In this document: one piece after another, positions 1 through 64,000 of the stretch
Layout: every line of letters starts with the position of its first letter
How positions within the stretch are numbered: the first letter of the stretch is position 1
DNA from: Polytrichum commune
Lineage: Eukaryota > Streptophyta > Polytrichopsida > Polytrichales > Polytrichaceae
NCBI GenBank assembly: GCA_950295325.1
Contig: OX485806.1
Coordinates: forward strand, 23,870,001-23,934,000
Length of the DNA stretch: 64,000 nt
Direction of reading: 5' to 3'
Notes under the pieces: model-generated
Told to the model about the DNA's origin: nothing
The model's input: the letters and a program-made list of their open reading frames with translations, nothing else
Database searches by the model: none
Position numbers and translations under genes: made by a program

Positions 1-2000
1 CTACCTAAGTTAGCCATGGTCAATTGGGAGAATGTTCTCGAACATGCAAACTTTGTGGAACGTTGGAGATGTTTCCTATGGGCGAAGGCATTTATTCCAT
101 TGGGGGGGGGGGGGAGGGGAGGAGACACTATTCACAAAATCCACAATTCTATTAGCTAAAAGACGTGTGATAAATAGTTGTGTTTCATGTCATGAACTTT
201 GTCTCACATTAAATTCTAGTAATATCATTTTGATTGACTACGCAAATTTGTTTTCTCTATAGGTACTTCACAAAGGAGTTGCAAACTCGCAAAGCTATTT
301 CATTGCAAGTCCTTTCATCATCCTGAATTCATGGTCTGACAATATCTAGTGACATTTGTTTATTCTTGGCTTTGCAGTTGATGTTATGGACTCATGACTT
401 GTTGGTTTTTTTTTTTTGTTTATGGTTCATTAAGTGTTTGACAAACTTCCATCCCGCTAAGAAAAGGCCCTGAGATTATTGGTGGTGCCGTCATAAGAAG
501 TGGAGGAAAACCGGATGAAGAACTTAAGTTAATTGGGAGAGTCAACAAATGCAAGAAAACAAAAAACAAAACAAAACAAAAACAGATGCTACACAACCTA
601 AAGATGTGGTATCAATTGTGCATCTTGTTCCTCCACCACCATCTCCTCTTCCTCCCACTACAACCCAAATCAACAAGGGAAAACATGTTTTACATCTTGA
701 TGACATTCCTTTGACTCCGAGTCCATGCGAGTCTGGAATTGCTCCTATACCATCTGCTTCTATACTTCAATCTCAACAGGTGGCCCCCAAGTTTTCTAAT
801 ATCTCCAAATATTTAATGTTTATGGGACATGCCTCCATCTCCTATATGTTGGGAAATGGAAGGACAAAAAACCCGGTGTTGATTTTAGCTTTTGAATTTG
901 TCAATAAGGTAACTGGGCATGTCAAACCTCTATTCAAATAACTTCATCTTTTTGGAATTCTATTCATGGTTCAAAATAAGTGTTTGATAGTACTCTAATC
1001 CCGTAATTCATGTGATTTTTGTTTGTAGGTTGGTTGGGCTCGGAAATGATCATTCCTCTCACTTTATCACTTTGGGTAATATCAAACCTCCGTAGATTGA
1101 AACTTCAAATCTTCGGAGTTTGAAGCTTCAAATTACCACACATGTGGCAATCAGAGTGCATGTGATATTAAGGAGGTATGTAGTGTTAACACAAATGCAT
1201 GATAGTAGAGAATTAGTGTAACATGTGACATTATGGAATAGCACAGAGTCAACATTTCAAAAATGACAATAACTACAATGATGTTAACATGATGCATGTA
1301 AATGTGTGGTTGAATTTCTATGGTGGATTTTAGTGTCAAAACCCATGATATGTGGAAGGGAAATGTGGCAACTAGGAGGTTCAAACTGGGCACATCCATT
1401 CCCTAGGGTTTCAGGATATAGGAAGAAGTGACATTACAGGGGATGATATTACGGAGGTTAGGGTGTAGTACACTACCAGACACCATGGTCCTTCCCAACA
1501 CAAGCCCAAATAAGGAGTCACTTGGTCTTCATATCAACTTTAGAATATAAATAAGCTTCCATTACTCATTGCTTGGTATATCATTTGTAGTTGCATCCAC
1601 ACTATTTCACCCTCCATAACGAGGGTTGAGAGCATGTAAGCTTCAATCTTCCAGGTGCATGATCAGATCTTAAGCATAACACACTACAAGGTTTACAGAA
1701 CAAATAAGAATAGTCAAGTGCTGTAATTTAGCACAGCATCAATAAGAGCATGGTCATGTCAGATAATAAAGGTCTGTAGGGGTTTGCCTGAATCATGTGT
1801 ACAAATTGCCCTTGTCAAGCACTCAAAATGTACAAGAGCAATTGTAAACCATTAGGACGAAATGATAATATGTACTTGATGAAACTTAATGAACATAAAT
1901 TTCTATGAAGTACTTGTCTAAATAACAGTCAAGGCTGGTCAGAGTGAGCCGACCTCTTTCCCTGTCCAACCTAACCTCGAATCCCTAGTCAATTAACTCG
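1..2000. other. No recognisable gene; downstream flank of RIK
   Basis: AT-rich sequence with a G run (102-119) and a TATAAATAAGC motif near 1546. Apart from the doubtful frame at 549-941 I see no coding or TIR signal. The part from about 1900 to 2512 could include the RIK 3' UTR. Confidence 0.5.
549..941 (+). CDS. 130-codon open frame, unrecognised, proline-rich start
   Basis: The first part is Lys/Gln-rich, followed by a VPPPPSPLPPTTT stretch and ISKYLMFMGHASISYMLGNG. I recognise no domain. It stands alone, upstream of nothing identifiable and on the opposite strand to the RIK gene. It could be a transposon-derived fragment or chance. Confidence 0.22.
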   Translation: MQENKKQNKTKTDATQPKDVVSIVHLVPPPPSPLPPTTTQINKGKHVLHLDDIPLTPSPCESGIAPIPSASILQSQQVAPKFSNISKYLMFMGHASISYMLGNGRTKNPVLILAFEFVNKVTGHVKPLFK

Positions 2001-2512
2001 TCACTGAGCTTTGCCAGATTCTGCATCTAAATCGCTAAATTGCTCTACTTTGACGGTGGCCAACTATTACATCAGTAGTCTTTGCACAAAATCTTCAAAG
2101 ACCTCCTAGTGGCTGTAATGAGAAATGGGGAGAAACCCAAAGACTGAACCTCTTTTGCAAAGAGGGTGAGACACCGAGTTCCCTGCTATTTTCTGACAGG
2201 TATTTCATTCCTGGCTGGACAGAGTCAGGACAAACTGAACTCATCGAAACCCTGCACCTATTCTCCTTACCAGCTGCCATGACCTCCAGAATGAACAACA
2301 GTGCAAATTGAGCTAAGAAATGCTCATTAAGGTTTGCTCACTCATTTGAACACAGAAACTGTCATACTTGCATGTGACATATGAATCAAAACACAGGTGT
2401 TTGATGTCCCTCCAATCTTCCACCACATGAGTAGCTCAACAGTTCACTGCTAGATAATTACCAATAAACGTTACCAAGCCAGAGATTTTCATCTACTAGA
2501 CTGGTATTGTGA

Positions 2513-5500
2513 TCAGGGGGCTGCCCAAAATGGTTTTCCGTTGGAATATGAAGTAGGAGGGGCCATTGGGGTCTCTGGACTTGACTTGACAGTATCTGGA
2601 TCAGTCTGGCCTGCTGACTCATCCTCATCTTCTTCTCCATATTCCACAAGCTTTAACCCTGTGCATCAGTGGTGGAGAAAATAGCCCACAATTCAAGTTT
2701 AGAGGAAACCCTGCTTGCTGTCATTAAAAAGGAAATGGAAATAAACACAACTAAAGAAGTACCTCGTTGTCATCATAGACATATATGTGATACAGAATTG
2801 CATACCATCTTGTTCAGATTGATTGAGAGATGATGGAGGTGACTTGGGCGGAGGTAGTGCACTCTGAGGAGCCTGCGGAGGTGGCATAAATTTTGGAGGA
2901 GGTGGAGGCATTCTATTATGCCCTGATTCAGAGGCTGCACTTCCATCCCGCTTTGAGGCGGCTCCAATACCCTGATGCAGCTGCAGCTACAGATACAGAC
3001 GTGAAAGGATTACAAAAACAAGCCTATGAGATCTTTCACATAGATCACAGATTTTTGCATCTATCATTGACCGATTGAGTTGCCACATTTGTGTTCAACA
3101 AACTGAGATGAGAGCAGAATTCTTCAAACACTGAAGAAAGTAACGTTAGCAATGTTGCAATCATACTTGTACTGCCAAACGTAAAATACTGTGAGCACAG
3201 CCAGCTAAGTAATTGCATATTTATGTCATAAATGCTGACAATCTCTGGGCAATAAACCACCAATTCAAGTCACGCTATAAACCATCACTAGACAAAGCGA
3301 ACAGTTGGAGACCGTACAGTATGTGAGCATCCTTTAAACTGGATGGAGCATACAGATTTCTCGACCAGTTATTTTAGCCCATATTTTAGAAGAGTCAGTG
3401 AAGAAGTCACATCCTCTCACCATCTCATGGCTTAAGACAAATCAAAGGCATAACAATTTAAAAAAAAAACCAACCACTTCATTGTACATAAGAATGGCAA
3501 TAGATGATGTCTTGAAGGATGCAAGCATTAATCACACTGGGTTGAGGACAACAATAAAACCCAGATCAAGGTGAAGCATCAGCAACTGAACAAAATAATG
3601 TCAGAAATAGCTGTCACAATCTCTTCCATCCACGCCATCCAATCCTAGAAACTCCTCAACATCCCTGTGAAACACAGAAAGGTGAGTCCACAATGACGGC
3701 GCAGCTTGAGTCAACCCCGATGGCAGGGGAAAGTAACCATACCTGGCACATGCACCATGCCAGATTAGTATGACTCAAGAAATAACCATTTGCAAGCTCC
3801 ATCTGCAATCAGTGGAAAAGTCCTGCCAGATACTCATCCACAAACGAATTTCATTAGATTATTCATTAACCAGAAGACTTGAACTGAGCAATGCCAACCT
3901 CATGTCAGAGATAGAGATGAGTGGAGAGAAATCCAAAAAACAAAACATTCGAAATTGCCCAAATAGCATGCGCAATGCTGTAGCAGTAGACCCTGTTGCA
4001 AGGATGTTGTGGAAGATAACAGATCAGTAGTATAGGACATGATATAGAGATGATGTTGCATTAGTCAACATCAAATCAGAGTCATGACACAATAGACCTG
4101 TATGACCATTCAAACTTTGTAGCTATATAAGCTTAAGCAACCATGTCAACAGAAGGGGATATCACAATGTTGTTCAATTAGCGTAGCTTAATTAGGATGG
4201 ATATAATTCAGACCTGAGCGATGTCCCTTCCTACTGGCTTGGCTGCAACTGGAAACTCCTGAAACTTGCGCCGCTCCTTCTGAACTGGGCCACTGGCAGG
4301 CTTCTCAAATTGCTGGTTGCTGTGTCCCTGTCGGTTAGCAGCCAACTGGGTCTCTGTACCTGGCATAGGCATCCCAGCAGATCCTGAACTTGTCCTCATA
4401 GACATTAAAGGAGGCCTCTGAAGCACTGACGCTACTTGCTGGAGAGGAGACACCTGAGGATAAACCCCACCATAACCCCCATAACCTGGTGCTGGACCTT
4501 GGCCTTGGTATGCAGAGTTTGAGTAGGGCAGTCCCCCAGGAGTTTGATAGTATGGATGAGGGTTTGACGGCCTGTAGGTTGCATCTAGAACTGGATGAAG
4601 TAATCCTGTCATGCATGAAAAGCATAGCAGAAAGTCAGTACAATGATTTATAGTGCATTCAGACTAAATGCTAAATCTGCAAAAGAGAAAAGTCCAGGAA
4701 GTGAAGTTTTAAATAGTCAAATACTTGAGAGGCAAAAAGGAGGAGCAATTATGCACATTTGATACTAGAACTTTAGAGGAAAAGAACCTTAGCCAGAAGG
4801 AGAACACAAGCAGTTAAAACCCAAACCTGTACCATGACCTGGACTTTGTGCCATAGAAGTTGCACTTCCTACTAATGATGCAGGAGAATCTGTACTAGAA
4901 GTTGTGGGACGATCTTGAACTTCATCTGGTCCTGCCTTGGCATCTGATGTGCTGATAGGATCATTGATGCTGCTCACAGCAGCACTTGAAGATCCACCTG
5001 CTAGAAGTTGTTGTGGAGGAGGGACTGCACAATAAGGCTTGAATGGAGGAGGCCTGCAGCAAATTGTACAAAAAAATGTAAGACTCAAGGAAGTCTTAAA
5101 TGACAGATGTAGGAACAAAATTTGAGATTCTCTTTGTTCTTTACAAGATTCTCCATGGTCTTACTGTATATGTCAAACCTCAAATCAAATATAGGTCAAA
5201 CTGCATTTTGTGGAATAACCTTCTCCACAATCAAGAGCACCTTTACTCCATGGAGGAGAACAATAAGGTATGCATAGATACATGAGAACATGGCACTAAA
5301 GATGAAACTCCTATCATAGTGAAAGTACACAGACAAGAGAGAAAAAGTACGCACTTTATATGCCAGAATGACAATACAAACAATATACATACAGGCCTCA
5401 TTTTATTCAGATTGTTAGTCACACAAACTATCCTCTGATGTTACTTACATGTTCGTATACGGGTCCATCAGGTTTCTAGCTGGGGCAGCAGTGGACTGCG

Positions 5501-8500
5501 GCAGAGGGCCAGAGTTTGAAGGGAGGGGCCCAGCAGACCAAGCTGGTGCACCTGATGGGTATCCCAATTGCTGAAACTGTGCTGATGAATTCTGCGCTCC
5601 CACCTGCGGGTACACACTGTTTGGTTGCTGATAAGCATAAGGGGGATGCATGCTACTCGACATATGTAAAGGGACTGGCACGTGGTTATAATTGGGTGGA
5701 GGTCCCTGTGCCACTGCTTGGTATGAAGCAGGCCTGATGCACACAATATTAACAGCAGTTAGACGTTTTAGAAGGTGGGATAATCTGAAACCAATGCCAC
5801 AACTGGCAGTTCAGGAGATGTGTAGGAACAGATCCTTAGAGCACATTTAGACCGATCCCAGATGGAGATAGACTATTCAAGGCAGTTGACAACTTGCATC
5901 ATCAATGTCCAAAAGTGGCTCACAGAATTGCAAAAGGTCACAGATTATCAAACACCATAATACAAGAATCTGTGTACTGTACACATCAAGAATGAATTGA
6001 CAAACACAGAATCTACACATCCACCACAAGATGATAGAGGGAGAGACAAGCCCTCCCCAACAGAAAACTTGGGGTACCAACTCTAAGTAATCATTCCAAA
6101 TGCACAGTCTATATACATGAGAGAAAGAGAACAACCTAAAAGAAATACTATCAGCACGTATTGTCTCCAACAAATTCTCTGTAAGTCGTCGTGCCTCGTC
6201 CAGACTTTTGTGATTGTCGCTTGATATAAGAATGTGTAGAGGCTGTTGCAGCTCTGTTCAGTTCACACCAAACCAATGTCAGACGTACCTCAATTTTCTA
6301 ACATATTAGGTATCTGGAGTACTTTTAATAAGACAATGCACAGAGGATTAAAGTAATCTGTCAAAACAGAATGGAAGATATATTGAGACATACCTTCACC
6401 TCTAGAAGGATCATGGTAACCAGAGCCCTTTCCTCGGATGACAACCTCAGCGCTCGTCTCAGTCATAATGTGATTTATGTATTGATCCTGCATATTTTGC
6501 AATCCCGAAACCCCCACCGTAGCCAGCGACACCACCACACAATCTCTCCCAAGATGTGAAGATGTCAGCTACTACTTATAACTTCACAGTAAGTGTCTAA
6601 CTTGGTGCATAAAGCAAATACAAAGACACTAAAAACTGGTAAGACAAACTTGAACCCTTAGTTCGACCTACTTAGTAAGAATCCAGAAATAGTAAACAAA
6701 GAATAAGAGCACATCAGGAGAGAAGCTATAACAGGTACAATTTGAGTATAGACAATTAAGCAGTAACAGAAGGAAGAAAAGTGAGCAGAGGATAGAGACA
6801 CACTAATCAAATACTTGAGTGAACATGGTTAAGTGGTCATTATCCAGATCAAAATTGATGAGTTCAGACAGTGAATATCATCACTTGCTTCGATGCATTA
6901 TTCTTAAATTTGACAATGTTCCAGGTACTGAAATGCCTCTCTTTTTCTCTCTAAAGAGCCATCATTGATCAAAGGACCAGACACCGATGCACCTTTCTGC
7001 TATATATTGGAGCTGTATTTCCTTAATACTCCCCTTCATTCCTCTCCATTAATTCCTAATAAAAGCTGCAAGCCTACTTATACAAGTCATGTAATTTTAG
7101 ATGGTGTACATGGAACATAGAGTTGCAAGTACACTCTAGTGAGGATATAGCAAATATTGCCAAATTTAATATCAGAAGGAGAACACAAGTGGGCATGCCA
7201 CAAGGGCAAAAGAAGATCCATACAAAAATGGTAGACAAATCACATGGCAAATCTTTACTCATAAATTGAAATTCTTCCAAATCAACTGTGAATGTCCTCA
7301 AATGCCTAGTTACTATCGAGCGAAGGGCCCCAGGGCTTACATTTGGCCCACGAATTCGCCCAACAAGATTGAATAGTGGGTCTGACTCGATGCCCACATT
7401 AACAACCACAGACAATGGCAGACCTCCCTGCCACACAAAGATACAACACACAGAATGGAAGACATCATTAAAAGTAGCAAACCTTAGAAACAAAAAGCGC
7501 CACTAACTACCTCACATTTATAACATAAGGCACTCAATTTTATTACTCTAGTGCTCTATGAACACAGCCTACTATTCCCAACTGGTAAATTTATTCAAAG
7601 GACTACACAGATGGCGAATGCTCATGTTAATTCCTGAGTAGATATCTTTGCAGGCAGAATAGCAAATTGGCAATGTAGAGTTAGATCCTAAAGCACAAAA
7701 ACTTCAAACAAAATAATGACCCCTCACCGCATTACTCTGCAGACTTCCTGTAGAAGGCAGGCCCTGTTTCATCATCTCTTCTACAATAGCCGTTGCCGCA
7801 TCAACCGCCTTAATCCGCTCTGCAGTGTCTTTTAACTGCCATGATTCTCAACCCAGGGTTAACAGATGAATTCCTCACCTGAAGGAATTTATCTCATTCT
7901 AAGACATGACTCCACATCAGTTTAGAGATCTGTCCCATTCCTTAATATTGTTCATGGACAAAACAACCAAAGGTCATCAGATCTGAGCACTAAACTATTT
8001 AGACACACAAATGATCTCACAGTTGCTCTTACCTGAACTCCAGCAGATATGTGAAGATAGAGAGGCTTCTCTGTATCTGCTGGTCCATTTGGTGGACGAA
8101 AACGACCTCTACAGCAATACAAGACAGCATATCATCAATATCCAGCACTGCGAAGGGCTACTCAGTCCCCTACTTTCTTGAGATTCCATGGTCTATATCA
8201 ATCAAAAAAAATCCAGAAACTGAACTAACCCTACATATGCCATTACATGCATCATCACATATATCGTCACAGATCAAAATTCATAATGCAAGAAATAAAT
8301 AAACCACAGAAATCCATGTGAAGGACAAACCTTGTAATGACAACAGCACCAGTTTTGGCTTGAATCTGCAGCAAAAGATATCAGGATAATACATGCAAAA
8401 AAGATGGAGTCACACACCCACTGTAGCCAATAAACTCTTTTGAACAGAAGGACTAAAGCTTCAACACAAGTACTTTCCACAGGAATTCCTAGACAACCAA

Positions 8501-11400
8501 CGCATAATATAATGCTATACATTCAATGTACCACAGAAATGCTGAGGATTGATTCCAAAACTAGTAGAATTAATGGAACCCCAGGTCCATACACAGTCCT
8601 AGTAAACCGAAAATGCCCAATGTGATATTTTGAAGGTTTCTTGAAAGAGTTGTCTGCATTTGAACATCCATATTACTAATTCTAAATGATATGCTTTGAC
8701 AAATTCCAGAAGAAACTGCTTATTTGAATTATTCAAATTAAACTGCTCTATGTACCTTGACCTTCATTGCCAATAAGAAACCTTGTACAGAGATAAACGT
8801 CTCCCAAGTAACTATATTCCTCCACAATTCATACTGTACTAAAAATTAAATTAACCCCTAACAGCTTAGGGGGTTGACCTCATGTCAGGGATGTATTATT
8901 GGGTATAATTGGAGGACCTGATTTGAAATTGGCTTCAAAAGAGAGTTAAAGATAGTAAATTTCTGATTAGATCCGTAGGAAAACCTAAAAGAAACTGGAG
9001 ACAAAAACATGCTTTCCAGTTATTTTTTAAGAGGTTTTTCATGAAGTAGTAAAATAGCAGATGAAACCTCAGCAATGATGAAGGCAGTCAGAAAACAAAC
9101 AGAGGGCATACTTCTTCTTGTGTCTGGCGTTTTGTAAGCTTGTATCTCACACCAGGATCTGCATCATTGATGACTATCTCCCGAGATATAACTTCATCGT
9201 GCACCTTGGTAGGTTGCATAAGCCCCTTGGCAACAAGATCCTGCATACCCTTATTTGCTTTTAGTTTGATGGAAAGATTCAGAACTGAAATTGCTTAAAG
9301 CTGGAGTTGCAAACAAGAAGCATATCTAAACACGCAAGACATGGGAATATCATTCAACTGAAAGCAAAAGTCTACAATGTTTTAAATGCATTGCGAACTT
9401 TCACAAGTTAGATTATAACCTGATTAATTTTTTGGACTATAGCTGCTGCTGCACTATTTGGCGCCAAAGGAGAGCCGGCGGAGAGGTGAATAGGTGCCAT
9501 AGGCAACCCCATATAATTACCCATCATAGTGAACATATTTGGCATTGCAAGACCTGCTAGAGGATTAGCTCCTCCAAACTGCATTAGCCCTGGAATGGCT
9601 GACATTGAAATGGCTGGGGCCACAACAGCAGACTCTGCAGGTTGATCCCACTTTCGCTTCTTCCTGCAATATAAACATGAAGCTTGTCTGACAAGAATGT
9701 TCATGATGTAACTCCAAACTGGCTCAAACAAGGAAGAGATCAGAACAAACAGTGTCTTAGAAACAACCTAGTAGAAACAACCTAGGAGAAGAGGTCATGT
9801 GTTTTAATTGGCCAAGGTCACCAACTATTACAACAGCTAAATGTAAATACAATGCCCTCCAAGCTCACAACGCAAAAAAAAACTCCCCTCCTGACAGGCA
9901 AGCTCACTGCTCATGTAAACATCAAAAGCTGATCATATTCAAATCCTCCAAATCAATCTTGAACGGTGCAAAGAGAACTGGAACTAAGCCCCACTGCTTG
10001 TCATACTTGTACCACTTCTCTAAATCCTCAAAAATACAGTTACCAGTGAACATGGCAGAAACCGATGCATAAGTGCAATACTTGACATTGAAGTGTCAAC
10101 TAGAAAACTTCAGACTGATCTATCACCTTTTGGTCTGCCATAAAAACTGAAGGATTTCTGTAAGAGCTTGACGGTCAATCTACACTAAATGGTACAGGAT
10201 GGTGTAATTCAACTTGCAAGTTGTTTTCTAGGGATGAAAGACGTGCAGTTCTTTACAAAAAATTGAAACCAATTACTTTTCATACTTCTTGAACCATGTC
10301 GTGTCGAGATGCAGTGCATCAGAGTTTCTAAAAGGACATGTTCTTCCTTAATTGCTGCAATTTCACAACACGTTGGCGCAATCACAATGTAACCTTCTCA
10401 TCTCCACTTTTCATTAAGACAAAAATTCTTGGCTTATAATACTTGTGTGTGTGCTATACAGGTGTTTTGTGTTGTCTAAGAATGATGATTTCAAATTTTA
10501 GGTAGTGTTTTAAGGTCAGATGTTGATTTTAGTGTTGTGTTCTCCATCTCTTGGCTTGTACGTGAGACAGGTGGTTTACAGAAGGAAAGAAACTGAGGAA
10601 AAAAATTAATTCAGCAATTACACTATAGACACTGGTGGACACCAAAGACTGCATTCTGACTTACATCTGCGAAATATCAATCCAGGTGGCAATTGTTCAT
10701 AGAATTGGACATCAAAACATTCTCCTAAATTCTATACATTCCATTCCATTTCTGAGCGAGAGATTGAGTACTTCTATTTCTTCACGCAAATATTACATGG
10801 TCCTCCTCATCAGGATCCACAATTGTGATATGCTGCACCAAAATCCTACTAAAACCTCACCGGGCACCAGGTCAATTCCTCATAACCTTGGAATCGTCTA
10901 TTTCCGTAGAAATATTTCCTTCTACCCTCATTCAAATTGCAGGAAATCTCTTCGCTGATACAAGAGGACCCCGCCAAACCCCCTTATACTAATAAATTCC
11001 ATCTTATAAACCTTCCATCGAAATCTACAAATATATGCCTACTGCCACATCACCACTATATTCCCACTAACAAATGTCAACGACCACAACCGAATGCAAC
11101 GGAGAACCCAAACCCTAATGCGACATGATTCACCCTTACCTTCAAATTCTGAGACTCTCAATCTTCCTTCCCGACATCAACTTCACTGAGAGTTGAGTGC
11201 TTCCTCTGGGTTACTATATTCTTGAATCCAGAGGTTCACACACCTTCACCACTCACAGAGACAATGAGATCGCAGACAATTTGTCATCTGCAATTTCCTG
11301 CGTAAAACCTAATTCACCAAATTCAAAAGAGAATAAGAGAGGATATGCTTTGCGCTTCTGCTGACCTCTGCCGTGTGGCCGGGGGTTGATCTTCCGCCAT
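2513..11400 (-). CDS. RIK: RIK-type KH-domain RNA-binding protein, 14 coding exons, 716 aa
   Basis: Exons (minus strand, in order): 11400-11366, 9663-9420, 9240-9112, 8365-8331, 8108-8033, 7835-7728, 7427-7341, 6487-6394, 6253-6136, 5733-5449, 5053-4827, 4605-4214, 2980-2806, 2658-2513. Every junction is GT-AG and phase-consistent; the total is 2151 nt including TGA. Seen: a basic N-terminus with KKRKWDQPAE across the exon 1/2 junction (about residues 13-22); a first KH-like block (about 104-201, with VITRGRFRPP); a second KH block (about 214-308) with GRIRGPNDQY at 232-241, the SF1/STAR-like loop; a long Pro/Gln/Gly-rich tail; KLVEYGEEDEDE at 671-682; and the terminus GKPFWAAP. Known: plant RIK binds the Myb protein AS1/RS2 and is implicated in KNOX silencing; its animal relative KHDC4/BLOM7 acts in splicing. 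Inferred: a nuclear RNA-binding protein. The start is the first ATG in frame with the KKRKW block. Less certain points are the exon 9 donor (chosen by phase) and whether a small exon hides in the 1.2-kb intron 12. Confidence 0.93.
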
Positions 11401-11644
11401 GACAGGGCTCGTGATGGGTTTGGCGATGGCGATAACTTTTAGCGAGACTTCTTCGGTTTCGTGCATTCGTCTCCGAAACCCCAAAAACCCCAATCGACTC
11501 TGGTATCGACTCTGGTTTAGGTTTCCCAGATCTCAAACCAAGTGTCAATGATTGGATACACTTTTGCGGACCTCGTATAAACATAGTGGGACTTCCTCTT
11601 CGATGCACTCACTATATTGAGGCCAAAAGTATACACCATCACGG

Positions 11645-11653
11645 ATTTAAATA
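11645..11653 (-). promoter_or_regulatory. Possible TATA-like motif upstream of the RIK gene
   Basis: Read on the minus strand this is TATTTAAAT, about 245 bp before the RIK start codon. It would place transcription initiation near 11617. An upstream ATG at 11608 opens a 99-codon out-of-frame ORF that overlaps the RIK start, so a start site close to that ATG would matter for translation. This is a motif match only. Confidence 0.25.
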
Positions 11654-11659
11654 GTGTGG

Positions 11660-12585
11660 AACTCTATACTTGAGGGAATTGTTTTGCATCAATCTTTCCA
11701 CATACATGAACTTCACTTGAGTTTTCTTTCAATAATGTAACATTGAACAAGGATTATTTTGGTGAAATGAATATTTTTAATTTGGTTGAAATTTATTTTT
11801 GGATCAAAATGAAGTATTCTTATTTTGGATGTGAGATCGCCCAAAGATGATGGGTGTGAATTAAATCTCACTTTGTTGGAAGTCTTTCTAAAACACACTA
11901 TTTTCCATCCACTAGTGACTTCCAGCATAGGCTTCCTAATCGTATAACTTGTGGCTTGGAATAAAGTGTGCACCCACATTACCATCCCAATAATTTTAGT
12001 GCTGATTTTTTTGTATGTAGTGTAGCCCATAATTAAGTAAATTAATCGATTAATGTACTTCTACCCAAACATTCTAAACCCTAACAAATACATTGAATAA
12101 TCAAAATAGTGTGCGCTGCAATAATCCTCTAGAACCCACAAAAAGACTTCTTATAATGAGATTTCATTTTGGCCACATTAATTTTCATCCCACACCAACT
12201 CTCTAGCTCAAAATTAGTGAGGACCACATTCAATTTTTCTATAAAATTGGCGTAGATGACTCTTTTAATTTATGTTACTTTTGTCCGGAAGTAATACTCT
12301 AAGTGTTGGATGGAATTCTCCAAGAAGACTTAGAGGAAGACCTAAGTCATTGCCCACATTGTCGAAGCTTAGGTGCTATCATCGCGACTCAAGTAAAGAA
12401 AGCATTACACAAGAGTATTTAACCCATAAATTCATAGTTTCTTTTGCACTCAACAAGTCCTTGTTGCGATTTGTTGGGCTTTGCAAATATTACTAGAAGT
12501 AATACTACTTTTGTGGCATCACTCTGACGTTGTCGCCACAACTCTCAAACCTCGAAAATCATACGCTAGAGCCCCGGAGGCCTTA
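11660..12585. other. No gene seen between the RIK 5' end and the first TIR element
   Basis: AT-rich, no long coding-like frame, no clear inverted termini. Confidence 0.5.
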
Positions 12586-13180
12586 GGGGTGCTTCACACT
12601 ATGGCCGAAGGTCAAGAGGCCATCGATTTCCACCAATCATATTGCAAGAAACCAAGAGTTCAGCTTCTCAACCCTTCACAATAAGGCCAAAGTCCAATGG
12701 CCGTCGCAATTTAAAATGCTTATTTTTTGACGAAGGTGACAGACTCTCAAAGGAAGTTTTGGTTGGATAGGAATGGAAACCCAAACTATGGTTGAGAGGC
12801 CGTCGGTTTTTTTTCATCAAAAAAAATAAAAAATCAATCATTGACAAGATATTGGCCGTTAGATTGGAGGGGTTGTTTCAGGCAAGAAATAAAGTGGGAT
12901 GCTCCTTTGAGTTTTGACTTTGGGTTTGAACTTTGGGCTTGGCCTTTGGAGGTTTCACACTATGACTGTCCAAGTTGAGAGGTTGTGGGAGTTCATGGCC
13001 AAAGGTTTGGACTTTGGGCTTGGCCTTTGGAGGCTTCACACTATGCCCTGCCAAAGGGTTCAATTCCATTATTTTATTGGCTATCTATCTATTTTCAGCC
13101 CATTCCTTTGGACTCTCGACAAAGTTTGGCCACTCAATCCCACAGCCTCTCGACTTCAACGGCCATAGTGTGAAGCGGCC
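12586..13180. mobile_element. TIR element with nested internal end-motif copies, 595 bp
   Basis: Left GGGGTGCTTCACACTATGGC and right complement GGCCGCTTCACACTATGGCC are inverted. Flanks are TTA (12583-12585) and TTT (13181-13183), close to a PIF/Harbinger TTA duplication. Inside, a segment of about 40 bp ending in TTCACACTATG is repeated directly near 12916-12963 and 13005-13046. Confidence 0.7.
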
Positions 13181-13998
13181 TTTAGCTCTCATTTTGCTAA
13201 CACCGTTCGGCTAGGGCACAATCAACACAACATCCACAATGACGAACATGAGGATTCGATGATTCCCGGCCAACAAACACAAGGCAACTCCGTGTGACAC
13301 AAACAATGTGACAAATTCGATTGGCAACGACGGATTCATCACCCCACACACATCTAAAATTCGATCCCTTTGAGGCTCAAGCCGGGGAAATTTTTTGTTG
13401 GGGGCAAGTTCATCAAGGAATTACGGCGGTTTCTTAATCCGTGACTCGATCGACAACCTTGGCATTCACCCTCATTATTTGGGTGTAGGGGTAACATTTC
13501 TCCATGAATTTTTGTTTGTTCATTGCCGCATTTGTAGAAGGAAACCCCCGTGCACATTTCTTCGTTCCTTTGGCTCGTTCTTTTAAGCCAAGTTGTGAAC
13601 CCGTGCAAACATCTACAAACACGACGTTGGGTTAGCATTTTCTACCTTGAAGAAACCACCCGACCACAACCAACCGAGCATTAGTGCTTAGTATGCTTTG
13701 AAGTCGGTCGGGGATGATAGTGATTCAACCTCGGATATGTGCGTTCAATTCCACATCACATGTCCGCCTCAAGTTTCCCACATGTATCACACGGAAACAT
13801 ACATTTGTCTTTAGAATATGCTTTAGTAGTATGCACCTAGTTGCCAAAGGTTTGGATGAGATCGTGGGGGCTCATCAAACAAATGTAGATGCCAAATTGC
13901 CACGGATGTTGAATAAGGGTGACTTAGGACACTTACTTTCTATGGAAAAAGAAAGAAAGAAAAGAGACCATTGTCACAGTATGCGGCGTTGACAGCCG

Positions 13999-14060
13999 CA
14001 CCTTATCTGTTGGGTTTCATCCATCTAGATTCGGATGGATGAAACCCAATGGATAAGGTG
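13999..14060. repeat. Hairpin: 27-nt arms, 8-nt loop
   Basis: Left arm CACCTTATCTGTTGGGTTTC... (13999-14025) pairs with 14034-14060 at 25 of 27 positions around the loop TAGATTCG. Length and near-perfect pairing would suit a MITE fossil or a small-RNA precursor; the sequence alone does not decide. Confidence 0.7.
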
Positions 14061-14389
14061 ATGTCGAGGTGTGTTGTTTATGTGTGACTTTGCTATGTTT
14101 ATTTAGTGTTGTTTGTTAGTGGTGGTTGGTACTCGAGTTGCAGTGACACACGATCGTTATTTACACGACACCATAATCGCAAAATTTAGATATTAATTGA
14201 CCACAAAAATACACCGACCAAGTGCAAATATTGCTTGGTGACGGAATATTACATGTACAATTGCCACAAGCTTATCATAAAATATAAATTAGGCCACCAC
14301 TAAGGTTTTTCACCGAAAAAAGAAGGAGCAAAAAATGAATCCGGCTTGAGAAATTGTTTGGCTCCAAAAGCTCATGATTGGTTGAGTCT

Positions 14390-16440
14390 ATGAAAGCACA
14401 CCTCATGACAATTAACGCGGAAGGCCTAAATGGTCACCTCACGGTGTCTAAATTAGGCGATGTTGTTATAAGCATTAGATCTAAAGTAGACATTTTATGC
14501 CTCCAAAAACATAAACTACAAGGGGACGATCTTAACATGCCATGTTTAAAGTAGTATGGCCTCAAGCATGTTCACGGTCAAGAGTTGTCTCCCCGTGCTA
14601 TTCAACCACGGACCCCACTAGAAGAGCAAGTAAAGGGGGAGTACCTATACTTATGCATCCCCACATGATGAAGTTTCATTGTTGACTCCGGATATTGTAC
14701 GGATAATAAAGGAATTTAAATTATAATGTCAAGAATCATGGGAGGTGACGTTGAAGTGATGTGTGTTTATGATTCCAATATGTCCCAAGAAATTATGGAT
14801 CTTAAGAATGAGCTCACTGCCAACGTACATGCGAATGTCGATGGATTATAGCTAGTGATTTAAGTATGGTAGAAACAAAGAAGGACAAGACTTCTACAAA
14901 CGGGAAGCTGATGAGTAGAGAATAGTTGTTACTATAGGAGAGGCTTAAGAATGCACTCCAAATTTGGGGATTTTTTCTTTGCAAACAATGGGCTCTATTG
15001 TTCACAAAAAACCTTCATGAAATTGGTTTATGTGTTTTTGCTCAATTTGATCACAACCAATCATTCTTATAACATAAAACCTTAACAAACTCCATATAAA
15101 ATAATATATCATTCATATTGATGATGTGACATTGGATCACCATCCGACTATGTCAAATTCAATTATGTGTCCCTTCTCTATGAAATGTTAAATAAAAGGC
15201 CAATGTCTACCACCTCTCAAAAGCCCATGGAGAGATGAAGAAATTTCAGGAGTGAAGACCACATGTGAAATGTTTCTTCTCCAAACTAAGGAGAATCAAA
15301 TTTTGGTATAAATTCTTTTGCAAATAGAAGACCAACGAATTTTGCCCAAATGGAGGTGACCAAATGTGCATAATTGGTTGTGGCTCAAACCCAATTCCAA
15401 GTTGCCATGAGTTCCACGACTGCTCGAAGGGAAGTATGACACGTACGAGAAGAAATAAACAAAGTGGAGGTTCACAACTCTTAAAGGAGAAGCATAAGAT
15501 CAAAAAACTAAATGAATCTAAATTGGAGACTACTTCACCAATGAATTATTTGCATATACAAGGAGAAATCACTTAATCACTTGAAGATCTAAAAAGGATG
15601 ACATATGACACAATTATCACATATAGACTTGTTTTGGAGAAAATGTGTACATATTACTATTTTAAATTATGTACGTTACACTCATATACCATAGGTTGTG
15701 AATCTTTGTTCCAATATCTTCTCCAACATATATCTAGGAAGATTTCATATGTCACTCATACAATCTTAGATAATGAGGTGTCCATGGAAGACTTCTCATC
15801 CTCTCTTAAGGTGATGACTAACAACGAAACATATGGACCGAATAGTCCCATTGCATAATGCTTCAAAGTTTGTTGGTCATTCATTAAGGAAAATTATCTC
15901 AACATCGTTCAAGTTGTTTTCCAAGTTGATAGATTCTCAAATGGTGCTACCAAATGTTTTGTTGCTCTCTTTGAAATGTGATATTTAAAAATAATTCCCC
16001 ATTTGTACACCAATTATTTTGCTCTATAAGACATCCAAGGTCTTTGCAAAAGCACTTCAACAAAGACTTCAACCAATTTTTTTTTGGAGGTGATTGATAG
16101 TGATGGATCCGTTTTTCTTCCTCTTCAAAACATTCTTGATAACATATTTCTTTCACATGAGGTGTGAAAATGGGCAAAACAATTCAAACAATCTTTTTTC
16201 TTCTTAAAATCAACTATATGAAAGCTATGATAAGATAGTTTGGGATCTCATACACAAAATGAGAATGCCTCAATTATTTGTAGATAGACTCAAACTTCTA
16301 TTTCACGATGATGGGGCCACGGTGAATCATAATAGTCAACCAATGCCTAGTTCCAATGCATCTCTCTTTTGGATGAAAAGACTCAACAAGTAATTGCTCA
16401 ATATACGGATGATACCTATTTTACAGTAAAAAAAATAACA
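14390..16440 (+). mobile_element. Decayed L1-type LINE: endonuclease plus part of reverse transcriptase
   Basis: Translating across frameshifts and stops gives LINE hallmarks in the right order. Near 14455-14530 the endonuclease start reads about SIRSKVDILCLQKHKL. Near 15140 there is a degenerate SD-type motif. Near 15850-15960 is CWSFIKENYLNIVQ, typical of the segment before RT motifs. Near 16110-16170 is LQNILDNIFLSHEV. Near 16400-16430 is QYTDDTYFTV, the YADD catalytic motif with A changed to T. Stops and shifts are too frequent for function. Similarity ends soon after the catalytic motif. Confidence 0.8.
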
Positions 16441-17479
16441 ATCATATTTTGCAATATGATTCAAAAACGACACTTAGGAATGTTGGGAGCTCAATCTGAA
16501 TTTGAGTCTCCAAACGAAACTTTTTGAGCATCCAACTATCATATTATGCATGCCATGGAGGAGGATCGAACAGACACTCCATTCACGTCGGTCTCCTCCG
16601 GAGACCGAAGTTTTTCTCTCTTATGCATGCCTACAAAACGGGAGTTGAACATTGAGTCATTTTATGGACCGATTCATGTGTTGACATAGAACCCCAAGTT
16701 CCCAAAGGTGCGTTAACACATAACCACCACGGTGGTTGAAGAGTAGATTTGTCCTTAACAATTGTCTCTCTCATTGGTCAAATTTGGGACTAGAGACAAA
16801 CACTCTTTTGGATTCTAGTGGGAAGGTGGTCTCATAATAACCACATCCTACAAGTTTTTCTCTTATGCTTTGGCCTTGAAATTCTCTCCCATTATTACTA
16901 CATAGTACACACAAAAAGAATAGAGACAAAGAAAGTAAACTACAACTATCACGATTATTCCCCTATTACACATTGTATTGTAGTTGGGCAAGTAAGAATA
17001 GTTATGGTTGTGGTTGTCATCAATACACCTTCTCCTTAGTGCCTGTCAAAGCTAGGAGCAATATAAGTACACTATGACCATCAACATGCCATCAACCACT
17101 AGGACGGTAGTTGTGTGTAAATGTACCTTCGTATAAAGTCAAAATTACTTTATGACATGTAGAGCTAGCCATTTGTGGGCTATTAATGTGCGAGTGTGTC
17201 TTCTTACTTATTACCACTAAAAATATATAAATGTAGAACATATTGGGAAAGTAGTGCTAGTAATCATCATTAATGATTGTGTACGTTGAAATTTGAGACA
17301 AATATTGATTGGAACATAGAAAAAAACAAAGCTTAGGAATGCAATCTCAATTTTCTCAAAAACTTCTTGAGAAAACTTCATGCACATATTCATTTCTTAA
17401 CAAATGGCTTCTTTCATCCACAAGTGAGATTAAGGAAATTGAATTGAAAGAAAAAGAAAAAAACATTATGAGACATTAT
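16441..17479. other. Intergenic between two LINE pieces
   Basis: Holds a small perfect palindrome, TCGGTCTCC-TCC-GGAGACCGA (near 16588-16608), and otherwise nothing recognisable. Confidence 0.5.
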
Positions 17480-18326
17480 TAGGGCCTCCACGAAATGGGC
17501 ATGAACTCAATATCAAATGGACAAGGATTTCTTTGAGGGTGTCAAGGAAAAACAAATTAATACAAGTATCCAATCTATGACAAACAAGGAAGGGAAAGAC
17601 CTTGCCTTCATGGAGGCAATGGTAGAGTATGCATATAGGTTCTACAAGAAATTAGTTAAGAGTAGCCAACTCCCCAAGGAGGAATATTGGGAGAAGGTCT
17701 CTTACTTTGGTCACTACAAAAATCAATGAAGACGTTATTGAATGCCTCGCAATTATGAAATTAGAGGATGCCATGAAACTACTCCCAATGGATTTTTCAA
17801 TTAAAGAAAAACTTTGGCTAGGGTTTAGAAAACATCCTTTGAAAGTGTACAATGAGGTATGAAGGAAAGGATGTATTAGGGTAGACCTCAACAGAGGGTT
17901 ATTATCCTTATAACCTAAAAGAGGGGACAAGCCTAACCTCGAGAGTAGGAGACTTATCACATTATTGGGAGCTCTTTACAAAATCGTAGTAATGGCAAAT
18001 CATTAGATATGACCAAAAATGTTATATCAAAGGAAGAAACATTATTTATACTATTATTCAACTTTTGAAACTATATATTGGGCTTTTGAATATAATTAGT
18101 CTACACATTTGCTTCTATTCGATTTGAAAAAGCTACGATTGTGTGATACAAAGCATGATGATAAAAAGGGATCCCTTGGGCAAATTAACACTCTTTACAT
18201 TCGTCCATGGTGTACAATTGGAACCAATGGAAATCATAATGATACTTTTTGACTCACTAGATAAGGATGCCCCCTTGCATCTTTCTTTTATCTCTTTGTA
18301 GCCAACTGCATGGGCCACATGATCCA

Positions 18327-18345
18327 AAGAAGAAGAAGAAGAAGG
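18327..18345. repeat. (GAA)n microsatellite
   Basis: Six AAG/GAA units inside the second LINE remnant, which explains the lysine run in the overlapping ORF. Confidence 0.85.
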
Positions 18346-18998
18346 TATTAAGGGCAATAATCTTCCTAACTTTACATGTACTATCATTGACAATAAATTT
18401 ACACATGACACTATTTTGTACCTTCCACGTAACAAACAAAACCTCTCCAACATCAAGCAGACTCTTGACAATTTTGCCCCTCGCATCAAGAACTCAAATA
18501 AACTGGCATGACTCCATGGATTTCCATTGGGTAACCAAGGCTCCCACAAGTTTTCATTGGGGGGTTGACAATACCTTGAATGGGTTCCAAAAGGGGAATT
18601 TACTCGATGCCTAAGATAATAATTGGATGCAATGTTATAGATGAAAAACATTTAGTTGTGGTCTTCGAACAATTCAAAAATAAACTTTCTTATTGCTGCA
18701 TCATTTACCACTTCCATGTGAGTTGAGTTCTTATTGCTAACCAAGTCCTCCTAGCCTCCTCCATATGTTATGTATTTTATTGTTGGGGCCCACACACCAA
18801 GTCTATTGACAATGCCCACATCAAAAATTATGTCTAGTAAGGTGAAAACGGAGTATAAATTCTCATGCAATGTCAATTGGGAAACCCTTATGCCTCCTAT
18901 CAAGCTCGGTGGTCTTAAGGTCATTAACATGGAAAATAAAAATTTCGTCCTTCTTGCTAGACTTAGTAGAAGTCTCATCCCTGGAATGCTCCTTGGAA

Positions 18999-19000
<2 letters not shown>

Positions 19001-19047
<47 letters not shown>
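19001..19047. repeat. (TA)n microsatellite
   Basis: About 23 TA units in a row within the LINE remnant. It creates artificial Ile-Tyr repeat ORFs on both strands. Confidence 0.97.
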
Positions 19048-19049
<2 letters not shown>

Positions 19050-21357
19050 CTTGAAACTCATAAAAGCAAAGATTGGACTGCATAAGCACATTAATGTTGA
19101 TGCAAATAAAATCAAAGGCACATGCTATGTCCTTTGGTGGGTTTTTGGGAAGGCTTGGACTAAGGTCAGGACTCATAATGAACCAATAAAATTTGAATAT
19201 ATTAAAAAACAACCTCTTTTCTCCAACTCACTCATCTTAAATTGGAAAGGGGAGATGATCGACGACCAATCATCTTGTCTTGATAAAAAAAAAAATGGGC
19301 TCAAAATATTTGTAGCATTGATGATCTTTGGGATGAAAGGAACCATGATTGGGAAGTCTTGAGGAACTCATCATTGTGATGAGCACCAAGAAAACACAAG
19401 GGGAAAAAACACACACACAAACATCATCACCAATATTGTTCCCCATCAATGGTGCCAAAGGCAATTGGGTTCAAGCATGTAAAGATGCATGTATCACCAT
19501 TTTCAAACTCAAAACCCTCGTCATTGGTACTCACTTTAAGCAAAGTAGAAATGGCCCTCAACTCCTTATAACTGCCAAGAATGTTTCCCTCATCTCTCAC
19601 CTCACTTTGGAAAGCATTAAGGTCATTACTACTAATAACTTCACAATCGACTCAACTATACCTCATAGAATTGATCATCAACGGAACCACTTCTACTCGA
19701 TGGTACATGGCCCAATAAAAAACTTCGTATGGGATCCTCATGAATGGTCTCGTGAATTATTTTGCCCAAATGAAGGAGGTGGTTTATTTAACTTTACCAC
19801 CAAATTGGGTTATGCAATCAGGTTTGACGCTAAAATCAAGGAAAGCAAAGCTCCTACCACGCTAGAAGAAATGGAATCTTGGACACAAGAAGTGCAAACA
19901 TGTCATTGATATTTTGTGGCGTGAAAGAAAGCCTAAGAAACTCCAAGTTTTCATGTGGTATCCTAGTGGGAACATACAAAAGTTTTGATATTTAGCATCG
20001 TAGAGCCCCTCACATGTTGCTCTATGGAGTGTAAAGCTCCTAAGAAAATTTGGAAGCTTTTTGGTAACATCATGCTCAACTCCAACAAACTTTGGCATTT
20101 CATGGAATTTTTTGTCTCATGCATTACCCTACGATTAGATGAGGCACCCACTACATTATCAACCACAAAAGATAAAGCACGTTTGGGATGTGCTTAGAAG
20201 TGCAGTTATTTGGCAAATTTGGTGCACTAGATGTAGGAACACGTTTGTGGACAAAAATATGATTGTTTCACAAAATTTCCACATGGCACAAAGCAACACC
20301 ATCCATGCTAGTATGGCACTCATGGATTTATTCACAAAATATGTTGGAGTTAGGAGTGCAAGAAATCAATTGGCAATTGATGCTAAATTTGATTAGTATG
20401 TGTTGCGTCAAATGGGTGTTGTGAACAACCAATCTCTCTCACCTTAAGTGGATGTTACCCCCCCCCCCCCCGCGGTGCCCTTTTTGTTACCAACTTTGTC
20501 GGTTTTTCTATACCAACACTTGACTAATGCCTTGCCCACACTGGGGCCAATCATTGCTCTTTGGTAGCAGGACGGGTCCATCTCGATAGGGAAAATTCAC
20601 CTCCTTAAAGAACGTACCGCCATCGACAAGGATTTTTCATCCTACTCACATAAACCTTAGTGGGTGTTATGTATAGTAGTTTCAGCCATTTACTTCATTT
20701 ACACTAAAGACAAAATGAATATTCTCCCACAATTGTGAGCTGGTCATTGGTCCTAGTGTGGGCATGCTATAAGGGGTGCCCTTTCCTCATTTTGGTTTTA
20801 TGAATTTTTGTGATTCTTCCCCACCAAAAAAACAAGGGATCTTGGAATGTTCTTTGGCCCAAATTCTTGCACAAGAAAAGGTCACATACTAAGATTCAAT
20901 ACGCATTACTTGACATGGTGGTGTGTCCTAAATGAAGAAAACATGGGAGGAACAAACTTTGAGTGAGAGATCATACTAGCTCATTTGACGGCTCAAGATC
21001 TAGGAATCTCTATCTAACGGTTGATTTTCATCACACCCAAACTTCCAAATGCTTTGGATCCAACGGCCCAAAGCTCCCGTGTATAAGATCAACGGCTACC
21101 GATGCACGAGCCTACCCAATCCTTGAAAGCGAGTACCATTGGACCGTCCGATGGAGAGTTAGATCGGACGACATACAAGGACTTAGGGGAACACATCAAA
21201 CGGCTTGGCTTTCACAACACTAAAGAGGCAAGCATGTTAGATGGAGTGGTGGACATTTAACTGTATTGCCGATTAGGCTTCGACTACATACTCAATGTGG
21301 GCCCTAGGTGCCGGTGAACTTGAATATTCATGTCATGACCAAGAGGGTTGGGGCCAC

Positions 21358-21370
21358 TTATAAATAGTAG
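21358..21370 (+). promoter_or_regulatory. TATA-like motif in LTR-like sequence
   Basis: TTATAAATAGTAG lies after a stretch (20960-21200) with AACGGTTGATTTTC, CCAACGGCCC and GACCGTCCGATGG motifs that are common in non-coding parts of plant transposons. No paired LTR is visible in the window, so this is only a hint of a solo LTR or MULE fragment. Confidence 0.3.
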
Positions 21371-22135
21371 GCATCAAAATTCCTTGTGTGAATGACCTCA
21401 AGAAACCATTAAAATAGTGTTACTAACAACTGAAGTTGGATCTTGATTATTTTATGCAAACAAATTCACATGACATGTGTTGAGATTTGGATCTAGTTTT
21501 TTGCTCAACCCAACTCTCAACACAAGTCCCAAGCCTCGCCTCCAGAAAGTGTTGTCATGTAGGCATCCATGTCATATTTGGGACTCCGCGTGAACTAACC
21601 CTAAACATTTCATTTCAACATATTTAGTCTAATTTGTTTGTCCAGATTTGTTCATTGTTTCATAAAAAGAAATTGTGAGTATTCCATATCACATGGAACA
21701 AGGCCAACCGTGTTGTGTAATAGTATGACACAAACTTATGTGTGTGGGTTGTTACACAATGGACATGTACACAAGAAGTGTGCTTTACTAAATTGGTGTG
21801 TTTGAAGGATGAATGTTTTAAACAATACAATATTTCACATCAATGTTGTAGATAGAATAAACAAAACAAATAAATGTGTAAGATGAAAAATAAGTTGCGT
21901 CAATCTTCCTACGATCAAATGCATTTTTCCAGAATGAAGAGTGAAACATGTTAATTTTCTTCCTCATAGGGGAATAAATAAAATGTTTCCCTATTGAATT
22001 GATGTGTGTCAACTTTTCTAGAAAAAATGCTAGTTCTTTTTCTCTTCAATAGAATTAATGCTAGAGCATGCTCTTGATGTCCACTAAGTAGACAAATTAA
22101 CGTAGCCCAAATGGAATGATCTACAAGCAATCTTA

Positions 22136-22579
22136 TCCTCCCTTCCCACTTGACTTTAGCTAAGCCTAAAAGTTGGTTCTAAAAGCATTGCCTTCACACC
22201 GTCGACACTATTTAGTTTCGACCTAGACACGAGGCAAGAATGTAGGACCTTTAAAAGTGTCGCCTCCCACCCTTGTGATTGGTTGCTTTTTAGTCTGAGT
22301 TGTGAGGGCATGAGGAGCTTCATTAACAAAAACCGATGGTAAGATAGATGAGCAGTAAGGCATTTGGGGATGGGACAAAAATGATCCAACATTTTCATTG
22401 CTTGATAGATAGAACAATGAACATGTGTGAAAGCTACTTAACTAAAACCTACTCGAAAATCTCCAGAGCAAGTTCTTGTAGGTGCATTGGGATAGTTGGA
22501 TGCCTCTGCTATAACCAACATAATTTTACCCAATTTTTAGGGAAGACTTTGGTTATTTGATAAAGTTGGGAAGGGGGCA
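22136..22579 (+). mobile_element. TIR element of the TCCCCACTTGACTTTA family, copy E, 444 bp
   Basis: Left end TCCTCCCTTCCCACTTGACT; right end ...AAGTTGGGAAGGGGGCA. Flanked by TTA at 22133-22135 and 22580-22582. It matches 28146-28668 in inverse orientation along most of its length, including a shared frame around KTYSKIS.ASSCRCIGIVG. Confidence 0.82.
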
Positions 22580-23695
22580 TTAGGTAGATGGAATGACAAA
22601 TTATGCCATGTGAATAAGCATTCTACTTTCTTGAATATCTCTCAATTTAGATGTTGTGCTCATGTTTAGAGTTGATATTGTTCCTATCTTATGATAAAGC
22701 CCATGATACAACTATGTAACAACACTAAGAGCAATGGAATGCTATAAACACATGTCTCAAAACCGACAACCACCCCTTGGTAAATAGACGGCTTATGTAC
22801 ACAATCACTAATAATTGACATTTAGGTATATTTGGATAAATCACTTCTCCAAAAACAATAAGGAATATGCACATGGGAATCAAAACATCAAGTGACAATA
22901 ACAAAAGTAATAACATAACAACCGCAACTTCGAATGCTTGTATTCCATGTTTGCTAACCATCATATTTGTGTAGTTTCGTGATCTAGTACTGCACATCAT
23001 CTTGGACGGTTGAAATTGTCTAGAATTCATGCATAAATCCAAATATTCTCAAACCACAATCGGGTTTGTGTAGAATTCTACTTACCACAATGCCTTATTG
23101 ATTTCAGATCATATATTATTATCTTACAAATTACGGGGAAATCGCTTGATATTGTGATAAATTGCAAATAAAATTTTGGAATAGATAGAATGCCAATTCC
23201 CAAATTCCAAATGACTCAAACACTTGATAGCTTGTCCGTTAAAGTGGAGTCAATGTGAAGGTCCACTTCATGAACACTTCATTAATTAAATTCATGTGCT
23301 TATGTCCTACTTTAAAGAGGTGGATAATGGCACGTGAGAGTTGAATGCATGTGTGATTATGTACATATGTACCTATGTACTCATATCAATGAATTATTTG
23401 GGATTTGCATTAGAATAATGGCAGTTGCTTGCCCAAAAGATGCCGAAATTACGGTTACATTAAAAAGACGTCACGTATTGCTATGGAAAGAAAGTTTTTT
23501 CTTTTTTCAATTACATAAACAATCGTACACAAAGACTCTATATTGCGGCTATCCTCCCGGGCCATGGGAATATAAAGAGGAACATACATGCGTGAGAAAC
23601 ATCGTCCTTGAGGTGGTGGAGGAAGATGAAGACCATGCCGATCCCAACCCTTAAATAATGCAACCTTCCTTTGCTCCAAGGCCTTTAAAGGCATA

Positions 23696-24553
23696 CAGTC
23701 CACCCTCTATAAGTGTTAACAATTGGGAGTGGTAATATTGTTAACACTTATAGAAATATAGAGTTTAACAAATCAAAACATAACATGTATAAATGTAACA
23801 CAAGTAAAATATTGTTATAATACCAAATGAAGTTCCAAAATACAATTGAGGAGTCTCACTCCTCCATTTCCACTCCTCTAGGATGGAAGAAGGCATCTAT
23901 AGAGGTCTGAACTCTGAAGCCTTCCCCATCTCTATTGTCCTAGATTAAATTGAAAGACAGATGCAAACTGACTCTAAACCACAAGGACACAAACCCTATC
24001 CACAAAAAATAATACAGCACCCTCAAAATTAATTAGACAAAACTCGCCGCCGCTGCCGCGGGAGACTTGGAAGGCAGATTTCGGCCAACCATAACTCACT
24101 CGTTAGAAGTCGGAATTCGACAAAACTACTACCATTGGAATCGTCTCCTCAATAGCTTTCTAATGGTATGTGATTTTCCCTACAAGTCTGAAATTCGAAA
24201 ACAACATTCTCAGAAATTCGAACGCTGGTAGACTAGCTCAACCTGCTAGGGTAAACTGAGTTGACGAGGGAGGGACTTGCAGTCAATATCCTAAACCCTA
24301 ATCATTTCTAAATGGGGGGTATGTTACAGTATATTACATGTGCTATGTTACAATATATTGTATTGTATGGTATTATATAGTATAATAATAAGTTAACAGA
24401 TATAGAGGGCAAAATTACAAAGAGGGGAGTAGCCAATCAATTAACACTTAACACTTAACGTTATTGTAGTCTCCCCAAGTAGGGAGTAGAAAAAATGTTA
24501 ACACTTATGGAATTTTAACACTTATAGAGGTAACACTTATAGAGGGTGGACTG
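23696..24553. mobile_element. Pogo/Emigrant-like Tc1-mariner non-autonomous element, 858 bp
   Basis: Perfect 23-bp inverted termini starting CAGTCCACCCTCTATAAGTG, flanked by TA (23694-23695 and 24554-24555). The terminus resembles the plant Emigrant/Lemi1 pattern CAGTNNNACCTCTATAA. Subterminal TAACACTTATAG motifs recur near both ends (for example 24511, 24523, 24532), as expected of transposase-binding sites. It has no transposase ORF. A GC-richer insert-like stretch near 24047-24260 resembles LTR-type sequence. Confidence 0.85.
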
Positions 24554-24559
24554 TATTAC

Positions 24560-27500
24560 TTCCCTTTGAAAGAAACCGCATCCAAACCTAGTAAGGTAGG
24601 GGTGGCAATTTCCGTGCGGGTCTTAAAGTCGACCCCTATGTCGGAAGTACCTTTTTAGGTGCTTTTACCTGGGTTTACAAAAGCACCTTTCAAGGTGTTT
24701 TTACCGTTCACAGTGCTGCCAACATTTCATTGGCTGCCAGTGGTCGGTTTTAGAAATCCACCTTGTGGATATATCATGTACCCTATGTGCGAGTGTTGGT
24801 CACTTTACAAGGTTTCCTTTAAAAATTTGTAGGAAATCATAAACATGCTGGAAATTTTTGATTTTTTCATAGTTGCTCTTGCACCAACTTTGCGGAGCAC
24901 TCAAAATTTATAAAAAAATAGTTTTAGCATCCCAACTAGGCACATCTGAAATTTGGACGGAAATAGCCACCCCTACCTTAGGCATCAACCTCCGCCAGGT
25001 GTCCACCAAGCTCGTGGGCCGCCCACGTGGCATGCCACATGTGTTCGATTGCCACCTTGGCAATCTTCGGTAAAACGTTGGAGTGCCTTGACATTCAATC
25101 ACACTTTTTGAGCCTTCCATGGTATCCCCCCATGGCCAATTCACGGTGAGACACACTACTTATTTACCCTTTGCCTCTTAAGAAAAGGGTTAGAAACAAA
25201 TGATAAATGAAGAGCAATGTTTGTCCTCACTGTCTTGTTCCTTATTGCTTGGAGGTCATGTTGGGATGGGGGATGAATGTGATGGGAATTTATTGGACTA
25301 CAAATCTTTCGAGTTCGTGCGGTTCCTCATTTTTTCCATGTGTGTCACTTTTGATGCTATCAAGGTGGGGTTTCTGGCTAAAAAAGTGAGATTCATTCTA
25401 TCTCTTTTTTTTCTTTTTTTTTGGCACAAATTGAAAATTGAATTGCAGAGAGAACCCAAAATACAACCAACCCGGCCGAAACAATGCAGCCCGAGTGGAA
25501 ATCAAGAAATAATGCTCATCTAAGGCCTATCCTTCCAAGCAAGGACTAAGTTGCTTTGGGTCACGATAAGACCTTTGACCCCCCAAGTCAAATCAAATTT
25601 GTTAAGAATGTCATGGTAGGCCACGTCCGGGGCTTTATCCAAATCCCTAAGCGTCCGTTTCCATTCAATCCTCCCGTATCCATGCAAGGCATCCCAAATG
25701 ATTTGATGTGTTTTCTCAACGGGCCATTACAATTTATGAAAAATCAAATTATCCCATTGCCGCTAGATGATCCATGGAAGACCACTTCTTAAGAAGAACC
25801 ACATGTGACTGAACCGTTTGAGTGCTTTGCACAAAGGTTGATAAAAAAAAACATTGCAACATGGAAAAAAATCTCTCTCATGTGGAGGCCACACATGTTA
25901 AAAATGCATGTTCTAAAACCTTAACATGTGCCTAACTTCGAGGATCTTGGGTTCAAGGTCGATCCCTCCTTTTTTCAGTTAAAACCATTTGGTTCCAACT
26001 CTAATTGGAAATAGAGGTTCAAACCTTGGAAAATCATTGTATTGGATCATAGTTGAAAGCAAATGTTTATACCCATATAAAGAGGGACCGACCTTGAAAC
26101 CAAACTCCTCAAAGTTAGGCACATGTCAAGGTTGAGATTCTTTTACCTTGGCTTACCAAACTCCATTTCACAATTGGCGTCTTTGACCGTGTGTGGCCGC
26201 CCCTTCATGGCATAAACTATATGACCTCCACTGCAAGGATTTTCTCAATAAAGAAAATATTGTTCTTTCTAAAATTGGACGACAAGACGGACGTGGCCCT
26301 CAAATTATAATCATATACACATATATGCAAATTTGACATGTGAGGATTTTAATTTTCCAAATTTAGTGTTCGTTTGCTTCCACTAGAGGTGATCAAAGTC
26401 CATCGACCGAATGTTGGGTGTCTCTCATATTGAGCTCGAGTGCTATATTTGGAACTTGCTTGCACTTCAAGGCATTGCCCAACCTGCGAAAAGACAACTT
26501 GTTTTTACAACAGGGCGACACCCACATGCAAGAAAACTTGGCTCCTCGCTGGGGTCTTATAAGTGACCTTCTTCGACGAGGACCCAATTCACCTTGGAAC
26601 GGCGTTCTCCTCCATACCGAATCAAAACCCAATGAGACGTGCGCCTATTTCTTGATGAGGTATATAAGAATCAATTGCGGATCAAGTGGGGAAGCATGGA
26701 TGATGATGGAGAGATACATGATGGCCTAGAACACTCTTCTCTTCTCCCCCGGGCAAGAGATGACCCCTCGGGTGGCTCATGGGGGCCATAAAGGCATATA
26801 CAAGCCGACCTTAGCATTAGATAGTTTCCGACATGGTGGGCGAGAGCTTCCTTGGAGTGTGAGCTGCACTAATAGAAACGGTTTCCATGCTTGGGGGATG
26901 GATATCCAAAGGATATACCGGTCGGCACACATGACCACAAATTTGATGAAGGCAAGCTTTTGCATCATGACACACTATGATTCCGTGAAGCCGGACCCAC
27001 ACCCAACTCAACACATCAATGTGGTCAACACACACGTAACTTCGACATACGCTTGTCTATTATACCCACTATATTGGAGTTCGAGGCTCACCAAATGATA
27101 ATTAGGCACCGTAAAAGTGTCCACCAAAAATAGGGGGCAACTGTTGTTCGTTGGTATATTATTTGTTGCAATTAACAAATTCTAGCTTGAGATATATATT
27201 AAGTAAGTCATGCACGTGTTGTTCGGTTACTTTTTCCTTCATTGGACACCTATATTTGGTTGGTGTGCGGTCCAGTGGGATCAAAGAACAAACAACATAG
27301 AGATACATATTGAAAAGAGATAGGGCTGCGTCGTCAAGTTTTATTACCTGCTTTACACTCAATAATGAACATGATTGGGAGGATCTATGTATTTGGTCGA
27401 GAAATCAACAAACGTGTACTTTCAATAATTATCACTAAATCAAGGGAGATCCATTTCAATACGAGCTCAGCTGATGCTTCATCGAACATTTGCTAAAGTG

Positions 27501-27660
27501 TTGTTGTGTAAATATAATCTTTAGAAGATGGAGAACATGAAAAACAAACCGAACAATGCCCACATACCTTGGTATACGAGGGTGTGTATGTTGCTTGAGA
27601 GTATAGGTGGCCCACCATTCAATCATGTGCGCTAGATATGTGGCCTGAAATATCAACAAG
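24560..27660. other. Transposon-like filler without an identifiable gene
   Basis: Contains the foldback at 25919. An open frame at 25556-25792 has no recognised family. A TATATAAG motif sits near 26658 in LTR-like surroundings. The stretch near 27525-27560 shares GGTTTGTTTTTCATGTTCTC with 53045-53064 in inverse orientation. Confidence 0.45.
25919..26132. repeat. Foldback element with about 55-bp arms
   Basis: Left arm CCTTAACATGTGCCTAACTT through GGTTCAAGGTCGATCCCTC; the right arm is its complement (ACCTTGACATGTGCCTAACTT) with a few changes. The arms contain a GGTTCAAGG...CCC segment that resembles a pol III B box, but no tRNA fold is present. Confidence 0.65.
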
Positions 27661-27669
27661 TGCATGAAC

Positions 27670-27889
27670 TACACTAAATATGATATTTAGTGTCACTTGC
27701 TATTTGGAGTTACTAAATGTTGTATATTTTTATTGTATATCTCACACTTTACCAATAGATGTTAAATTGGTTGTTTGGGCATTCTAGAACATTAGTAACT
27801 GTACTTGGTAAAAAGTTACATCAATAGTAAAAAAATATAGCATTGTGTAACTCCAAATAGTAAGTGATGCTTAATATCATATTTAGTGT
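27670..27889. mobile_element. MITE of the CACWRAATATGATATTTAGTG family, 220 bp
   Basis: Inverted ends of about 43 bp (CACTAAATATGATATTTAGTG outermost, TATTTGGAGTTAC innermost). The central part includes TTGGTTGTTTGGGCATT and TAGAACATTAG segments that recur in diverged form near 28038-28085, 35325-35345 and 37150-37190. Confidence 0.7.
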
Positions 27890-28145
27890 TCTTGTATATG
27901 CATGCTTTTCAATCATTTTCTAATTTTAGACAAGTGTCATGGTTTTCTCCACATTGTGATGCTTATTAGGACCTCAAGGTTATTCATTTCCACACTTCGA
28001 TGCCAAATTTTTTTCTTTTTTTTCCATTTTTGAATAGGTTGTTCGGGCTTTGTAGAACATAGTAGAATATTACAACCTTTAGTAAATAGATATAGCACTA
28101 CGTAAGTTAGTGACGCTATATATCATGAATGGTGTAGAGTGCTTA

Positions 28146-28668
28146 TGCCCCCTCCCCACTTGACTTTACCAAATAACCAAAGTTTTTCCTAAAACCCGGG
28201 TAAAGCTCCCTCGGTTATAGGGGAGGCATCCAACTATCCCAATGCACCTACAAGAACTTGCTCCGGAGATTTTTGAGTAGGTTTTAGTTAAGTGGCTTTG
28301 ACACATGTTTATGGCTTTATCTACCAAGCAATGAATGTTGGATAGTTTTTTGTCCCATCCCCAAATCCCCTTATTACTCATCTATCTTACTATCGGTTTT
28401 TGTTAATGGAGCTCCTCGTGCCCTCATAGCTAAGACTAAAAAACAACCAATCACAAGGGTAGGAGGCGACACTTTTAAAGGTCCTACACTCTTGCCTCAT
28501 GTCTAGATACTGATGGGAGGGTTGGTGCTTGAGGCTCAAAACCTTCACTTTTAAACCATGCCACATCACTTGCCAACTAGGCTCGGCACTAGATAATGTC
28601 AATGGTGTGAAGGCCGTGTTTTTAGAACCAATTTTTAGACTTAGCTAAAGTCAAGTGGGGAGGGGGCA
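28146..28668 (-). mobile_element. TIR element of the TCCCCACTTGACTTTA family, copy D, 523 bp
   Basis: Left end TGCCCCCTCCCCACTTGACT and right end AGTCAAGTGGGGAGGGGGCA are perfect complements over about 20 bp. TTA lies on both sides (28143-28145, 28669-28671). The TTA duplication points to PIF/Harbinger. It is an inverted copy of 22136-22579. Confidence 0.87.
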
Positions 28669-28936
28669 TTAGACTCACAAAAGACTTCGTCTCGGATGAT
28701 GAGGAACATGTAAGACTCATTGGGGAGTCGAGGTTCTCGGTATCCTTAAGCGAGCCTTAACTTATGTCATCGCTTGTATTAATTAGACGCCCGTGTTTTG
28801 AGTGATGAATGCAAAGCTTGTAGTGAATAGCAGACACTTCGTTTTAGGCTTTTTTTCCATGGTGGTCTGGCATGCTCAAGGGGCCTCCCCTCCCCTCAAA
28901 GCGGGCATGTCATTCCCTTCTTTTAGTTTACACTAC

Positions 28937-28972
28937 CATTGTTATTGTTATTATTATTATTATTATTATTAT
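28937..28972. repeat. (ATT)n microsatellite
   Basis: TTATTATTATT run of about 36 bp. Confidence 0.93.
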
Positions 28973-29606
28973 TTGGTTGCCTCCTATTTTGAAACCGCAC
29001 AACAAAATATGGGGAATATCCGAAAATATCACGTGGAATACTATCAGTCCCACATAACATTGTTATAGACCTTAATATTGTTATGTACACGAGGGATGTT
29101 CGCTTGCCATGATTTATTCTTGAGCATCTTGAACAATAAAGCATTTGGGAACGTGAGGGTGTGTGTTTATGATGTATGTGACATGGTTTTTGTTTTGTAG
29201 GACAATGCATATTAACTTTAGTCTTACCGAGTCTCTAAAGCCATTTGGATTCGTGTATATGTTGCACAATGTGGACAGGAAGCAGTGTGCACCTCACTAC
29301 GAAGCCACTTTGCCTATATACAAGCAAGAGCCAAATCTTGGTTTAACAACACATTCTAGAGTTTCATGCCGCAAAAGTAGTTTGGGGCAAATTCATTGAC
29401 ATAACTTAACAGTTCGGTCCATGACACCCATCATGAAGGTGTGGTAAAAACATGCCCTTCCCACATTTGTGTTTAATCGACTTCCAACATACAATGTCAA
29501 GGTCTATGACCCCGATTTAGGAGTCTATTTGCTTTGAAATGAAACCACCAAGGCTACACAATAGTTTCACAACTTTCTAACCCTCCCCCTCAACAGGGGA
29601 GACAGG

Positions 29607-29928
29607 TACACAAAATATGATATTTAGTGTTTGATACACTAAATACGAACACATACACCAAATATCAATAACCCTATGAAAGTAAATAACTTTAAATGTA
29701 AACTCAAACACTAAATACCAACTATGGTAATATGTGGAAGTTACATGTTTGAATTTAGTGTTAGTAAGGATATGAAAAAAAGGTTATGATAAGGGAGGTG
29801 GCAGGTGGGAAGGTAGCAGCACATTTATGTCTAACATTAATTGTCAAAGAATTGAAAATTAGTGTTGAGCATGGTGGGGTGGTAACAACACTAAATATAA
29901 TCAAACACTAAATATCATATTCTGTGTA
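29607..29928. mobile_element. MITE of the CACWRAATATGATATTTAGTG family, 322 bp
   Basis: Left TACACAAAATATGATATTTA and right complement TACACAGAATATGATATTTA are inverted for about 29 bp; TA lies on both sides, which fits Tc1/mariner-type insertion. Internal ACTAAATA motifs recur. Confidence 0.7.
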
Positions 29929-30413
29929 GTTATCGCATATGAGCATATGTCCCATTCATCCAACATAGTGTCTTGAAATAGCATACAATCAGTGTGTTGT
30001 TATTCTAAGTTCACTTGACTCCATGATTAACTCGAAAGACCCATAATTAGTCCAGCCCAAGTCATTTGAGATGAATCAGCCACAAACCAATCAACAAAAC
30101 CATGCATGCGGGGGTTTGAGTTTTTATATGTTGGATGGATGAGAGGTATGCTCGTACGCATCCATCCTTGTAGTGTCACAAAACTTCACCCTATGACTTA
30201 TTTACTGAAATGCAAAGGCCTCGGACTCACCGTGAGATTTACAGAGCGAGTAAAGTTAGGGGGAAAAGCTTACCATTATTTACTCCAGTACTCATTCCTT
30301 AGAAAACTGAACAGACGCTGCTGCCACAAGTTTCATGCACATCCATTGGGAACACCTTTTAATGATTTTAGGACACCGACCATGGTAATAGTGTGGTCCC
30401 ACGAGGTGAATAA

Positions 30414-30787
30414 AGGCCCGTTCACATGGGGTCCCAAGTCCCAAGTCCCAAGTCCCAAGTCCCAAGTCCCAACATGGAGGCAACGTCCCATCTTTTGAGG
30501 CTCAACAAACCATTAAATTATAGTTGATTATCATTACCGTCGGGTTTTGATTATTTGTCTGTAAACGTATATACGGGGCTTGTGTTGAGAGTCGGGTCCA
30601 GGTTTTTGCTTGACCCACAAGTCCTGGGCCTCACCTCCATAAAGTGTTGCCATGTAGGCATCCATGTCATACTTGAGACTTGGGACTTGGGACCCTTGTG
30701 AAGTGGTAAGTCCCAACTTCCATGCCCTCGACGGCTAAGATTGCACAAATCGACCTCGAGTGACTTGGGATCTGTGTGAACCGGCCG
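30414..30787. mobile_element. PIF/Harbinger-like MITE with internal (GTCCCAA)n, 374 bp
   Basis: TAA flanks at 30411-30413 and 30788-30790. Termini are GGCCCGTTCACATGG at the left and GGCCGGTTCACACAG (complement) at the right. A five-to-six unit (AAGTCCC)n run lies at 30431-30470 and its complement, ACTTGGGACTTGGGACC, at 30677-30693. About 65 bp in the middle (near 30620-30690) resembles 21520-21585. Confidence 0.72.
30431..30470. repeat. 7-bp tandem repeat (GTCCCAA)n
   Basis: GTCCCAAGTCCCAAGTCCCA pattern, about 5.5 units, inside the MITE at 30414-30787. It is not the plant telomere unit CCCTAAA. Confidence 0.9.
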
Positions 30788-30885
30788 TAAAAGGCTTCTC
30801 CCACATGGTGCACAAATCTCGTTGCACTCCTTTCCTTGTTTTCTTTCCAATATAATATATGACCAATCCTATCATGAAGCAGCAT

Positions 30886-30887
<2 letters not shown>

Positions 30888-30939
<52 letters not shown>
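30888..30939. repeat. (CT)n microsatellite
   Basis: About 26 CT units; creates an Arg-Glu repeat ORF on the minus strand. Confidence 0.97.
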
Positions 30940-30941
<2 letters not shown>

Positions 30942-31032
30942 CCAATGGACCCTCCTTTAAAAGTTGCCACAATTAACTTAAACTTGCAAATTCTCTCGTC
31001 CATGATGAAAGGGAGGACCAACCGCTACATTG

Positions 31033-31239
31033 TTTTGTCCAATTTGTGTGGGTTACCATTTGAAGGTAGATGTTGCTATAACATTTTACTAAAAGTATCA
31101 TGTTTTGCCTCATAACATATGTGGTTAGTATGCACACCATAGAATATGATAGGACTTAGTTGGTTTGAAAAAAGAACGTCTGTAAAAAGTTATAGCAACA
31201 TGTAACTCCAAATGGTAACCTACATTGATTAGACAAAAT
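31033..31239. mobile_element. Short TIR element, about 207 bp
   Basis: Inverted arms TTTTGTCCAATTTGTGTGGG at the left and (complement) TTTTGTCTAATCAATGTAGG at the right run inward through GTTACCATTTG and TGTTGCTATAAC, giving about 50 bp of imperfect stem. It has no ORF. Confidence 0.6.
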
Positions 31240-31475
31240 AGTATAGTTACAAATGAATCGGTTGAAATTCAAGGCTTCAGAAAAATTTCCCAATTGGTTT
31301 AGAGGAATTTAGAAAATGCGCCTCAAATTAGTAAAGAAATTAGGATTAGAATCGAAAGATGTCAACATGTAACCGGTTGGACTTGGAAACACTAGGGTCT
31401 TCACCAATTATGCCCCAACAGTCTCCCCGGACATTGCTCGTCCACCTTCACTTAACATTCACCCAACACTTTTAA

Positions 31476-31979
31476 GGGTCGCTTCACACATGAGCCAAGA
31501 GCCATGACCATGAGCTTTTGTGAGAGCCCCAAAGAAAGTGTCCAAAGGCCGTCCAACGCACCTCCAAAATCATGTAGTGTGGTCACGGACCCTCAAGTGT
31601 AGTGTGAAGTCATCATATGTAACCGGACCCTCAACTAAATGCTATTTCAATGGATTTCTATTCACGTGGTCCTCACACATGATAAAATAGAATAAACCAA
31701 CAATTACGAGCGTTCGGAGTGCCATGGTCTCCCAGTTTTGCGTTGAGCCTACCTCCAGGAGGTGGTGTTTGAAAATAATCCAAGTGACCATGAAACATGA
31801 TCCAGTCGATGCCATGTATAGATCCACATAGACTTCACATCCACTGTGCATTCACATCCTCCGTTGGTCCCTCAAGCATAGTACGAAGCGAACTTGGATT
31901 GGCTCCGCCTTTTTCCACCAATGACAGTGCTTGAAGTGTCATGGTCACGGGCTCTCAGTCTTGTGTGTGGAAGTGGCCC
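31476..31979 (-). mobile_element. PIF/Harbinger (Tourist)-like MITE, copy A, 504 bp
   Basis: Ends are inverted: GGGTCGCTTCACACATGAGC at the left, and the complement of the right end begins GGGCCACTTCCACACA. It is flanked by TAA on both sides (31473-31475 and 31980-31982). An inverted copy with the same termini and a TTA duplication lies at 62288-62768. It contains a 69-codon frame also open in that copy. Confidence 0.85.
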
Positions 31980-31982
31980 TAA

Positions 31983-32431
31983 GGGCCACTTTACACCTAC
32001 AGGCCGGGCCAATTCGTTGTGTAAGAGGCTTGAAATCCTCACTTGTGATTGGTCAAAAGGCTAAAATTGGTCCCAACCCCTTTACACCTAGAGGCCGGGC
32101 CGATTCGGTGGTATGATGTTTTAATCAAAAAAATACATGGTATGACACGGCCCGAACTCATTGAATTGGAACACGGGCCGATTTGGTGGTATGATTTTGG
32201 TGATATGAATTTGGTGGTATGCTAGATTATGCTAAATCTGTTGGATTATACTATATTTATTGAATCGGCCTAGCTTCTTGACCCTAAGGCCTTTACATAT
32301 GGAAAAATTGACCCCCATTGTAATCTTATTATAATGTGTCGTTGAGGCCGGCCTCCAACCCAAAAGGGGTTGAAAATTCACGCAATCGACCTTAAGGGAA
32401 ATTGGCCCGGCCTCTAGGTATAAAGCGGCCC
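31983..32431. mobile_element. PIF/Harbinger-like MITE, element C, 449 bp, abutting copy A
   Basis: Terminal inverted repeats of about 28 bp: left GGGCCACTTTACACCTACAG, right end complement GGGCCGCTTTATACCTAGAG, both continuing into GCCGGGCC. TAA lies at 31980-31982 and 32432-32434. Its left TAA is the same three bases as the right duplication of copy A. An extra copy of the end motif sits inside near 32077. Confidence 0.85.
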
Positions 32432-33019
32432 TAAGACATATGCATGTGCGGCTTAAATTGGGTCTTGATTCGGAGGCGAGGGGACGATTAACTTTATCTT
32501 GGTTTTGTAGGTTGCAAGGGGCTAAGAGCTAGACCAGGGTAGGGATTTGTGAGGGCCCTGGCGATGAATATTCCAGTAGATTCAGGCATGCTAATAAAAT
32601 AAGTCAGATTCAAGGCATGGGTACGGACCCGAGGCATGGCATGGCATGCAATCTTAAGATTCAAGGCCCTAGGAACTCCCTCCCCTCCTTGTTACGGAGA
32701 CACACAGGTGGCACATAAGAGGTGGCTCCATAGGGCGGGTTCGTGTAGCATATCGACACATGTGTTTGGGAGTAACTTCGGGCCCTTTTTCACATGGGTG
32801 GGAAAACACGTCGGAAGGTGCGTTTTGAGGTAGCTAGACAGCCCCCCCCCCCTCCCCAGCAATCATATATAGTTGGAGGAGTGCTTTTGTCCTCGCTTGT
32901 TGTCTCTCCCGATTGGGGCGATCTAATTAAGGAGGGGCGAAGGAAAAGGCACTTTCGTGGATCCCAATGTGGAGGACGACGTCGTCGGGTTAATAAGATT
33001 ATTTATCTCCCGTGGTTTC

Positions 33020-33411
33020 AGCGTTCAAGATTGAAGCCCTCATATGAGTTTCATTTTGAAGGGCTCTCAAATTTCAGCCTTTCAGTTGAAGGGCTTGTTC
33101 AAAGTCAAGACATTAATCTAAGAATATAGAAATGAAATACAAAACTTATATTAAACATGTGCATGTAATTATATGGTACATGTTTGTAGTACAATGTAAA
33201 AATTAAAGAATCAACCATCTAACTCCACTTCTTGTGCTGACAGTGCCCTACGCTTGTTGGTTCTTGTGGTGGGCAGAGTATATTGAGGACTTCAAGTGAC
33301 GTCTTCATTTTCAATTTGGGGTTGCATTTTGAAGGGTTGTTTTAAGAGAGGTATATTTTGAAGGGCCAAATCGCGTTTGAAGGGCATTGAAGACTTCAAT
33401 CTTGAACATTG
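33020..33411. mobile_element. Mutator-like (MULE-type) MITE with 9-bp target duplication, 392 bp
   Basis: The 9-bp direct repeat CGTGGTTTC flanks it exactly (33011-33019 and 33412-33420). Termini are inverted: GTTCAAGATTGAAG at the left, CTTCAATCTTGAAC at the right. Inside, TTGAAGGGC-type motifs recur. A 9-bp duplication is the usual Mutator signature. Confidence 0.75.
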
Positions 33412-33420
33412 CGTGGTTTC

Positions 33421-36140
33421 GACCTTCGACTTCTCTCTCTTTCTCTCTCCCGTTGTTGCTATATCATTCACTCAATTCACGCTTCGTGCGGTAGAGAGAC
33501 GGGTGCGTTATGGCTCTCTACCACACGAGTTCGGGGTAATTTATGCCCACGTTGTGTACCCGAACTTGCAAAAGTGCCGAGTATGAGCGCGACGACGTCA
33601 CTCTGTGTTGTCCCACAAAAGTTGCATGCTACTACATTGTTTATGATATTTGTAGTCATTCACCCTATTAGAAGGCCTATGTGGGTTGACCGTTGGTCAA
33701 ACCACGCGACACTTGGCATTAGCATGCTCAACGGTATCTTACCAGCAGTACGTTGGTTGAGGTTGTTTAAGGCCTACGCCTAGCTTAAACAATGGTCAAT
33801 AAGTTGACCTTGTTGTAAACACATGACCCTTGGCCTTGGCACGCTTCAACAATGTATCCCTCACACCCGACATTTTTGCGAGTGACCCGACTTGTGTAAG
33901 AATTTCCTTGTGGTTCAAGATTTTCTCTGGTGGAGTTGGAAGCCACGTGAATCAAAACTCTAAAATTTCATACATGATATCTAAGTCGAATTATTCCATA
34001 ACTTGTTGTGGTCATTGGGACATCCGTTTTGCTATCCATTTTGGTCATTTCAAGAAGCATAATTCAAAAACAACCTTGTCTAAAACCTCGTGGTTGTGAG
34101 ATCGTGGGACCGCAAGTGACATGCCACACTTTTGTGTATAGTGCCCTATGTATAATTCCTTTCACTGTGAAAATGACAAATCCGTGGCCTACCCTATGGT
34201 GTAGCCTCCACACACTTGTTCGTACCACAAGTGTGCTGCACTGTGAACTTTGTGTGTATGCACATACTCATGTCATACCAAACCTCCACTTTATTATTCT
34301 TTTTTGAGAAACCATGCAATACACGATGATTTGTTCCAACGTACTCTTCCTTTTAAGTATAATGACCACAAACCACAATAGGTGCACGTACCTTGGCAAC
34401 TTTGTAGGGTCATAGGCTTTACATTTGTCCAAATGTCGAGTGGGGTCCAAGAGGTCAAACATTGAAAGTGGTTTATGATATGTCCAAAAAAAAGCGAGAG
34501 CATGAATTTGAAGATAGCACACAAATGCACGCTTCCTTTACCTTCTCCCCTCACATAAATTATGTTACCACTAAATATCCTTTTACGTGTCCTTATGACA
34601 TGTCACTACTGGAATCCCTAGTAATTGATAAGTATCGCATTGATTTGTAATCCAAATATGAAGATAACTTTGATATTCACAACAAGGTAAGTAGGTAACT
34701 CGTCAGTTGGGTCGAAAGTTGTTCACACTTCCGGTGGGTTCGTTATATTAGGTAACTTACATACATTCTCCAACCTATGTTAGATTGAATGTGGGGAATA
34801 TATGAGAATATTTCATAAACGTTTGTCAGTCCCACGGAACATGTCATGGATATGAATAATTCTATGCCAACGATGTGGATGGTTCCTCATTTATTTACCT
34901 ATTTAGTATGCACAAAGTTTTGTGACACCTACTTGGGGAGGGTGACAACGCATAGAAGCATTGTCTACTCCGGTGATCTCTATTTCTATCCCAAGAAGCT
35001 TGTAATTTGGGGTTAGAGGTCACGATATGCTCTGTAGGAACCCAATCCGATTGAAAGGGGCATAATTTCACCTCACACCCCATAGGGTAGGTGTTGTGGG
35101 AAAGAGGGAAGTATCGCATACGAGTGTACCTCTCATCCAATTAACAAATTGACAATCTAAGGTTGACCCCCTTTAAGGTAGTGGTTGACTCATCTCAAAT
35201 GATTTGAACTACATGGATTATTGTAATTAGTGTTACTACTTGGAGTTACATTGTGCAAAAACATCTTACCAATGAGTTCAATCTTTACTAGCAAACGTTT
35301 AATAGGGTTCGGACATTATAGAACATTAATGACTTTGTTTGGTACAACATTACATCATCACTACATAGCTATACCATGATTTATTTTAAAATAGTAATAT
35401 GCAATTAATGGGATAATCAATTTAGACTAATTGGGGGTGTTCATAGTCAACCCCGGTGGCCAATCAACTCAAAAGAATTGACCCCGGGGTGTATACTACT
35501 CCAAGATGTTTATGTCGGATGATAGAGAGGTGCTTTTGTATGTGGTATTTCCCTCTCTTTGGTGTTGGTAACCGAAATCCCAAGGACTTGGTGCCCAAGG
35601 AGATTTTTGGACATAAATCTCCAAGTGTTGAGATTCTAGTGTTTCCCAAGACCAATCAGTTATATGTTGACATCTTATGGATTTTTTTAATAAATTATGT
35701 AAATTCCTCTAAATGGACCAATAATTTCCTTGAAATCTTGAATTTACACCAATTTTTTCAAAACTCAATTGGTTCATCTGTAACTACCATAACATCAAGT
35801 AGTAATGCTAGCACGGTGCCCTTTGAGTATGCACTATATTATCTCAAAAAGAAGGGGAAAGCTTGCAAAGCAAGGGTGAACGAATGGGCAATCATTAAAA
35901 AATAGTCGTTTCAAAATTGCGTCAAAAAGGCTTCCAATGTAGGTTTCGGAAGACTTTTCAAGAAAATACAACGACCTTTTTTGACACCACTAACTTTTCT
36001 CATCGCTTTATAGTTATTTAGATTTGTATAGGTTATGAATTATCCTAGATTAGAACCTTCACTGCCACTTGGCATTCGCCTCATCCTACAAACCAACATA
36101 ATTATTTCTCAGCAATGAGAACCACTCCCCACATAAACTC
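33421..36140. other. No recognisable gene
   Basis: Near 35228-35410 there are worn pieces of the 27670 MITE family (for example ACTTGGAGTTACATTGTG, GGACATTATAGAACATTAATG). The rest shows no coding pattern. Confidence 0.45.
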
Positions 36141-37500
36141 AAAATAGCCTAAAAGAATCTCGAAGGTAACGCCACCTTCGCTCTCGAAAGAACATCGAAC
36201 TGGCGTGTGTGCTGATTTGATGCTCTTTTGAGCAGCCCATTATGGGTGCGTTACTCATAGCTGAACCACGCTCGAAGCCCTGAACCAGCCGGGCCGGCTC
36301 GTGGAGTGGGGGGTGCTAGACCCCAGTGTGGCCAGGTACTACATTCTCAATCAATAGTTATAGACAACTAAACTCCGAAGAGGCGCAACAACACGACGCA
36401 TTGATTGGGACGATAAGCACTATAGGTGGTTCCCCCCCTCCCCTCTCCCCTTTCATGGCAACTAACCTTTGGGTTTCCGTTTCCGAGCTAAATACGCCAT
36501 TGATGAGGAGGAAAAGGCCAGGTTAGGGGACCAGGAGCAGGGGCTGCTACAGTGCACGTATCCGGATATTGGGGCAGGCGTGAGTGTGGATAGCGCGAGA
36601 TATCCGGTCCATTAATAGAGGCGGGGGGTTAACTGACCCCCTCACCAGGGGGAAGCGTTGGGGCGTAACCGGAGGTTAGCGGGAATCTAAGCAGGAGTTA
36701 ATTAGCCGGGGATCTAACCAGGGGTGGAATCTCCCAGTAGGTTCCCTAGACTGCGGGGCCTCTAGGAAGGTGAGGGCCCTTGAAGGCAATGGGTGGCCGA
36801 CTACTGTAGTTAGCTTATTCCCGGATTCCATGCACGTATGCGTGTGGTTAGGCCATGATATCCGGACATGGATAGGTAAGACCTCCGTCAATTGGAAGAG
36901 GCGGACTTCCTAACCATAGGTTGGTTATAAACGACGTAATTAACCCGTCATAACTACCTGCCTGCCTACGAGGACCTCAACTACCTTTTGGGATCTTGCT
37001 AGAATTTAAACACCTAAAGTTGAATCCCCCTCCTCTCCCTTCCTTCCCAAAGCAACTACACATACCAACTATGTATTTAGTGTCACTTCCTATTTGGATT
37101 TACTACGCAAGGATATATCGATTTATTGTATATCTCATAACTTGCCGGACAATGCCAAATGGGTGTTTGGACATTACCGAACACTAGCGACTTTAATAGA
37201 TAAATAGTTACATGGATAGTGAAGACTTATAGCGTTGCGTAACTTTAAAGAATAGGTGATGCTAGCTAAATTGTGGGGGTTCGCATCTTTAGAGAAGTGG
37301 ATGGAAGTTAAAAGTGTCCATTTATGGCCTGTGAGCCCTCAGGTCATGTAGGGGTTAACCGTGGTTGAGGGTCACCACTGTGCGTGTGGTTTGGGTCGTG
37401 ATACCCGGAGGATGGATAGGGTGGTGTAGAAGTAACCAGAGGTTAGCGGAGGTGGGTGAAAAGGGAACCCGAGGTTAAGGTCCCAGTAATTAAGCTAGCG
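36140..37500. other. GC-richer stretch with diverged internal repeats upstream of SDC
   Basis: TAACCGGAGGTTAGCGG (36667) recurs as TAACCAGAGGTTAGCGG (37434), and GGTTAGGCCATGATATCCGG (36844) resembles the region near 37390. No ORF is convincing. It is probably old repeats, but composition differs from both sides. Confidence 0.45.
37070..37271. mobile_element. Diverged copy of the 27670 MITE
   Basis: TATTTAGTGTCACTTCCTAT at the left and a diverged complement at the right end frame the same internal series (TTGGACATTACCGAACACTAGCGAC) as 27670-27889. The ends are more worn. Confidence 0.55.
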
Positions 37501-37779
37501 AGACGGCGGGCGGGGGCGGGGGCTGCCGTCTTCACAGTGATCACTCCAGCGCCTGTGTTGTAGGTCAGTGCGACGGACGTACAGCTTTTTTGGGGGCATG
37601 GTTTTGCCTCTGGTCGGAGAGAGGGGACGTGATCGGAGGCGAACTTTCCCTGCAAAATATTCTCCATCGATCGACGATCGATGAAACCTTTCGCAGAGAT
37701 ACTGCGAATCAGAGGGCCAGCTGGTGCGTTCCATTTGTGCTTAAAAGGGCAGGCGCTAGGCCACAATCGAAACCTTTCC

Positions 37780-38292
37780 TTTCAACCTCTGGAGCATTCA
37801 CCTCCCCTCCGCTCTGCTGCCTCTCCCCAGCCTTCTTTCCGCTTCCGGGGCCCTGTGCCCCTCTTTCTTCTCCTTCAGCTTTGGCCCAGTTTGGTTCAGA
37901 GCGGAGTTTTTCTCGGTCGGTCGTTGTGAGGTGTGAAGAACGACAAGAAGCAGCGGAGGGTGGTGAAGTGGAGTTCTGGTGGATCTAGTTGAAGTTGAAT
38001 TCACCAATAGATTACCGCTGCAGCTTGTTCCAAATCGAGCATTGTGTGTGTGTGTGTGTGTTCCGCGTCTGGACACGGTTACTGTGAAATAAGAGGAAAG
38101 TAAGAAGCAAAAGAAAACGAAGTGCAACGTCCAGCGGAGAAGAGAAGTGGAGTTCAGCAACAGGAGGTCCAGGCGTGGTTTGCGGTACTTACAGTGCAGT
38201 TTGTTTGTGTCAAGCTGTGAGCCAAATCCGAGCTCTCTCTGTGTGTGTTTCTTGCCTGAAGGGGAAAGAAATAAGCCCAAAAAAAACGCAAA
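37780..38292 (+). promoter_or_regulatory. Probable 5' UTR and proximal promoter of SDC
   Basis: The region is pyrimidine-rich (CCTCTGGAGC, TCTTTCTTCTCC stretches), contains a short GT run near 38044-38060, and has no competing long ORF in a coding style. I see no convincing TATA box. The assignment rests on position just before the SDC start. Confidence 0.4.
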
Positions 38293-41200
38293 ATGGTGGC
38301 CACCGTGGAAGATGCAGCAACTCGATGTGTGACGTTGCCACCGTCGCCGGTGCTGAAGGCCTCCCTTAAGAGGTCCCTGCCGTCTCTAACGTCTCTTCCT
38401 GGCGCTGCCTGTCTTCCAGAGGACATCCCTCTAGACTCCCTCAAGAAAGTAGTCCCTCCGCTCGAAAATGAGCTGCAGACCACCACTGCTGCAAAGAGTA
38501 CTCGTGGTAAGGACACCAAGAAATTTCATCTCGGAAGAAACTTGCACGCTAGCTGCTTGGAAATCACGGAGCCGGACATGGACGATGAAATCACTGGCGA
38601 GAAAGATGCGTACATGGCCAGTGTTCTTGCCCGCTATCGCAAAACTTTGACTGAGAAGACGAAGTATCATCTAGGTGCGTATCCAATTTGTAACTTCGTG
38701 CCCCTACTTAACAAGTTTGTCATCAATCGCTATCCTGCTTTACGAGCTCCCCTACGAAAGTGTGAGTGCTCGGTAAAGATGGAGTTAAAAGATCGAGACG
38801 TTATTCAAAATTGAAGTATACTTTGAAAGACACGCCTTGGTCTGATCCGGTCTTCACTTTTCTGCAATCAGTCAACAAAGACGTTTTGCCTATTGGTAAC
38901 TGGTCAGAGCAGGAACACGCTGCAGGTCTCATTAGTTAGTGCAGCTTAGGACCTACCGACTTGACAAAATCCTGGACGGTCGTCTTGATGAATTTCTTTC
39001 AGTTGTCACTCTCCAAGGCATTTCTTCTTCCCACCACAGTTTCTTTCCATCCATGCGGCTGTTCATCTTACTGTGCATAGGGATCCAATATTCTTTCCTA
39101 GTTGCTGTCGTTGTGGATGAGCCGTGGGTTATATCCCGAACTTGTCCAACTGGTCATAGTCGTCGAGTTGTGGTTAGTCCACTTGGTTAGTCGCTGTGTA
39201 TCAGGAGACGAATGTATCCTCGCCAATGTTGAGAATACGTCAGTCGATTGTTGTCTCGGTCAATTCCAGCTGATTTTCAGGTGTAGGTTCTTCGAGCTTC
39301 TGAATTTAGACCATGGTAATACCTGTTGCATCTTCAAGAGCAAGCCTCATCGTGGCTTGACTGCTCGCTATCTTCATGCTTTTGTTTGCATTTTTGTGTG
39401 GTTGTCGAGTCTACTACCGCCTGAATGTGCTCCAAATGGCTGCAGGATATCCTTACAACCTGGACTTCGATTACGGAGCTCTGTCACAGCTGCAGCACTT
39501 TTCCATCAACAACTTAGGGGATCCGTTCATCGAAAGCAACTACGGCGTCCATTCCAGGCAATTTGAGGTAGGTGTGTTGGATTGGTTTGCAAGGTTGTGG
39601 GAGCTGGAGAAAGATGAATACTGGGGTTACATCACCAATTGCGGCACGGAAGGCAACCTTCATGGTATCCTCCTCGGGTAAGCGTTGATGTTCTCCACAG
39701 TAGATGTTTTCTGACACCAGTCGTTTTTGCATTCCTGGACCTGTAGTTTTCTGAATGTTATTACTGGAGAAATTGTCAATATATAGTTAGCCTTGGTTTG
39801 GAAACAAATTTCTCTGTGCGAATACTACATCTCCCAGAGGACACGTTAGGATAGTTGGGTCGTCCAACTTTGCATTCAACTCCTTACAAATATGGCTGTT
39901 TTCCTAGTTCTTCTTGATTCTAAGTAGAGCATGGTCAATCATTCCAGGAGGGAAGTTCTTCCAGATGGCATCCTCTACGCATCCAGGGATTCGCATTACT
40001 CCGTGTTCAAAGCTGCCCGCATGTATCGCATGGAGGCTGTGAAAGTGGACACTCTTTTGTCGGGGGAGATAGATTGTGCCGATTTTGAGCGCAAGCTGAC
40101 CGAGAGAAAGGACAAGCCTGCTATCTTGAACGTGAACATTGGTAACTAGCTAATCCCAAACTCTTTGAAGTGATTTTGTCTTTGTGGAATCAGGTTCGAT
40201 CGTGTGGAGTACGTTGCATATAGGATGTTGATCTGCCATTTACTGAACAGGGGTATTGGAGTAATCTTTCGTCGATTGCTGGTTTGTGTAGGCACAACAG
40301 TTAAGGGTGCCGTGGACGATTTGGACTCGATTATTAGAATTCTGGGAAAAGTGGGTTACACAGAAGACCGTTTCTACATTCACGTGGATGGTGCACTCTT
40401 CGGGCTGATGATGCCTTTCGTCAAAAAAGTAAGTTTCAATTGTCCTAATGAACAATTCTTGAGTTGTTGTTTAAGTAGTCATTTTTATAGAACATAGTCG
40501 AATTTTGAGATTTTATTCTGGAATGTCGAACACGTCGGATATGCTTTAGTAAGATGGTTTGAAATGAGATTGGTATCAGACATGTGCAGTGTAAGCTAGA
40601 TTGCCTGCTGAAGATGATTCGGTTGTGCAGAGGACCACACTCCTTCATCTTTTGATCGATATGTTTGTCCTAGAAAAGTCTGTTCGGGTGCGCAATGCCG
40701 ATCTCAAAATGTGGTGCTGCTACGTGCCATGAGGTAAACAGTTTGCGTATGGTGCATGAGACACAACTTCCATGTGGCGAAAGTAGAGAAGCACGGTGTT
40801 TACATTTCTGGTAGGTACAAGCTAGAAAGAGAACATCGTGGGACTTCTACTCGTGACTTGACAGATATCCAACCGCTGACGCCAGTTGTGCACCGGAGTA
40901 GCTGGCGATTCAAATATCTTACCAAAATCAGATGTAGAGATTTAGTCTTAGGATCCTCTCTTACATGTTCTAACCCATTATTACTACGCATTCTATCTTA
41001 TTAAAGGGTACTTGGGATCTGCGGTACATTCGAAAGAAGTCATTATCCGGAGAAGTTCACGAGGTAAGTGATCTAACACAGTTAAGGAGAGCGTCCATTC
41101 ACGTACGTCCCACAATGAAACATCCTTTTGATCTACCTCTCGTATTTTTTTATCTAATTTTCTTGTGCTTTCCATTTGTAAATACAGTCTAACTCAAGTT

Positions 41201-42301
41201 CTTCAACGTTTTGTTTCTAGCCGTTCGCTGTGTCTGGTTTTGTTGGAGGACTATGAGCAATTCTCACTAATGCTGGATTTGCCTGAACTTCTGCAGGCTC
41301 CCAAGGTGTCATTCAAAAAACCCATTGGTAGTGTAAGTGTGTCGGGTCACAAATTCGTTGGCTGCCCGGTGCCGTGTGGGGTTCAAATCACTAGAATGAA
41401 GCATATTAATGCACTCTCCCGTAATGTTGAGTACTTGGCTTCTCGTGATGCAACCATCATGGGAAGTCGCAACGGCCATGCGCCAATTTTCCTGTGGTAC
41501 ACTCTGAACCGGAAAGGGTATCATGGTTTCCAGAAAGAGGTCCAGCGGTGCCTTCGTAACGCACACTATTTAAAAGAGAAATTGCGGGAAGCCAAATTTG
41601 GTGTCCTTCTTAATGAGCTCAGCAGCACAGTGGTGTTTGAGAGGCCGAATAATGAAGAATTCATTCTCAAATGGCAGCTGGCATGTCAGGTTGGTGACTA
41701 TTTTCTTTGATGCCGAGTTGTTTTTTTTTTTGCGAATAATCTAATCTATTTTTAATACAATCACTCCAAGAAACCTCGGGGTGGTACTTCCATTTGCTTT
41801 TGTAAAGCTATATTGTAACTGCATTCAGGGTGCCGTGTATTATATTTACAGGTTTGATATTCTAGCTTGTGCTTGTTTACAAAATCTACTGTTCTACAGC
41901 CTTCATACGTACACGGAACACAACTGTGGTGACTATTTAGTGAAAATGTTACTAATTCAACTAGACAATTGTTGTAAAGTTACACCCGGTGCCTTGCGAA
42001 AATAGTGTTTCTAAATTCTTATGTTTGACCTCCTTGTTGACAGGGTAAAATTGCCCATGCGGTGGTCATGCCAAGTGTGACTGTGGGGAAACTGGACGAT
42101 TTTGTGGAGGAGCTTGTTGAGGCTCGTAAGCTCAATTTCCCAGATGGAAACGTGATTGTCCCCTGTATTGTGGAGGAGGTCGGTCCTCAGAATTGCGCCT
42201 GCTCTCTCCACCGTGGTGCAATAACTACTCCTCCCAAGGCAGAAAAACCTGTGACTGCGCCGCATCAAAATGGAAAACAGGTTATGGGACCTTTGCACTG
42301 A
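38293..42301 (+). CDS. SDC: Serine decarboxylase (PLP-dependent, group II decarboxylase), 6 coding exons, 531 aa
   Basis: Exons: 38293-38674, 39446-39677, 39948-40141, 40292-40428, 41297-41689, 42044-42301. All introns are GT-AG, phases agree, and the total is 1596 nt including TGA. Known role: decarboxylates L-serine to ethanolamine with pyridoxal phosphate, feeding phosphatidylethanolamine and phosphatidylcholine synthesis; the plant enzyme is soluble. Seen: TNCGTEGN and [18 protein letters not shown] (cofactor-binding region), [31 protein letters not shown], and SGHKF with the Schiff-base lysine at residue 334. The C-terminal part carries [17 protein letters not shown]. The first 127 residues are less conserved in appearance and the protein is somewhat longer than the roughly 480-residue Arabidopsis enzyme, with extra sequence at both ends. 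The start is the ATG at 38293, which opens exon 1 in frame. The older annotation name 'histidine decarboxylase-like' refers to the same family. A decayed copy of exons 3-6 lies 6 kb downstream. Confidence 0.95.
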
Positions 42302-42930
42302 ATCCTTCTGGATGCCAACAGCTCACGCTGCTACTGACAATTGACAAGCAAGCATTCCAATACAATCAGTTTGCTGTAATTGTCAGGGCAGATGAGGCAC
42401 TGAACGCTTCGCGGCAAGAGTGTAATTATCATCAGCCGCCTGTAGCCCCACAAGTCATAAACATGACAAAGGGTAAAAGATGATTGACGACTGCTCAGAT
42501 TCACGATTCAAGTGCTGAGCACAACCCTTACTACAACAACAACAAGATCATGATGATGAAAAGACTTGGAGTTGGTGGTCTTGAGTTCCTTCCGTAGTTT
42601 TACGATGGGTTTTATATACAGCCTCCTGGGCTCTACTGCGGAAAGATGTTTCTGGCCTATCTGTTCCGGTGTTTTGCGGGGTTCGAAAACGATATAGCTC
42701 CCAAGTTGGAGGAGCTCTCTGGAAATGGTTCCATAGTGTTGCAAAAGGTAATTCAAATTGCATACTCCGGTATAATGTTGGGTATTGGTATTGCAGGTTA
42801 TGATAGGTCTCGGGTATATCAGGTATTGATTACAGGTCTAAGATATGATAAACTGACTCTCGCTGGACTTCGATTATCCAAGTCCAGCTTACATAGAAGA
42901 ATATATTCATAAGCGTGAAGGGTTACATCT
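42302..42930 (+). other. Probable 3' UTR / downstream flank of SDC
   Basis: The sequence after the SDC stop keeps a gene-like, moderately GC-rich composition for about 600 bp, then turns AT-rich. It contains a CAACAACAACAAG stretch near 42535. I could not fix a polyadenylation site, and an extra exon reached by alternative splicing cannot be excluded. Confidence 0.35.
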
Positions 42931-45900
42931 GGTATGATTGGTTTGTGACATAACTTAAAACACTTCCTGTAAAGATGAAGCTAGCTCGCTTCATTTCTTA
43001 AAAGTTAAAAGAAGGCAGCTGTCGCCATTTGCCATTGCGGACTCTCTAGTTTGATCTCGTCTGGTTTATTGAGTAAGACTCTCAAGTGCAAGTTTGGTTT
43101 GCGACTTGTGTATTCAATGTGACAGCTTGCACTCCATTCTTTCAACCTCATAACATTCTCCACGGTAGTACAAACTGGCTTGATCTGCTACATCATATAT
43201 TTCAAAAATTGCGGATTACCATGTGAGTGGGGTCCAAAGACTTTTTGTTTTCTTGTTTGTAAGGATGCAATCTTTTAGCACAAGCATAACACACAATAGA
43301 TGTTCACATTCTTGTAGAATATAACGACTGTTGGTGGTATGATGTAGATATTCTTTAAACAGACTATTGGTTTCAAAGAACTTACCCATGCATATTGAAA
43401 ATGTAAAACCGGTGATCTCTATGAAAGTGTGAGAATCTTTATGTACCCAAGCTCCTATCTAGATCAATACCACTCTAAACTATATTGATATTGTAAAGGT
43501 TCTTACATAGTATGTAGATGAAATGGTATAAAAATTAAAATACATATTGTCAACTACGCATGCCCTATTGGTATCATGAAATGTGAAAAGCGAATTGGTA
43601 TTAAAAAAGATGATCCTTTACCAACATACATTGTCAGTCAAATCATATGGGAGCCTTGTTTCATTTCGGGCCATCACCTAGGGTGTGGGGGGCCCATAGA
43701 TATGTGGCATCTAAGTAGCATCAACGAAAGAGAGCGAGGGATGATGAATAGTATGGAAGCAGGGAATAAGGCTATGAAAATCACGGAAGGACCTATGTGA
43801 TCATTTGCATGTCTTCTTGGACAATCATAAACGTGGAAACTAAATTGAAGGATGTAGCGGACAATTGAGGTTGTCGATGTAACATATTTCTTGTGTTAAC
43901 TACACTGAATATTGTATTTAGTGTTACCAAGGGGTCATCAATTCTTTTCGTCATGCTCGATACTAATTGTAAGCCACTGTGGAGTGTCACCAACACTAAA
44001 ATGTAAACCTAATATATATTGTCATTCCTTTACAATGTTGCAGTCACTGACACTTACGAAGTGATTTTTCACTTAAATGCTAAACATCCATGACAATATT
44101 TCGTTGCATAAATGTTAGGATGCATAATATACCAAATTTTGCTTCAATAATTGGCATGAGTTTCATCAAAAAATTCAATCATCCATGACAATACTTGTAA
44201 ACTTGTTCATAAGAAGTGTCATCAGAATTGTTACCACGATGTCGTAAAATACCATATGACATTAATATGTACAATATCTAGTGTAAGAGTTGCGCGTCTT
44301 CAATTTCTTTGGTTATTTTATTGCTTCTTGCAAGCCCTTTGCAAGATCTTTGGCTTTCCCTTGAAACATGTAATAGTTGCTTGGGGAAAGCGTACGACGG
44401 ACGCTCTTGTCAAGGATTTTTCAAATCTTAGAATTGTAGAGGAGTTTGCACAATGTCGTGCACTACTTTCACCACCAACTTTGTACCCTTGCCATACATC
44501 GGGCATGGATTAATCATCACATGTAACTTGTGTGGCCCTATTGATTGTGGTCATTACCAACTCCACATGCATCTTTTGTTGTTGGGATCGTTTTGGGAAT
44601 TATTTCATCGGTTACTTGTTGCAAATTTAAAAGATTGTCTTTTCAAATTTCATGAGCAAAGACATAAAATTTTGAAGTAGTTAAAGTGAAGATTCTCTTT
44701 CTCCGTTAAATGTCACATAGGCCATCTCAATTGTGTTACTTATTGAACCCATGAAGGTGTCTATTTTCTGAGCATACATACCAATCTCAACATTTTTTTG
44801 AATTAGTGTCCATTCCTAGTGTATATCTTGTCATATACTACTCAAGACATGTGTGCAATCAAGAACAATTGCTACATAAGGCCCACATACCTTAGATGAA
44901 GCTTCAAAATATGAGGCTTTGCACTCAAGTATGCAACTCCTATGTTATTGACAGGGGCAAGGGCATTAATTTTTGAATTGTAGTCCATTTGTTTGTAAAT
45001 AAAAAAATGTTTTGGTGTTTTGGTTACTCGTTGGAGTAAATGGACGACTAGTTTGAATGGTGTGTGAGTAGGTGTGGATACTTTAATTTTCACTAAAGAT
45101 AATGATAGCCTAGCCCCTCACCCCCCCCCCCCGGGTCTTGAATGAAACCACTTGCTTAGTACCACAACTTTAAAAAAATCATATCTTTAATACAAAAAAT
45201 ATAGAATTTAGTTATAGACCTCCAGAATCTGGGTGGCTTGACTCACCAACCTATATCAAAATAATATAATTTAGATCAATGTATATTATTTTCTCACTAT
45301 ATATGCTCGAATGTTTTAAAAAGTTACATTCTTGAATTCCTCTATAATATGACCTTGTTTCATAATGTGCCCCCTATATTTTAATATGAAAATTTCCTAG
45401 AACTCATATATCGATTACAAAAGTGCACATGATTACAACACGTAAAAAAAATGTTTTATTTTATTAATAGTGCCGATTGTGGATTACACCGATACCTAGA
45501 CAACACTTTAAAAACTTGTATAACATTCCTATATACTTCCAATAACACATGTTAATATGCATTAAAACCCTTTTTCAATAGCAAATAAGGCTTATATGAA
45601 GCAAGTCCGTTTAAATGAAACCACATGTTCATACTTAAGAATACAATTATGGGTGTTTGTACCATAGTCCAAAATGAATTGGAGAGCATTTGGCCACGAT
45701 TGAAATGTCCAAAGTCTCTAGATCGGCCAACTTGCCCTTTGGTAAATAACTTACTCCACGGATTATCCCACTCAATGCTCGTGACTATTTGGAGTCGTGG
45801 GATGCAATAACGTCTTCCTCCTCGGGAGTACTAACTTATTTTGTCGCTTTATTATCCTCACACCTCATAATTTTATTCAGTTGGCCTGAGAGGTTGGGTG

Positions 45901-45990
45901 GGTCCAGAATTTGTCAGAAATATTGTTTTCGAACTACACTACACTACGTGCTACACCAAAGAGATGCCCTTCGCCAGGAGATTTCAGGCC
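42931..45990. other. AT-rich intergenic DNA
   Basis: Includes a fragment TACACTGAATATTGTATTTA near 43900 of the 27670/29607 MITE type and a C run at 45121-45132. No gene is evident. Confidence 0.45.
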
Positions 45991-45991
45991 A

Positions 45992-46044
45992 CTTCACACA
46001 CGAGCCAAGAGCTGTGACCATGAAATTCTGAGAGCCCAAGTCTT
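45992..46044 (+). mobile_element. Terminal fragment of the copy A/B MITE family
   Basis: GGCCACTTCACACACGAGCC followed by AGAGCTGTGACCATGA and GAGAGCCC matches one end of the 31476 and 62288 elements for about 50 bp. The rest of the element is not present here. Confidence 0.65.
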
Positions 46045-46172
46045 CATTTATTGGTATTATTATTTTTTTCTTCTCTTCTTTTGTGTTCTTCACTTTAGTC
46101 CTACTGTGTTACTGGCTCCATTGCCAGTTTAAAAGAGCTATTGCTTTTAAGGGTTTAGTGAGGTACATAGTA

Positions 46173-46272
46173 TACATAAGATTTGGGCGAACCAACCCAT
46201 ACACTCGTTCTTTGTTGGATGTTTAAACCCTTGTCTCCAAGGAACCAGTGTACGGGTTGCTTCGCCCCAACC
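46173..46272. repeat. Small foldback repeat
   Basis: GGGCGAACCAACCCATACAC at the left and the complement GGGGCGAAGCAACCCGTACAC at the right are inverted. The left arm recurs, inverted, as ATGGGTTGGTTCGCCCAAAT at 61990-62009. Confidence 0.55.
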
Positions 46273-46824
46273 GTATACATGATGGATAGTTGTTTTTTTT
46301 TTTCTCCTGTTATGTGTATATTTTGGAAGTCCATTGCACATCAAGTGTGCATTCCTTGGCAAATGCATGATGGTGGTCCTCAATTACCACCCCGTCCAAC
46401 CCCGATGTATACACATGTGGGTCCTTTGTTAATACAATTTTGAAGGCTACTGCACCCATCATGCGTTCCATTCAATTCTCATGTAACAAACTTCTCATAG
46501 GTTTATCACCAACTTTCACACTAACACTTATAAATCAAAACAATGAGTTGAAGAACTTGGTTTATTTTCTTTGTAATGTCAAATTACAAACATAGACCAA
46601 GTAGGTCTTGGTCTAAGCTCAACCACCCGACCATAGGAGAGAGACAAAAAGATCCTCTCTCCTCCCCCGAGCTTCCTCTTATGCCAAAGGCACTACTTTT
46701 ACAATCTACTTTTACATATAGTAAAAATATTCTATTCATAGCTTTATTTCTTAGTTCTACTATGAATCTTCTATCTTTGGTTCTTCTAGAACCTTCTTCC
46801 ATCTTTTATCTCAATCTCATTCTT

Positions 46825-47180
46825 CCAATTGGTACTGTCTAATTCCAATTGGATTCATCCATCCTTCCTTCTAGTTGGAATTGTCTAATTCCAACTAACT
46901 TCATCCAACCATTCTTCTAGTTGGAATTGTCTAATTCCAACTAGATCTATCTATTCATTGAGAGTTGTCTAACTCCAATGAATAGCATTTATCTTTCCAA
47001 TTTTGGAGTGGTCTAACTCCAGTGCACCTCATCGAGAGTTGTCCAACTCATGTGCGCATGTTCTCAATATGGAATGGTCTAATTCCAATGCACTAAATGC
47101 GGAGCTGTCTAACCTGTTGTCAATCTGGAGTTGTCTAACTCCAATCGATCTATCTTCAACTAGAAGTTGTCTAGCTCCCA
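46825..47180. repeat. Array of about ten small hairpins around a GTCT loop
   Basis: Units share the core GGARTT-GTCT-AAYTCC and are spaced 26 to 46 bp apart. The best unit, 46916-46945, has a perfect 13-bp stem around GTCT. Others are 46825-46852, 46872-46897, 46953-46983, about 47003-47021, 47035-47050, 47069-47087 and 47126-47143; units near 47101 and 47161 are decayed. Stems alternate GGAATT/AATTCC with GGAGTT/AACTCC, and the flanking arms also change together (TAGTTGG/CCAACTA, ATTCATTG/CAATGAAT). It contains no convincing ORF. Two weaker units occur near 61603-61640. Confidence 0.8.
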
Positions 47181-48218
47181 TCATCCTCTGCTTACACACT
47201 AGCACATGTGGTTAGAATTTTTCAATTATCCATCAATATTTGTAGTTACTTTACATCTGCTCTTCGGGTTGGGCTACTTTATTGTGCACTACAAGGTGTT
47301 TGTTTGATACAGTTTTTGAGTTCCATGTTCCATAGGACAAAACGTTTGATACCTATTTAGCTAGTAGTTCAAAGTGGATTTCTTTTGGATTAAAAGGCCT
47401 ATTTCACTCATGATTTACATTTTCTACATGTGATGGCTTTATTCACCACATTAGATTCAAAAGCTTGGTTTCAATAAATTATTCCATTATATAGCCTACC
47501 GTTTGCACATGTGTATTTGTGTTTCTACATGTACTTCTCATGTACGTGGGGAGTAATTTCATAATCACCTGCATCGCTTCTAGTTGTTTTGGATGCCACT
47601 ACGTGATCCACCAATTTCTTTTTATTTATCCTTGATCTTTATGTAATTGTGTTCTCTAGTTTGCCTCCGCATTTCTTGTTGTTCTGTATATATGCTCGCA
47701 TTTTATGGAATCATGGTCATCGTGTACATGTTCATTTGTGAGTAACCAAGAATTTCATTTTTCATTTCCTTTTGTTTTGTTGAATGTTTGAAGATCTTGG
47801 GCATTCATTCCCAACATATCTTGCATAACGTTGCATCGTTGCTCCTCTATGTGACAAGCACAGTTTGCAAGCCCCCTTGTGGAGTGACCACCATCACCCC
47901 CTCCCCCTCTAGATCAGGACCTTGACTTTCAACACACCTCCACGACCTAGGAAAACATGAGATATGTTGATGGTTGTGGCCCCACCCCAAGGTGGTCTTA
48001 TGTGTAAATTCCACTTCGCCCCCTTCCGTTGTTTTTCCTTCAACAGAGGCCTAGCATTCAACTCCCCGTACTTGTACCTAACTTTCCATCTTGTGTTTTT
48101 CCATATGTTGTTGATCTTGATCCCAAGCCTATTGGTCTGCATGATTGTGAACCTCATTTGGGCTTTGCATCGTTGCGGATCCAATTTCCAGTGTCCGATG
48201 ATTGGTGTTGACACAAGA

Positions 48219-48382
48219 TACAAGGGGGGTTTACAACATTCCCTTTTGGCATAATTCCCTCTTTTGTGTGGGAAAAACGTAAGAATTCCCTTCAAAAGGA
48301 GGGAATTATGTCAAAGTGGGAATGTTCATAGTGGGAAAACCATCCCCTTTCCCATGCGGGAATTTCCCAAACGCTCCATGTG
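48219..48382 (+). mobile_element. 164-bp MITE, copy 1 (at 5' edge of SDC pseudogene)
   Basis: This 164-bp unit matches 50444-50607 along its whole length with scattered substitutions. In the copy at 50444 the ends are inverted (CACAAGGGGGATTT at the left; CACAAGGAGCATTT is the complement of the right, 12 of 14 equal). It also has subterminal inverted segments around GGCATAATTCCCTC and GAGGGAATTATGTC. It carries no ORF. I could not identify a clear target duplication. Its right end touches the first base of the pseudogene homology. Confidence 0.75.
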
Positions 48383-49950
48383 AAGGAAGTTCTCCAAGAT
48401 GGAATTTTGTATGTATCTAGAGATTCACATTACTCTGTTCAAATCTAGCCGTATGTATTGCATGGAGGCTGTGAATGTGGATACACTTCTGTCACGGGAA
48501 ATAGATTGTGTTGTGGGTGTCTCATTGGACTGCATCTTGTTGCAGACATGCATTTTAATTCATAATGAGGTTTGATGGAAACAACAAAGTGTTATGTATT
48601 TCAACCATTGTACGTAAGGCTCTTTGAGATTTGCAGGCACAATTGTGAAAGGTGTTGTGGACGATCTGGATCTGATTCTCCGCACATTGTAAAATGTTGG
48701 ATATACGGAGGATCGTTTTTACATTCATGCGGATGCTGCCCTCTTTGGATTGATATTGATGATATGCCCTTTGTTAAGAGAGTAAGTGTACTTCGGATGG
48801 ATTCATTTTTATCTAGTGAAGTGCGTAGTGTGATTGATACTACACCAGTTGAGCACAGTTAAATTTGTGTGCCTCCAAGAGACATCATGTGATCTACATT
48901 TCATGGCAGACTTGACAGTGCTTAGGTTTCTATCTGGTAGCTGCGCATCGGGTTCTAGGAGGTCTGATGATTTGCATATCCGTGAAATTTGACTGTCTTG
49001 CAGTATCTCATTGAGGGGACCTAGAGTGTAAACTCCTGACACAGGTTTCATCTGGATTTGTGCAGGCTCCGAAAGTAGCCTTCAAAAAACCAATTGGTAG
49101 ATTTAAGTGTGTCAAGCCACAAATTTGTGGGTTGCCCAATGCCTTGTGGTGTGCGAATTACTAGAGTGGATGGTATATATCAATGCACTCTCACGAAATG
49201 TTGAGCACCTGGCTTCTCGAGATGCCACAATCATGAGTAGTCGTAATGGCCATGCTCCGATTTTCTTGTGGTACACCCTCAATCGTAAGGGATACCGCGG
49301 GTTCTAAAAAGAGACCCAGCGATGTCTCCATGATGCTCATTCTTTGAAAGAACGATTGCGGGAAGCCAACTTTGGTGTCCTGCTAAGCGAGCTTAGCAGC
49401 ACGGTGGCATTTGAGAGGCCTCTGGATGAAACATTCATTCTCAAATGGCAGCTAACATGTCAGGTTAGAAATCCAGTCTTCCTGTCTCCTGCATTTATAA
49501 GTTGGTGAAAGTCGCAAATTAGCCTGCTGTCATACCGTCCATGAAATTGTTAGCTGGGGTTGGTAATCTGTTGTGTGTGTGTGTCAAAAACTGGATGTCA
49601 GTTGTGGGAAACGGAAGTCAGGTAATGAGTAGGAAACATGCATATTACAAATAGGAACCCCCTATGTATACAATTTTGTAGCTACATAATGTTGTGATCA
49701 CTTTCTTCTGGAACCTGGATGATTCTAGACACCATTTCTCTTTGTTTTCGAGGGAAAACTGCACATGCAGTGATCGTGCCAAGTGTAACTGTAGAGAAAC
49801 TGGATGATTTTTGTGAACGAACTTATTCAGGCCCGGAAGAATGCTTTCCCTGCTGGAAACGTGATTGTTCCTTGCATCATCGAGGAGATTGGTGCTGCGA
49901 AGTGTGCATGCTTGCACCATCAAGGTTCAGCTACTACAAAAACGAGTAAT
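48383..49950 (+). pseudogene. Degenerate duplicate of SDC exons 3-6 with introns retained
   Basis: Four blocks match the SDC gene at 38-42 kb: exon 3 part (48383-48511), exon 4 (48637-48780), exon 5 (49065-49461) and exon 6 (about 49752-49950). Splice donors remain after exon 4 (GTAAGT) and exon 5 (GTTAG), so this is a DNA-level duplicate and not a retrocopy. Exons 1-2 and the last third of exon 3 are missing. Breaks seen: a frameshift plus TAG in exon 3 after [11 protein letters not shown] and a small insertion in exon 4; a shift in exon 5 that puts the region of the catalytic lysine out of frame; TAA replacing the glutamine codon after GYRGF; and an extra T in exon 6. The exon 6 acceptor AG lies one base inside the old exon. 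No functional enzyme can come from it. Confidence 0.92.
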
Positions 49951-50443
49951 TAATTAAAGAGTGAGAATTAGTCGAGCAAATATACGCTCCATCTGCTCCA
50001 AATTGAATCAGTGGAAGCTTTTTAACTTGTTTGGTGGCCTCAGGTCTTACATATGCTGTGGACAGTTTCAAGCACCATAGCATCCCCTCCCATAAACATC
50101 TCATTATGGGGTGTGGTTCGCATCAATGCCAATTGCAAGGGACAATTTTTAGCTGCTACTTGCTGCCATAAGCCCCCAATTAATACAAGAGGGTATAGAT
50201 ATAGGTTGAATTAATGTGAACAACAGCTGTGCAGATATTCACAATGTTTAGTGAACGCTGCAATTGTCACAGCAAAACAACTGAGAATAAATAGTGTAAG
50301 TGTTTTGTACTTGCTCAAAAAAATTGTTTTTGGAGGATTGGGTAGAGGTGCATCCCTCGTGTAGTTAGAATACCCCTGGAAGTACGGGAGGCTCGATTTG
50401 TTGCAGTATGGACTTTGGAGACTGACTTTGATCCCAGGAGGCC

Positions 50444-50607
50444 CACAAGGGGGATTTACAACATTCCCTTTTGGCACAATTCCCTTTTGTGTGTGGGAAA
50501 AACTTAAGAATTCCTTTCAAAACGAGGGAATTATGTCAAAGTGCGAATGTTCATAGTGGGAAATCCATCCCTTTCCCCATGCGGGAATTTTCCAAATGCT
50601 CCTTGTG
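50444..50607 (+). mobile_element. 164-bp MITE, copy 2 (downstream of SDC pseudogene)
   Basis: Same length, orientation and internal palindromic layout as the copy at 48219-48382. The left terminus reads CACAAGGGGG and the right CTCCTTGTG. It lies about 500 bp after the last recognisable pseudogene exon. Confidence 0.75.
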
Positions 50608-50987
50608 AGGGAGTTTATAGAGCTACAACACTAATTCATGGAGGAAGGTGCAATGTCCGGGAAGAACCGGTATTTAGTGTAATGGCGGCCGGTTGGTTTT
50701 GTGAAAAGTCCAGTTGAATTGGGGAAGTGGAGGATGTGAAACTGGTGCTTTTAAAAAAAGAACGGATTTCAACTGGCAACCATGTTGAGGAGGATTTTTA
50801 CCTGGATGAATTGTGAAATAGGCGGATTTCATCTTGTTTGATTCATCTTGGGCCAGAGATCAAATGGTTTTAGGGTTTAGGTTATGTGTTCGTTGTAGGC
50901 TTGTAGTGATTTGGTGAATGGCGGACAGGCGAAGCTTTTGCTTCATTATTGCATTTCATTGTTGACGGCTAGCGTTTAGAATGTATT

Positions 50988-51167
50988 ATGAGTGTGTCTA
51001 TGGACGATCTTCGTGGTGATCTTGATAACGTACTAATGGAAGCCATAGTTTTATGGAGGAACTCTACAAAGTTTAGATGGTTGTTTTCACATCCACAAAG
51101 ATACCTTTCAGGGCGTTTTCCTCTTGAAGGTGTAGATGATACTGCTGATTTTGACTCTAACAGTTGA
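50988..51167 (+). CDS. Small ORF, 59 aa, unrecognised
   Basis: ATG at 50988, stop TGA at 51165-51167, with an in-frame TAG 15 bases before the ATG. The peptide starts MSVSMDDLRGDLDNVLMEAI and ends VDDTADFDSNS; it is acidic overall with a central basic/aromatic part (WRNSTKFRWLFSHPQRYL). A 15-codon upstream ORF (50918-50965, MADRRSFCF...) precedes it. The residue mix looks more protein-like than the surrounding random frames, but I recognise no family. It could be an exon remnant. Confidence 0.3.
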   Translation: MSVSMDDLRGDLDNVLMEAIVLWRNSTKFRWLFSHPQRYLSGRFPLEGVDDTADFDSNS

Positions 51168-51169
51168 TC

Positions 51170-53845
51170 AATTTCATTTTTGTATACAGTATGCTATGTT
51201 AGGTTACTCTTTTATCATGTTGTGGCCTCAAATCTAATATGAGGTTTTAAGACCTAGGTATGATAGAACAGTAAATCCATGGCCATCAACTGGTTGATGC
51301 ATTATTTCAGGTTCAAATCCTACTCTGGATAAATTGTTGATCATTGTTGTTGGATGTTGATATCATTACATATTATTGTTGTATGTTGATATGTTCTTTG
51401 GATGTTGTTGTTGAATGGTGTATGTTGTTTGTAGATATAATTTTGCTACATTAATTGGAAAACCAGCTTACTTATCAATGCCCAAGTTTATGGCCGGTTG
51501 TCATTACAATGAAGAGGAAATTAGCCGGCACTTTAAAATATATATATATAATAGTGGCCGGTCCAAATTAATGACAACAAGTTTGCAACCGGTCAAACCC
51601 TGAAGAAAAAAAACCCGGTAGAAGTTGTGAAGGAGCCGATTTTAGCTAGTTGAGCTCAAAAATCTCCCGACCCCTGCGTATGGTAGGTGGTGTTTGATAT
51701 TATTCTTATTGTCCTAGTAGTTGGACAGAGGCAATCATTTTCTCCATCAATTTTTATCCTCTCATATCTTATGTCAAATGTTGTGAATCCAAGGGCCAGC
51801 TCTTTTTTTAAACTTGTTTGAGCACTGGTGCAAATATGTAATGTTAAATTGCTACATTATTTTCTGGGTTAAATCTGGCTATTCCTGTTGTCTATTTCAC
51901 CTGTCTTGAATGCGAACCGGACATATATTTGTAGAGCTTCGGGTGCAGGAGAGGCACATGACATGCACGAGTCAATCAGGAAGGATTTTCATGGCGAAAT
52001 GAAGCCAGCTTTACTAGAGACGTTGAGGTTGAGAAATTAAAGCACGGAGCCTTCGTTTTAGTGAAGAGTCTCTCATTCCACTTTTTCACCCAAGTCCACT
52101 TTTCATTTGAGCTTTTAACTTGAGAGCTTGGATGGTGTACCAGGCTTATAATGTTTTGTGGATGCCTGAATGAAAGTAACTTAACACTAGTGTTCATAGT
52201 TACACTCATGTGAATGGGAGCTCATTTCCCTTGCCTTGATCTTGTTTTACCAAGCTTCAAAGCAAAGGTATTTCCCTCCTTTTACAAGGTGGATTCCAAA
52301 TGTCTTGGTGAATCCCATATGGAACAGATAGATAGAAACTCCGGTCCCTATTTAAAGGGGCCGGCGTGAATGAAGTGTCCGTTCGTATTGTCAAATGACC
52401 CGATGCCCACCAGACAAGGGGAAATTTGGACAATACCCCATATGGAACATCTACGATACGCACTCAATATCTTTTGACAAGCTCTCGGTCAAAATGCTAA
52501 GCTTCTTTGTGGAGGTTGCTTACGAATGTCAAGAGTTTTAGCATGCTGTTGTTTGTCATGAATTTTATGTTGCTTAATATCCAAACCTCCCTTATAACTC
52601 ATTTTGAGCTAAATCACTTTACACTCACTCAAACTACTAGTATACTAAATAATTATATTACTATGGTCCCCAATAACTTACTAGAGCCACGTTGAATTTC
52701 TAGTAGAAAATTAGCATGGGCCTATAAAATTAATGTAGGTGATTATTTCATTTTATGTTACTTGTTCGGAAGTCTTTATGAAGACTTAGGTGGAGACATG
52801 GGGTCTTGGACCCATGTTAAATTCCATCTTGACTAGAAAATTAATGTGGCATGTGCTAATTATTCCAGGCTAATTTTCCACCCACACTAATAGGAATGTT
52901 TATTGTAGCTTGATATTGGTCAAACTCACTATAGTTTGAGAGTTTGTCAAACATAAATATCAAAGCCCTACAAATATTTTCAAGTTCAAGCTCTCAACTT
53001 TAGCTCTGCTATAAACAGAGCCTACGGTATATGGGTGTTATTTGGTTTGTTTTTCATGTTCTCCAACTTCTATTGATTAGATGTACACAATGTAGCTTGT
53101 GTAGCATTTGGAAATGTGCTCTACAACATCATCAAAAATCATATTGAAAATTGGAAATACCTTGATTTTATTGTTATCAAAATGCATGTTTGTTGAATGC
53201 GTGGATCCTTCCAATTGTGTTCACTATTGAATGTGGAGTAGTTGATAAAATTTGAAGACGTAGCGCAATCTCTTTTGAACTTAGTCCTATAGTGTTTGTT
53301 CTTTATTCTCACCTAACCATGCACCAATCAAATACATGCATCTGATTGCAAAGAGTGACTGAATAACACCCACATATCTTGAAGGGTTGAGAATGATTAC
53401 CTTGGAAGTGGCAAGAGAGAGAGAAGACATGTAAATGACAGATGCTTCACCCTTATGTATAGGCCAAAGGTGACAAAACTCACATCCAACAATTGTCATT
53501 AAGGGCAATTGAGTTTAAATGTTTCCCTACCATCTCTCCTACCGTACATGTGGTGCTATTGAGAGAACCTCCACCTCTATATATACATTCATAATTGTTG
53601 GATCGGCTTAGGAATTAGCTTATCATTCATTATACAATCACAAAGCATGTTGTCATTTAAGTTTCAAAAATAAAGTTGAGACCTTGCATATATTATAAGA
53701 GGGTAAAGTGAATATTTAACATAAGTCATCTCAAGTGTGTTAATTGTTGGGTTTTAGAACGGTGTCCGTATTTAGAGCTTATATGGTAGACAAACCCATT
53801 TCCAATTCCCCCCCTCCCCCCAAAACTCACTACATAGAATCTCGT
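51170..53845. other. Intergenic, no gene identified
   Basis: Includes the dispersed-repeat piece GATAGATAGAAACTCCGGTC at 52326. The minus-strand frame 53287-53508 resembles nothing I know. Confidence 0.45.
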
Positions 53846-53945
53846 AAAGCCATGTAGTTCCACACGTGTAGCCATCGTTTTCTAACATGATGGAAAAAGC
53901 CGTGAAGTTCCACACGTGTTGCCATCCCATTTGGCATGATGGGAA
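53846..53945. repeat. Two-unit 50-bp tandem duplication with CACGTG boxes
   Basis: Unit 1 (53846-53895) and unit 2 (53896-53945) both carry AGTTCCACACGTGT and a GCATGATGGGAAAA/ACATGATGGAAAAA end. Each has a CACGTG G-box core. No gene start is recognisable nearby. Confidence 0.75.
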
Positions 53946-54699
53946 AAGTAAGCTAAAAGAGCATGGATGTGGGTTGGGAGAGAATCTTGCCTTTGAACAT
54001 TTACGGTAATTTCAAAACTTGGAGATGAATTGTGATTTCTTTTGTTACAGTGTGCAATAACAATTTTCATACCTTTAAAAACTCACTCTAGTATCACACT
54101 TGTACTACACTTATGTGAAATTGTTTACGGTGGATGAAAATGGGTGCTACCTTCATCCAATCTCACCGCAACACGTGGCATTTTGTTGTCCATTCTTGGC
54201 CACCAAACATAGACTTCCAATCAAACAATAGTACTGATGACACAAGGCCCACCTACCTTAGATGGATAGAATTCCAAAATTCAATTGATCGAAAAGAAGG
54301 AATCATGTATGTTGTACTACTATTGAATGCCTGATCTACTATGAGGAGATTCCAAATAATTTCTACGTGTTTGCATACTACATAGCCAGGTCCTCGCAAC
54401 AAGAGTATAGTACAAAGCAAGAGTTTGGTTGAAGTTTACGTATTGTCAGACATAGCTTGATATTTGGTCCATGCACACAGTGATATATTTCTGGGCTGAT
54501 GGGGATATGCAATGGCCACTACAGGCCCCATCTAAATGACATGTGGACACCACGCGGCAGATCTTTGCATTCACCCTCTATTGTCTCATTTTAGTTGCTC
54601 TGCTTCACTGTTTGATTTAACTTTACATGTTTCATTGTTTTTTTTTGGGGGGGGGGGTGGGTTATATTTCACTATTTCTTAATGATAAAAGGGTGGCTT

Positions 54700-57600
54700 A
54701 AACCATGGCCTTGACCCAGAGGTTAAGCCACTAATACACAATACACACACAATCTTAATCCCTATTTGACATCGAAACCGCCACCCAACTAATACAGATT
54801 GCAATTCCTTCCATCCACACACCGCCACCCTCAATCACATACGAATATCAACAAACCCAACAACCAAAACACCATCACCAAGCCCACCAGTCTACGATTG
54901 CAAGGATTGAGATAGATATTTGCACTTGCCACTCCAAGTCTCAGGATCATCGCATGCACTAAGGACTTCTCCACTCAATACGATCTCAAGCATAACTTGT
55001 TGGACAACCTGCTCGATGACTTGCATCCATGTAAACATGCATCATACTACAAAAAGCCCTTCTTGAAAGTCCCTTCCATCATATGGGAACTCCTACTTAT
55101 GAAGCCTCACAACTAGTAGCAAACCAATATTTATCCATTGAGTCCCTCATAGTCATGACCTCGACATTAGCCTCAACATCAACCCACCTTGCAACCATCC
55201 CCATACCAGTATCAACAACCCCAACAAACAATGTCCCAAAAGACTTGCACCTATAGCCACCATCCCCATAAGAGACTTTGCAATAGAACATGGCCAAGAG
55301 AGGCTCGATCAACAAGACCTATAAAGATAAATACAAAGCGGCCACACCAAGGAAACAAAGGCCCACCAACTTGGAGCAACCAACAACAACAACACATCAA
55401 ACATGCAAAAAAAACAAGTAGGTACCACCAGCCCCCTGACCCCACACCAAGATGAAGACATTGACATGCAATTGGAGGCAACCACATCTGAACACAGTGG
55501 TAGCTTGCTACAACTGTCCAAGCCGCCAACAATGAGAGAATAGTTGTTCATTAAAACACCCCCCCCCCTTCACCCTCTCCCACAAAAGCCCAAGAACATG
55601 AGACACACGCCATGTCCACATTGCTAAACATGTCCAACTCCTCCGAGCATACCACACCCCACACATTATATACACTTGAATAGTCTCCATAAGGCCCATA
55701 CCAACACAATGCAACACTACCCTCCAAAATGGACTCCATGCACGTAAGTCTTGCTATACTAAGATGATTACATAATCTCTCACCTTCATTTGATCCCCCA
55801 TTATTATTTGTCCTGTCACCCAAGCACCACCAAGCTCACTACTGCCCACGTAGGATAACGACTTGCACAAGAACTATATGACCACATAGAATTCAACATT
55901 TTACAACACCACCCCTCTACAATCATCATTCCAATGACTAATCCCATCCTATCCCATAAAACTAATAAAAGAATTCATCAAAGTTTTATAACCAACACTC
56001 AACTTCTCACATAAATCACACCAAACCATGAGCTCAACATTAATATCAACACCAATCCAACATACAAACATATACCCAAACCCCATCACATGGCTCACAT
56101 GGAATTGCGGGCACTTGAGCACAAGCCTTTAAGACGTCCACCAACTCACCATCATAAATGATATACCATCTTTATTTCTATTTAAATATGAAATATAAAA
56201 AACCCGAAGATAAACCCACGATATCGATATATTTATTTATTTATTTCATCATAGAAGATCATATACAACAACACATTAGATGCACTCACATGCATTAGGC
56301 GCCCTTACATACAATACGCCCCAACAAGAGGAGGATTTATCACTATGATACACAAATCAATCACCTTCTCCGGTAACATCACCAAAATAACAACTCCTAT
56401 CAAAAATCACCACTTTTCTACAAATTATTACATTAGCCAATAAACCTCTCACCCCCATAGTATTAATCCACTTATATACATGTCAGCACATGAAGAGGGC
56501 ATACATATAATCTTTGATATCCAACAAATAATTAAACAAACCCTAACTACCCACTCAACACACTTCTCAATCCTCATAGGGGACTTTAACCAAAACATAT
56601 TCATCATTGGATGATGTAACCAACACTCCTTGATTCAACCAACCAATGAGGATAGAGAATGGCAAATTTTTACAGCCAACCTCCAACCCGCATTAATTTT
56701 CAACACATCAACATTTTGAAGACAAGGGGGACCCAACTATAACCACACTAGCCTCATAGACGGGTTCTATAGCCTCAACTCCAACTCAATGTACCAAGTA
56801 TGTCACATCAACACGCAATTACACCTCAATTCATACCACTTCCTAGTAATCCTCCACCTCCCATTGTAGTTCCCATTTCGCATACCTCTTGCATCACCAA
56901 TCAACACAACCCCCTATTTCATATACCCCGTATTGGAAACTACTATCCAAGCTTTCTTTACTAAATTGAATGAATTGAACTTCATCAACATCCAACAACT
57001 TACCAAACTATTATAAAAACCCACTCCCCTCACCCCCAAAAAATGGACATAAGCACCAAATAAAGGCAAACTATCATAAGCTCAATAAGTGAACGTGGCA
57101 AGCAAACATGTATTGCACCTCCACCCCTCTTCCTCACCCCAAAAACGAGACCTCAAGGGATTTCCTACCCCGTAAAGTACAAAAACAATGGAAAAAACAA
57201 GTCAACACCTACCACCTCATGAAAAATGCCATCACATCCACCACATTCCCACTACCCCCTGATTGATACCTTAAATCATAAAATTAAAACATAACAAACT
57301 CTTGCAACCTAACCCCGCCACCCACCACTTCCATCCCACTGGAAATACAAAATTGGTTCGACAACATAGCTAACATAGCAAAAGTGCCAAGGCATAAGCC
57401 TGAACAATACCCACTTCACAAACCTCCCCAAATTGAAAAAAACAATAAAAATGTATAGAGCTCTTCTAAATAAAAACCAAAAATGATTCACAAAATAAAT
57501 ACAATACCCTATATAGACAAATGGTTCTCCAACACAAACATACACATAAAATGATCATATCTATTATGGGATGTCCCTTAAATTATTGATGCACAAACAA

Positions 57601-58500
57601 CACAAACCCTCAAATTTATGAACGCCAGTAACATTAAAGACCGCACACCTGAGAACACCATGCCCTCATGGCTACTCCCATGCACATGATATTTACCAAG
57701 ATGTAAATACCCAACTCGACTTAGATCCAATATATTATGCATCTTAGGGCATGCCCAGGAGAGATAGTAAGCAACCCGCCAAAAATAATGTATTATATGG
57801 TGTTTAGGGTGTTTGGGGAGCCCTCCATCTTGGGCGGGGCAACTCATCTTGAGTCAGAGCCCACCAAAGCCTAGGCATACCCCCGGTATAATTAGGAAGC
57901 AATCAATAAGACAACGACACCTATTATCTGACATGGGATAAAGTAGGATATCGGAGTATCTGATATTAAAGTAATCTCTTGGCGGGCCGGAGGAGGGTTG
58001 CCATATGAACCATTTATGGCGTTGGAAGGCCTTTACTATACCCGGGCTGGTTCTAAATTATGCCGGTACCGCCACCTAAGAACCTGGGATGCCCCATTTT
58101 TGGCATTGGCATGCCCCATGGCGAGGCTGCTGGGGACGCCCTTAGGAGCCCCACCTACAAATAAACCACCCTTCATGCCCAACCCAAACTTCAAAGTACA
58201 AATCTTTGAATTCACTTACTGCAATGATAGGTTTCCCGCATGAGCCACCAACCGAAAAGTTGATAAACACACCATTCTCCACCTACTCCTATCCCAACTA
58301 GGGTGGATAGTACTACCACCCATTATAATTATGGCAGGAATAAGGGGCACTATACACACAACAATTGTTCAACTCCTCCAACTCCTCCAACTCCTCCAAG
58401 ACCTACAAACCCCCAACTCTAAATCCATAAACTAATGGAATCTTTCTCACAAATTGTTGTAAGGTACCCAACACACATAATCCTAAACAAAAAGGAAATA
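54700..58500 (+). mobile_element. Decayed LINE of a second lineage: ORF1-like, endonuclease and C-terminal parts
   Basis: The sequence is C- and A-rich and full of stops, yet translation in shifting frames gives an ordered LINE-like series. There is a DFSTQYDLKHNLLDNLL segment near 54960-55015 and QLVANQYLSIESL near 55115. ILIGDFNQNIF near 56570-56600 is the GDFN endonuclease motif. GGPNYNHTSLIDGFYS near 56725 and SYHFLVIL near 56835 stand where the SDH motif belongs. FEFTYCNDRFP near 58205-58240 is followed by a segment like IMAGIRGTIHTTIVQ near 58330. No intact ORF remains. The ORF1-like 5' part is repeated at 60945-61365. Confidence 0.68.
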
Positions 58501-60106
58501 AGAAAAGAAACAAGCCCCGGTCCCACTTAGCTAAACACACTTACTAACACTAAAACCCAACACTAGCATAGAACACATATCCTTATTACTAACGACACGG
58601 TCCACCTATGAAAATAGGCACTAAGCCACCCTCACTCTCATGTTCACGCGGACACGAGGGAGATGGTGAACAAACATCGCATATCGTGGAATAGACTTTT
58701 ATTCTTTTATTCCTTTGTTTTCTTTCTTTGTACATATCTAGATGATTGTCCGTTTGTTTACCTACATCACATACCCATCTATCTACCATGTATTCATGAG
58801 CACGGACCATCTTAAAATACAAATAAGAGGTAGGTGGAGGTAAGACAAGGACCACACTACAAATTCATTAAGGCCACCTACATTGGTTTGTCCCATCAGG
58901 TAGTGCGGGTTGTCTTTTGGATAATTTTCATGATTAGTATTATTATTATTATTATTATTACTTAATAATAAAATTTTGTCCATAGATTATTAATAGCTAG
59001 AGTGCACGTCAAGGAATAGGAAATAATGTACTTGGTAAAGATTGGTATTCTCAACTAACAAAAAGCTATAACAGAAAAATACTTCCATTTGTAACCCATA
59101 CTGATAGCATATATGTATGAATCATTGTATTTTTTTCAAAACATACCAATAATGATTCATATGGATGCCATGTGCAACACATGCCAAAAACTACTCTCTT
59201 AACATGCAGGCATGCCCCACGTTTAGGCCCAGAGGGTGCACCTTTCATTAAGAACATGTACCATGTGCATTTGCAACACACTTTGAACATCGCCTACATA
59301 CAAGTTTGTTCTTGTAAAATTAAGCAATACACATAATTATTCAATGATGAAAAATACAAGTGACAATATGTATACATAAAACACTTACATTCATGTATAG
59401 TCATCAACATAAGTATACAAATATACTTTTGAATAACAATCAATCCCTATCATACGTATTAATGCAAAACCCTAGCAATCATAAATAAAGTCATTGAAAA
59501 CTTTTTCATCCCCTAGATATAACTCATTAGCATCTTAGTCTACAACATATATCGTAGAAGCTAATGCAATTAACGTTTCTAAGTCTATCATCAAATGATT
59601 AGTAAGATCATATGTCCACTTGTTGTTGGTTCCTTTTCAATACAATATAAGCCAACCTCCATATTTGATGCACGGTCCATCAAGTCTATTGGATCCCTAT
59701 ACTTCACCTAACAATTGCCAAACTTTCTATACATCTTATAAAGTCTAGTCACACATAAACCCAAGCACAAATGTGTTGAGTGTTGAAAGCTAAATTCCAT
59801 GTAAGATACTCTTGACCAATGTGGATATGACACGTGTCATAGATAATACCAAAATGAATCATTTTGTGCTGAATCAACCAATATCCTACAATATTGAGAC
59901 CATACTTCTTTGGAAAGGATCGGTATCTTGATCAATTTGACAAACTGTGGGGAGCTCATGACACACTTTGTGAACCGTAGGGGGATATAATAAACTCCTC
60001 ATTTTTTGAAAGCATTTGATGTTTAACCCGAATAAGAATAAGATGATGATGATGAAGAAGAAAAATAGTATGGTGTGTGGAAGAATTTTAGTGCCATTCA
60101 CTTTTC
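58501..60106. other. AT-rich intergenic DNA
   Basis: Only the (ATT)n run is notable. Confidence 0.45.
58936..58962. repeat. (ATT)n microsatellite
   Basis: ATTATTATT run of about 27 bp. Confidence 0.92.
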
Positions 60107-60613
60107 ATGTTCACTCCACATTTGCAACACTATGGGCGCAATATCAACAAGTGGGGAAGTATATATGCTTTACTACATCACAACATGGTTTGTTTAACCC
60201 TCGTTGTGCACACGCAACTATGCTCTCTATCCTACATAACACATCATTGTCATTTCGCACCATCTGTCTGCGATCCATCAATACACAACAATGTTTGTTC
60301 ATTCGAATCAAAACTACATGAATTTATCTTCCTAGCCCATATGTTGCCACAAACAAAATCTTCTATGAAGTCGTTGCATCAAACTGCATCACCAAACCTA
60401 CTACCAAACTTCTTGCCGTCAGGCGCCGACCCCATAATTTCAACCAAATCTCTACCACCAACCATCAACAAAGATCTCAACCAATACGCATTTTCTCAAA
60501 CCATAAAGAAACTCCCCAAGCTATTCAACAATATTCCTCACACTCACAACGAGGCACATTGCCCCCAATCACTCCTATACCTAACCCTAAATTACAAATC
60601 CAAACTATCTTAG
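60107..60613 (+). other. 168-codon open frame, unrecognised, probably transposon-derived
   Basis: This is the longest uninterrupted frame outside the two genes besides 18133-18651. It is rich in His, Pro, Ser and Thr, has no domain I recognise, and lies directly before a LINE 5' remnant in the same orientation with the same C/A-rich composition. I infer it is part of that element and not a host gene. Confidence 0.3.
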
Positions 60614-60944
60614 TGTTCCCACATTGAACTCCAAAAAGAAAACCCAACTCTTACAACAACAACCTACACATGCCACCGCCAAGATCAGCAACACCGGCCC
60701 AAACATAACAAAAAATCCCGCATCTAAAAAAAATCATAATGACCACATCATAAAGAAAGAAAACACCAATTGATACAAACAAAACCAACCCCACAACATG
60801 GCACACTAGCCTCCTCATTCCTACCAATGCAACACCTTATACCTTTACCAAGACCACATTCTTGATTGCACACTTGCAAACTACCTTGTAACATAGCAAG
60901 GCATCCCCCAAACCTAAAAAAAAAACCAAATAGAAAACAATATC

Positions 60945-61565
60945 TTAGTCCATACACAATATACACACAACCTTCATCCTTACTTGGCACCAAAACCACA
61001 ACCTAGTTAATACAAATCGCCAAACCTTCCATCCACCCTAAATCACATGCAAATATCAACAAACCCAACAACCAAAACACCATCACCAAACTTGCCAATC
61101 TACAACTGCAAGGATCAAGATAGATTTTTGCAATTTCCACTCCTAGTTTCAGCATCACCGCAAACACTAGGGACTTCTCTGCTCAATACAACCTCAACCA
61201 CCACTTGTTGGACAACCTGCTTGACAACTTGCATCATACCACAATAACCCTCCCCGAAGGCCCCTCCCACCACACGGGCACTCCCACATGTGCAGTCTCG
61301 CAACTAGTAGCAATCCAATACTTATCCATTGAGCCCCTCACAATCATGACCTCAACATCAACCTCATTTTACAATATACCGAAACTTTGCCCTTCCTCAC
61401 GTACTACAACAACCCCTACTCACTTGCATTCTAATACTCTCCCACACCCACCACACCACAAATACCCACCTTCCTACAACTCCCAGCAACACTCGTCCCC
61501 ACTTGCATCACCTCCCCCACCACACCCAACCCAACACAAACAAAACATACATCAAAATCCTTAAA
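60945..61565 (+). mobile_element. Second copy of the ORF1-like 5' part of the lineage-2 LINE
   Basis: 61060-61365 matches 54850-55190 at roughly 80 per cent by eye, in the same orientation (shared DFSxQYxLxHxLLDNLLD and YLSIEPL-type segments). It stops near 61565. A related C/A-rich stretch at about 60300-60720 may be additional sequence of the same element. Multiple stops are present. Confidence 0.65.
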
Positions 61566-61669
61566 GCATGGCACATCTAGCCCTGGTGCACTATTCATTA
61601 CTGGGTTGTCTAACTCAATTCCTCTTGTGAAGTTGTTTAACTCCGATCATCATTTACTCATATGCGAAG

Positions 61670-61671
<2 letters not shown>

Positions 61672-61701
<30 letters not shown>

Positions 61702-61702
61702 A
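61672..61702. repeat. (GATA)n microsatellite in a dispersed repeat
   Basis: About eight GATA units followed by GAAACTCCGGTCCCT. The same junction, with only two GATA units, occurs at 52326-52350, so the microsatellite grew inside a dispersed repeat. Confidence 0.9.
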
Positions 61703-62287
61703 ACTCCGGTCCCTTTTGCATATGCGAAGTACAACAAAGTATGGCTATCATTCTTTCACGATCTATGCAGAAAACTTACATAAAATGACAAACAACCGAG
61801 AAGAGCATAGTGCAAATGATATAAGCATTTTTTCCTCCTAAATTCAATGCACATCATAAGAGACCAAATTGCATAGAAACAACCATGATAGACTCCTCTA
61901 CCTATACTACTTTGCTTGAATAGAAAAAACCCGAATAAGGTCGTTTTTGACTATGCACTGTTGGAAAAGACCTAAGGGTGGTCTCTAAATGGGTTGGTTC
62001 GCCCAAATCCTCTCTAAATGGGGCCAAAATTTAACAACCAATCATATTCAACCACATATGGTGTTAGTAACTTGTCCTCCAAGTAAAGAGATTACTGATG
62101 TAAAATGACCTCTAAAATGAGGCAAACTTTCGTCTTGGCGAGATTTTCAACCTAAACTTACCACATACACAAGATAATAATAGGGCATATTACTCTTGCA
62201 ACTAAGCTTGCTTGTTAATATCAAATGACGATACAAAAGCAATTGGTGCAGTGTTTGGGCAAAACCGGTGGAGATCCTAGTAAGTTA

Positions 62288-62768
62288 GGGCCACTTCACA
62301 CAAGAGTCTGAGAGCCCGTGACCATTACACGTCAAGCACTCTCATTGGTGGAAAAGGTGAGGTCGGTCCAAGTTCACTTCACACTACGCTTGAGGGACCA
62401 AAAGAGTATGTGAATGCAAGATGGATGTAAAGTCTACATGAATTCCTACATGGCATCAAATGGAACATGTTTCATGGTCACTTGGACTATTTTCAAAAAC
62501 CACCTCTTGGAGGTAGGCCTAACACAAAACCGGGAGACCATGGCACTCCGTACACTCACAACCATTGATATATTCTATTTTGTCATGTGCGAGGACCCGC
62601 ATGAATAAAAATTCATTGAAATAGCATTTGATTGAGGGTCCGGTCACATATGACTTCACACTACACTTGAGGGTTCGTGACCACACTAGATGATTTTGAA
62701 GGTGTGTTGGGACGGCCTTGGGACACTTTCTTATGGTCACGGCTCTTGGCTCATGTGTGAAGTGGCCC
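62288..62768 (+). mobile_element. PIF/Harbinger (Tourist)-like MITE, copy B, 481 bp
   Basis: The left end GGGCCACTTCACACAAGAG and right end (complement GGGCCACTTCACACATGAGC) are inverted. It is flanked by TTA at 62285-62287 and 62769-62771. The whole element matches copy A (31476-31979) in inverse orientation. Confidence 0.87.
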
Positions 62769-62910
62769 TTAGGGGCACTTTATATGAGGGCCCATTTCTA
62801 GGGCCCATTTCCAAACCCTAGTATGAGCCCAAAATGGGGGCTCACATTTGTTTTATGCTTAGAATTTAGTTGAAGTTGCATTTGACGTCATTATTGAAGC
62901 ATCAAAAAGT

Positions 62911-62920
62911 ATAAAAAGAG
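62911..62920 (+). promoter_or_regulatory. TATA-like motif before a CT-rich leader
   Basis: TATAAAAAGA stands about 260 bp before a (CT)n run (63169-63187), a GGCGGCGAGGGGAAGCCGCC hairpin, and the minisatellite. The order TATA, leader and pyrimidine tract resembles either an LTR core or a plant promoter; no protein downstream supports a gene. Confidence 0.35.
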
Positions 62921-63221
62921 TGAGGTTGGGTGTGGAATTATGTTTTAGGCCTTAGGCTTAGGCGGGATGGTTAATTAGAGGATTAGCGGCATTAGGGAGT
63001 TGGTTGAATTAAGATTGAGAGTGTGTGTGTTAAGTAAGGGGAAGGGCCTTGGGGTTTCATTGTTTGAATTAAGACCTTCCCGTGTTGGTTTAGGGGTTGA
63101 GGGTTTAGTGGATAGGATTGGGTTTATTTTTAGATGGAAGGGGTTTAAGGGGTGTGGTTTGTTTTTGACTCTCTCTCTCTCTCTCTCGGCGGCGAGGGGA
63201 AGCCGCCGCTACAGGTTCGAA

Positions 63222-63480
63222 GGTTGGCTTAGCTCAAGCTATTCGGCAGCTAGGCAGCTGCTGAAGGTCGAATGTTGGTTAGCTTCAAGAGATTCGGCAG
63301 CTAGGCAGCTGCTGAAGGTCGAATGCTGGTTAGCTTCAAGGAGATTCGGCAGCTAGGCAGCTGCTTAAGGTTCAAATAATGTCTTAGCTTCAAGGGAATT
63401 TGGCAGCTGGGGCAGCTGCTTAAGGTTGAATGTTGGCTTAGCTTCAAGGGGATTCGGCAGCTGGGGCAGCTGCTTAAGGG
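63222..63480. repeat. Minisatellite, about five 52-60 bp units
   Basis: Each unit carries TTAGCTTCAAG, GGGATTCGGCAGCTAGGCAG (or GGGGCAG) and CTGCTTAAGG or CTGCTGAAGG. The centre GCAGCTAGGCAGCTGC is nearly palindromic. The first three units lie in the open frame 63000-63356, giving repeated SAARQLLKVECWLAS segments; later units break the frame. Confidence 0.88.
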
Positions 63481-64000
63481 GTTGAGACTGAAGTTGTATA
63501 AGGGGGGGGGGACTAATAGTTTTACACTATATTATGTTATCATTTAGTTTATTAGGTTATTACGTAATATTAATTTAGATAATTAGTTTATTATCAAGTG
63601 AGGGGACCACTAGGCATTAGATAGTGGGATTAGGGGGTGAACTTGATGTGAGTGGATTATGGGGTCGCAATAGGGTGTGTTAGGATTGTGATAATAGAGA
63701 AGAGCGTTTGTCAACGCTTGTACTCATGTCATGGAATAAATCGGTGTGCCAAAGTTGATGGAAGATGTAATGGATTTTAACGACATGGGGAAGAGGGAGT
63801 TATGTGAACATGAATGTGATCCCCATGCCCTCACCCGGACTAGGACGCATAAGGGTGGGTGGTTTGGCCTCACACCTAGGCATCAACCAATGAGAGTGCT
63901 TAGATTGCCCAAACGGGCCCTAATATGGGCCCAAGGGCTTTATATTGAGAGTCGGCCCACTTCTCCTAAAGCTTACGTGGCGGGTGACATGGCAGCATTT

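Follow-up and report, generated by a model that had tools for sequence, protein, structure and literature searches.

A tandem array of ten palindromic units in Polytrichum commune, possibly the relic of a transposon-type docking array

A row of ten palindromic units, each arranged around a GTCT or GTCC core, occupies positions 46821-47188 of the window, the 64,000-nucleotide stretch of Polytrichum commune DNA analyzed here. The array is real, and the stretch that contains it folds in clear excess of shuffled sequence. The reading that we favor, tentatively, is that the array might be the relic of a transposon-type docking array in which some arms were re-matched by template switching.

All the units lie on the + strand, and their core Gs are found at 46837, 46883, 46929, 46967, 47011, 47041, 47077, 47107, 47133, and 47169. 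The resulting spacings (46, 46, 38, 44, 30, 36, 30, 26, and 36 bp) agree with the original prediction, which had placed ten units 26-46 bp apart here. Unit u1 (46821-46856) has matched outer arms but two mismatches in its inner stem. It is followed by u2 (46867-46902) and u3 (46913-46948), with an 11-bp and a 13-bp stem, respectively, closed by a GTCT loop, and by u4 (46951-46986), which combines a 10-bp outer stem with an inner 5-bp stem and one bulged base. Stems are 6 bp long in u5 (46995-47030), 5 bp in u6 (47025-47060), which carries a GTCC loop, 6 bp in u7 (47061-47096), and 7 bp in u9 (47117-47152); the stem of u8 (47091-47126) is broken, and that of u10 (47153-47188) contains mismatches. 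Units u1-u3 are tandem copies with a period of ~46 bp.

When up to three mismatches were allowed, the pattern GGARTTGTCTAAYTCC matched 14 places in the window, where 1.78 were expected from shuffles and none of 100 shuffles reached 14; nine of these 14 matches fall in the array. The original prediction assigned this pattern to every unit. It is exact in three of the ten, and the others depart from it by one mismatch (three units), two mismatches (two units), or three (u6), while u8 lies outside the matches at that threshold. The loop, predicted to be a constant GTCT, is nearly so: alignment columns 17-19 (GTC) and 21 (A) are invariant across the ten units, and the fourth loop base is a T in nine of them, u6 being the exception. 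As for the stems said to switch sequence while staying paired, the G-C/A-T switch at columns 14/23 does pair in all ten units, but each of the remaining five inner pairs is unpaired in one to three of the ten; the switch itself may reflect one or two events. Outer arms that vary and stay complementary were likewise proposed for the whole row and are present in u1-u4, with long matching arms nowhere else in the array.

The single-strand DNA fold of 46820-47190 reached -64.5 kcal/mol, compared with -24.7 kcal/mol (sd 3.65) in 100 shuffles. This comparison, which had been proposed as a check, thus gave a z of -10.9. Among 319 tiles of 200 nt on the + strand, the tile at 46801 was the lowest (z -10.2), followed by those at 14001 (-7.2), 19001 (-6.0), and 48201 (-5.8). 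With RNA energies, z was -9.4 for the + strand and -8.1 for the - strand (20 shuffles each). The array stretch holds seven stems of at least 6 bp, against a mean of 1.18 in 300 shuffles. In the right half of the array the core is retained but the stems are weaker, and the 120-nt windows starting at 47021 and 47141 showed no fold excess over shuffles, with z values of +1.0 and +0.3.

The feature extends beyond the span first reported. A hairpin-rich zone at 46570-47180 on the + strand comprises the array and a set of upstream hairpins, as indicated by the fold z values of -6.1 and -10.9 of its two parts and by stem counts. The upstream hairpins at 46570-46793 were overlooked in the original prediction, as was a motif pair at 61602-61644. 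A stem scan placed + strand hairpins at 46570-46590 (8-bp stem, loop GTCAA), 46593-46615 (9-bp stem), 46635-46663 (9-bp stem), 46710-46726 (6-bp stem), 46734-46767 (8-bp stem, 18-nt loop), and 46779-46793 (6-bp stem), and a weak one with a 4-bp stem, below the length of the scan, was seen in the folds at 46682-46692 on the same strand. The stretch 46540-46820 alone gave the DNA fold z of -6.1, and in 300 shuffles its six stems of at least 6 bp compare with a mean of 1.14 and its four stems of at least 8 bp with a mean of 0.08 and a largest count of 2. Stems of at least 7 bp were not in excess in the flanks at 46000-46540 and 47190-47800. In a hand-set list, the hairpin centers lie 24 to 52.5 bp apart through ~600 bp. 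The G content is 6.4% in the linkers (233 bases), a value lowered partly by construction since paired bases were left out, and 18.4% in the hairpins and 17.5% and 16.7% in the flanks; by hand count, G is entirely missing from the 122 bases of the eight linkers that lie between 46693 and 47003.

We considered the upstream hairpins as decayed units and rejected this, as their alignment scored 44, where shuffles averaged 43.2 and 236 of 500 reached at least that score, and the unit model gave at best 8.0 bits (E 0.11 over 323 bases). Neither the alignment nor the unit model detected any sequence shared between these hairpins and the units.

With the ten units aligned on the core, the mean majority-base frequency is 0.87 at -5 to +9; it falls to 0.50 in the flanks, close to the 0.45 of random sequence. 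The core figure is inflated because the units were picked by their core. The kept core covers ~16-19 bp, and no slot in the row is missing a unit. A conserved core between near-random linkers resembles an array of recognition sites.

A decayed copy of the right end of the array, with two motif copies, probably lies on the + strand at 61575-61677, judging from its alignment to 47107-47215 and from the unit model. The local alignment of the two stretches scored 66, where 1000 shuffles gave a mean of 31.5 and a maximum of 53, and with 47107-47215 as a query the second-copy tiles ranked first and second of 1260 (next tile 55). With the whole array as a query, the second-copy tile ranked fourth (62), behind three unrelated tiles (69, 65, and 65). 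A structure-based unit model gave E-values of 0.0098 at 61592-61627 and 7.6 at 61629-61644, and a sequence-only model gave 0.011 and 0.091 at the two 61.6-kb motif copies. Folding at this place was no better than in shuffles (z -0.3 to +1.6 in four tiles). On sequence grounds, the conserved core, the near-random linkers, and the probable second copy leave standing two earlier suggestions, a putative protein-binding array and a putative part of an unknown element.

Paired change was then compared with controls. In a whole-arm swap test on 11 pairs in ten units, 70 of 110 cells were Watson-Crick, with a swap mean of 58.8 (p 0.0033). The p value was 0.011 without u3 and 0.185 without u1-u3. The excess over arm swaps is thus found with all ten units and disappears without u1-u3, which means that the paired change, although real, depends on those three. 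In the ten-unit alignment, 77 of 110 cells in 11 pairs (70.0%) were standard pairs compared with 61.2% after shuffling (none of 500 as high), 11 cells had changed on both sides against 5.1 in shuffles (none of 500 as high), and six pairs showed double-sided change against 3.8 (40 of 500 as high). When only the six inner pairs were counted, double-sided change occurred in one pair, against 1.2 in shuffles.

These results suit a close rival to the docking array, a functionless palindromic minisatellite, which we regard as a possibility somewhat less probable. Slippage would have multiplied a palindrome and template switching would have kept or made matching arms, with no protein and no RNA. Units u1-u3 are indeed tandem 46-bp copies, and the paired change is concentrated there; such a minisatellite would also explain upstream hairpins of unrelated sequence. 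Moreover, the cited passages of PMC8794818 describe how template switching creates perfect stems and multi-base paired changes in single DNA events, by which stems are made or mended, as shown there by ancestral reconstruction in RNA genes. This route makes plausible the earlier suggestion that the units are rebuilt again and again. Set beside the hairpins in those passages, the array offers one weak case, u4 versus v1. Nine of the ten bases in the 5' arm of u4 agree with v1, which has no matching 3' arm; this is a weak match given that 24 arms were tested and that 3 of 300 random 10-mers reach 9. Against the minisatellite, a neutral array should diverge evenly, yet the core here stands at 0.87 and the linkers at 0.50, and a second copy at another place suggests an element that was mobile or duplicated.

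The same data bear on a structured RNA, in which the zone, putatively transcribed, would form hairpins whose constant array loop is recognized or that protect the RNA. We consider this unlikely. A constant loop on varying stems, the excess of standard pairs over shuffles, the RNA folds of both strands, and the G-poor linkers would all be compatible with it, and the upstream hairpins are the chief reason why it stays alive. RNA made from the + strand would favor G.T, but the 132 cells of the ten units and the two at 61.6 kb contained 9 G.T and 17 A.C mismatches of the wobble type (two-sided binomial ~0.17). As G.T is not commoner than A.C, selection on + strand RNA is unsupported. The six inner pairs likewise show no more double-sided change than shuffles, the second copy does not fold above shuffles, and no match to an Rfam family anywhere in the window reached gathering scores. 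The earlier proposal that the fold was kept as RNA gained no support from the G.T and A.C counts, the dependence of the excess on u1-u3, and the folding of the second copy.

Hairpins or cruciforms might instead be the recognized feature in single-stranded or supercoiled DNA, for example during transposon replication or excision; we hold such a DNA structure element to be quite improbable. It would accommodate similarly spaced but sequence-unrelated hairpins over ~600 bp, the strong excess with DNA energies, and wobble-type mismatches without strand preference. Units u5-u10 keep the core while their stems weaken, whereas selection on structure would be expected to do the opposite, and the Pfam scans of 19001-64000 found no transposase or replication domain.

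The upstream hairpins are the least explained part of the zone. They lack the unit sequence, so a sequence-specific protein would not explain them, which counts against a docking array; they fit template switching or selection on structure. With 17 hairpins, the upstream ones unrelated in sequence, a spacing of 24-52 bp, and G-poor linkers, it is conceivable, if improbable, that the whole ~610-bp zone keeps its fold and not its sequence. It would then represent an undescribed kind of poly-hairpin element, acting as RNA or as single-strand DNA, of which the GTCT units would be only the shared-loop part.

Hairpins at element ends are known from Tam3. In soybean CACTA elements, as far as the cited passages of PMC2613891 describe them, the repeats of the Tgmt* borders form 12 stem-loops on the right (732 bp) and two on the left (159 bp), and each border has one further stem-loop unrelated to the repeats; in Tgmt* and Tgm1, the repeat sequence varies by family, and the arms consist of a single 17-bp motif in direct and inverted orientation. 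The zone is like the borders in those passages in being an asymmetric non-coding stretch of several hundred base pairs with many possible stem-loops, and the CACTA trait of a reiterated motif able to form stem-loops is present in the array, its subterminal position being putative. Unlike the borders so described, it has several upstream hairpins with unrelated arms, the TTGGCAG motif is absent from the zone, and a terminus pair, a target duplication, and a transposase were not found in the scans.

Arabidopsis VANDAL elements, in the cited passages of PMC5735166 and PMC10398659, carry short VANC target motifs in fast-changing tandem repeats of their non-coding part. The VANC6 motifs given there, AGTTGTCC and AGTTGTAC, resemble the array core, and the trait of a short tandem motif in a non-coding stretch is present here. 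The only occurrence of AGTTGTCC in the window is at 47037 within u6, which is weak evidence as it concerns one of ten units. AGTTGTCT is found in u4, u9, and u10, AGTTGTAC in none of the ten units, and YAGTATTAY is absent from the zone. Unlike VANDAL elements as these passages describe them, the array is palindromic and hairpin-forming, properties not mentioned there for VANC arrays, and no VANDAL gene was found here.

Around the zone, no CACTA terminus pair with a 3-bp target duplication was found within the window. Two terminus pairs matching at 12 of 13 positions enclose the zone (16575-52377 and 45990-62764), with CACTT/CACTC instead of CACTA and without target duplication, and a single CACTA at 46519 has a best partner of 10/13. 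Scans for a target duplication together with an inverted repeat, in nine combinations, gave only chance-like pairs among the matches listed. At 45987-46021, a 35-bp stretch corresponds to the ends of the inverted-repeat element present at 31473-31982 and 62285-62771, and a partner for it that would enclose the array was not found. Pfam scans in six frames, with E up to 0.1, covered 19001-64000, and two ORFs were scanned in 1-19000; no transposase, VANDAL, or VANC domain emerged. The scans of 19001-64000 returned only Pyridoxal_deC and one weak unrelated match, with no replication domain there and no Pfam domain in the array stretch. A non-autonomous transposon copy would lack the TNP2-type transposase gene. 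Since neither matching termini with a target duplication nor a transposase domain was found, we do not claim CACTA or VANDAL membership; the array would work like those. The original prediction held that it matches no nameable repeat class; the cited passages on soybean CACTA subterminal stem-loop arrays (PMC2613891) describe a similar anatomy.

Several other origins were tried and rejected. For a known RNA family, the ten permissive Rfam matches in 46500-47250 were all far below gathering scores. For a viral array, the two-copy pattern retrieved 18 stretches in viral contigs, several of them near-identical, which in our own reading contained no palindromic array and had coding-phage-like letters. 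The single motif was found in 65 stretches of viral contigs and a slightly longer motif in 14 of bacterial or archaeal genomes, with one match each. The unit model gave 72 hits over these 79 loci, two of which lie on one contig, and at most one hit per locus, so a viral or bacterial origin was rejected as chance. No link to the neighboring decarboxylase copies was found, as they have no sequence in common with the array at E 1e-6 and the weakest-level search gave one 27-base match (E 0.43). Full-text searches of the literature with the motif letters returned unrelated papers only, and searches on palindromic plant satellites with compensatory change returned nothing relevant.

The array lies between a decarboxylase piece at 41132-41710 (Pfam Pyridoxal_deC, E 1.1e-9), which we take to be a plant serine decarboxylase, and partial second copies at 48382-49912. 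Decarboxylase pieces span 38275-42300, and the partial second copy in 48220-50612 has a stop where the first reads Q. This second copy is flanked by 168-bp direct repeats (48220-48387 and 50445-50612, 91% identical) that are themselves hairpin-prone (tile 48201, z -5.8). A hairpin at 13999-14060 has 28 continuous pairs and a 6-nt loop, and the fold energy of 13981-14081 is -55.7 kcal/mol (z -9.1). Candidate identities for this hairpin are a small foldback element, a recent template-switch product, and a microRNA-like precursor. The inverted-repeat element at 31473-31982 and 62285-62771, presumably Harbinger-like, occurs as opposite-orientation copies that are 82% identical, have ends like GGGCCACTTCACACA, and are flanked by TAA or TTA. 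Opposite-orientation copies at 27216-27568 and 53026-53369, 68% identical over 364 aligned positions, are probably a small transposon family. At 61659-61731, two copies of CATATGCGAAGTA enclose GATA repeats and GAAACTCCGGTCCC, an arrangement that resembles a small insertion and its target duplication, and 52326-52352 carries an end sequence in common with it. The + strand is G-poor over 54501-61500 (7 to 19% in 500-base steps), where no Pfam domain was found, and a ~440-bp repeat is present at 54734-55175 and 60952-61366.

Taken as a docking array, the row would be a worn, non-coding fragment of a dispersed element, the likeliest candidate being a DNA transposon. Its short palindromic sites in tandem would once have been occupied by the DNA-binding protein of that element, in a mode of working like that of CACTA subterminal arrays with their TNPA-type proteins or of the VANC-bound arrays of VANDAL. 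Tandem duplication would have raised the number of sites, the ~16-19-bp core might have been kept by constraint through use or by homogenization, and template switching at DNA hairpins may have re-matched the arms in some units, yielding paired change without RNA. What argues for a docking array is the contrast between core and flanks, the unbroken row, the probable dispersed copy, and the 46-bp tandem u1-u3, together with the absence of a G.T preference and, within the cited passages, the similar soybean CACTA anatomy, the VANDAL tandem motifs, and template switching. The missing enclosing termini with a duplication, the missing transposase domain in 19001-64000, and the fourth rank with the whole-array query argue against it, and so does the weakness of the single u4 arm match on which its template-switch part rests.

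If the array is a transposon docking array, paired changes in DNA palindromes can mimic RNA covariation without any RNA, which would call for caution in covariation-based RNA discovery in plant genomes. The row, whose left units have strong stems and whose right units retain only the core, would then offer a natural series in which binding-site constraint could be separated from re-matching by template switching. If the fold itself is what has been kept, the zone would represent an undescribed poly-hairpin element.
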